Source: a virus
Direction: 5' to 3' (one strand)
IMG/VR virus record: IMGVR_UViG_3300025379_000799
Location: 1-37,615 of that record
Length of the DNA: 37,615 nucleotides
The notes under the pieces are model-generated. The model was not told where the DNA came from, ran no database searches, and saw only the letters and a list, made by a program, of their open reading frames with translations. The position numbers were made by a program, and so were the translations under genes. This document shows positions 1-37,615 of this stretch, one piece after another; within the stretch, counting starts at the first letter, position 1; every line of letters starts with the position of its first letter.

Positions 1-1
1 C

Positions 2-1189
2 AATACAATATGCTTGGCTAAATTTCACGAGGCTACTATTTGGCTATATGCTAGTAAGTTGGCAGGATGCCATCATACGCCTATGGTCACTCCTGGCGAA
101 AGTTTAGTAACATTTTTTAATCCGACTGACAAACGAGATCAACAAAACAGAATGTTATCGGGTGAAAAGCCTAGCGAATGTAACTACTGTTGGAATTTAG
201 AAGATCAAGGAATAACAAGTGACAGAGAATTAAAATCATTATCATTTAAAAATTCACTCGAAGCTAAGGATTACCTAAATCGTAGTTTTATTTTTAAACC
301 TAAAGCATTAGAACTTGCATTTCAAAATACATGTAATTTAGCATGTAGTTATTGTAGTCCTAGTTTTAGTACTGAATGGAAAAACGATATCAATCGTTAT
401 GGGAATTATAACGGTTTAACAACAGATAAAAAATTACATTATCAACGAGGAATAGATAATAATATTCCAGTTGATATGGATTTGTTTTGGAATTGGTTTG
501 ACGAATCAGCTGATGAGTTAGAAAGTATACGGATAACTGGTGGCGAGCCGTTATTGCACGAAGATACATTTAAAACATTTGAAAAAATAAGACAAATCAA
601 TCCCAATATAGAATGTGTTATACACACAAATTTATGTCAAAAACCGACAATAATAGATAGGTTCATTAATAGTGTTAATAAATTATCAAATGTACGTATA
701 AACATAAGTAACGAAACAGCAGGAGACGTTGCCGAATTCATCCGAGATGGCATGATATATAATCAGTGGCTCGACAATGTATCACGTGTCTGTGCCGAAA
801 CAACTGCTAATATTAGTATTAGTACAACTATAACTGCATTAGCATTGATAGGATTAGATCAATTATATATAGATATTCTTAATATTACTAAACGTCCATA
901 TATATCGATAAATTTTGCCACATATCCAGAATTTCAAAGTCTTGCATGTTTATCCTATGTCGAACGTACATTTTATCAAAAAAAATATATTAATTTCTTT
1001 TCGTCAATTGAACATAAACTAACAGACTCCGAATTGAAAGTTATACCTAGAATTTTAAATATGTTAGATCCAAAACTAACAAACAATAAACATGCCGAAT
1101 ATAGAAAAGATTCAGATATATTTTTTGATCAATACTGTAAGCGTAGACACAAATCAGTTAACTTAGCAATGGAAATAGGTAAAAGATGA
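2..1189 (+). CDS. Radical SAM protein with N-terminal twitch-type domain (5' partial)
   Basis: The reading frame is open from the window edge, so the true start is probably upstream; the first possible start inside the window is a TTG at 14. Numbering from that TTG, the radical SAM cluster motif CxxxCxxC is C107/C111/C114 (CNLACSYC), and a GGEP motif that binds SAM in the family lies at 176-179. An N-terminal CHH and a CxxCW pair (C56/C59) precede the core. This layout matches phage proteins annotated as 'twitch domain-containing radical SAM protein', where extra cysteines are thought to bind an auxiliary Fe-S cluster. It would use a 4Fe-4S cluster and SAM to make a 5'-deoxyadenosyl radical; the substrate is unknown. 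Its stop overlaps the next gene's ATG (ATGA), which suggests translational coupling. The family call is firm; the reaction cannot be read from sequence. Confidence 0.85.
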   Translation, partial: NTICLAKFHEATIWLYASKLAGCHHTPMVTPGESLVTFFNPTDKRDQQNRMLSGEKPSECNYCWNLEDQGITSDRELKSLSFKNSLEAKDYLNRSFIFKPKALELAFQNTCNLACSYCSPSFSTEWKNDINRYGNYNGLTTDKKLHYQRGIDNNIPVDMDLFWNWFDESADELESIRITGGEPLLHEDTFKTFEKIRQINPNIECVIHTNLCQKPTIIDRFINSVNKLSNVRINISNETAGDVAEFIRDGMIYNQWLDNVSRVCAETTANISISTTITALALIGLDQLYIDILNITKRPYISINFATYPEFQSLACLSYVERTFYQKKYINFFSSIEHKLTDSELKVIPRILNMLDPKLTNNKHAEYRKDSDIFFDQYCKRRHKSVNLAMEIGKR

Positions 1190-2370
1190 CTTGTCCTAGC
1201 AATCTATGTAGTATACCGTGGACTGGGTTTAGTAATGAACCAGATGGCAGAGCACAACCGTGTTGCTTATATAAAGGCTACATAGATAATATGTATGTGC
1301 AGACTAGCACTCCCGATGAAATATTGCATAGTAGTTTTATGAAGGACTTGCGTAATCGTTTTAGACGTAATGAACGCCCGGAAGAATGTAGTACGTGTTG
1401 GGCCGATGAGGATAACGGGTATCAAAGTAAAAGATTAATTTATAATACTAATATTCGAAAAGATCTTATAAATTGGGAGGAGGAGCCTTCGGGTGTTTCT
1501 GAACTACAGTTAATTATTAACAATAGTTGCAATTTAAAATGCCGTAGTTGTACACCAAGTCATAGCACCCAATGGCAACACGAAATTAAAATTTTAACCG
1601 GTAACAATGGTTATCCTATGCCATTAGGGCAAAGCGGGGATGAAATGGGAAAACTTTGGACCGAAAGACATAACTGGTACAGGAAACTCACTAGATTAGA
1701 AATAGTCGGTGGTGAACCATTTTATGTTAAGCAATGGCATATTATATTAACTGAATTAATCGATATGGGATACAGTAAAAATATCGACCTAACACTGACT
1801 ACCAACTGCACATTATTTTTTCCCGAGTTATTAGAGAGAATTGCTACTAGTTTTAAATCTGTTGGAATAGGGCTGAGCATCGATGGTATCGGTGCAACGT
1901 ATGAATATTTAAGACATCCTGGAAAATGGCTAGAAACATATCACAATATGAAACAATATTATGAATATGCCGATCGCATTAATATACAAATTAACTTTAC
2001 TATAAGTTGGTTAAATGCATTAGAAGCACCCGCAGTACATGAATTAATTAAAACAGAGTTTCCAAAGTTTTCTATCTGGAATAATATAGTACACTCGCCA
2101 GAACATATGGCATTATGGTCTGCTCCTGCATCATTAAAAAAAGAGATAAGAGAAAGATGGAAAACTTACTCATGGAGTGAAAAATATAAAAATACCATGC
2201 TCGGTATTTTAAATTTTATGGATAGTCGGTCTAGTTCCAAAGAACAAATTAAAAAAAATTTGAACATGTTATATAATACAGATATATATAGAAAAGAAAG
2301 TTTGCTTAAATCTATCCCAATTCTAAGTAAATTTATACCAATAAAGGAAATAGTAGATGTTAACGTATAA
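1186..2370 (+). CDS. Radical SAM protein with N-terminal twitch-type domain
   Basis: A complete 394-aa relative of the preceding gene. The N-terminus carries C-S-I-P-W ... P-C-C (about residues 8-27) and a CxxCW pair (C68/C71), as expected for an N-terminal auxiliary-cluster domain. The radical SAM motif is C115/C119/C122 (CNLKCRSC) and GGEP is at 175-178. The ATG overlaps the TGA of the upstream gene, and its own 3' end overlaps the next gene by 14 nt. The two adjacent enzymes are clearly homologous but divergent, so they may act on different positions or substrates, or as a pair. No substrate or precursor peptide is recognisable nearby. Confidence 0.88.
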   Translation: MTCPSNLCSIPWTGFSNEPDGRAQPCCLYKGYIDNMYVQTSTPDEILHSSFMKDLRNRFRRNERPEECSTCWADEDNGYQSKRLIYNTNIRKDLINWEEEPSGVSELQLIINNSCNLKCRSCTPSHSTQWQHEIKILTGNNGYPMPLGQSGDEMGKLWTERHNWYRKLTRLEIVGGEPFYVKQWHIILTELIDMGYSKNIDLTLTTNCTLFFPELLERIATSFKSVGIGLSIDGIGATYEYLRHPGKWLETYHNMKQYYEYADRINIQINFTISWLNALEAPAVHELIKTEFPKFSIWNNIVHSPEHMALWSAPASLKKEIRERWKTYSWSEKYKNTMLGILNFMDSRSSSKEQIKKNLNMLYNTDIYRKESLLKSIPILSKFIPIKEIVDVNV

Positions 2371-3295
2371 TCTTACACGTAAAGATAATAGCACAACTAA
2401 AATTAATGTGCAGTTATTAGATACAGATTTTGCATTAGAATGGAAAAATTATATGCTGGCATTATCTAAAAGATTGCCTGATATTGGTTGGAATTTAAGA
2501 ATCGGTGGGTGCAAAGCAGTACATTACATGGATGCTCCAGTTGAACTATTGCAAGGGTTGTATGATGGATTTAATTTTTTACATAATAATCTAGGATTAG
2601 ATTATACAACAGAATTATCGGATCTGAAATATTTAATTAAAAATCCAACTGAATTAAGACAATCCCATTTAAATACATGGCATCGACATTTTACTACCCA
2701 ATCGACAGAGTGGTACTCTGGTAGAATGCCTGTGCCGACAGGTTTTACTAGCGAAGATACATTTAAAGCTGTAAACATATTAAATCAAAATACACACGAT
2801 CTAGAAAGATCTACATATTGCTATCTTGAAAACGTTAATTTAATAAAAGGAAAATGGTTTCATTTTATTGCATGCACTGACAGTAAAGAATTTAAAAATA
2901 AAGATGCACTATTTGGTAATGGGGCCGAACTTAGATTGACTGATAGAATATTTAATCCTGAAACAAATGGGTTCCATCATACCGTATGGTTATCTGAGGA
3001 TATACAGGGCAAAGATCAAATTAAATCATGGTTAGAACACGACGACCTATCTGCAAATGATTGTACTGGCAATTTATTCATGACTCCTAATATTATGTTA
3101 GATCCCCATATGATATTTGCAACTGTAATGGAAAATCCAAGCTGGACCCAACAACATTTAGAATCCGGAAAACCAGTAAATCGATTCCCGATCGGGGATA
3201 TTTTAGATTTAGAATTGATAGATTGGTTATCATTAATTGATGCTACTGTAGATTCAGTTGAACTAGATAGTATTGTAATTTGGAAAAATCGATGA
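2357..3295 (+). CDS. Unrecognised protein of the radical SAM cluster
   Basis: A 312-aa protein of no family I recognise. The start ATG lies inside the end of the upstream radical SAM gene, with an AAAGGA ribosome-binding site 8 nt before it. The protein is rich in Trp, His and Asp, for example LNTWHRHF near residue 105, and has no signal peptide or transmembrane segment. Its stop overlaps the next gene's ATG as ATGA. Tight coupling on both sides suggests a role in the same process as the radical SAM proteins, perhaps as substrate carrier, partner or second enzyme. That role is inferred from position only. Confidence 0.7.
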   Translation: MLTYNLTRKDNSTTKINVQLLDTDFALEWKNYMLALSKRLPDIGWNLRIGGCKAVHYMDAPVELLQGLYDGFNFLHNNLGLDYTTELSDLKYLIKNPTELRQSHLNTWHRHFTTQSTEWYSGRMPVPTGFTSEDTFKAVNILNQNTHDLERSTYCYLENVNLIKGKWFHFIACTDSKEFKNKDALFGNGAELRLTDRIFNPETNGFHHTVWLSEDIQGKDQIKSWLEHDDLSANDCTGNLFMTPNIMLDPHMIFATVMENPSWTQQHLESGKPVNRFPIGDILDLELIDWLSLIDATVDSVELDSIVIWKNR

Positions 3296-4680
3296 AAATA
3301 GCATTTGGATTATATAATCAGCTAAATCATAAATCATCTTCTTATCGAGAACATGTTAAAGATATAACTTTATTCAGTATTAATATATCGTTAAACAATA
3401 GTAGAAATAATTTCACTGAAACTATTTTAATAGAAGGGGATGATATTACTAAGATAATGACAGATGCATTGACACAGAATACCGATCATTTATTTTTAGT
3501 TGCGTTAGGATATCAGTCACATTCTCCCATGCTTGTTCATCAAATAATAAAAGAAGCACAGGAAAATAACTATGCATTTGTGGGACATATTTTAGAAGAT
3601 AAACCTTCTGGATATTTTTATTTGCACGATCAAGCACTGTATGTTAATATTAAAACATGGCAGGAAATAGGATGTCCTGTATTTGGAAATTACAGAACAG
3701 CAAATTCAGAAATGTTAGCATTACCTGATCGTAGTAATGAAGATATTCACGACGATTATACCCCAACATATTTAAAACCAACAAATACAAGTCAAGTTTA
3801 TAACGGTTCATTACGTCCTGGAGCAGATTTTATTTCTTCTATTTTGTCCTCAGGGCATGCTGTAGGTAATTTTAGTAGGCAAGTACGAGATCAAAAATAT
3901 CATTTATATCCAGATATAGAAGATACTCGATTTGAAAGAATATTAAATGGTGAAAAAAATATAACTGTTGAACCAGTTGGCCCTACTGGCGGACAATATC
4001 GATATCTAGAAGAGACTAATTTTGATAAAAATGTAACCACACTTGTTTTTGTATTCAATAATGATCCAGTTAACTTACCAAATCTTGCATATAATCAAGA
4101 TACAAAACTAGATACATTATATGCCGTTGCCGCCGGATTTAAACCTATACAAATATTAACTAAAACCGACTGGAAATCTGCTAGAGTGGTATACATTGAT
4201 TATTCGCAATCTGCGTTAAATTTTAAAAAATGGTTGGTAGAAACATGGGACGGTACAAATTACTTAGAAAAAATTAACGAGTACAAACAAATCGATTCTA
4301 CATTCAGACCTAACTGGTTGCCAAACAGAGATTTTACACCGGAATGGGATAAAACTATTGATATGTTTGGTGGGCAAACGTTGTGGTTAGATACATGGAA
4401 TCAATATAAAAAATTGCCGCACAAGTATATGCATATTGATTTATTTGGAAATTATCGCGAAATGATAACAGATATGCAATCCCACTCTGGTAATAATTTT
4501 ATATGGTTTAGCAATAGTTTTTATACTCCAGCAAGTATTAGAAATTTTTCCCCTTCAGCATTAAAATCTTTATATAAAAACTTTTTAAAAGATCTAATAG
4601 AAAACAATCAAAGTATACATCTAGGCGGATGCGATAATGCGGCAAATTCTGCTTGGACACATTACGGTGTTATTCGATGA
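3292..4680 (+). CDS. Unrecognised 462-aa protein of the radical SAM cluster
   Basis: I chose the ATG at 3292 over an in-frame TTG at 3280 because it forms an ATGA overlap with the upstream stop, as elsewhere in this cluster. The protein begins MKIAFGLYNQ, has a hydrophobic strand (HLFLVALGY) near residue 64 and then a segment ending in IGCPVFGNYR. The pattern of short hydrophobic strands with Asp/His loops vaguely recalls nucleotide-sugar glycosyltransferases, but no DxD motif can be placed with confidence and this is only a guess. No signal peptide or membrane segment is visible. The stop overlaps the following oxygenase-like gene (ATGA). Confidence 0.7.
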   Translation: MKIAFGLYNQLNHKSSSYREHVKDITLFSINISLNNSRNNFTETILIEGDDITKIMTDALTQNTDHLFLVALGYQSHSPMLVHQIIKEAQENNYAFVGHILEDKPSGYFYLHDQALYVNIKTWQEIGCPVFGNYRTANSEMLALPDRSNEDIHDDYTPTYLKPTNTSQVYNGSLRPGADFISSILSSGHAVGNFSRQVRDQKYHLYPDIEDTRFERILNGEKNITVEPVGPTGGQYRYLEETNFDKNVTTLVFVFNNDPVNLPNLAYNQDTKLDTLYAVAAGFKPIQILTKTDWKSARVVYIDYSQSALNFKKWLVETWDGTNYLEKINEYKQIDSTFRPNWLPNRDFTPEWDKTIDMFGGQTLWLDTWNQYKKLPHKYMHIDLFGNYREMITDMQSHSGNNFIWFSNSFYTPASIRNFSPSALKSLYKNFLKDLIENNQSIHLGGCDNAANSAWTHYGVIR

Positions 4681-5390
4681 ATAATAAAATTGTAGATTTT
4701 TTTCAAGAGGCTCCTTGGACATTTGATTTTAAAAATCAAATAGTACCTAATTTTGAGGATGAGCAACTAGGGCATTGGATCATTCATAACAGTGGTTGGC
4801 CGTATCTTCCACTAGATTTGCCAAATGTTCCTTATAAGGAAATGCTTGAAGAAGCCCTTGCTATAAAAGATATGTTTATAGTACACAGGAGTCCAGATAG
4901 TTTAGGTTGGAAAAGCCTTTGTATTTACGGGGAAGAATGGAATAAAACAGATTATTATACTGCCTACCCTGAAAATGCAAATAAACGTATGGAAGATATT
5001 GAATATAAATGGACTAAAGTAGCCGATTTATGCCCTGTCACTACAGAATATTTTAAAAATTTTTTCCCACACACACCAACTCAGCGAATAAGATTTATGT
5101 GGCTAGATCCACAGGGATACATACTACCACACCGAGACAGAAGTGAACATTTTCTCTCTCCTATTAATATTGCATTGAATAATCCCAAAGGATGTATTTT
5201 TAATATGGAGGGTAAAGGATACGTTCCTTTTGAAGAAACAGGAAATTCGTGTTTAGTAGATATAGGAAATTTACATAGTGTTTGGAATAATAGCAATACT
5301 CCAAGAATTCACATAATTTCTCATGGTGCTCCTAAGTTGTTTTTTAATAAATTGGTAGCAAATAGCTTTAAAAAATTAATTAAATCTTAA
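4677..5390 (+). CDS. 2-oxoglutarate/Fe(II)-dependent oxygenase-like protein (aspartyl/asparaginyl hydroxylase type)
   Basis: A 237-aa protein started at the ATG at 4677, which overlaps the upstream stop (ATGA). An earlier in-frame start at 4653 is less likely. The C-terminal half has the facial-triad pattern of Fe(II)/2-oxoglutarate oxygenases: H152-x-D154 (LPHRDRSEH), a distal H200 (GNLHSVWN), then R210 in TPRIHIISHG as the likely 2OG-binding arginine. Spacing and length fit the compact aspartyl/asparaginyl beta-hydroxylase-like group. It would hydroxylate a protein side chain or small molecule with O2 and 2OG. Co-location with three radical SAM genes suggests consecutive oxidative steps on one substrate, which is inference. 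Confidence 0.72.
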   Translation: MNNKIVDFFQEAPWTFDFKNQIVPNFEDEQLGHWIIHNSGWPYLPLDLPNVPYKEMLEEALAIKDMFIVHRSPDSLGWKSLCIYGEEWNKTDYYTAYPENANKRMEDIEYKWTKVADLCPVTTEYFKNFFPHTPTQRIRFMWLDPQGYILPHRDRSEHFLSPINIALNNPKGCIFNMEGKGYVPFEETGNSCLVDIGNLHSVWNNSNTPRIHIISHGAPKLFFNKLVANSFKKLIKS

Positions 5391-5398
5391 TTACTTAC

Positions 5399-6526
5399 AT
5401 GCAAAATAATAAAAACTATTGCCCGGATCTTTTTACTGGACTTTTTTTAGAAAAAGAAGATCAAAATACTACAAGAATTGCTCATTGTTGTGTAGCAAAA
5501 TTAAGTGAACCATTATCTACGATTAGCATGGATCATTCACATTTAGAAAAATCTAGACAGTTTTATTTAAACACCGGAGAATTACCTAATGAATGTAAGT
5601 ATTGTAAAGATTCAGAAAAAATAGGATCTCCTAACCAAAGAACTTCTAGATGGCCATTATTAACTGAATATCCAATCAAAGTACAATTAGAAAAATTAGA
5701 TTATAACTGCGACAATATTTGTAATTTAAAATGTATAATGTGCGGAGGTCATTATAGCTCGGCTTGGTTAGAAGATGAACTTAAACTAGGCTGGAGAAAC
5801 GTACAAAATACAAATATTAAAAAAACAAAAAATAATAAATTATTTGAAAATATCGATGTGAGTCATGTAAAACAAATCTATTTTAATGGCGGAGAACCTT
5901 TAATGACTCGCGATCATATTAATGTTCTTAATCATATACTTAAAAATCATCGAGATCCGTCTACTATAAGAGTGCTATATTCAATTAATGGTACTTTTAG
6001 ATTCACCGAAGAGATGATTAATATTTGGAAAAATTTTTACGAAGTAGCATTTAATATTAGTATCGATGCTATTGGGGAATGTTTTGAATACACACGATAC
6101 GGAGCAAATTGGTTAGAAGTTGAACAGAATTTATTAAGCTACCAAAATTCTGGTTTAAATAATATTATTCTAAGGATAGGTGCATCAATAGGCATACATA
6201 ATATTCTGTATGTTGGCGATTTAATTCAATGGGGTTTAGACAATAACTATAAAGTATTCATGAATCAAAATGTATGGGGAGAACTATCGACTTTAAATTT
6301 TCCAAAACAACATTTTAATATGCTACACTCATATATTATATCATTGCCAGATTCAGATGCTAAGTGGTCAATAGTTACGTTAATTAATTCAATTATGGAA
6401 AACAACGAGACATCGTTATCGTGGATTGACAGATTAAATAAATTAGATGCTATAAGAGGCAATAATTGGCGTAAAAGTTTAAGTAGACTATACGATCTAG
6501 ACCCTAAATATTTTGATCAAAATTAA
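5399..6526 (+). CDS. Radical SAM protein with N-terminal twitch-type domain
   Basis: A 375-aa protein and third member of the same family. The radical SAM motif is C108/C112/C115 (CNLKCIMC) and GGEP is at 164-167. The N-terminal part has C8, a CC pair near residue 30 and a CxxC pair (C66/C69) that lacks the usual following Trp. Eight nucleotides separate it from the oxygenase-like gene, and no strong ribosome-binding site is visible. It is the last gene of the cluster and is followed by an inverted repeat that may terminate transcription. Function and substrate are unknown; the family assignment is secure. Confidence 0.87.
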   Translation: MQNNKNYCPDLFTGLFLEKEDQNTTRIAHCCVAKLSEPLSTISMDHSHLEKSRQFYLNTGELPNECKYCKDSEKIGSPNQRTSRWPLLTEYPIKVQLEKLDYNCDNICNLKCIMCGGHYSSAWLEDELKLGWRNVQNTNIKKTKNNKLFENIDVSHVKQIYFNGGEPLMTRDHINVLNHILKNHRDPSTIRVLYSINGTFRFTEEMINIWKNFYEVAFNISIDAIGECFEYTRYGANWLEVEQNLLSYQNSGLNNIILRIGASIGIHNILYVGDLIQWGLDNNYKVFMNQNVWGELSTLNFPKQHFNMLHSYIISLPDSDAKWSIVTLINSIMENNETSLSWIDRLNKLDAIRGNNWRKSLSRLYDLDPKYFDQN

Positions 6527-6529
6527 GTT

Positions 6530-6555
6530 ATTGTGTTGCAAAAACACAACACAAT
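6530..6555 (+). terminator. Inverted repeat, possible terminator of the radical SAM cluster
   Basis: ATTGTGTTG and CAACACAAT form a perfect 9-bp stem around an 8-nt loop, directly after the last radical SAM stop codon. The stem is AT-rich and no T-tract follows, so intrinsic termination would be weak; it could instead be an mRNA 3'-end stabiliser or an operator. It sits 6 bp upstream of the next promoter's -35 box. Confidence 0.45.
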
Positions 6556-6561
6556 GAACAG

Positions 6562-6590
6562 TTGACTTCTTGTATCTTCGATAGTATAAT
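6562..6590 (+). promoter_or_regulatory. Host sigma70-like (early-type) promoter
   Basis: TTGACT (6562-6567), a 17-nt spacer and TATAAT (6585-6590) give a near-consensus bacterial promoter. Transcription would start near 6597, about 25 nt before the TTG start of the next gene. The same two hexamers recur before queD and the clamp loader gene. Confidence 0.8.
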
Positions 6591-6621
6591 ATATACATGT
6601 TAAATAAAACAGGAGCAGAAA

Positions 6622-7791
6622 TTGGCTAAAACAGCTACAGCAACTCGTTCACGGGTACCAAAAGATCATAGTCCAGTTTGGGAAGGACATGAAACTTGGA
6701 CAGAAGCAGAATTTCTACAAAAATTTCATTCTGCAACTGCTTACTATCGTTTGGAGTTTTCGGGCAAAGATTTGAAACCAGCTGTGCTCAAATGGATGCA
6801 GTCGGTTGGGTGTACTAAAGAAGATATTACAGCTTTTAAGAAAACCAAAGATGGTCGTTGTAATGTTACAATGGGTGCTATTGCCAGTTGCTTACTTCGC
6901 GGTATGCCGGCTGTTCGTGCAGATTTTAATAAAGGCCGCGATGCATCTGCGTGGTTGCGTAACGAAATTGTGCAAGTAATCGAAGCAGGTAAAAACGACA
7001 TCGACGAAGAAGCTAATAAAATAGCTGAATTGGCTAAACCTGTAGTAGCTCAACCTAGCATCCAAGATCGGTTGCGTGAAACAGCTTTTCGAATGACTGA
7101 AGAAATCGAAGATGCTATAGAAGGTTTCCAAGAAGATCCAGAAAACTTTGATCCAAAAGCATTTAAAATGCTTAACTTGCTCAAAGGAAAAGAGGTCAAA
7201 GCCGCCCATGCTAGAGTCATTAAAACCCTCTATACAAGGGATTTAGACGAACTACTAGAGTTAGCTAGCGGTAATGCAGATGAACAGCTTAAAGAGGGCT
7301 ACAGCCATCGTACAAAGAAACAAATTCGTAATTTGATTGCATTTTATCAAGAGATTATGAGTGCGTGTGATATGTTGGCACAAGAAGCTAAAGTTAATCG
7401 CAAACCCCGTAAGACTAAGTCTGTGCCAAAAGATAAGATTGTTGCCAAATTGAAATATATGAAGAGTAACGAGCCTTTGAAATTGGTTAGTATCAATCCT
7501 ACTGATATTATTGGTAGCAAGGAACTTTGGGTTTACAATACTAAGACCCGTAAATTGGGTCGATATGTTGCAGAAGAATACAAAGATTTAAGTATCAAAG
7601 GTACTACAATTACCGGTTTTAGCGAGAATCTCAGTATTTGTAAGACTCTGCGCAAACCAGATGAAAAACTTAAAGAATTCAAAGCAGCTGGTAAAGTACA
7701 ACTACGCAAGTTCTTAGATACCATCAATGCTACAGATACTCGAATGAACGGACGTATTAATGAGGAAATTGTACTGTTAAAAGTACAATAA
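6622..7791 (+). CDS. Conserved hypothetical protein of marine T4-like phages
   Basis: A 389-aa soluble protein with no recognisable catalytic motif. The start is a TTG at 6622 with an AGGAG ribosome-binding site 6 nt upstream; no better ATG exists. The N-terminal part (to about residue 120) is compact, the middle (130-230) is acidic and helical, and a basic stretch (KVNRKPRKTKSVPKDK, about 258-273) is followed by a C-terminal domain containing NPTDIIGSKELWVYNTKTR. I recall similar proteins in cyanophage and pelagic myovirus genomes, always without function, and cannot check this here. The basic linker could bind nucleic acid. The strong early-type promoter suggests expression early in infection rather than a structural role. 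Confidence 0.75.
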   Translation: MAKTATATRSRVPKDHSPVWEGHETWTEAEFLQKFHSATAYYRLEFSGKDLKPAVLKWMQSVGCTKEDITAFKKTKDGRCNVTMGAIASCLLRGMPAVRADFNKGRDASAWLRNEIVQVIEAGKNDIDEEANKIAELAKPVVAQPSIQDRLRETAFRMTEEIEDAIEGFQEDPENFDPKAFKMLNLLKGKEVKAAHARVIKTLYTRDLDELLELASGNADEQLKEGYSHRTKKQIRNLIAFYQEIMSACDMLAQEAKVNRKPRKTKSVPKDKIVAKLKYMKSNEPLKLVSINPTDIIGSKELWVYNTKTRKLGRYVAEEYKDLSIKGTTITGFSENLSICKTLRKPDEKLKEFKAAGKVQLRKFLDTINATDTRMNGRINEEIVLLKVQ

Positions 7792-7803
7792 CAGTTATCA
7801 AAT

Positions 7804-7841
7804 CATGGATAAATACTCCATAAGAGAGTATTTTATCCATG
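7804..7841 (+). promoter_or_regulatory. Late-type promoter embedded in a near-palindrome
   Basis: GATAAATA (7808-7815) followed by CTCC closely matches the T4 late -10 element and its downstream bases. Transcription would start near 7821, leaving an 18-nt leader with AAGAGAG as ribosome-binding site before the ATG at 7839. The element lies in the left arm (7804-7818) of a 15/16-nt inverted repeat. The right arm (7826-7841) covers the start codon, with a single extra T. Confidence 0.65.
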
Positions 7842-9299
7842 TCCAAATTATTTGATATACAAGAATCTACCGTTTCCATTACAGATTTAACATTAGTTAA
7901 TACTCGCGGTGATGTACAGCATAGCGGTAATACAAATATCATCGGCAACCTCGATGTAAGCTATAACCTGTCAGTAAACGGTACACTAACAGCTAATACA
8001 TTTAATGTTAAAAATCTAGTCACAGACAATGGTGGACTAGCTAGTGTAGGACAATGGGTTTACAATACCGAAGCAGAATTAAACGGTAAAGGATTTAATT
8101 GGACATATGGTCTTGGACAAACTCAACTAATATATCGTCTTGGTAATCGTCTTTGGACTAATGCTAATTTAGATTTGGCAAATGGGTCGTCTTATTCTAT
8201 TGACGATATTCCTGTACTATCGGCGGGAATGTTAGGCGGAAGTATTAAATCTAGTAGTTTAACAAGTGTAGGCACATTGACAAATCTAAGTGTGGCTGGC
8301 GATGCCAACTTGGGAGAATTTTTCTTTATTAATAGCGGATTAAACAGAATCGGCATAGGTACAGAAGATCCTAGTGCAAGTTTGACTATTCTCGATAATA
8401 ATGTTGAAATTGGAATTGGAAGTCCTGAAATTAATTTAGCCACTATTGGGACTATTAGTAGCCACGATCTTGCAATTACTACAGATAATTTACCACGTAT
8501 TACTATTAAGAATACAGGCGAAGTGAATATTGCCGGTAATTTAAATGTCGCAGGAGTTATAAGCGCAGGAAGTATCGTAACTGATAATAGAATTGATCGT
8601 ACACATCCGCTACAATTTAGTGCAACTAAAGATACTAGCATTTTTGGTTTAGGGCTAGTGTGGACTGATACTAATACTACAAGTCAACTTGTTATGATGA
8701 GCGGTCCGACTAGACTATGGTCTAGTGAAAATATTGATATTAATTCCGACAAACAATATTGTATAAATGGAAAACCTGTAATAGCAGAAACTAGTTTAGG
8801 TAGTGGTATTACACATAGTAATCTTACCACTGTTGGAGAACTTGAAACACTAGTAGTGCAAGGTTCTGCACTGTTTAATTCTAGTATTGCTGTTAACATA
8901 GATGTTGCAATCGGAACTTATCGTTATACAGGCAATGGCATTGATACTACAAGTAATGCATCTATCACTGTTAATAATACTGAAATTGTATATGGAGATA
9001 CAAACCAAATTAATATAGGTGATAAAACACAACAACAAAAACCTGTCAAAATATTTGGGCCTCTGAGTGTTAATATCAATAATCCTGACCCAACATTACA
9101 ATTTAGTGTGAACGGTGATGTTGCATTAGGTGGAAGACGGTTCACTAATAGTACACAAATGCCAACTATTGGCACATTTGTAAAAGGTGATATCTGTTGG
9201 AATACTGATCCGCAACCTAACAACTATGTTGGCTGGATTTGTATTGTGTCCGGAACACCTGGTGTTTGGTATGGGTTTGGCATGATTGCTAGCCAATAA
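7839..9299 (+). CDS. Tail fibre / virion adhesin-like protein
   Basis: A 486-aa protein rich in Asn, Thr, Ser, Gly and Ile with alternating short hydrophobic strands such as GNLDVSYNLSVNGTL, typical of beta-structured phage fibres. It has an internal duplication: a unit around residues 85-165 (ending SSLTSVGTLTNLSVAGDANL) and again around 270-355 (ending SNLTTVGELETLVVQGSALF). A GIGTEDPSASLTI segment near 171 resembles a common fibre motif. The C-terminus (GTFVKGDICWNTD ... WYGFG) resembles the end caps of the 26858 and 27135 genes. A late-type promoter precedes it. It likely sits on the virion and helps recognise the host; the exact position is unknown. Confidence 0.75.
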   Translation: MSKLFDIQESTVSITDLTLVNTRGDVQHSGNTNIIGNLDVSYNLSVNGTLTANTFNVKNLVTDNGGLASVGQWVYNTEAELNGKGFNWTYGLGQTQLIYRLGNRLWTNANLDLANGSSYSIDDIPVLSAGMLGGSIKSSSLTSVGTLTNLSVAGDANLGEFFFINSGLNRIGIGTEDPSASLTILDNNVEIGIGSPEINLATIGTISSHDLAITTDNLPRITIKNTGEVNIAGNLNVAGVISAGSIVTDNRIDRTHPLQFSATKDTSIFGLGLVWTDTNTTSQLVMMSGPTRLWSSENIDINSDKQYCINGKPVIAETSLGSGITHSNLTTVGELETLVVQGSALFNSSIAVNIDVAIGTYRYTGNGIDTTSNASITVNNTEIVYGDTNQINIGDKTQQQKPVKIFGPLSVNINNPDPTLQFSVNGDVALGGRRFTNSTQMPTIGTFVKGDICWNTDPQPNNYVGWICIVSGTPGVWYGFGMIASQ

Positions 9300-9301
9300 C
9301 A

Positions 9302-9329
9302 TTGACTTTACGCAATAAAAGTATATAAT
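9302..9329 (+). promoter_or_regulatory. Host sigma70-like (early-type) promoter for queD-uvsE
   Basis: TTGACT (9302-9307), a 16-nt spacer and TATAAT (9324-9329) lie immediately after the fibre gene's stop. The predicted transcript starts near 9336 and has a leader of about 65 nt before the queD-like start codon. Confidence 0.78.
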
Positions 9330-9336
9330 TACTATA

Positions 9337-9359
9337 TGCGGACTAGGCGTCATCCCGCA
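9337..9359 (+). promoter_or_regulatory. Hairpin at the 5' end of the queD-like transcript
   Basis: TGCGG and CCGCA form a 5-bp GC stem around a 13-nt loop; three more A-T pairs could form after one bulged base. The hairpin would be at the very 5' end of the mRNA and is followed by an A-rich segment (AATATAAAC). It could stabilise the message or be a regulatory fold. The second helix needed for a preQ1 riboswitch was not found. Confidence 0.4.
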
Positions 9360-9399
9360 ATATAAACTCTGCCGCCATTGCTAATCTTAGGAGACAACA

Positions 9400-9885
9400 A
9401 TGGCAAAATTTTACTCTACAAAAACTTACGGAAATGATCGCGGACTTTCATGCTGTTTTAGACAATGGCGTGCCACACACAGTCATTGCTCAACGCTACA
9501 TGGGTACTCAATTGGCATCAAATTAATCTTTGAATGTGACACACTAGATGACAAAAACTGGTGCATGGACTTTGGCGGACTCAAAGAATTCAAAGCGTGG
9601 GCAGACTATATGTTTGATCACACTTTAGTTATTGCAGAAGACGATCCCCATCTTGAAACATTCAAACAGTTAAATGAAATTAAAGGTGGATTCAATGATA
9701 GCGGCTTGTGCGATTTACGTATTGTGGAAGGTGTAGGCTGTGAAATGTTTGCCAAAATGGCATATGACAAAATGGCAGACTTATTAGTAAATGGCAATCA
9801 ACGCTACCCAATTAACCCAACAGTAAGAGTTAAATCAGTTGAAGTATTTGAACACGGTGCTAATTCGGCTACGTACGAAGGTTAA
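9400..9885 (+). CDS. queD: 6-carboxytetrahydropterin synthase / 6-pyruvoyl-tetrahydropterin synthase homologue
   Basis: A 161-aa protein whose length fits the QueD/PTPS family, which converts dihydroneopterin triphosphate to a tetrahydropterin and in bacteria feeds 7-deazaguanine (queuosine) synthesis. A catalytic-type Cys (C30) lies before LHGYS (H34 to S37), D73-H74 fits the conserved Asp-His, and E151-H152 fits the C-terminal Glu. Bacterial QueD has LHGH, whereas here the second zinc-binding His is Tyr36, and the upstream AAH ligand region reads CCFRQW. Metal binding may therefore differ, or this may be a distinct phage subfamily. AGGAG lies 6 nt before the ATG. No queC, queE or queF is present in the window. 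The family is clear; the product is uncertain. Confidence 0.85.
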   Translation: MAKFYSTKTYGNDRGLSCCFRQWRATHSHCSTLHGYSIGIKLIFECDTLDDKNWCMDFGGLKEFKAWADYMFDHTLVIAEDDPHLETFKQLNEIKGGFNDSGLCDLRIVEGVGCEMFAKMAYDKMADLLVNGNQRYPINPTVRVKSVEVFEHGANSATYEG

Positions 9886-10039
9886 GTATTTTTGGCGCCT
9901 TTGGGCCAAAGCATTAGGTGAGAAAGCAGGCAACACGGACAAGGAATCGGACCGAATTGCTTGCATTCGTACCTTAATTGTGTTATCATATGTACTTACA
10001 AACACTTTTATAATCGCAGGCGTCATAAGGCATTGGTAA
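9839..10039 (+). CDS. Small conserved-looking single-TM membrane protein
   Basis: Up to 66 aa, overlapping the 3' end of the queD-like gene in another frame and ending with a TAATG overlap on uvsE. The N-terminal part is basic and aromatic (KYFWRLWAKALGEKAG), and one hydrophobic helix (TLIVLSYVLTNTFIIAGVI) precedes the terminal RHW. It fills the 153-nt gap between its neighbours, and I recall similar short proteins in marine T4-like phages. The start is uncertain: TTG 9839, TTG 9848 or GTG 9857 are possible, without a good ribosome-binding site. It is likely an inner-membrane protein with a cytoplasmic basic head; the function is unknown. Confidence 0.6.
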   Translation: MKYLNTVLIRLRTKVKYFWRLWAKALGEKAGNTDKESDRIACIRTLIVLSYVLTNTFIIAGVIRHW

Positions 10040-11064
10040 TGAAACGTATAGGCTTCGCATGTAAATGGATTGACCATCCTCATCAGGTCAATGGTATTGG
10101 CAAAGATGACGATGCCAAACAGTATAATACAGGTACAACTACTATTTCTTGGTTAAATAAACAATCAAGAGATGTCGCGGAGCAGAAACTATGGGACCTA
10201 ATGGTAGGCAATATCGAATCAACAAGGAAACTAGTCGAACGTGTCAGCACCCTTGATGCTCCTCTTAGGATGGTTAGGATTAGCAGTGACATTCTCCCTG
10301 CTTATACTCACGCTGACTTTGCTGATTATTGGCGTAAACCTGACGTTGTATCATACTGCGAAAAGCACTTTGCGCGAGTGGGCGACATTGCTCGCAATAG
10401 TAATATTCGCTTGTCTATGCATCCTGGTCAGTTTACAGTTCTGGCAAGTGATAACCCTGGCATTGTCGAGCGTTCGATAGCCGAGTTTGAATATCATGCA
10501 GATATGGCACGTTACATGGGCTATGGTAAATCCTTCCAGGATTTCAAAATCAACGTACACATCTCGGGTAAACAAGGTCCCGAAGGTATTAGACGTGCCT
10601 ACAAGTTACTCACACCCGAGGCCCGCAACTGTATTACAATTGAGAACGAAGAAAACTCATGGGGGTTAAATGATTGTCTTACTATTAGTGATGTTGTTCC
10701 TATTGTCCTCGATATACATCATCATTGGATCCGAGAGGGAGAGTACATTAACGCCAACGATGACCGTGTTAAGAGGGTTGTTGATAGCTGGCGTGGTATG
10801 CGGCCTACTTGTCACTATTCAGTTAGTCGTGAGGATTATCTTATCGACCACGACCAGTCTACCGCACCTGTTCATGCCCAGCTTATTCTAGAAGGCTACA
10901 AAAAGCAAAAGCTCAGAGCACATTCAGACTTTTACTGGAACACAGCAACGAATGAATGGGCATTGAGCTTTTTAGGTACGCACGATATCATGTGCGAAAG
11001 CAAGGGCAAGAATCTAGCCAGCTTTGCGCTTTACGAGCAGGCTAAAGAACTTACTCTGCTTTAG
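10039..11064 (+). CDS. uvsE: UV damage endonuclease UvsE (UVDE)
   Basis: A 341-aa protein matching the TIM-barrel UV damage endonuclease family, which nicks DNA 5' to pyrimidine dimers and (6-4) photoproducts and so starts repair without a photolyase. Family motifs are present: LSMHPGQFTVLASDNP with H128, an IENEEN segment with E202 and DIHHHW with D225 and H227-H229, which supply metal-binding residues. I chose the ATG at 10039 because MKRIGFACKW is the family N-terminus and it overlaps the upstream stop (TAATG); the frame remains open to 9961 without a better start. It is probably co-transcribed with queD. Its 3' end overlaps the convergent gene at 11051 by 14 nt. Confidence 0.92.
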   Translation: MKRIGFACKWIDHPHQVNGIGKDDDAKQYNTGTTTISWLNKQSRDVAEQKLWDLMVGNIESTRKLVERVSTLDAPLRMVRISSDILPAYTHADFADYWRKPDVVSYCEKHFARVGDIARNSNIRLSMHPGQFTVLASDNPGIVERSIAEFEYHADMARYMGYGKSFQDFKINVHISGKQGPEGIRRAYKLLTPEARNCITIENEENSWGLNDCLTISDVVPIVLDIHHHWIREGEYINANDDRVKRVVDSWRGMRPTCHYSVSREDYLIDHDQSTAPVHAQLILEGYKKQKLRAHSDFYWNTATNEWALSFLGTHDIMCESKGKNLASFALYEQAKELTLL

Positions 11065-11305
11065 GCGTTTTAGGCTTACGTGGTTTCTTAACAGCTGATG
11101 CTTTTTTAGCCGCTGGCTCTTTCTTAACCTTAGGGCCTTTAGCAGGTTTTCCATCAGCAATAGCAACAACTACACCAGCATCGTTTACTAGCGGTGTGCC
11201 GGCTGGAACTGGTGCAACGTCAACAACTGGTGCTGGTGCTTCTACTTTATATTCAGCAACAGATGCTTCTTGCTTTTTAAAGAAACTTTTGATAAATTTT
11301 AACAT
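11051..11305 (-). CDS. Small basic Lys/Ala/Pro-rich protein
   Basis: An 84-aa protein. The first 12 residues (MLKFIKSFFKKQ) could form an amphipathic helix. The middle is Pro/Val/Ala rich, and the last 30 residues are a Lys-Pro-Ala tail (KKEPAAKKASAVKKPRKPK) resembling histone H1 or HU C-terminal tails. A GGAGG ribosome-binding site lies 10 nt before the ATG, and a perfect late-promoter octamer lies 19 nt upstream, so it is a real, probably late-expressed gene. It may bind DNA during packaging or condense the host chromosome; both are guesses. It converges on uvsE with a 14-nt overlap. Confidence 0.7.
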   Translation of the reverse strand: MLKFIKSFFKKQEASVAEYKVEAPAPVVDVAPVPAGTPLVNDAGVVVAIADGKPAKGPKVKKEPAAKKASAVKKPRKPKTPKAE

Positions 11306-11324
11306 GGTATATTATCCTCCATGT

Positions 11325-11332
11325 TATTTATA
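11325..11332 (-). promoter_or_regulatory. T4-type late promoter (minus strand)
   Basis: On the minus strand this reads TATAAATA, identical to the T4 late promoter consensus. The predicted start at about 11319 falls at the GGAGG ribosome-binding site of the basic protein gene, giving a leader of about 14 nt. Confidence 0.72.
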
Positions 11333-11334
11333 TC

Positions 11335-11342
11335 GCTAAATA
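11335..11342 (+). promoter_or_regulatory. Late-type promoter for the superoxide dismutase gene
   Basis: GCTAAATA lies back to back with the minus-strand TATAAATA, two bases apart, making a compact divergent late promoter pair. The same GCTAAATA appears at 34803. The predicted start near 11348 is only 2 nt before the SOD ATG, so the mRNA would be almost leaderless. Confidence 0.6.
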
Positions 11343-11349
11343 TTACACT

Positions 11350-11910
11350 ATGTATAATTTTATTCGTTATGTTAGCCTAAATGAAGGAAAAACTCCTAAA
11401 ACTTTAGAACAAACTAAATTGCCTTACAAACGCGATGCGTTAGAACCTAGTATCAGTGAGGATACTATCAACTACCATTATGGAAAATTATACAAAGGAT
11501 ATGTTGATCGGTTTAATAACGGCGAAGGCGATGCTGATTTTAATGAAGCAGGTGCATTTTTACACGATTTATTGTTTACTCAATATCAAGAACCTGCAAG
11601 AAGTAATGATCCAGACGGTTCTGCTGGCGAGTTTATAACTAAACATTTTAAAACATTTGACAAATTTACAGCTGATTTTGAAAAAGAAGCAATGAAAATA
11701 CAAGGTAGTGGTTGGGTATACCTAGCTCGAGATGGTAAAATTAAAACTATCAAGAACCACGAAATTAAGATGGATATTGTTTTAATAGTTGACTGGTGGG
11801 AACATGCGTGGGCATTAGACTATCAAAGTGAAAAGAAAAAGTATCTATCTAATCAATGGAAAATTATCAACTGGAACGTTATTAGTTCTAGAATTGGTCT
11901 AGCGTCTTAA
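11350..11910 (+). CDS. sod: Fe/Mn superoxide dismutase
   Basis: A 186-aa Fe/Mn-family superoxide dismutase, which converts superoxide to O2 and H2O2. All four metal ligands can be placed: H43 (NYHYGKLYKGYV), H72 (AFLHDLLF), D148 and H152 (VDWWEHAW). The family N-terminal motif LPYKRDALEP lies at about residues 24-33, after an extra lead of about 20 residues (MYNFIRYVSLNEGKTPKTL) absent from typical bacterial enzymes. No in-frame alternative ATG and no ribosome-binding site are visible; with the late-type promoter at 11335 the message would be nearly leaderless. Its 3' end overlaps the convergent zinc-ribbon gene by 23 nt. Whether it uses Fe or Mn cannot be decided from the sequence. Confidence 0.9.
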   Translation: MYNFIRYVSLNEGKTPKTLEQTKLPYKRDALEPSISEDTINYHYGKLYKGYVDRFNNGEGDADFNEAGAFLHDLLFTQYQEPARSNDPDGSAGEFITKHFKTFDKFTADFEKEAMKIQGSGWVYLARDGKIKTIKNHEIKMDIVLIVDWWEHAWALDYQSEKKKYLSNQWKIINWNVISSRIGLAS

Positions 11911-12175
11911 GACTGCTAACTGGCATATCCCAAACTTTACGTGCTTCTACGCCTTTTTCTTGGGCAAACTTTTTAGCATCGCAGTTGCCGCATACATGAT
12001 AATAGTTATTATCTAAACGTTTAGGATCTATGTCTCCTTTGTCTCGTTTAAAAATTCCCTGACAACAATCGCAACTAAAAATCACAATACGTTTTTTACG
12101 AAAATAACTATGATAGTTACCGCGTTTGCTCACACGTATGTGCTGTGTTTGTTGATATTCTATGCTCAAGTACAT
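11888..12175 (-). CDS. Small zinc-ribbon protein
   Basis: A 95-aa basic protein with two Cys pairs, CDCC near residue 35 and CGNC near residue 62, separated by about 27 residues. That is a typical treble-clef or zinc-ribbon spacing. The intervening region (DKGDIDPKRLDNNYYHV) recalls proteins of T4-like phages, and HNH nucleases use similar scaffolds, but no HNH catalytic His pair is visible. The ATG is at 12175 with no ribosome-binding site. A minus-strand TGTAAATA ends 5 nt upstream, again predicting a leaderless late transcript. Likely role is nucleic-acid or protein binding. Confidence 0.65.
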   Translation of the reverse strand: MYLSIEYQQTQHIRVSKRGNYHSYFRKKRIVIFSCDCCQGIFKRDKGDIDPKRLDNNYYHVCGNCDAKKFAQEKGVEARKVWDMPVSSLKTLDQF

Positions 12176-12180
12176 GCTAG

Positions 12181-12188
12181 TATTTACA
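12181..12188 (-). promoter_or_regulatory. Putative late-type promoter (minus strand), zinc-ribbon gene
   Basis: The minus strand reads TGTAAATA, two changes from TATAAATA. With T4-like spacing, transcription would begin on or next to the A of the ATG at 12175. Confidence 0.45.
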
Positions 12189-12220
12189 TTTAATTTACAT
12201 TAAGATTATAAAAAGCCTTT

Positions 12221-12228
12221 GATAAATA
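12221..12228 (+). promoter_or_regulatory. Late-type promoter of the long fibre operon
   Basis: GATAAATA, the same octamer as before the 7839 fibre gene. The predicted start is near 12234, followed by a GAGGG ribosome-binding site and the ATG at 12246. No terminator is seen until 32933, so this promoter may drive about 20 kb. Confidence 0.68.
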
Positions 12229-12245
12229 ACATATCGAGGGCAATC

Positions 12246-12569
12246 ATGATCACAATCTCTGAATCAGCAAAAGCAAAAATCAAGGATTTACTCCTTGAAG
12301 AAAACAATCCTAAATTAGCATTACGTACATTTGTACAAGGTGGAGGCTGTAGTGGCTTCAGCTACGGTTTTACATTTGACGAAGAAATGAACGAGGATGA
12401 TTTTGAAATCCCGTTAGACCAATATAAAGTACTTGTAGACAGCATGAGCATGCAATACCTCACAGGTGCAGAAATAGATTATAAAGAAGATTTAATGGGT
12501 AGTAGTTTTAGTATCAAAAACCCTAATGCAACAACAACATGCGGCTGTGGTAGCAGCTTCGGAGTTTAA
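12246..12569 (+). CDS. A-type iron-sulfur cluster carrier (IscA/ErpA/HesB family)
   Basis: A 107-aa protein with full family length and all three cluster-binding cysteines: C35 in [10 protein letters not shown], and C99 and C101 in TTCGCGSSF near the C-terminus. A-type carriers receive Fe-S clusters from IscU/SufB and deliver them to apo-enzymes. I chose the ATG at 12246 over an in-frame start at 12219 because GAGGG lies 5 nt upstream and [12 protein letters not shown] is the family N-terminus. It is the first gene of the long fibre operon, 3 nt before the giant gene. Possible clients are the window's radical SAM proteins, other phage Fe-S proteins, or a virion component; none is proven. Confidence 0.92.
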
Positions 12570-12572
12570 TAT

Positions 12573-15500
12573 ATGTCACAACAATTAGTTAACGTAGGTG
12601 TACAAGGTAATGACGGTACAGGCGATAGTATTCGCGATAGTTTTACCAAAATCAATAATAACTTTACAGAGCTGTATGCTGTATTTGGTGCTGGCGGTCA
12701 AATTAAATTTAGTAACTTAGCAGACGCACCTGGTACGGCAAGTTTTAGTATTACAAATATTGTTGCTGGTAGTCCGTCTACTGGTTCTACAACTATAACA
12801 TTTTCTAATCCAAATGTATTATTAAGTCCATTTACTACAGGACAAAATATTACTATTAGCGGTTGTTCGCCATCTGGTTATAATGGAAACTATTTAATTA
12901 CAGCAGCATCATCTACTACTATTACTGTAATCAATAGTACCACTGGTACAGCTACGACATTAGGTGCTGTGGCAAGTACAGCTTATAGTGCTAATCAAAT
13001 TATTATGGCAAATACTAGTGGTAGTGCATTATCTGCAAGAACACTAGTGGCTGGCACAAATATTACCATCAATAATTCAAATAATAGTACGTTAACTATT
13101 AGTTCAACAGCCGGCACACTTCAGAGCGATTCTAGTCCGACATTAGGAAATTTTTTAAATGCGGCAAATTTTACTATTGGGCGTTTGTCTGATCCTAGTC
13201 CAGCACTAGTAGCACAATTTAATGCGTTTTATGGCTCAGTAAATCCTAGCTTAACTACTACACTAAATCAAATGCCAGTTACTGTTGGCTATGCCAACAG
13301 TAACTTTTTACCAATTAATCCAGCAACTGGTAGTGTTATTGGGGCATTAAAAGTTCGAAATGAACCTACTACACCACAAACCAGTGATTCAGATTACGAT
13401 GCAACATTACAAGGAAATTATGTAGCTACTGAAGCGATACAACGCCGTCATGCAGTTCGTCGCGATGGCGATACCATGTCTGGCACGTTGACTCTTAACG
13501 ATCACCCTGCACCGCTAAACGGTAAAGGTATTGTTAATTCTTCAACCGATTTACAAGCTGCTACAAAATATTATGTTGATAGCAACACATACTATAGCGG
13601 TGTTAATTTATATGTTAGTGCAACAAAAGGTGATGATTTACAAAGAAATACACCTAGTGGAAGACAAGGTCGTGCTTGGCAATATGCCTACAAAACTGTA
13701 GGTGCTGCTGCATTACAAGCTGACAATTTAATAAATTTATCTTCAATAGAACCCGGACCGTATCGTCAAACTATTGTTTATACAATATCTCCAACCCAAT
13801 ATAAAAGTACAGTTCAAAGTGTAACACTAGTGGGAGGAAATAGTGGCATCCAAGGATACATGGATGCTACAGCATTATTACAAGCTAATAGATCATTCAT
13901 TCAAGCTGAAACTATTGCTTATCTAAACAGAAAATATGTAAATCAATTTACATTTAGTCAAGCACGTTGGGCCGGTATTATTGATAATATTTTAACCAGT
14001 ATTGGAAACGATCTAGTATTTTCTAATGGATCGGTTGCTCCTTTATCAAACTACAATAGTATTACCCAGGCTAGTTTATTATTAAACAATAATAATTCAG
14101 ACATTATTTCAAATTATTATATTCAACTAGTTGATGCTATCGGTTATGCTCAGGCGCAACTGGCAACTTATTCTTATAGCATAACCAATACACAAACATA
14201 CATTGGTTCAGTTATAGATGCTGTTGCATCTGATGTAGTATTCTTATCAAATTACCAAAGTATTCAAGCAGCTTTGGCATTTTCGTATGCTAATACAGGA
14301 CTAACTACAACTGAAATTGTCGGAGCATTGACTAATTTATCAAGTGTAATTACAAGTTCAGCCAGTTGGAATTCTAACATTACAACTGCTCCAACTACTT
14401 CAACATTTATTGCCAACACAATAACATCGATTATTAATATTATTCAGTCTGGCAATATACCAAATCCTACTTTCCCATCAATTGCTACAACAACTACTGG
14501 TCAGGTAAGTGCTCAAAATTTATTAATTAATAATATTCCTTTCATACAAGCTGAAATAACAGCGTATATCACAGCAAATTATCCAAATGTAAGCTATAGT
14601 ACATCGTTATCACAACGCGATATAAAGTATATTGTTTGGAGTTTAGTATACGATTTAATGTATGGAGGTAACAGTCAAAGCGTTTATGCAGCAAATCGTT
14701 ACCGCTACAATGCTACACTACATTTAAACTCTAGCGAACAACCTGTCTGCGCAGCTGCGGTTGGATATTTAAATACCCTAGCACAAAACATTATTAACAA
14801 CACCTTACTTGGTTCTGGTAGTACTACGCTGTATCAATCTAGTGTAGTTCAGTATACAAATGCAACATACCTAAACGGTGGTAGCGGATTTATCAATGGT
14901 GGCGCAACAACAATTTCGTCATCAATTGCTGCAAACATTGCAACAATACAACATGTAATCGATGGCACAAATACTAGTCCTACTGCAACTGCTCCTACAT
15001 ATTCTAATGGTAATAGTATATTACAAAGTATTAGAAGTATATTAACTTCACAAAAAGTTGGAGATACCTTTACAGGAAGTATTGCTACTAATACTTTAAC
15101 AATTTCTGGAAGTGTTACAGGAAGTGTGCCGTTTGGTATAGGTGATACTATTAGCGGAGCAGGCGTAATCGATGGTACAATAATCACTGGCGGATCAGGA
15201 TTATCCTGGACAGTTAATAATGCCCTAAATCTCAGTCTAGTTCCTATGACTACTGGACTAGTTCAAGGAGCAATCAATTATATCAATGCTACGTACTCTA
15301 TTATTAATGATACAACAACTAACACTATCATTACTAATTTGTTTAGCAGCATTACCAATTTATTAAATGTAGGGGTACCTAACAGGACAGTTCCAACTTT
15401 TGTCAACCCTACAGGATTACCTTCTGCAAATAGTCAGGCACAATCAGCATTATTGGCCAATATTCTATTCTTGCAAAACGAATTTACATCTTGGATTGCT

Positions 15501-18500
15501 GTAAATTATTCTACAACTACTATTGATGTTATTTCTACTAAACGTGCATTAGGCTATATCATCGAAGCATTAGCTTATGATTTAACTTACGGTGGAAATA
15601 CAGCAAGCAGTGCCGTAGCACAAACATTTATTGCCAGTGCAAATGCTATTGGTGCAGGATTAAACAGTTTATATGTTGCTGCATTAACACAAATTTCAAC
15701 AACTATTGGTACTGTATTGAGCAACAGTCCTGCTAGTGCAAGTTTAGGAAATTATCTGTCAGTTACTGGTGTTACAGTATCAACTCCTAGTACAGGATAT
15801 GTTCAATTAAATTTTGCTAGTCAAACTTCTGCTCCATTTACAATTGGCCAACAAATTACTGTTCAAGGGCTAACACCTAGTAGTCTTAACTCTACAACTG
15901 GTACATCATTTACTGTAACTGGAGTAGGAACAAATTATGTTCAATATGCAAATACTACTAATAGTACCGTAGGGTTTGTTAGCGGGCAAGGACAAATCAC
16001 TACACAAGTTCAATATTCTGGTTGGAGTTCTGCCAGCGGAGTTACAACAGGAACACAAGCAACTAACTACCAAACAACTACTTCGCTACTAGGTGAAATA
16101 ATTACTATTGTTGGTGCTACTACAGTAACTACTTCGACTACGAATAATATTACCACTATTTCAACAGTAACAACTACAGGTGGCGGATCTAATACAGTTA
16201 ACTATACATTAACTAATCCGTTAATTAGTAACTCAGTTTATAATTCAACATACATTAATGCTAGAACATTAATTAACAATAATTATATTACAGTTGGAAC
16301 AGCAACTACAACTTATCTTGCAAACAAATACACCGGTGGATTCAACTATAATCAAGCAACTTGTTCTAGAGATATTGGTTTAATTGTTGATGCCATGGTT
16401 ATTGATATGCGTGTTAACGGTACATATCAAAGTATCAATGCAGGTCGAGCATATTATAAAAATGCTTCAGCACAAGGTATTGCTATTGGAACACAATATA
16501 CTGAAACTATAGATGGACTAACATTTGCATTTGGTGATGGTAGCGGCAGTAATGTTGGCCTAGTATATCAAGTTTTAAATCAAACTACCAATGTTCAACG
16601 CTATCAAACACTAGTTACTCAGCAAACTAATGCTACATTAAGCACAAATTATAACCCAACTACTCCTGCCATTAATACTTACACAAGTCAATGGTACATT
16701 GCCTATAGTATTATTACTACCGGACTCGGAGCAGCTCCTGCTATAACTACTAGTACATACGGTACTGGTTATTATAGTATCACATTTAATAACGGCGGTA
16801 ATGGGTATGTAGATCAAGGAACACCCGGAGATGTACATATTATACCAGGCAAGATATTGATTGGTAATTCGTCTAATGCACTTGGACAAATTATAAGTTA
16901 CACTCCCGGTAAACAACCTCTTAGCACGGTTCCATATGATACAATTAACATGTATCTAACACAACCAGGATTCTTCCAAGTTGGGGAATATTTGGATTAT
17001 GGCGAAACTGTTAGTAATTTAAATATTACAATTTTTGTAGAAAGCGGAATTTATTACGAAGACTATCCAATTAAAATTCCAGCAAACGTGACCATTAGCG
17101 GAGATGATTTCCGTCGTACAATTATTCGACCATTAAATCGTATCAGTCAAAGTCCATGGCGTAATGTATTCTTCTATCGAGACGGTGTAATTGATGCCTT
17201 ACAAGTTGGGCCAATAAATTATGCAGGAACCGATTATGCTCAGTTATCAGCTACTGCATTAACTATTGGAGCTACATCTGGCACATTTACTGCTTCGCTT
17301 GGTAATGGAGTACAGGCCATTTCAACATGGCCAGGTCTGGTATTAACTGAAGCTGTATATCAAGTAACCAGTGCATCTATAAACACTAGCACAAATGTAG
17401 CTACGTTGACTTTCCAGACTATTCAAGGCAATTTAATGCCATCTAGTCCGTATATTGTTGGTCAAAATATTAATATTGAAGGGATGACTCCTGCTTCATA
17501 TAATGGTGTGTATGCAATCAATACTATCAATGTAACAGGTGCAGGTACTAGTGGCGGAACTGCCACTATAACAGTTTACAATTACTCTACTACTATTAAT
17601 GCAACTAGTTACGGTAATATTGTAGCAGGTAAGGCAGTAATTAACACAGTTAGCGGTAACGTAATTAATTGTACAACAATTTATCCATTTACAGCTACAC
17701 AAACATACGCAGCAAATAGTTGGCATTTATTTGGAACTATTAATTACGGACGTCATTACCTAAGTAATCCATTAGATATTAACAGTACTCCATTGAATAA
17801 TCAAAACATGGATGTATTCTTATGTAATGATGCTACACGTATTAAATTGTTGACTATGCAAGGCCATGGCGGATTTGCTATGGTACTTGATCCAACTGGA
17901 CAAATTAAAACTAAATCGCCATATGGTCAAGAAAGTGCAGTGTTTAGTGCAAGTATAAACGCACAAGCATTTAGGGGCGGACAATTTGTTGACGGATTTA
18001 CTGGAAGATTATTTGGTAATATAATTGGTATTGCTAGTGCCAATGGTACTGCCGGTTTATCAGTTACTATTCAAGGTACAGTTAATAGTGGTCTTGATGT
18101 TAGACCACCGCAAACACCATGCGCATTTTACTTGCAAGGTTTTAGATATCAAGTCAACAATGTTACAAGTTATAATGCTAATGCTACTATTACAACAGCT
18201 GCTTATGTAAGTGGCGGAGCAATTGGTGCAAAGACTTTAACTATTGCTAGTAATTTACTAGTGTTAGTTGGTCAAGTAATTAGTGGTACTGGTATTCCTA
18301 CTGGAACTTATATTAAATCTATCAGCGGTACTACACTAACTCTTTCAGCCGCATTAACAACACAAGCTGCCGGAACATACACATTCTATGCTCCTCAAGT
18401 AACTGTTACATTAGATGTTAGTACACCGTTTAACCCTGCTGTAATTTACAGTAGTGCTGCATTTGCAAGCAACTTAGGTAATATTGTCGATGCTATTGCA

Positions 18501-21500
18501 TACGATAATGTGTTTGGTTCAAACTATCAAAGTGTTAAACAAGGGTTGATTTATCTTGCACCTCAAAATGCTGTTACAACAACAGCTGAGTTATTTGTAA
18601 TTCAAGGGCTTAACTATGCAAATTCATTAATTAATACATTGAGTTTACAATCGACTACCTTGACTACAGTAGCATCTTCTCTTGCCAATATTACTAATAT
18701 TATTGCAAATGGAACAGTTAGTGTACCAACATTAGTTTATCCCGATCCTGTTGGTGTAACTAGTACTGTTAGTCAGGCTCGTAAAAATATAACTTTGAAT
18801 AAGAATTTTTTACAATCTGAAATCTCAGCTTGGATCGCAAATAATTATGTAACAACTAGTTTATCAAATTATACAGCTACTAAATCTCAAAGAGATGCTG
18901 GGTATATTATTGATGCGATTAGTTATGATTTGTTATACGGCGGCAATTCATCAATTTATGATATAGCACAAACATTCTATACTTCAAATTACAACGGTAC
19001 TAGCCAGTTAGGTACAAATGCACAAGTATGTATTGCAGCATATATACGCCTAAACACCGTAATACAACAAGTTATTCAAAATCAAGTTGTAACTCCAAGC
19101 AATGGTAATTTGCTAACTCAAAATCTTACAACTTACACAGCCGCCACAGAAACTTTAAGTAGTGTTGTAATTGGCTCTAGCGGAACATTTACATTTGCAA
19201 CTGCTCCACGAACTTTAGTTGTTGGTCTAGCTGTTACTATTAGTGGTACTAATACTGGATCAGGTAGTGTAGCAAACGGTACATATTATATTACAACTTG
19301 CACACAAACATCATTCACTTTATCTAGCTACTCGGGTGGTGCAGCGATTTCAACTACAGCAGGTACGCCAGTGGGATTAACATTTGCGTTTAGTGTCGAA
19401 GCATTGGCTATTTCCACATTGTTTAATACATTAATTGATTATGTTGCTGACGGCGCATTTAACGATACTGTAGCAGCAACTATCACTGCTGGTAGTACAA
19501 CTATTACCAATTTGTCTTATAGCCCGTATTTAACTAATGGAGTAACTGTTACAGGTACCGGTATTCCAGCAAGTACAACATTAAGTAATATTAATTTTTC
19601 AACTGGAACCGCAACACTAAGCAATGCAGCTACTGCAACAAGTGCTAGCACAGGCGGCAGTAATCAAGATGGCACTATATTATTAACTGTAGGATCTCCA
19701 GCTGTTACTCGTACACCACCAGTAATTACAGCGCAAACTACAAGTGCTATTACTGATTTTTATACATTATCTAATAATAAGATTGCTAGTGTAACCGCAA
19801 CTTATTCTAGCGGTGGAGCAAGTGGTGCTAGTTCATTCACTATATCAAACAGCGCAAATACAACATTAAGCAATGTACAAGCAACTGGACTAGCAGGAAC
19901 ATTCACTTGTAATAGTGCAAAACTAGTACTCGGTAATACTGTTACAGTAACCGGGTCTGCAGGTGGTACTGGAAGTATTTCTGGATATACAACTGGTAAT
20001 ATCTACTATATTATTTCTGTAACTGGCACAACAGGATTTACATTATCTACAACATTGAATGGTAGCCCAATCACTACTACTATTGGTACATTAACCATGA
20101 CATTTACCGAAACTGGTAGTGTGTCAGGTATATTGCCTGGAATGATTGTTACAGGTACTGGGGTACCTGCAGGAACAGCAGTTGCTAATACATATGTTCC
20201 AACTAGCTCAACTATTCAATTAGTTAGTGCATCAACTGGGTTACCTGTAACATTGACTGCACAGGCCGCTGGAACATACACTTTTGGTACTAGTACTATC
20301 GACATTGAAGATGCCGCTGTTAATTATATCAACGCTGGTGCCAATATTGGTATCAACATTGAAATGGGCGGTAATAAGTCAATGTTGAGCAATGACTTTA
20401 CTATGGTAAACGATTTAGGTTACGGATTATTAGTAACTAACGGTGGTGCAGCAGAAGCTGTAAGTATGTTTACATACTACAACTATGTAAGCTATTGGGC
20501 ATTAAACGGTGGACAAATTCGTTCTGTTGCTGGCTCAAGTAGCTATGGTGTGTACGGATTACGTTCAAGTGGTAGTGATGTAACTGAATTACCTAATGCT
20601 GTGAATTTGGCCAACGACATGGTTCAAACAGCACGTATCTACAAAGAAGGTATTTTTGCTAGTTCGCAAACAACAGCTACAAGTTTAAATTTAACTGTAT
20701 ATATTATTAACTACGAGTATCCTCCAGAGCCAACAAGCGAATTAGAAATTGATCACACAGCCAGTGGTGGAGTGATTACTAGATATTTAATTAATACAGT
20801 AAGCCATACTACAGTATATGTAAATGGTCAAAATGTATTGTCTCTTGCATTGAGTACTTCAGGTACAAACAGTACAACTACAACAGGTCTAGCATACCCG
20901 TTATATGACGGACAACTAGTAACTATTCGAGTATTGCAAAATATTAAATTCTACAATATCACTAACGTTAAACCTGTTCGTCCAAGTACCGCATTACAAT
21001 ATAGTACTAATTTAGGTTCTATCTATCGTATTATTAGTTACGGATTGACTGAAAGTACTGGTGAACAATTGCCAGCAAATACATCTGTGTTAACTACAGA
21101 TAGTTCGTTTGCTTACATATCATTTAATCATGATACAAGTAGTATACAAAATGCTGACTTAGTAAATTATGCGGCTAAAGGATTTGTTGCAATTAACGGT
21201 TCAGGAAATAATACAAGCAGCACAACGCTAACAGTTAATCAAGTTAATGGTACAATTATTGCTGGACAAATTCTTGGAGGCATTGGTTTTACCAATCAAA
21301 CTGTATCAACTGTTGTAACTAATACAGCAGTAACAACAGGATCTACAATTAGCAACACTGGTGTATTTACAGTTGGCACATTAGGATCAGGAACTGTTGC
21401 CATCGGTATGGTGCTAACTGGTACTAATGTTACAGGCACTGTTTATATTATATCTAATATTAGCGGTAGCGGTAGCGGTAGTACATGGCAAACAAATACT

Positions 21501-24500
21501 ACTAGCGCAGCTACAAGCGGTGCAATTACAGGTACAAGCTATACTGTAACATTAAGCGGTGTTCCAACACTGACTCCGTATGGACCTGTAGTATTTTCAA
21601 CACAATCACAAGGTTCAAAATTAGGTGATAGTAAAATTGCTGTTTTGGCATCTAGCGTATCAACAACTATTAACCAAATTAACCAAGGTACATATCTAAC
21701 AGGTTGGGGTGGTAAAGTTTTCCGTGTATTAAGCTATACACAATCAAATATACCTGCCAGCGGATTATTCAATCAAGCATTAAGCACTACAGCATCTAGT
21801 ACAGGTATTATTGGTAATGGGTTAGCCAGTGCAAGTATTGGAAATATTTTTACTCCGTTAAGTACTATCACAGGATCATTTACTGTGGGCATGGGACTTA
21901 CTGGTTCAGGTATAACTAATAGTACATATATTACCGCTGTTAATTCAGCCGTGTTTATTGGTACTATTAGCACAACTACTTTAACCATTAGTTCAGTAAC
22001 AAGTGGAACCATATCAATTGGTATGGCAATTACAGGAACTGGCGTAACAGCTGGAACATATATTGTTTCAGGTAGCGGTACAAGTTGGACATTAAATCAA
22101 TCAGCGACGGGTACTCCTACGACAGGTACAAGTTATACTGTTAACATTGGTCAACTAGTAACAAGTAATACATTTACAGGTTATAGTACAACAATTTATC
22201 TAACAGCAGTTGCTGGAACAATTACAAATAATTCTCTAATAACAGGTGCTGGTTTTAATGGTACACAAAGCATTGTAAGTTTTACACAACCAACATTGAG
22301 CACAGCTCAAATTGTGTTAAATGTTGCACCAAGCGGTGTACCGAGTGGAACATTGACTATAGGAACAGCTACTAATGCGTTCTTAACTATTGATCCAAAT
22401 AGTGTTTACAACTTATCAAGTATTGGCACAGGTGTTAGTGCTATGACGTTTGCTAGCCAAACACTACAACCTAATAGTACAAGTAGTAAATTTGTTACTT
22501 ATAATATTCCCTACAACGCCAATGCTATATTACCACCAGTAGATAGTTATATAACAATAGCAAACCAAGCCAATACTAACTATAATGGAACTTATCAAGT
22601 AGTAGGTATTACTAATAAAACTCAAATTACAACAAGTAGCACTAGTAGTTTAACTACTGGTATGGTTGTATCTAGTATTAATACTAGTATTACTATCACC
22701 GGTATCACTGCTAGTACACCTGGTGTAGGTTATTTTACTGTAACTTATGGCACACAAACTAGTGCGCCATTTAGTATTAATAGCGTTATAGTAATTGCAG
22801 GTGTTACTGGTACTACAGCATACAACGGCACTTATACTGTTTACTCATTAGTAAGTGGAACAGGACTTACTGGAGTAGTCATTGCAAGTACAACTACTGG
22901 GTCGGCAACAGTCACAGGCGCTACTATTTCAAATCCATTTAGTTATGTTCCAAGTGGAACAATTGTTCAAAGTATTGATAGTTCAACACAATTTACTGTA
23001 AGTCCTGCTTGTTGGGTTCAATATGGATCCGTAGTAAGTAGTCAACTATTAGGAACAGTAGCTAGTGTAACTATTACCAACGGCGGTAGTGGGTATACAA
23101 GCCCACCAACAATAACATTCTCAGGTGGAGGGGTAACAAGTCCTGCGCAACAAGCTATTGCAGTTTGTACAATCAGTGGCGGAAGTATTAGCGCTGTTAC
23201 TGTTGTAAGTCCTGGTTTTGGATATACCAGTACTCCAACGATTACATTAAGTTCAGTACTAGGAGGCGCAATATTGACACCGGTCATTACTGTGCCAACA
23301 GCAGTAAGTGTATCTGCTAATGCAGGTGTCAATACTATACAAGCTCAATTATTGTACTCAACTGATCCAGGCACTAGCGGCAACGCTACAGCCGTAGCAA
23401 CTACTACTGCTACTATGTCATCTAGTAGTATCAATAGTAGTGGTGTGTTATCAATTGGATCTGTATCCGGCACTGTTACAAATGGTATGATATTAACTGG
23501 TGCAGGTATAGCACAAGAAACAAGTTTATCAGTTGCATCTGTCAGTACTAATACCGGTACAGTTACATTTACTGTAATTACATCGCTAACAACTCCATAC
23601 GCTGTTGGTCAATTAATTACTGTTACAGGCATGGTTCCGACTGGTTATAATGGAACTTATCCAGTTACCGCTTCTAGTACAACTACATTTAGCAGCACAT
23701 CTGGATTTATATCAGGTAATACATTATCATTAACTGGTACTATAACTAATAGTTCAAACATTTCAATTGGTAGTGTGGTAACTAGTGCAAATATTACTGC
23801 TGGTACATATATTACTGGTATTAATACAGCAACATTTACTAGTACTATTAGCAGTACAACACTAACAATAGCAACAATTTCTGCAGGAACAATTAGCGTT
23901 GGTATGGTATTAAGTGGTGGTACAGTGACAGCTGGAACTTATATCAGTGCGTTCTTGGGCGGGACAGGTGGAACCGGCACATACACATTAAATCAAAGTG
24001 CAACTGGAACTCCTACAACAGGTACAAGTTATACTGTTAATACCAGCCAATCGGCAGCAAGTGCAAGTGTATCAGGTACAACAACTATAGTAAGTTATAC
24101 CAATAGTACAACAGGGGCATTAAGTACACCCGGTACCGTAAATAGCAATATTTACACTTACATTACTAGTGGAAGTGGAAGTACATGGCAAACTGCAACT
24201 AATATTGGTACAAACTATACTGTAAGTTCAACAACAATTACAGGTACCGACAATTTAATTACATTAAGTACTGTCAATAATATTAGCATTGGTAATCAAA
24301 TTACATTTACAACACCTAGTGGTGGAACAGCATTAGGTAATCTAGTAACTGGTACTACATATTATATTACTAATGTAAATTCTAGTACAAAACAAATTAC
24401 AGTAAGTGCTACACCTGGTGGAAATTCATTTACAACTGGTACTGTTGGAACTGGTTTAATGACATTCTACTGTCCAGGATATACTTATGGCAGTTCTATA

Positions 24501-26858
24501 ACTAGTACTGGTTTTGTTAGTAAGACATATAATTCTGGTAATAACAATTATAGTATTGTATTAAGTTTCTTAACAACTACAGCACCAACAACTAATGCTT
24601 GGTTCTATGTAGCAGGTAACAGCAACAGTTTGTACAATGGTTATTTTCAATGTAGCTCAAGTAGTACTACTAGTATTACATTAACCTATCCATATGATCC
24701 TGGTATATATGGAACTACTTACACTACAACTACTACAATAACACCTGAGGTAACTAGTGCAAGTTCTACAGCATTAGGATTAAGTAAACCATTTAGTCTT
24801 ACAACAAGTTCAACATTACGTTTAGGTTATCCTGCAGCTAGTTCAGGACAAATTACTGTTAAGATTTCAACTACTCGTGCTACAGGTCACGACTTTTTGA
24901 ATATTGGTACTGGCGGTTACAATACCAGTAACTACCCAACACAAATTTACGGTAATCCTGCTATTGCTGAAATTTCAAGTCAGCAAATTTTAGAAGAAAC
25001 TACTGGTCGTGTGTTTTATGTAACAACAGACGAAAACGGTATTTTCCGTGTGGGTCGATTCTTTACAGTTGACCAAGGTACCGGTACTGTTACATTCTCA
25101 GCATCAATTGCCTTAAGTAACTTAGACGGTCTAGGATTTAAGAAAGGTGTAGTTGTTAGTTCATTTAGTACAGATGGAACTATGGCTGAAAATGCAAGTG
25201 ATGTTATTCCAGTACAAAGTGCAATTCGAAGTTATATCGATAGTCGTTTAGGATTGACACACAATGGAAGTTTAACTCCTCTGGTCAACTTAATTGGTCC
25301 TGGATTCTTGGCATTAGACGGAAGTCTAAGTATGAAAGGTAATATTAATGCTGCAGGCTTTACAGTTAGTAATCTTGCTACACCAGTGTATACTACCGAT
25401 GCAGCTAATAAAGTTTATGTTGATGGCAAAGTTACATTATTCAATGCTTTAAGTAAACTAAGTGATGTGTTAATTGCATCACCGATTCAAAATAATTTGT
25501 TAGCGTACAATGGTACAACATGGGTTAATGCTAGTACTGGCGGCGCAAGTAATATTACTATAACTTATGTGGGAACTAATATTGTTGCTACAATCAATAG
25601 TAGTACTATTACTAATTCAATGATTAGCTCATCGGCCGCTATTGCTCAAAGCAAATTGTCATTAAATGTTGCCAAAGGACTAGCAACAGGAACTAGTGGA
25701 AGTGGAACAGCAGGCGCTATTGTGCAGGCAGATTTAGGATTAAGTGTTTACAACAATAATGTGTTTAATGTAAGCGCTACTGGTTTTGTCGATTTGTTAA
25801 CTAGTTCTAGTTCAACTACAGGTGTACCATTAACAGCTATTACACAAATTGCTACTGGAACATTGTTGGGTAACAGAAGTGGTAGTGCAACAAGTCCAAC
25901 AACTGTTACTCCTGCACAAGTAGTTAGTGATGCTGGCGGTATTGTAAACACTTCGTTTAATTCAAGCGGTATAATGACTATAACTTACAATGGTGTTAGC
26001 ACAGCTGGTAATACTTATAGTGTAACACCAGTTAGCGTAAGTAATGCCGTAAGCAGTATTGTAAAATCTGGAGCTGATAAGAGTGTTGATGTTGGCAGTT
26101 TAAAAGTTTCTACTTACACAGCATTAACTGTAAGTGGAACTACATTAAATTTTAGTACACCCGGCGCAAGTACTGGTACAACATACTTTATGACTAGTAC
26201 GGGTACAACTACTAGTAATACAGTTACAACAATGTACGGTGCTGTCGATCATACTAATGGTACATTACTTGCTAAAAACTTGTTTACTAATAGTACAGAT
26301 AATACTGTTAAAGGCAGCATACAAGGTAATTGGCAAGTTCAAAGCGGTAGTTATATCGATTTGTATACATATGGTGGAACATTATTAAGTAGTACATTAA
26401 CAACAGGTAGTGGAACTAATGCAGGTACTATTACAGGTACTTGGACATTAAGCGGAACTGGAACACAACTTCAAGCTACGTATAGCGACTTAGCTGAATG
26501 GTATACAGCTGATGCAGAATACGAACCTGGTACAGTATTAGTATTTGGAGGTGATGCAGAAACTACAACTACTACAACAATTAATGACACACGTTGTGCT
26601 GGTATTGTAACAACAGATCCGGCATATACTATGAATAGTCAACTAAAAGGAACTAGGGCGTGTCTTGCACTTGCAGGTCGTGTACCATGTAAAGTTGTAG
26701 GACGGGTGAAGAAAGGAGATATCTTAACTACAAGTGCTACTCCTGGATATGCCGTACGTGCTGCAACTCCTACTTTAGGTGCTATTGTTGGCAAAGCATT
26801 AGAAGATAAGGACTACGGCGAAGCTGGAGTCATTGAAGTTGCTGTAGGGAGAGCATAA
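12573..26858 (+). CDS. Giant modular tail fibre / adhesin (4761 aa)
   Basis: One uninterrupted 4761-codon frame, very rich in Thr, Ser, Gly, Asn and Ile and poor in Cys, Trp and Lys. Layout by approximate residue: 1-45 N-terminal domain shared with three downstream genes; 297-345 fibre motif (GDTMSGTLTL ... AATKYYVD); 346 on, a YVSATKGDD segment typical of right-handed beta-helix proteins; 460-2130 repeated D-x-x-YD-x-x-YGGN modules around a beta-helix core (1490-1820); 2590-2675 NGGQIRSVAGSSSYGVYGL region; 2700-4100 low-complexity repeats of G-M-x-I-x-GTG-x-x-x-GT-Y and YNGTY types; 4117-4233 GRVFYVTTDENGIFRVGRFF region; 4252-4286 NLATPVYTTDAANKVYVDG; 4636-4761 C-terminal domain (YSDLAEWYTADAEYEPGTVL) resembling Peptidase_G2-type maturation domains. 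GGAG lies 8 nt before the ATG. It is probably a very long host-recognition fibre with a self-cleaving or assembly-aiding end; that end-domain role is inference. Confidence 0.85.
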   Translation: MSQQLVNVGVQGNDGTGDSIRDSFTKINNNFTELYAVFGAGGQIKFSNLADAPGTASFSITNIVAGSPSTGSTTITFSNPNVLLSPFTTGQNITISGCSPSGYNGNYLITAASSTTITVINSTTGTATTLGAVASTAYSANQIIMANTSGSALSARTLVAGTNITINNSNNSTLTISSTAGTLQSDSSPTLGNFLNAANFTIGRLSDPSPALVAQFNAFYGSVNPSLTTTLNQMPVTVGYANSNFLPINPATGSVIGALKVRNEPTTPQTSDSDYDATLQGNYVATEAIQRRHAVRRDGDTMSGTLTLNDHPAPLNGKGIVNSSTDLQAATKYYVDSNTYYSGVNLYVSATKGDDLQRNTPSGRQGRAWQYAYKTVGAAALQADNLINLSSIEPGPYRQTIVYTISPTQYKSTVQSVTLVGGNSGIQGYMDATALLQANRSFIQAETIAYLNRKYVNQFTFSQARWAGIIDNILTSIGNDLVFSNGSVAPLSNYNSITQASLLLNNNNSDIISNYYIQLVDAIGYAQAQLATYSYSITNTQTYIGSVIDAVASDVVFLSNYQSIQAALAFSYANTGLTTTEIVGALTNLSSVITSSASWNSNITTAPTTSTFIANTITSIINIIQSGNIPNPTFPSIATTTTGQVSAQNLLINNIPFIQAEITAYITANYPNVSYSTSLSQRDIKYIVWSLVYDLMYGGNSQSVYAANRYRYNATLHLNSSEQPVCAAAVGYLNTLAQNIINNTLLGSGSTTLYQSSVVQYTNATYLNGGSGFINGGATTISSSIAANIATIQHVIDGTNTSPTATAPTYSNGNSILQSIRSILTSQKVGDTFTGSIATNTLTISGSVTGSVPFGIGDTISGAGVIDGTIITGGSGLSWTVNNALNLSLVPMTTGLVQGAINYINATYSIINDTTTNTIITNLFSSITNLLNVGVPNRTVPTFVNPTGLPSANSQAQSALLANILFLQNEFTSWIAVNYSTTTIDVISTKRALGYIIEALAYDLTYGGNTASSAVAQTFIASANAIGAGLNSLYVAALTQISTTIGTVLSNSPASASLGNYLSVTGVTVSTPSTGYVQLNFASQTSAPFTIGQQITVQGLTPSSLNSTTGTSFTVTGVGTNYVQYANTTNSTVGFVSGQGQITTQVQYSGWSSASGVTTGTQATNYQTTTSLLGEIITIVGATTVTTSTTNNITTISTVTTTGGGSNTVNYTLTNPLISNSVYNSTYINARTLINNNYITVGTATTTYLANKYTGGFNYNQATCSRDIGLIVDAMVIDMRVNGTYQSINAGRAYYKNASAQGIAIGTQYTETIDGLTFAFGDGSGSNVGLVYQVLNQTTNVQRYQTLVTQQTNATLSTNYNPTTPAINTYTSQWYIAYSIITTGLGAAPAITTSTYGTGYYSITFNNGGNGYVDQGTPGDVHIIPGKILIGNSSNALGQIISYTPGKQPLSTVPYDTINMYLTQPGFFQVGEYLDYGETVSNLNITIFVESGIYYEDYPIKIPANVTISGDDFRRTIIRPLNRISQSPWRNVFFYRDGVIDALQVGPINYAGTDYAQLSATALTIGATSGTFTASLGNGVQAISTWPGLVLTEAVYQVTSASINTSTNVATLTFQTIQGNLMPSSPYIVGQNINIEGMTPASYNGVYAINTINVTGAGTSGGTATITVYNYSTTINATSYGNIVAGKAVINTVSGNVINCTTIYPFTATQTYAANSWHLFGTINYGRHYLSNPLDINSTPLNNQNMDVFLCNDATRIKLLTMQGHGGFAMVLDPTGQIKTKSPYGQESAVFSASINAQAFRGGQFVDGFTGRLFGNIIGIASANGTAGLSVTIQGTVNSGLDVRPPQTPCAFYLQGFRYQVNNVTSYNANATITTAAYVSGGAIGAKTLTIASNLLVLVGQVISGTGIPTGTYIKSISGTTLTLSAALTTQAAGTYTFYAPQVTVTLDVSTPFNPAVIYSSAAFASNLGNIVDAIAYDNVFGSNYQSVKQGLIYLAPQNAVTTTAELFVIQGLNYANSLINTLSLQSTTLTTVASSLANITNIIANGTVSVPTLVYPDPVGVTSTVSQARKNITLNKNFLQSEISAWIANNYVTTSLSNYTATKSQRDAGYIIDAISYDLLYGGNSSIYDIAQTFYTSNYNGTSQLGTNAQVCIAAYIRLNTVIQQVIQNQVVTPSNGNLLTQNLTTYTAATETLSSVVIGSSGTFTFATAPRTLVVGLAVTISGTNTGSGSVANGTYYITTCTQTSFTLSSYSGGAAISTTAGTPVGLTFAFSVEALAISTLFNTLIDYVADGAFNDTVAATITAGSTTITNLSYSPYLTNGVTVTGTGIPASTTLSNINFSTGTATLSNAATATSASTGGSNQDGTILLTVGSPAVTRTPPVITAQTTSAITDFYTLSNNKIASVTATYSSGGASGASSFTISNSANTTLSNVQATGLAGTFTCNSAKLVLGNTVTVTGSAGGTGSISGYTTGNIYYIISVTGTTGFTLSTTLNGSPITTTIGTLTMTFTETGSVSGILPGMIVTGTGVPAGTAVANTYVPTSSTIQLVSASTGLPVTLTAQAAGTYTFGTSTIDIEDAAVNYINAGANIGINIEMGGNKSMLSNDFTMVNDLGYGLLVTNGGAAEAVSMFTYYNYVSYWALNGGQIRSVAGSSSYGVYGLRSSGSDVTELPNAVNLANDMVQTARIYKEGIFASSQTTATSLNLTVYIINYEYPPEPTSELEIDHTASGGVITRYLINTVSHTTVYVNGQNVLSLALSTSGTNSTTTTGLAYPLYDGQLVTIRVLQNIKFYNITNVKPVRPSTALQYSTNLGSIYRIISYGLTESTGEQLPANTSVLTTDSSFAYISFNHDTSSIQNADLVNYAAKGFVAINGSGNNTSSTTLTVNQVNGTIIAGQILGGIGFTNQTVSTVVTNTAVTTGSTISNTGVFTVGTLGSGTVAIGMVLTGTNVTGTVYIISNISGSGSGSTWQTNTTSAATSGAITGTSYTVTLSGVPTLTPYGPVVFSTQSQGSKLGDSKIAVLASSVSTTINQINQGTYLTGWGGKVFRVLSYTQSNIPASGLFNQALSTTASSTGIIGNGLASASIGNIFTPLSTITGSFTVGMGLTGSGITNSTYITAVNSAVFIGTISTTTLTISSVTSGTISIGMAITGTGVTAGTYIVSGSGTSWTLNQSATGTPTTGTSYTVNIGQLVTSNTFTGYSTTIYLTAVAGTITNNSLITGAGFNGTQSIVSFTQPTLSTAQIVLNVAPSGVPSGTLTIGTATNAFLTIDPNSVYNLSSIGTGVSAMTFASQTLQPNSTSSKFVTYNIPYNANAILPPVDSYITIANQANTNYNGTYQVVGITNKTQITTSSTSSLTTGMVVSSINTSITITGITASTPGVGYFTVTYGTQTSAPFSINSVIVIAGVTGTTAYNGTYTVYSLVSGTGLTGVVIASTTTGSATVTGATISNPFSYVPSGTIVQSIDSSTQFTVSPACWVQYGSVVSSQLLGTVASVTITNGGSGYTSPPTITFSGGGVTSPAQQAIAVCTISGGSISAVTVVSPGFGYTSTPTITLSSVLGGAILTPVITVPTAVSVSANAGVNTIQAQLLYSTDPGTSGNATAVATTTATMSSSSINSSGVLSIGSVSGTVTNGMILTGAGIAQETSLSVASVSTNTGTVTFTVITSLTTPYAVGQLITVTGMVPTGYNGTYPVTASSTTTFSSTSGFISGNTLSLTGTITNSSNISIGSVVTSANITAGTYITGINTATFTSTISSTTLTIATISAGTISVGMVLSGGTVTAGTYISAFLGGTGGTGTYTLNQSATGTPTTGTSYTVNTSQSAASASVSGTTTIVSYTNSTTGALSTPGTVNSNIYTYITSGSGSTWQTATNIGTNYTVSSTTITGTDNLITLSTVNNISIGNQITFTTPSGGTALGNLVTGTTYYITNVNSSTKQITVSATPGGNSFTTGTVGTGLMTFYCPGYTYGSSITSTGFVSKTYNSGNNNYSIVLSFLTTTAPTTNAWFYVAGNSNSLYNGYFQCSSSSTTSITLTYPYDPGIYGTTYTTTTTITPEVTSASSTALGLSKPFSLTTSSTLRLGYPAASSGQITVKISTTRATGHDFLNIGTGGYNTSNYPTQIYGNPAIAEISSQQILEETTGRVFYVTTDENGIFRVGRFFTVDQGTGTVTFSASIALSNLDGLGFKKGVVVSSFSTDGTMAENASDVIPVQSAIRSYIDSRLGLTHNGSLTPLVNLIGPGFLALDGSLSMKGNINAAGFTVSNLATPVYTTDAANKVYVDGKVTLFNALSKLSDVLIASPIQNNLLAYNGTTWVNASTGGASNITITYVGTNIVATINSSTITNSMISSSAAIAQSKLSLNVAKGLATGTSGSGTAGAIVQADLGLSVYNNNVFNVSATGFVDLLTSSSSTTGVPLTAITQIATGTLLGNRSGSATSPTTVTPAQVVSDAGGIVNTSFNSSGIMTITYNGVSTAGNTYSVTPVSVSNAVSSIVKSGADKSVDVGSLKVSTYTALTVSGTTLNFSTPGASTGTTYFMTSTGTTTSNTVTTMYGAVDHTNGTLLAKNLFTNSTDNTVKGSIQGNWQVQSGSYIDLYTYGGTLLSSTLTTGSGTNAGTITGTWTLSGTGTQLQATYSDLAEWYTADAEYEPGTVLVFGGDAETTTTTTINDTRCAGIVTTDPAYTMNSQLKGTRACLALAGRVPCKVVGRVKKGDILTTSATPGYAVRAATPTLGAIVGKALEDKDYGEAGVIEVAVGRA
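13966..18954 (+). repeat. Diverged repeats of a D-x-x-YD-x-x-YGGN module in the giant gene
   Basis: At least five clear copies and two weaker ones: YIVWSLVYDLMYGGN (near 14630), YIIEALAYDLTYGGN (15553), LIVDAMVIDMRVNGT (16379), NIVDAIAYDNVFGSN (18480), YIIDAISYDLLYGGN (18904), and weaker forms near 13970 and 14200. Several copies are preceded by a stretch with N-x-x-F-x-Q-x-E-x-x-x-[YW]-I. The DNA itself has diverged, so these are old protein-level duplications. Confidence 0.7.
21955..24048 (+). repeat. Duplicated Thr/Ser/Gly segment in the giant gene
   Basis: A unit of about 190 bp at 21955-22145 recurs at about 23832-24048. Both encode TIS-(S/T)-TTLTI ... GTY-I ... TLNQSATGTPTTGTSYTVN with many synonymous differences. 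Related, shorter G-M-x-I-x-GTG-x-x-x-GT-Y units occur near 15110, 18260, 19540, 20140, 21400, 21890 and 23760. Confidence 0.75.
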
Positions 26859-27115
26859 TGACTCAACAAAATATAAACATCGGCGCAACACCAAATGCTA
26901 CAGGTGCAGATACTATTCGTGTAGCATTTGGTAAGGTAAATGCAAATTTTGCTGATTTATACCCGCAAATTGTGCCTACTCACAGTACTGGTAAAACAGG
27001 CGATATAGCAGGAATGGTTGCGTTTGATTCTGTATATTTTTACTACTGCACAGCATCGTATGACGGTACTACTAATATTTGGAAGAGGCACACGTATGAT
27101 GCTGGAACATGGTAA
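26858..27115 (+). CDS. Mini tail-fibre protein (N- and C-terminal caps only)
   Basis: An 85-aa protein whose first 36 residues (INIGATPNATGADTIRVAFG ...) repeat the N-terminal domain of the giant and the 27135 proteins. The rest (TGKTGDIAGMVAFDSVYFYY-C-T-A ... WKRH) matches the C-terminal cap of the 27135 protein. It therefore looks like a fibre with no shaft. The ATG overlaps the giant gene's stop (TAATG) and AGGGAGAG lies just upstream, so it is co-expressed. It may be an adaptor, a capping subunit or a short receptor-binding tip, which is inference. Confidence 0.75.
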   Translation: MTQQNINIGATPNATGADTIRVAFGKVNANFADLYPQIVPTHSTGKTGDIAGMVAFDSVYFYYCTASYDGTTNIWKRHTYDAGTW

Positions 27116-27134
27116 ATACTAAAAGAGACTGCAA

Positions 27135-28217
27135 ATGACAATACAAACAATCAATTTAGGTAGCTATGCTAATGACGGCACAGGTGACGATTTACGCACC
27201 GCATTTACTAAGGTAAACAGTAACTTTGCTGTTCTTAATGCTGAGGCAGCAATTAGTACTGCTGTTAACTTAGGTTCTGGAACTGGAGTATTTGCCGATA
27301 AAAACGGTATTAATTTAGAATTTAAAACATTAACTAGTACAGGAAATACAGTAACAATATCAACTGATGCAAGCACAGTTAATTTAGAAGCAAAGACTAT
27401 ACTAATTAACGATTCAACTCCTACACTAAACAATAATTTAAATTTAAATGGTCATCATACGTTCGGTGGTGATATACAAAATACCATATATGGTCAAGAT
27501 CCAAATATAGCTGCAGGTTTATTTTCTGCAATGGTTCCTACTACCAATCTTATTGCAGATTTTGGTTCTGTTACTTACCCAACTGGCTGGCAAAGAAATA
27601 GCAGAGGTTATACTGTAGATTTTAATGGAACTGGAGTATTAAGTGGTATTACTAATCCTCCAAACAATGATTATGATTTTGGCGAGTTTGGGCAAACTTC
27701 ACTATCTGTAGGAGGTCATTTTTTAACTTTAGGTGTTAGCCTTACTACCGCAGGTACTAATAATATCACATTAACATCTACTGGTGTTACCAATGTAACA
27801 CTGCCTACTAGCGGTATTTTAACAACTACTGCCAGTACATTAAACCAATTTGCAAATACAAGTAGTAGTCAGTTGCTGTCTATAATACCCGATGCTACTG
27901 GAACTGGATATGCTGTTTTTAATGCAAATCCTATATTGACAGGAACTACTACCGCAACTAATTTATCACTAAGCGGATATTTATATGCTTCTGGAAATTT
28001 TGCCATCAATGGTTCAGTATTTGAAATCAATGCAACTAATGGTAATGTAACTTTTCAAGATGGCACAATACAAAATACCGCATGGCCTAGTACATCCGGC
28101 ACAAAAAGTTCAAATTCAACAGGTACTATTGGACAAATTTCATGGGATACCAACTACATTTATGTTTGTACAGCACCTAATACTTGGAAAAGATCACCAT
28201 TAACCGGCGGTTATTAA
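27135..28217 (+). CDS. Tail fibre-like protein
   Basis: A 360-aa protein with the shared N-terminal domain (INLGSYANDGTGDDLRTAFT and NSNF, residues 5-33), a Thr/Asn/Gly-rich beta shaft (about 60-300) and a C-terminal cap (TGTIGQISWDTNYIYVCTAP then NTWKR). The shaft includes LPTSGILTTTASTLNQFANT, typical of marine phage fibres. AAGAGA lies upstream of the ATG. It is probably a medium-length fibre or baseplate-attached adhesin co-expressed with the giant fibre. Confidence 0.78.
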   Translation: MTIQTINLGSYANDGTGDDLRTAFTKVNSNFAVLNAEAAISTAVNLGSGTGVFADKNGINLEFKTLTSTGNTVTISTDASTVNLEAKTILINDSTPTLNNNLNLNGHHTFGGDIQNTIYGQDPNIAAGLFSAMVPTTNLIADFGSVTYPTGWQRNSRGYTVDFNGTGVLSGITNPPNNDYDFGEFGQTSLSVGGHFLTLGVSLTTAGTNNITLTSTGVTNVTLPTSGILTTTASTLNQFANTSSSQLLSIIPDATGTGYAVFNANPILTGTTTATNLSLSGYLYASGNFAINGSVFEINATNGNVTFQDGTIQNTAWPSTSGTKSSNSTGTIGQISWDTNYIYVCTAPNTWKRSPLTGGY

Positions 28218-28218
28218 A

Positions 28219-30804
28219 ATGTTAAATGTTTGGACACAACCTAGCGGGTATTCATTTGGAACTCTGCAAGAACAGCAATCTGTTACGTTGGCATTACCAG
28301 TATCAAACAGCAGAGGTATTACTTTTACAATTATATCAGGAAATTTGCCCGATGGCATATTTTTAATAGGCAGTAATCTTACAGGTGCACCACTAGCAGT
28401 AGCTAATCAAACAACTTATACATTCTGTATAAGAGCATCCGATGGTATTAGTATATCCGATAGAACATTTACAATCAGTGTTTACGGTTATAATCCTCCG
28501 ACATTTATAACTCCTGCAGGATCATTGCCCTTAGGGCCAAGTAAACAATTTTATACACCAGATCAAACTTATATCAATTATCAAATAGAAGTTTCCGATT
28601 TAAATGTTGCTTCAGGTGCAACTCTAACATTTTATATTGCCGACGGTGACGGCATTCTTCCGCCAGGATTATCTTTAAATTCTTCAGGTCTCATTAGTGG
28701 TTACATCGAACCTTCTCCTCAGATTACCGTCAATGACGGTGTTGGAAATTTCGACGAACAGGGTTATGACAAGGGAGTATTTGATTTTGGTTTAAGATCG
28801 ACTAATGGTTTTGACAGCTACCAATACGACGATGTAATTTTTGATTATTTTACACCTTCAGTAGTCACACAAACATTAAGTTTAAATTATCAATTTAAAG
28901 TCACAGTAACTGATGGTACTAATTATAGTCAAAGAATTTTTAAAATATTTGTTACCGGAACTGATGAATTTAGAGCAGATAGTATTACACTAGACGGTCA
29001 AGCTGACGAATTCACAGCCGATTCAACATATTTGAGACGTCCAGTGTGGTTAACTGATAGTAATTTAGGAATATTTAGATCAAATAACTATATAACAATT
29101 CCTGTTGCATTATATGACAATAGAAACGTAGAATTCAGATTAGAGACCACAAATGAAGAAGTATATGCTGTTGCATATCAAATGTTAATAACTGATAATA
29201 TTTTAGGTAGTACGTCTGTTACTGTTCAAGATTTATCAAGTATTCCAGTAATAGGACAATTTTTTACATTAGATAATTATATAAATTCTGCTGATAATAC
29301 TATCTATACAATAACAGGAGTAACACAATTAACTCCTACTCGTTATAGATTAGCACTGTCAAGTGCATTATTAATTTCTATTCCTAATAATACTTATTTT
29401 TATATAGGAAGTTTAAGTAAACTACCATTAGGTTTAAATTTTGATCCTGTATCAGGTGATCTCTACGGACTAGTACCTTATCAACCAAGTGTTACTAAAA
29501 ATTATAAATTTACTATTACAGCCAGTAGACCTGGCGATAATAATAGTGAAGTTATATCTGCTAGTAGAGTATTTAATATTACAATATTAGGAAGTATTAA
29601 CAGTGTTATAACCTGGAGCTCTCCTAGTAATTTAGGATCTATACCAGCCGATTATATATGTACATTGAATCTATTGGCTACTACTAGTGTACCAGATGCC
29701 ATTGTTACGTATAATTTAACGGCAGGATCTTTACCACCAGGACTTAAATTGAACGGCGATGGCGAGATTTTAGGAATTCCAAATCAGTTTGATGATCTAG
29801 TAAATAATTTGCCAGGGTTGTTAACCATTGACAGATCACAAACTACATTCGATGCTGGTAAGACAACTTACGATAGAACATATACATTTACTGTTGAAGC
29901 AGCCGATCAATATGCCTATAGTGCAATTGATAAAACATTTACTCTAACTATCACTACTCCGAATACTACAATTTACAATAATATTACAGCAAGACCATTT
30001 TTGATCCCTGCCCAAAGAGCATTGTTTAGCAGTTTTATAAACAACAGTACAGTATTCACGCCATCCAGCATTTATAGACCAGAAGATCCAAATTTTGGAG
30101 TACAAACTAATTTATCTATATTAATATACGCAGGAATACAAAATTTATATGCTTCTGCATATGTTAGTGCTATGACGTTAAACAATAAAAAGAAACGTTT
30201 TCAATTTGGAAGCATCGAGAAAGCTGTGGCATTTGATCCTATATCTAATGTTCCAGTCTACGAAGTAGTTTACATACAAATGCTAGATCCTATGGAGCCA
30301 AATGGAAAACATTTACCCTTATCTATTAAAACTAGTAGTAATGCTCCTGAAACAATTACTGTAGATAATAGTTTAAATTTTTACAAAAACGATTTAACTA
30401 CACTTACTTTAGATGCGCCCGATAGTAGAAGAAATGATTACAATATTACTGTAGATAGTACAGGGTACGAAGCTAGTAATCCAAATACAGATACATATTT
30501 TCCTAGTAGTATTTCTAATTGGCAAAAGAGACTAAGCAATGCCGGAGCAACAGAGCGTAATTATTTGCCTCTATGGATGAGAAGTATACAATCCGGACAA
30601 AAAGCCCAATTAGGGTATGTACTAGCTATTCCATTGTGTTTTTGTAAACCAGGAACAGCAGACAAAATTATAACAAATATCAAATTTAATGGGTTTAATT
30701 TTAGCCAATTAGACTATACTGTAGACAGATTCACATTGACTTCTCTGTCAGGGTACAGCAACGATAAATATCTAATATTCAAAGACAATAGGATAACCGT
30801 ATGA
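28219..30804 (+). CDS. Virion protein with repeated Ig-like (He_PIG/cadherin-like) domains
   Basis: An 861-aa protein with four Ig-like units of the putative-Ig type, recognised by the LPxG-[IL] turn followed by G-x-[LI]-x-G and a final Y-x-F strand. These are GNLPDGIFLIGSNLTGAP (about 41-58), LPPGLSLNSSGLISG (about 147), LPLGLNFDPVSGDLYG (about 402) and LPPGLKLNGDGEILGIP (about 505). The C-terminal third (about 585-861) is different and unrecognised, containing NKKKRFQFGSIEKAVAF. Such domains on phage virions often bind glycans weakly. It starts 1 nt after the upstream stop and its own stop overlaps the next gene (ATGA). It is likely a baseplate or fibre-associated structural protein. Confidence 0.75.
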   Translation: MLNVWTQPSGYSFGTLQEQQSVTLALPVSNSRGITFTIISGNLPDGIFLIGSNLTGAPLAVANQTTYTFCIRASDGISISDRTFTISVYGYNPPTFITPAGSLPLGPSKQFYTPDQTYINYQIEVSDLNVASGATLTFYIADGDGILPPGLSLNSSGLISGYIEPSPQITVNDGVGNFDEQGYDKGVFDFGLRSTNGFDSYQYDDVIFDYFTPSVVTQTLSLNYQFKVTVTDGTNYSQRIFKIFVTGTDEFRADSITLDGQADEFTADSTYLRRPVWLTDSNLGIFRSNNYITIPVALYDNRNVEFRLETTNEEVYAVAYQMLITDNILGSTSVTVQDLSSIPVIGQFFTLDNYINSADNTIYTITGVTQLTPTRYRLALSSALLISIPNNTYFYIGSLSKLPLGLNFDPVSGDLYGLVPYQPSVTKNYKFTITASRPGDNNSEVISASRVFNITILGSINSVITWSSPSNLGSIPADYICTLNLLATTSVPDAIVTYNLTAGSLPPGLKLNGDGEILGIPNQFDDLVNNLPGLLTIDRSQTTFDAGKTTYDRTYTFTVEAADQYAYSAIDKTFTLTITTPNTTIYNNITARPFLIPAQRALFSSFINNSTVFTPSSIYRPEDPNFGVQTNLSILIYAGIQNLYASAYVSAMTLNNKKKRFQFGSIEKAVAFDPISNVPVYEVVYIQMLDPMEPNGKHLPLSIKTSSNAPETITVDNSLNFYKNDLTTLTLDAPDSRRNDYNITVDSTGYEASNPNTDTYFPSSISNWQKRLSNAGATERNYLPLWMRSIQSGQKAQLGYVLAIPLCFCKPGTADKIITNIKFNGFNFSQLDYTVDRFTLTSLSGYSNDKYLIFKDNRITV

Positions 30805-31418
30805 CCAGCGCAATAATTACATCAACAATTAATACTGCTTACCCAGTAGCAGGACAGGATAATAATAGTCAAGGATTTCGTGACAATTTCACAGCTATTA
30901 AAACTGGATTAGCCGAAGCGGCTACTGAAATTTCAGCTTTGCAGGCAAATGGTATCAATGTTACATCTGCTACAAATTCTTTACAAGGATCAACATTAAC
31001 TAACGGTTCCTACAGTCAATTTTATCCTCAAGCAGATAATTTAGGAACTATCGGCACTTCAACTACTATCGATTTAAATAACGGGTCAGTTCAATACGGA
31101 ACTATCAATACATCTGGACTTACGCTAACTTTTGCAAATTGGCCAACAACTGGGTTTGGTACTATAAAACTTATTCTTAAATTTACACAAGCTGCGACAA
31201 CAACAACTACACTTAGTACTACTAATTCAGGAAAACTAGTAGTAGATAGTTCATGGTCCGGCAGTGTGTTTACCCAATCGGGTGGTGTTGGTTCAAATGT
31301 ACAAATTGTGTATCCTTATCCAGGTACTAATAATATGTATGTAATTGATGCATTTAGTTATGATGCAGGTAGCCACGTATATTTAAAAGTATCTGGAACT
31401 TATTCGAGTAGTATATAA
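30801..31418 (+). CDS. Tail fibre/baseplate-associated protein with shared N-terminal motif
   Basis: A 205-aa protein. Residues 8-45 (INTAYPVAGQDNNSQGFRDN then FTAIKTGLAEA) are a longer version of the N-terminal motif in the giant, mini and 27135 proteins, and I know this segment from marine T4-like virion proteins. The C-terminal 100 residues form a beta-rich, Thr/Ser/Gly domain (LTFANWPTTGFGTIKLILKF ... NNMYVIDAFSYDAG) like a small sandwich tip. AGGA lies 7 nt before the ATG, which overlaps the upstream stop. It is likely a short fibre or adaptor; the receptor or partner is unknown. Confidence 0.72.
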   Translation: MTSAIITSTINTAYPVAGQDNNSQGFRDNFTAIKTGLAEAATEISALQANGINVTSATNSLQGSTLTNGSYSQFYPQADNLGTIGTSTTIDLNNGSVQYGTINTSGLTLTFANWPTTGFGTIKLILKFTQAATTTTTLSTTNSGKLVVDSSWSGSVFTQSGGVGSNVQIVYPYPGTNNMYVIDAFSYDAGSHVYLKVSGTYSSSI

Positions 31419-31648
31419 TGCATCCATTAGCCGGCAGTTTTGCAGAACTTAAAGATAGTGAAATCGAAGCTAAGGTTGCAGATCTCACTAACAAATATTT
31501 TATGACTTATAATACCGATGTCAAAACTCAAATTGGCATGTTGTTAGAGTCGTACAAAGAAGAACTTAGTACCCGTCGCAGATTGGCATTGGAAAAATTA
31601 ATGAAATCGAGTGAGAAAAACATTGACAAATTAATTAAAGTCAATTAA
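31418..31648 (+). CDS. Small conserved phage protein, helical
   Basis: A 76-aa, highly charged protein predicted almost wholly helical (LKDSEIEAKVADLTNKYFMT; KEELSTRRRLALEKLMK). The start overlaps the upstream stop (TAATG). I recall short proteins beginning M-x-PLAG-x-x-x-x-LKDSE-[IV]-E in other marine T4-like phages, without function. Placement between fibre genes and the DnaE-like fragment gives no clear clue. A coiled-coil assembly or chaperone role is possible but unsupported. Confidence 0.68.
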   Translation: MHPLAGSFAELKDSEIEAKVADLTNKYFMTYNTDVKTQIGMLLESYKEELSTRRRLALEKLMKSSEKNIDKLIKVN

Positions 31649-31658
31649 AATATAGGCT

Positions 31659-32168
31659 ATGCGCCTAGATAAATTCGGTAATCCTATTTTTAATACACAA
31701 GATATATTTAAATTCCTGTATCAAGGAAAGCTAACCAACCTCAAGGATCTTACGGTAGATTATACCGAAGAGATTAATGAGTTGGAGCAAGTTGCGGGTT
31801 TTACATTTCGAAGATTCAACGAACAATTAGAATCAATTGACATCACAGATTTCGATAGTGCATTGCAAAGCGATTGGTTTATGCCTAACGAATACAGAGA
31901 TTTTGATGTAGAAGATTGGTGTATTAAAAAATGTACAACCAAAGAACAAATTGCCAGAGTAACAGCTGAAATGGCTGCTTATAAAGATCGCGGAATGATT
32001 CCATTATTGCAATGGACTAAACATTTTGTAGATACTTGCAATGAAAATGGTATTGTTTGGGGAGTCGGTCGTGGATCGAGCGTAGCTAGCTTTGTACTAT
32101 ATTTGTTAGGCGTACATCAAATAGATTCGGTCAAATATAATTTAGACTGGCAGGAATTTTTGAGATAA
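31659..32168 (+). CDS. Truncated DNA polymerase III alpha (DnaE)-like protein
   Basis: A 169-aa protein whose last 70 residues align with the start of the DnaE polymerase domain. GIVWGVGRGSSVASFVLYLL (from about residue 131) followed by IDSVKYNLDWQEFLR corresponds to G-x-PVGPGRGS-x-x-GSLVAY ... IDPL-x-[YF]-DLLFERFL of bacterial DnaE. The phage protein stops exactly where DnaE continues into NPER and the PD[FI]D-x-DF catalytic aspartates, so it keeps the GRGS palm motif but cannot polymerise DNA. The stop is not followed by the missing part in any frame, and the gene is intact within a tight operon, so it looks maintained rather than decayed. It may mimic or bind a polymerase partner, which is inference. 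Confidence 0.75.
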   Translation: MRLDKFGNPIFNTQDIFKFLYQGKLTNLKDLTVDYTEEINELEQVAGFTFRRFNEQLESIDITDFDSALQSDWFMPNEYRDFDVEDWCIKKCTTKEQIARVTAEMAAYKDRGMIPLLQWTKHFVDTCNENGIVWGVGRGSSVASFVLYLLGVHQIDSVKYNLDWQEFLR

Positions 32169-32195
32169 GTAGTAGTATAATTCAAGGAGAATTAA

Positions 32196-32474
32196 ATGGG
32201 ACAAACTTACAAAACAGCTCGTGGCAAAGTAATTGACATGGGCAAAATGGTTAATCAAAATGAATTAACCCCAGCTGTAGGTAACGCTAAAGTTAATGCT
32301 CGTGGTGATAAACTAGGGCCAGGTGGTAAAATTATTCAACGTAGAGAGGAAATCGTTTCACAAAATATTAGTCCGATTCCTAATCAAAATAATGTTCCTG
32401 CTGCACAGCCTGCACCCGTATCGGTGTCTGTTAAAAAAGATATTGCATCAATGGATCCGGAAGGAAACGAGTAA
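32196..32474 (+). CDS. Small conserved phage protein
   Basis: A 92-aa protein with AAGGAG 6 nt before the ATG. The N-terminal 55 residues (TARGKVIDMGKMVNQNEL ... VGNAKVNARGDKLGPGG) are a block I recall from many T4-like cyanophage genomes as a short uncharacterised protein. The C-terminal 35 residues are Pro/Gln/Val-rich and probably disordered. The stop overlaps the next gene's ATG (TAATG), coupling it to the co-chaperonin and suggesting a late, morphogenesis-linked role, though nothing in the sequence proves that. Confidence 0.7.
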   Translation: MGQTYKTARGKVIDMGKMVNQNELTPAVGNAKVNARGDKLGPGGKIIQRREEIVSQNISPIPNQNNVPAAQPAPVSVSVKKDIASMDPEGNE

Positions 32475-32911
32475 TGGCAGAATCAAAAGGTATAGGACAC
32501 GAGGGTATTAAACCTAAAGTATACGGAAAACTTATCCCTATACGCGACAACGTTCTTGTTACTGATATGGAATTTGGCGAACGAAAACTTGGTATGTTTG
32601 TACTACCAAGTGATGATGGTAAAAGCGAAGGAGTTCGCCATCGGTGGGCACGAGTTTGGGCTGTTGGTCCAAAACAAAAAGATGTTAAAGTCGGTGAATG
32701 GATTCTGTTAGAGCACGGCCGATGGACTCGTGGTGTCACGGTGGTAGAAGATGATGGCAATGAAATTACGATCCGTCGAGCAGATATTAAAGCAATTTTG
32801 ATGGTTAGCGATGACAAACCAGATGAAAAATATATGAATACCTATGGCGGACATTCAAAAATACAGCATCAAGAATGGGATCCTGCGCAATTTGCCGGGC
32901 CGCAATTTTAA
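32474..32911 (+). CDS. GroES/gp31-like co-chaperonin
   Basis: A 145-aa protein with the GroES fold pattern: IPIRDNVLVTDMEFGERKLG with a mobile-loop-like LGMFVLPSDDGKS segment, then VRHRWARVWAVGPKQ, DVKVGEWILLEHGRW and a final strand RRADIKAILMV. Strand order and the G-[GM]-[IF]-V-L loop correspond to GroES; T4 gp31 plays this part with host GroEL in folding the major capsid protein. It is longer than bacterial GroES (about 97 aa), with extra N-terminal residues and a C-terminal tail of about 30. Its position at the end of a late structural operon fits a virion-folding job, perhaps for capsid or the giant fibre. Confidence 0.8.
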   Translation: MAESKGIGHEGIKPKVYGKLIPIRDNVLVTDMEFGERKLGMFVLPSDDGKSEGVRHRWARVWAVGPKQKDVKVGEWILLEHGRWTRGVTVVEDDGNEITIRRADIKAILMVSDDKPDEKYMNTYGGHSKIQHQEWDPAQFAGPQF

Positions 32912-32932
32912 AATTAATTTTACCAAACAATT

Positions 32933-32960
32933 ACAGGACTATTGACTAGTCCTGTTTTTA
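32933..32960 (+). terminator. Rho-independent terminator of the fibre operon
   Basis: ACAGGACTA and TAGTCCTGT form a perfect 9-bp stem around a TTGAC loop, followed by TTTTA. It stands 21 nt after the co-chaperonin stop codon. The loop also forms most of the -35 box of the next promoter. Confidence 0.8.
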
Positions 32961-32970
32961 TCTGTATAAT
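32942..32970 (+). promoter_or_regulatory. Host sigma70-like (early-type) promoter for the clamp loader
   Basis: TTGACT (32942-32947), a 17-nt spacer and TATAAT (32965-32970). The same hexamers occur at 6562 and 9302. The -35 box lies in the loop and first stem base of the upstream terminator. AAGGAA follows at 32981 as ribosome-binding site. Confidence 0.82.
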
Positions 32971-32990
32971 AAAGAAAACTAAGGAATTCT

Positions 32991-33905
32991 ATGAAAGAAC
33001 TGTGGGTAGAAAAATATCGTCCTAAGACAGTGGATGGTTATGTATTTCGCGATGCTCATCAACGGGCACAAGTACAAACATGGATTAAAGAAAAATCAAT
33101 TCCGCATTTACTATTCAGCGGTAGTGCTGGCATCGGAAAAACTACTTTAGCTAAAGTGCTGTTTCATGAACTAGAAGTAAATGATTTAGATATATTAGAA
33201 ATTAACGCAAGTCGTACAAATAGTGTAGATGATGTTAGAGATAAAATTGTAAATTTTGTACAAATGATTCCGTTTGGCGATTTCAAAGTAGTTTTGTTAG
33301 ATGAGGCAGATTATTTGAGTCCTAATGCACAAGGCGCACTTCGCGGAGTTATGGAGGAATATCATACTACAGCAAGGTTTGTGCTAACTTGTAACTATCC
33401 TAATAAAATTATTCCTGCTATCCATAGTAGATGTCAAGGATTTCATGTAGCTAAAACTGATCAAACTGAGTTTACTGCAAGAGCAGCCGAGATTCTTATT
33501 TCAGAAAATATTCAATTTGAAATCGATACATTAGATAGTTTTGTCAAAGCAACATACCCAGATCTAAGAAAATGTATCAACACTATACAAATGAATTCCA
33601 GCGAAGGTATTCTGAATGCTCCGCAAGTAGGTGATACCAATGAAGCCGATTATAAATTTAAAATGGTTGAATTGTTTAAAGCTGGTAAGATCAGTGATGC
33701 ACGTAAACTACTATGCAGTCAAGCTCGTCCAGAAGAAATGGACGAAATATACCGCTGGTTATACGACAATGTTGAAATTTTTGGCGACGAAGCAAATCAA
33801 AATAAAGCTATTTTAATCATCAAACAAGGGTTAGTAGATCATACACTAGTTATTGATCCAGAAATTAATTTGTCTGCAACATTGATTAGATTAGGAAACT
33901 TATAA
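32991..33905 (+). CDS. 44: Sliding-clamp loader ATPase subunit (T4 gp44-like, RFC small-subunit family)
   Basis: A 304-aa AAA+ ATPase that with gp62 loads the gp45 clamp at primer ends. Motifs: WVEKYRPKTVDGYV at the N-terminus, as in RFC and gp44; Walker A GSAGIGKTT (44-52); Walker B VVLLDEADYL with DEAD at 104-107; sensor 1 VLTCNYPNKI; and the SRC motif in HSRCQGF. Length is close to T4 gp44 (319 aa). AAGGAA lies before the ATG. It is the only gene of its transcript, from its own early-type promoter to the bidirectional terminator. Genes for gp62 and gp45 are not in the window. Confidence 0.95.
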   Translation: MKELWVEKYRPKTVDGYVFRDAHQRAQVQTWIKEKSIPHLLFSGSAGIGKTTLAKVLFHELEVNDLDILEINASRTNSVDDVRDKIVNFVQMIPFGDFKVVLLDEADYLSPNAQGALRGVMEEYHTTARFVLTCNYPNKIIPAIHSRCQGFHVAKTDQTEFTARAAEILISENIQFEIDTLDSFVKATYPDLRKCINTIQMNSSEGILNAPQVGDTNEADYKFKMVELFKAGKISDARKLLCSQARPEEMDEIYRWLYDNVEIFGDEANQNKAILIIKQGLVDHTLVIDPEINLSATLIRLGNL

Positions 33906-33930
33906 AAAAAGGCCCTGCAGGGCCTTTTTT
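33904..33930. terminator. Bidirectional rho-independent terminator
   Basis: The 14-nt palindrome GGCCCTGCAGGGCC is flanked by an A-run on the left and six Ts on the right, so it has a strong GC stem and a T-tract on both strands. It lies between the convergent clamp loader and phoH genes and should stop both. Confidence 0.92.
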
Positions 33931-33955
33931 AATGACTATCTAAAGTATTGCTACT

Positions 33956-34675
33956 TTATTCTCCATAAACCGCTAACACCTCCTTCACGGCATTATGGCG
34001 TTCGATGTCACGAGCATCGAATCGAACGATATCGATGTGCTCTAAATATTCTTTTGATTCTAACAGATTACAAAAATCAATCAGACCATTATCGCTCAAT
34101 CGGTCTGCTTGTGCCAAGTCTCCTGTCACTACCATCTTAGACCCTTCTCCTAAACGGGTCAGTAGCATTTTCATTTGATTTACTGTGGCATTTTGCATTT
34201 CATCTGCTATAATGTATGCGTTCTTAAATGTGCGTCCACGCATATACGCTAATGGGCTTATTTCGATAACACCTTCCTCTAACATTTTTTCAATATCCTT
34301 TTTTTGATAATACTCGGATAAGACGTCAAATATAGGACGAGTCCATGGTGCCATTTTTTCGTTTAATGTACCTGGTAAAAATCCTAAATCTTCGTCGACT
34401 GAGACGGCGGGTCTTGTCACAACGATTTTTTCAACTAGACCTTCCTGAAACAATTTAATTCCGTATTGTACAGCCAACATGGTTTTACCCGTGCCAGCAG
34501 GACCAATAGCAAGTACTATGCTAGTGTGCTCCGCATACAATTTTGAGAGGTAGAGTTTCTGATTAGCATTACGTGCATTAATACTCACACGTTGCTTTTT
34601 TGCCGGAAGATACGGCTGGAAATCAATTATGTTAACTTCTGATGTAAAACGCTTTTTCACTCGTTGTTTACTCAT
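33956..34675 (-). CDS. phoH: PhoH-like ATPase
   Basis: A 239-aa single-domain PhoH protein. Walker A GPAGTGKT is at 58-65, VTRPAVSVDEDLGFLPG follows, Walker B AYIIADEMQN has D158/E159, and VVTGDLAQAD is the sensor-type motif. PhoH is a P-loop ATPase frequent in marine phages; its role is debated, with RNA-helicase or nucleic-acid metabolism suggested. The ATG has AGGAG about 10 nt upstream on the minus strand. It is transcribed against the clamp loader and shares its terminator. The protein starts with a basic stretch (MSKQRVKKRF). Confidence 0.95.
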   Translation of the reverse strand: MSKQRVKKRFTSEVNIIDFQPYLPAKKQRVSINARNANQKLYLSKLYAEHTSIVLAIGPAGTGKTMLAVQYGIKLFQEGLVEKIVVTRPAVSVDEDLGFLPGTLNEKMAPWTRPIFDVLSEYYQKKDIEKMLEEGVIEISPLAYMRGRTFKNAYIIADEMQNATVNQMKMLLTRLGEGSKMVVTGDLAQADRLSDNGLIDFCNLLESKEYLEHIDIVRFDARDIERHNAVKEVLAVYGE

Positions 34676-34770
34676 TAAAGTTGCTCCTACTTTTATGAAA
34701 AAGTAAGACTTGTAGTGACCGCCTATGATAACTACAGAGGTCCTACACTATTATTTAACGAATATATAGA

Positions 34771-34798
34771 ATAATAAAGTGATATGTTATGATTTCAA
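34771..34798 (-). promoter_or_regulatory. Putative host-like promoter for phoH (minus strand)
   Basis: On the minus strand TTGAAA, a 16-nt spacer and TATTAT are present, about 95 nt before the phoH ATG. The match is weaker than the three TTGACT/TATAAT promoters. The resulting leader contains a small hairpin (ACTTTT/AAAAGT) just before the AGGAG site. Confidence 0.45.
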
Positions 34799-34802
34799 AC
34801 CA

Positions 34803-34826
34803 GCTAAATAAGTACAGAAGCTTCTG
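34803..34826 (+). promoter_or_regulatory. Late-type promoter with palindrome at the predicted transcript start
   Basis: GCTAAATA (34803-34810) is identical to the octamer before the SOD gene. The predicted start near 34816 lies in a perfect 12-nt palindrome, CAGAAGCTTCTG (34815-34826). The gap 34676-34838 otherwise holds only this, the phoH promoter and leaders. Confidence 0.6.
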
Positions 34827-34838
34827 GAAACCACAATT

Positions 34839-35408
34839 ATGTACCACGATATTTTAGATGTTATTAAAAACATAGAAGAGTTATATGAAAATAACAGCAG
34901 TCTCGCTGTTTTAAAAGATTTTGAAAGAGTTCTAGAAGAGACCGATGTTTATGTATACGAAAATTGGGAAGAAGGCGAATTAGCGTATGGTCCTAAAGTA
35001 GATCGTCATTGGATTACAGCAGGATTCATGTGGGAAGCTAGTAAAATGCCTAACCCGATAGCTGGAAAAAGACTAACAGAATTAGGTTGCAAAGTTACCT
35101 ACCAGAAAAGCCATTTAATAGAACCACGTAAAATACGTACTCCCGAGGATATTCGTCCTAATACTAAAAAAGGAAAATTAGATCGCAAGCCTATTTGGAT
35201 TGTAGAAATTACAATGCCAAAGAAAGTAGCTTTTGATATCTACAAAGGCTATATGGAAAAAATGAAGCACGATTATAAAGATCAATCAGCTACACTAACT
35301 GACTCAGCTACACCTCCTGGAGGACCAGCACAACCACAAGCGCCGGCGGCGCCAGCAGCTCCAGCAGCAGCTCCAGCAGCTCCAGCAGCTCCAGCAGGAG
35401 GAGCATAA
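34839..35408 (+). CDS. Conserved phage protein with Ala/Pro-rich tail
   Basis: A 189-aa protein. Residues 1-150 form a compact domain (MYHDILDVIKNIEELYENNS; YVYENWEEGELAYGP; RKPIWIVEITMPKKV) that I recall from other marine T4-like phages, without function. Residues 158-189 are a low-complexity Ala-Pro-Gly tail encoded by 9-bp repeats and likely disordered. The AGGAGGAG encoding its final Gly residues doubles as the ribosome-binding site of the next gene. A late-type promoter precedes it. Structural or assembly role possible. Confidence 0.7.
   Translation: MYHDILDVIKNIEELYENNSSLAVLKDFERVLEETDVYVYENWEEGELAYGPKVDRHWITAGFMWEASKMPNPIAGKRLTELGCKVTYQKSHLIEPRKIRTPEDIRPNTKKGKLDRKPIWIVEITMPKKVAFDIYKGYMEKMKHDYKDQSATLTDSATPPGGPAQPQAPAAPAAPAAAPAAPAAPAGGA
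35352..35396 (+). repeat. Tandem 9-bp repeat CCAGCAGCT encoding Ala-Pro repeats
   Basis: Four to five copies of CCAGCAGCT, one with an inserted CAG triplet, in an otherwise AT-rich genome. It encodes the Pro-Ala-Ala tail of the upstream protein. Copy number could change by slippage in whole codons. Confidence 0.85.
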
Positions 35409-35410
35409 GC

Positions 35411-36145
35411 ATGAGCCTAACTGAAGCATTACGCAAAGATGATCTTAGAGATTTAGTAAAAAAAGTCTTTGATATCGACAGTTATAAAAGCAAAATTGGC
35501 AATGATGAAGATGTTGTAGTATTGAGTTTTACTGTTGATCATCAAGATCCAGCTAAAGATCTTGAAAATTTCTTTGAAATGGGTTATAACTTTATTTTAG
35601 ATGCAGATTGTACACCTGGCGAAATGGATGACGGTAAGTATCGTGTATTTGTAGAGTTAGAAAGATCAAGAAGAGTAGCTGAACAAATTTCAGAAATAGT
35701 CGAAGGTGTAATGAAAATCACAGGCTTGGAAGAGATGCGTTTTAGATATTTTAAAAATTTTAAAAGCGAACCTGCTACATTAGAAAAATTAGAAGAAATT
35801 GTTCCTAAAGACAAAAATAGTTATAAAGCAGCTACTAAAGAAACTAATTTAAATAATTTTAGCAATTTTTTTAAAAATAGTTATGCCGATACATTAAGTG
35901 TCATTGACGAAAGTATTAGTTTTACCAGACCATATAGCGGAACTGTAACATTTAAAATATTAAATAGTGGTAACAAAAAAGAAATTTACGACAGCATTAA
36001 AGGTCCTATCGTACTAGAAGGTAAGGATATGGCAGAAGTTATGTTTTTAACTAAAGTAATCGGTAATTATAATATTACTAAAATTAGCGATACATTTATA
36101 TTTGAAAATACTAACTGGGCTGTTGCACTTAAAAGGATACAATAA
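35411..36145 (+). CDS. Conserved phage protein, unknown function
   Basis: A 244-aa soluble protein, mixed alpha/beta, with no catalytic motif I recognise. The N-terminal half (DDLRDLVKKVFDIDSYKSKI; FTVDHQDPAKDLENFFEMGY; FVELERSRRVAEQISEIVEG) resembles a conserved protein I recall from marine T4-like phages beside the previous gene. The C-terminal half contains SYADTLSVIDESISFTRPYS. AGGAGGAG lies 7 nt before the ATG, and the stop overlaps the endolysin start (TAATG). It is probably expressed late with the lysis genes. Confidence 0.7.
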   Translation: MSLTEALRKDDLRDLVKKVFDIDSYKSKIGNDEDVVVLSFTVDHQDPAKDLENFFEMGYNFILDADCTPGEMDDGKYRVFVELERSRRVAEQISEIVEGVMKITGLEEMRFRYFKNFKSEPATLEKLEEIVPKDKNSYKAATKETNLNNFSNFFKNSYADTLSVIDESISFTRPYSGTVTFKILNSGNKKEIYDSIKGPIVLEGKDMAEVMFLTKVIGNYNITKISDTFIFENTNWAVALKRIQ

Positions 36146-36774
36146 TGGCAGATTTTACATTTGATTTTAGTTTAGAAAAGTGTACAGCGATTCTACAAAA
36201 TAACCCATATAGCGAACATTGGCATGAAGCATTATGCAAAATTTTGCCTGATTACGATATTAATACTTTAGAACGTGTAGCATGTTTCATGGGGCAAACA
36301 ATGGTTGAAAGTGCCGGCTACAGAGCTATTATCGAAAATTTAAATTACAAACCAGAAACATTGATGAAAGTTTGGCCGCACTATTTTCCAACAATGGATA
36401 TTGCTAATCAATATGGCCATCATCCTGAGCAAATTGCTAACCGTGCGTATGCTAATCGTATGGGAAATGGGCCAGAAGAATCAGGCGACGGCTGGAAGTT
36501 TTGCGGACGTGGATTAATTCAGCTTACTGGCAAAAGCAATTATCAAAAATTTGCTGAAAGTATTGATACACCGTTAGAAGATATTCCTGAATTTTTAACA
36601 ACATTCGAAGGATGTGTACAAAGTGCTTGCTGGTTTTGGGAAGCTAACAATTTGAATGACCTGGCAGACAAAGGCGATGTTCTTGGGTTAACTAAAAAGA
36701 TTAACGGCGGAACATTGGGTCTCAACGAACGTCAGCAACATACAAGTAATGCACATTCAGTGTTAATGGGTTAA
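36145..36774 (+). CDS. Endolysin, glycoside hydrolase family 19 (chitinase-like lysozyme)
   Basis: A 209-aa GH19-type muralytic enzyme that cleaves the glycan backbone of peptidoglycan at lysis. The likely catalytic acid is E55 in GQTMVESAGYR, followed by ANRMGNGPEESGDGWKF and the signature GRGLIQLTGKSNY (from 121), then NGGTLGLNERQQ near the C-terminus. There is no signal peptide or anchor, so export needs a holin; a holin-family gene begins at 37541. AAGGA precedes the ATG, which overlaps the upstream stop. Single catalytic domain, no separate cell-wall-binding domain, as is common for phages of Gram-negative hosts. Confidence 0.92.
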   Translation: MADFTFDFSLEKCTAILQNNPYSEHWHEALCKILPDYDINTLERVACFMGQTMVESAGYRAIIENLNYKPETLMKVWPHYFPTMDIANQYGHHPEQIANRAYANRMGNGPEESGDGWKFCGRGLIQLTGKSNYQKFAESIDTPLEDIPEFLTTFEGCVQSACWFWEANNLNDLADKGDVLGLTKKINGGTLGLNERQQHTSNAHSVLMG

Positions 36775-36778
36775 AAAA

Positions 36779-37237
36779 ATGTTTAGTTGGTTATTAGAGC
36801 AAATATTAGGAAATTTACCTTCATGGTTATGGCCAGCAATAGCGGGTGCAGGTGCAACTGTTTACTTTACTGCAAATATATTAGGAAATTTTCCTAATTT
36901 TAAACCATATGCATTGTTTATTAAACCAGTTAGTTTTGTTATAATTATAGCAAGTGTGTTTATGTACGGTGGTGCAGGTGTTACCGAAATATTGCAAGCA
37001 CAAATTAAAGAACAACAAGCTAAAATTGCTGTAGCACAACAAGCTAGTTCAGATGCTAATACTGCTGTACAAACAAAAATAGTCACTCATACAAAAGTTA
37101 TACACGACACACAAATAGTATACCAAGAAAAAATTAAAGAAGTTGAAAAACGCATCGACGCAGACTGTAAAATTGATCCAGAGGCCATTACTATTTTAAA
37201 TGGTGCGGCTAAGAATCCTCTAGGAGCGACTAAATGA
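36779..37237 (+). CDS. Two-TM coiled-coil membrane protein, i-spanin (Rz)-like
   Basis: A 152-aa protein with hydrophobic segments at about 16-35 and 46-64, then a long Gln/Ala/Lys coiled coil (68-123) and a short C-terminal domain (DCKIDPEAITILNGAAKNP). Its ATGA overlap with a lipoprotein gene is the classic Rz/Rz1 arrangement, so it likely spans the periplasm from the inner membrane at the last stage of lysis. Two membrane segments rather than one is unusual for i-spanins and leaves open a combined holin-spanin role. It starts 4 nt after the endolysin stop. Confidence 0.72.
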   Translation: MFSWLLEQILGNLPSWLWPAIAGAGATVYFTANILGNFPNFKPYALFIKPVSFVIIIASVFMYGGAGVTEILQAQIKEQQAKIAVAQQASSDANTAVQTKIVTHTKVIHDTQIVYQEKIKEVEKRIDADCKIDPEAITILNGAAKNPLGATK

Positions 37238-37509
37238 AAAAAATATTAGTCGCCTCATTAATTGTATTTCTGAACGGGTGTTCTAGTGTTACTGGACCTA
37301 AAATGACTATGTCATGGCCGGATACTCCGCCAGATCTTAAAACGGCTTGTCCAGATCTAAATCAAGTAGATGCTTCTACAACAAAACTAAGCGATGCGTT
37401 GAATGTTATTACAGTCAATTACAGTCAATATTATCTTTGCAAAGACCGTGTAGATAACTGGTTAGATTGGTATAATACTCAACAAAAAATATTTAACAGC
37501 GTGAAATAA
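37234..37509 (+). CDS. Outer-membrane lipoprotein, o-spanin (Rz1)-like
   Basis: A 91-aa protein with a type II signal peptide (MKKILVASLIVFLNGCSS); the lipobox LNGC places the lipid-bearing cysteine at residue 16. The mature part is short and Asp/Pro rich with two further cysteines (TACPD and LCKDR), which could form a disulfide bridge. TAGGAG lies upstream and the ATG overlaps the i-spanin-like stop. Together the pair would fuse inner and outer membranes after the wall is cut, implying a Gram-negative host. Confidence 0.8.
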   Translation: MKKILVASLIVFLNGCSSVTGPKMTMSWPDTPPDLKTACPDLNQVDASTTKLSDALNVITVNYSQYYLCKDRVDNWLDWYNTQQKIFNSVK

Positions 37510-37512
37510 ATA
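37505..37512 (+). promoter_or_regulatory. Late-type promoter overlapping the o-spanin stop codon
   Basis: AATAAATA, one change from TATAAATA, includes the TAA stop at 37507-37509. The predicted start near 37518 leaves about 23 nt and an AAGGAG ribosome-binding site (37529-37534) before the ATG at 37541. Confidence 0.5.
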
Positions 37513-37540
37513 CGTATATAACAGCCAAAAGGAGCGAACT

Positions 37541-37615
37541 ATGGCAGAAGAAAAAGACGGCGGTGGAGCAGAATGGATGCAAAAACTATGGCGTCCAGCA
37601 ATGGGTTGGATGTAC
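37541..37615 (+). CDS. Probable 3-TM holin-family protein (3' partial)
   Basis: Only the first 25 residues are inside the window. AAGGAG lies 6 nt before the ATG. The segment EWMQKLWRPAMGWMY resembles the N-terminus of the three-TM holin family of T4-like marine phages, where the first membrane helix follows directly. A position right after endolysin and spanin genes supports a holin role. With no membrane segment yet visible, the call rests on this motif and context. Confidence 0.6.
   Translation, partial: MAEEKDGGGAEWMQKLWRPAMGWMY

Follow-up and report, generated by a model that had tools for sequence, protein, structure and literature searches.

A 12-gene phage operon joining a radical SAM array to a hydroxylase and a glycosyltransferase-fold protein: a possible surface-maturation system

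Organisation and extent of the operon

The window analysed here, a stretch of 37,615 nucleotides (positions 1 to 37,615 of IMG/VR record IMGVR_UViG_3300025379_000799), comes from a large, water-borne T4-like myovirus. Its clamp loader is 57% identical to those of 284–288 kb Pseudomonas phages, e.g. PA5oct, and the phage belongs to a jumbo-type lineage distinct from the pelagimyophages. Six plus-strand open reading frames, g1 to g6, were confirmed in the window (Table 1), the first being open at its 5' end. As the initial annotation had described, four junctions overlap (by 4, 14, 16 and 28 nt from g1 to g5) and the fifth, between g5 and g6, is a gap of 8 nt. Both g4 and g5 start with TTG at the positions listed, and for each an internal ATG giving a 4-nt overlap is possible.

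Extension of the locus upstream, which the same annotation had proposed, showed that the window starts inside an operon. Over 13,292 bases the window is identical (0 mismatches) to the IMG/VR contig 3300006103_000607, which supplies, further upstream, a 2OG-Fe(II) oxygenase gene and five more radical SAM genes, with junctions that overlap in the same manner. The full run comprises 12 genes, namely the 2OG-Fe(II) oxygenase, seven radical SAM genes and then g3, g4, g5 and g6. It begins at least 7.3 kb further upstream, which rules out the six genes as a complete system, and the window holds the 3' half of the operon.

The operon likely ends just 3' of g6, where a hairpin is followed by a TTGACT-17-TATAAT site; this arrangement fits an end there, with such matches occurring near the chance number and not above it. 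In a nearby pair of relatives, dN/dS was 0.04–0.15 for the radical SAM genes, g3 and g5, indicating that these genes are under purifying selection.

Table 1. Features of the 3' half of the operon, in window coordinates.
Feature	Position	Strand	Evidence
g1 (array member F), N-terminal-twitch radical SAM	2..1189	+	NF033640, 239.6 bits
g2 (array member G), N-terminal-twitch radical SAM, 394 aa	1186..2370	+	NF033640, 283.2 bits
g3, 312 aa, probable divergent member of a phage/Bdellovibrionota family	2357..3295	+	profile-profile match
g4, 466 aa, two-domain	3280..4680	+	residues 1-243 GT-A (glycosyltransferase) fold; 247-466 second alpha/beta domain (AF2)
g5, Fe(II)/2OG oxygenase, aspartyl/asparaginyl beta-hydroxylase family, 245 aa from TTG 4653 (or from ATG 4677)	4653..5390	+	PF05118
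g6 (array member H), N-terminal-twitch radical SAM, 375 aa, last in run	5399..6526	+	NF033640, 187.5 bits
Likely operon end	6530..6590	.	hairpin 6530-6555 and promoter-like site 6562-6590 for next gene; pattern scan only

Radical SAM proteins of the array

The window's three radical SAM proteins had been described as diverged members of one family, and g1, g2 and g6 all pass the curated NF033640 cut-off (170 bits, whole-protein score). With the five upstream genes, which score 175.7–352.9 bits, the array holds eight tandem radical SAM genes, 8/8 above this cut-off, and the CX3CX2C motif, the GGEP motif and the N-terminal set of auxiliary-cluster cysteines are kept in every one of the eight proteins. 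The complete g1 protein has 409 residues (L081:7604-8833) and starts 41 nt upstream of the window; in full-length numbering its CX3CX2C lies at 125 and its N-terminal cysteines at 18/37/74/77, GGEP also being present, and its orthologue in L082/L083 is 51% identical. The corresponding positions are 115 and 8/26/27/68/71 in g2, residues 8–72 of which give a SPASM-type Pfam match (6.6e-7), and 108 and 8/30/31/66/69 in g6. Prokaryotic viperin (NF038283) was rejected as an identity, the best cross-match reaching 41.1 bits, far under the cut-off of 180.

Proteins g3, g4 and g5

The g5 protein is, by sequence, a member of the Asp/Asn beta-hydroxylase family, with a match to PF05118 (Asp_Arg_Hydrox) of 4.2e-12 and 46.6 bits against a gathering cut-off of 22.6. 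The facial triad H160-x-D162...H208 and the 2OG-binding R218 are invariant in nine phage and bacterial homologues, and the initial description of an oxygenase-like protein with a facial triad holds.

Neither g3 nor g4 matched any family in Pfam, PHROG or NCBIfam, so that in this respect they are proteins of no known family, as initially annotated. That description does not extend to their wider relationships, since g4 shows a GT-A fold and g3 is probably part of an array-associated family. In its AF2 model (pLDDT 80.9), g4 is a glycosyltransferase-fold protein, which may also be catalytic. Its N-terminal domain, compared via the predicted model, resembles the glycosyltransferase-like domain of lysyl hydroxylase LH3 (Z 12.2, rmsd 3.0, 158–163 residues), followed by COLGALT1, Mimivirus R699 and others with Z about 11. 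GT-A folds all resemble one another, and the best match, from LH3, is an accessory glycosyltransferase domain not known for catalysis. At least 139 g4 relatives were found in IMG/VR. The motif HDDYTP (157–162) and other polar columns of the g4 alignment are invariant, the motif being only a candidate DxD equivalent. The C-terminal domain matches 6ulo, an uncharacterised Leptospira protein (Z 10.2), a match that points to no function.

Fold prediction, which had been suggested for both proteins, was less informative for g3, whose AF2 model was mediocre (pLDDT 68) and gave no confident fold match in the PDB. Its alignment with the family described next shows the motif LNxxHxxF...N..H..E, with H109, F112, N143 and H147 invariant. 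A profile built from just four g3 sequences matched an extended family, made up of the phage families c12, c64 and c79 together with Bdellovibrionota domains, at a probability of 85% (E 6e-6, 248 columns), ranking first of 85 families. Against c12 alone the hhalign match was weak (20.7%), and a ranked signal appeared only with the extended family; searched directly against Bdellovibrionota proteins with hmmsearch, g3 had no match, and a pattern search found g3 on four contigs only. On this statistically modest sequence evidence, g3 probably belongs, as a diverged member, to a family whose genes lie within radical SAM arrays.

Distribution of the array and of the g3-g4-g5 unit

From at least 599 uncultured viral contigs, 80 relatives were retrieved, and 77 of these carry radical SAM arrays (up to 11 genes), in most cases immediately downstream of tail-fibre and glycosyltransferase-like genes. 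Among the 69 loci where radical SAM 'A' is preceded by another gene, the glycosyltransferase-like family c2 lay within two genes in 51, while the GT8-like family c1 and the fibre/structural families c4/c8 lay within eight genes in 53 and 36, respectively; c8 matches a tail-fibre PHROG. The virion or surface-glycan setting proposed initially is supported by these array positions. In the window phage the array does not directly adjoin this c8-c4-c1-c2 set, but in a close relative (L096) it does. Across loci the core trio A-B-C keeps its order with 52–62% median identity. A recent host origin of the array was rejected: only 17 bacterial matches were found, several of the best lying on short MAG contigs with phage gene families as neighbours, which are probably mis-binned phage.

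The g5 gene lies directly upstream of g4 in 69/69 non-window viral loci uncut at that end. Most arrays carry neither g4 nor g5, even with sensitive profiles, and the flanks of the viral g5-g4 pairs are nearly always without a detected radical SAM array; among marine g4 records, many of which are fragments, 17 of 18 had no NF033640 gene above cut-off. The array and the g5-g4 pair are therefore separable modules, and the idea of a single pathway, against which radical SAM genes occurring without the oxygenase and the two other proteins would argue, is weakened in part. Judged from sequence, the marine pairs sit among nucleotide-sugar and glycosyltransferase genes.

Other uncultured phages carry comparable sets of genes, and so do predatory bacteria. 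In Bdellovibrionota, g5 and g4 are fused (g5+g4 in L209 and L210, g4+g5 in L211), a single 1072-aa protein (L212) joins g3-like, g5 and g4 parts, and a g4 and g3-like fusion (L208) has g5 as the next gene. Furthermore, g4 and/or g5 lie inside radical SAM clusters on the contigs L191/L214, L187, L188/L215, L211 and L213. Among 291 Bdellovibrionota genomes, NF033640 genes were found in 7/10 g4 carriers versus 88/281 others (one-sided Fisher p 0.016, shared ancestry ignored). The gene types first grouped at this locus do recur together, fused or clustered; the six genes, however, are not the unit, the array having eight radical SAM genes.

Isolated phages searched for g2 to g5, the c2 and c12 families and one radical SAM gene gave no match at the limits used, and radical SAM C gave weak matches only. 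Because control genes from the window matched 43 and 2,328 records, the blank is real for that collection.

Possible functions

We tentatively favour, at somewhat below even probability, a reading in which the products of the 12-gene operon mature a substrate exposed at a surface, most probably a fibre protein of the virion or its attached glycan. Here g5 would hydroxylate the substrate or its precursor, and g4, with its GT-A fold, would add a sugar to the hydroxylated product. The g3 protein would be an indispensable partner that possibly binds the substrate or serves as a scaffold. The eight N-terminal-twitch radical SAM enzymes would alter that same peptide or sugar by C-H activation in one step after another, each enzyme having its own site or step. 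We infer that all of them act on a single substrate, in which order they do so, that g4 is catalytic and that the target belongs to the virion rather than to the host surface; neither a precursor peptide nor a substrate gene was identified.

A less probable but still plausible alternative is remodelling of the host surface, the cassette producing or changing an unusual sugar of the lipopolysaccharide or capsule in the infected cell; superinfection exclusion would be one conceivable purpose. In that case g5 would act like the PF05118 lipid-A or sugar hydroxylases, g4 as a glycosyltransferase and the radical SAM proteins as sugar dehydrogenases, deoxygenases or epimerases. The array loci and the marine g5-g4 loci do hold nucleotide-sugar, carbamoyltransferase and aminotransferase genes. 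Bdellovibrionota chromosomes, where no virion is involved, carry the same types of gene, and pelagimyophage glycosyltransferases have been interpreted in this way (PMC7029224). However, the arrays start beside tail-fibre genes, and eight to eleven paralogues are many for one nucleotide sugar.

Proteins of the SPASM/twitch type are typically peptide maturases, and the array proteins give cross-matches to the PapB and SCIFF maturase models. These would suit a RiPP-like maturation in which a small phage peptide is crosslinked or epimerised by the radical SAM enzymes, the hydroxylase and glycosyltransferase finishing a secreted or virion-bound compound. The cross-matches are weak and far under the family cut-offs, however; the clustered neighbours of at least 60 aa, within the arrays and next to them, included no conserved gene recognised as a short precursor, leader-recognition and protease genes were likewise not noticed, and we consider this explanation improbable. 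Marginally less probable again are independent auxiliary genes, with the radical SAM proteins contributing to the infected cell's Fe-S or cofactor metabolism and g3-g4-g5 as unrelated cargo of a shared hypervariable region: array and g4/g5 modules are often apart, and a T4-like genome with 12 radical SAM genes was interpreted as Fe-S metabolism (PMC5332604), but g4/g5 also occur within radical SAM clusters in several Bdellovibrionota genomes and the trio A-B-C keeps its order and its 52–62% median identity.

Returning to maturation of a surface-exposed substrate, the fusions of g3, g5 and g4 and their recurrence in Bdellovibrionota point to hydroxylation-coupled glycosylation and show which proteins to co-express. 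If the tail fibre is the target, phages would modify receptor-binding proteins by radical chemistry, which to our knowledge is not known in viruses. It is conceivable, though doubtful at present, that uncultured large phages and predatory Bdellovibrionota have in common a surface-modification system not recognised before, with up to 11 N-terminal-twitch radical SAM enzymes and a fused or coupled g3-hydroxylase-glycosyltransferase unit, its product being a protein or glycan of a new class, functionalised at C-H bonds, hydroxylated and glycosylated, for attachment to other bacteria.

Comparison with known systems

All eight array proteins resemble the NF033640 'twitch domain-containing radical SAM protein' family (N_Twi_rSAM) in passing its cut-off and in having an N-terminal cysteine cluster before the CX3CX2C core; we know of no function assigned to this family. 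The window array differs in expanding it to eight diverged, coupled paralogues beside a hydroxylase/glycosyltransferase unit. LH3 and COLGALT1 carry out collagen hydroxylation and glycosylation in animals and offer an analogy, 2OG oxygenase and GT-A domains cooperating on one protein, and their glycosyltransferase domains are among the best structural matches of g4. By contrast, g5 comes from another 2OG family (PF05118), and the likeness of g4 is one of predicted structure.

Large radical SAM arrays are common in phage metagenomes and nearly absent from cultured phages, and for this reason they have been overlooked as stray auxiliary genes and possibly mis-assigned; a Baltic survey counted 261 heme genes as 'ahbD', their identity being uncertain (PMC9301287). 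Phages with multiple radical SAM genes were already noted in 2017 and 2020. We found no description in the literature of an array with the hydroxylase-glycosyltransferase architecture, and the literature collection searched contained no papers on Bdellovibrio radical SAM/SPASM proteins. The capsular polysaccharide modification clusters of jumbo phages (PMC7824862) are alike in being clusters of paralogous glycosyltransferases in large phages, but the term radical SAM is absent from that paper's text. The marine virus TARA_ERS488813_N000010 (PMC5332604) is likewise T4-like with many radical SAM genes (12 reported); in the accessible part of the paper, however, these are reported as Fe-S-related auxiliary metabolism, and the array order, the fibre/glycosyltransferase setting and g3-g4-g5 are not described. 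Although the window phage is of another, jumbo-type lineage than the pelagimyophages, and the accessible part of their description (PMC7029224) does not report the g4 fold, the g5-g4 fusion or the Bdellovibrionota link, their host recognition cluster is similarly a hypervariable island of tail-fibre and glycosyltransferase genes where radical SAM cassettes are gained and lost, and an Asp/Asn beta-hydroxylase is, according to the same text, one of their core genes.

Extent of the operon and its radical SAM genes

The six co-directional genes at the start of the window (g1 to g6) have the coordinates and the coupling given in the initial annotation, with overlaps of 4, 14, 16 and 28 nt and a single gap of 8 nt. 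Its three twitch-type radical SAM genes were confirmed, g1, g2 and g6 exceeding the curated cut-off of NF033640, the NCBIfam family of N-terminal-twitch radical SAM proteins, and so was its facial-triad oxygenase, g5, a member of Pfam PF05118 (aspartyl/asparaginyl beta-hydroxylase) in which the HxD...H triad and an Arg are invariant across homologues. The operon is, however, twice as long as the six genes. IMG/VR contig 3300006103_000607 (56,302 bases) matches the window exactly across 13,292 bases and extends further upstream, supplying the start of g1 and adding, with a similar type of junction, a 2OG-Fe(II) oxygenase gene (PF13640, 2.4e-7) and five radical SAM genes. Besides g5, oxygenase-like proteins lie within or adjoining arrays (tandem NF033640 genes) on this longer contig (L081) and at a related locus, L082.

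All eight radical SAM proteins of the window array exceed the NF033640 cut-off and retain CX3CX2C, GGEP and the N-terminal cysteines, with mutual identities of about 18–34%. Relatives carry orthologues of members B, C and F (51–74% identity), so the array is older than the divergence of these phages. In one pair of close relatives, g3, g5 and the radical SAM genes had dN/dS values of 0.04–0.15; g4 was the least conserved (68% identity versus 92–99% for the radical SAM genes).

Coordinates of features in the window and related loci
Feature	Position	Match or remark
g5+g4 fusion protein	L209:9463-11598	
g5+g4 fusion protein	L210:8927-11086	
Oxygenase-like protein	L081:256-828	PF13640
Oxygenase-like protein	L082:9444-10007	No Pfam match
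QueD-like 6-pyruvoyl-tetrahydropterin synthase	window 9400-9885	phrog_2389
UV-endonuclease UvdE	window 9961-11064	PF03851, 8.8e-40; within phage structural region
Fe/Mn superoxide dismutase	window 11350-11910	PF02777/PF00081
Single 4761-aa open frame	window 12573-26858	Rich in Ser/Thr/Gly

Arrays in uncultured phages

Radical SAM C matched at least 599 viral contigs, from the best 80 of which the array statistics were taken; against 50,697 isolate records it gave three matches, all weak. Among the best 80, which include contigs of 246, 352 and 608 kb, 77 carried three or more such genes and 28 seven or more (maximum 11), the core members being C (80/80), B (73/80) and A (71/80). At the 69 loci having a gene upstream of A, family c2 lay within two genes of it in 51, and c1 and the fibre/structural families c4/c8 within eight genes in 53 and 36, respectively. 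Families c1 (GT8-like) and c2, neither matching Pfam, appear glycosyltransferase-like on our reading of the sequences; c8 matches a tail-fibre PHROG. Further along are genes for a carbamoyltransferase (PF02543) and, identified by sequence, a UDP-glucose dehydrogenase-like protein, an epimerase and an aminotransferase. Short contigs assigned to Pelagibacter, Betaproteobacteria, Rickettsiales and Verrucomicrobia MAGs (L175, L177, L180, L183) look like mis-binned phage, because they carry the phage array with phage neighbours.

The g3-g4-g5 unit

The two proteins initially annotated as unknown, g3 and g4, indeed matched no Pfam, PHROG or NCBIfam model, but likenesses were found for both. In an AF2 model of g4 (pLDDT 80.9), residues 1–243 are predicted to adopt a GT-A fold (Z 12.2 against the GT-like domain in lysyl hydroxylase LH3) and the C-terminal half a second domain; matches in a viral library also include glycosyltransferases. 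By profile, g3 appears most like family c12/c64/c79 (85% probability, E 6e-6, first among 85 families), found inside or beside arrays at 19 of the 80 loci, or 23 counting g3 itself; H109, F112, N143 and H147 are invariant in the family alignment.

At least 139 relatives of g4 were present in IMG/VR, and g5 adjoins g4 in 69 of 79 non-window loci, the contig ending there in the remaining 10 by our count. These loci, mostly marine, sit amid nucleotide-sugar and glycosyltransferase genes.

Fusions and clusters in Bdellovibrionota

The idea of a single functional system is best supported by fusions and radical SAM clusters in non-phage organisms. Of 291 genomes from the phylum to which a Bdellovibrionia MAG belongs, 10 carried g4. 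Two encode g5+g4 fusions (L209, L210), one the reverse order, g4+g5 (L211), one a 1072-aa triple fusion of g3-like, g5 and g4 (L212), and one a g4+g3-like fusion whose neighbouring gene is g5 (L208). Moreover, g4 and/or g5 lie within NF033640 gene clusters at L211, L213, L214 and L215, and also at L187, L188 and L191. NF033640 genes occurred in 7 of the 10 g4 carriers versus 88 of the 281 other genomes (p 0.016, a statistic that ignores shared ancestry). In all, 94 of the 291 genomes had such genes above cut-off, often several each; the 14 control genomes had none at the limit used.

The L209 and L210 fusions occupy a conserved chromosomal site between ribosomal-protein/rpoA and propionyl-CoA carboxylase/methylmalonyl-CoA mutase genes, with no radical SAM genes nearby, so that the g5+g4 fusion appears to serve a stable function in its own right in these bacteria.

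Against these fusions and clusters stand the mostly marine phage g4-g5 loci, mostly without an array, with an NF033640 gene above cut-off in 1 of 18 such records. The modules are thus separable, the array being able to work without g4/g5 and g4/g5 without the array, which fits a mix-and-match modification island. The single pathway suggested initially, which the Bdellovibrionota genes favour, is put forward as an inference, as are the order of its steps and its substrate.

Proposed mechanism

In our proposal, g5 would hydroxylate a surface-exposed substrate, g4 would glycosylate it at or near the hydroxylated site with g3 as a partner, and the radical SAM battery would add further C-H chemistry. 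A virion fibre protein is slightly favoured over a host-surface glycan, because the arrays start adjoining fibre genes. The 4761-aa frame, probably a giant fibre protein, is a candidate substrate. Speculatively, the superoxide dismutase could give the array's Fe-S and Fe(II) enzymes protection against oxygen.

Comparison with known systems

The window phage is a jumbo-type T4-like myovirus, its nearest isolates being 284–288 kb Pseudomonas phages such as PA5oct. Our search of open-access literature turned up no published description of ordered arrays, the g3-g4-g5 unit, or the way that this unit is fused and linked to radical SAM clusters in Bdellovibrionota. Individual elements have precedents. 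A 183-kb T4-like marine virus has 12 radical SAM genes, interpreted as Fe-S metabolism (Nishimura et al., 2017; PMC5332604). In pelagimyophages, the host recognition cluster contains radical SAM cassettes, and an Asp/Asn hydroxylase is a core gene (Zaragoza-Solas et al., 2020; PMC7029224). Viromes also show joint enrichment of glycosyltransferase and radical SAM genes (PMC7150976).
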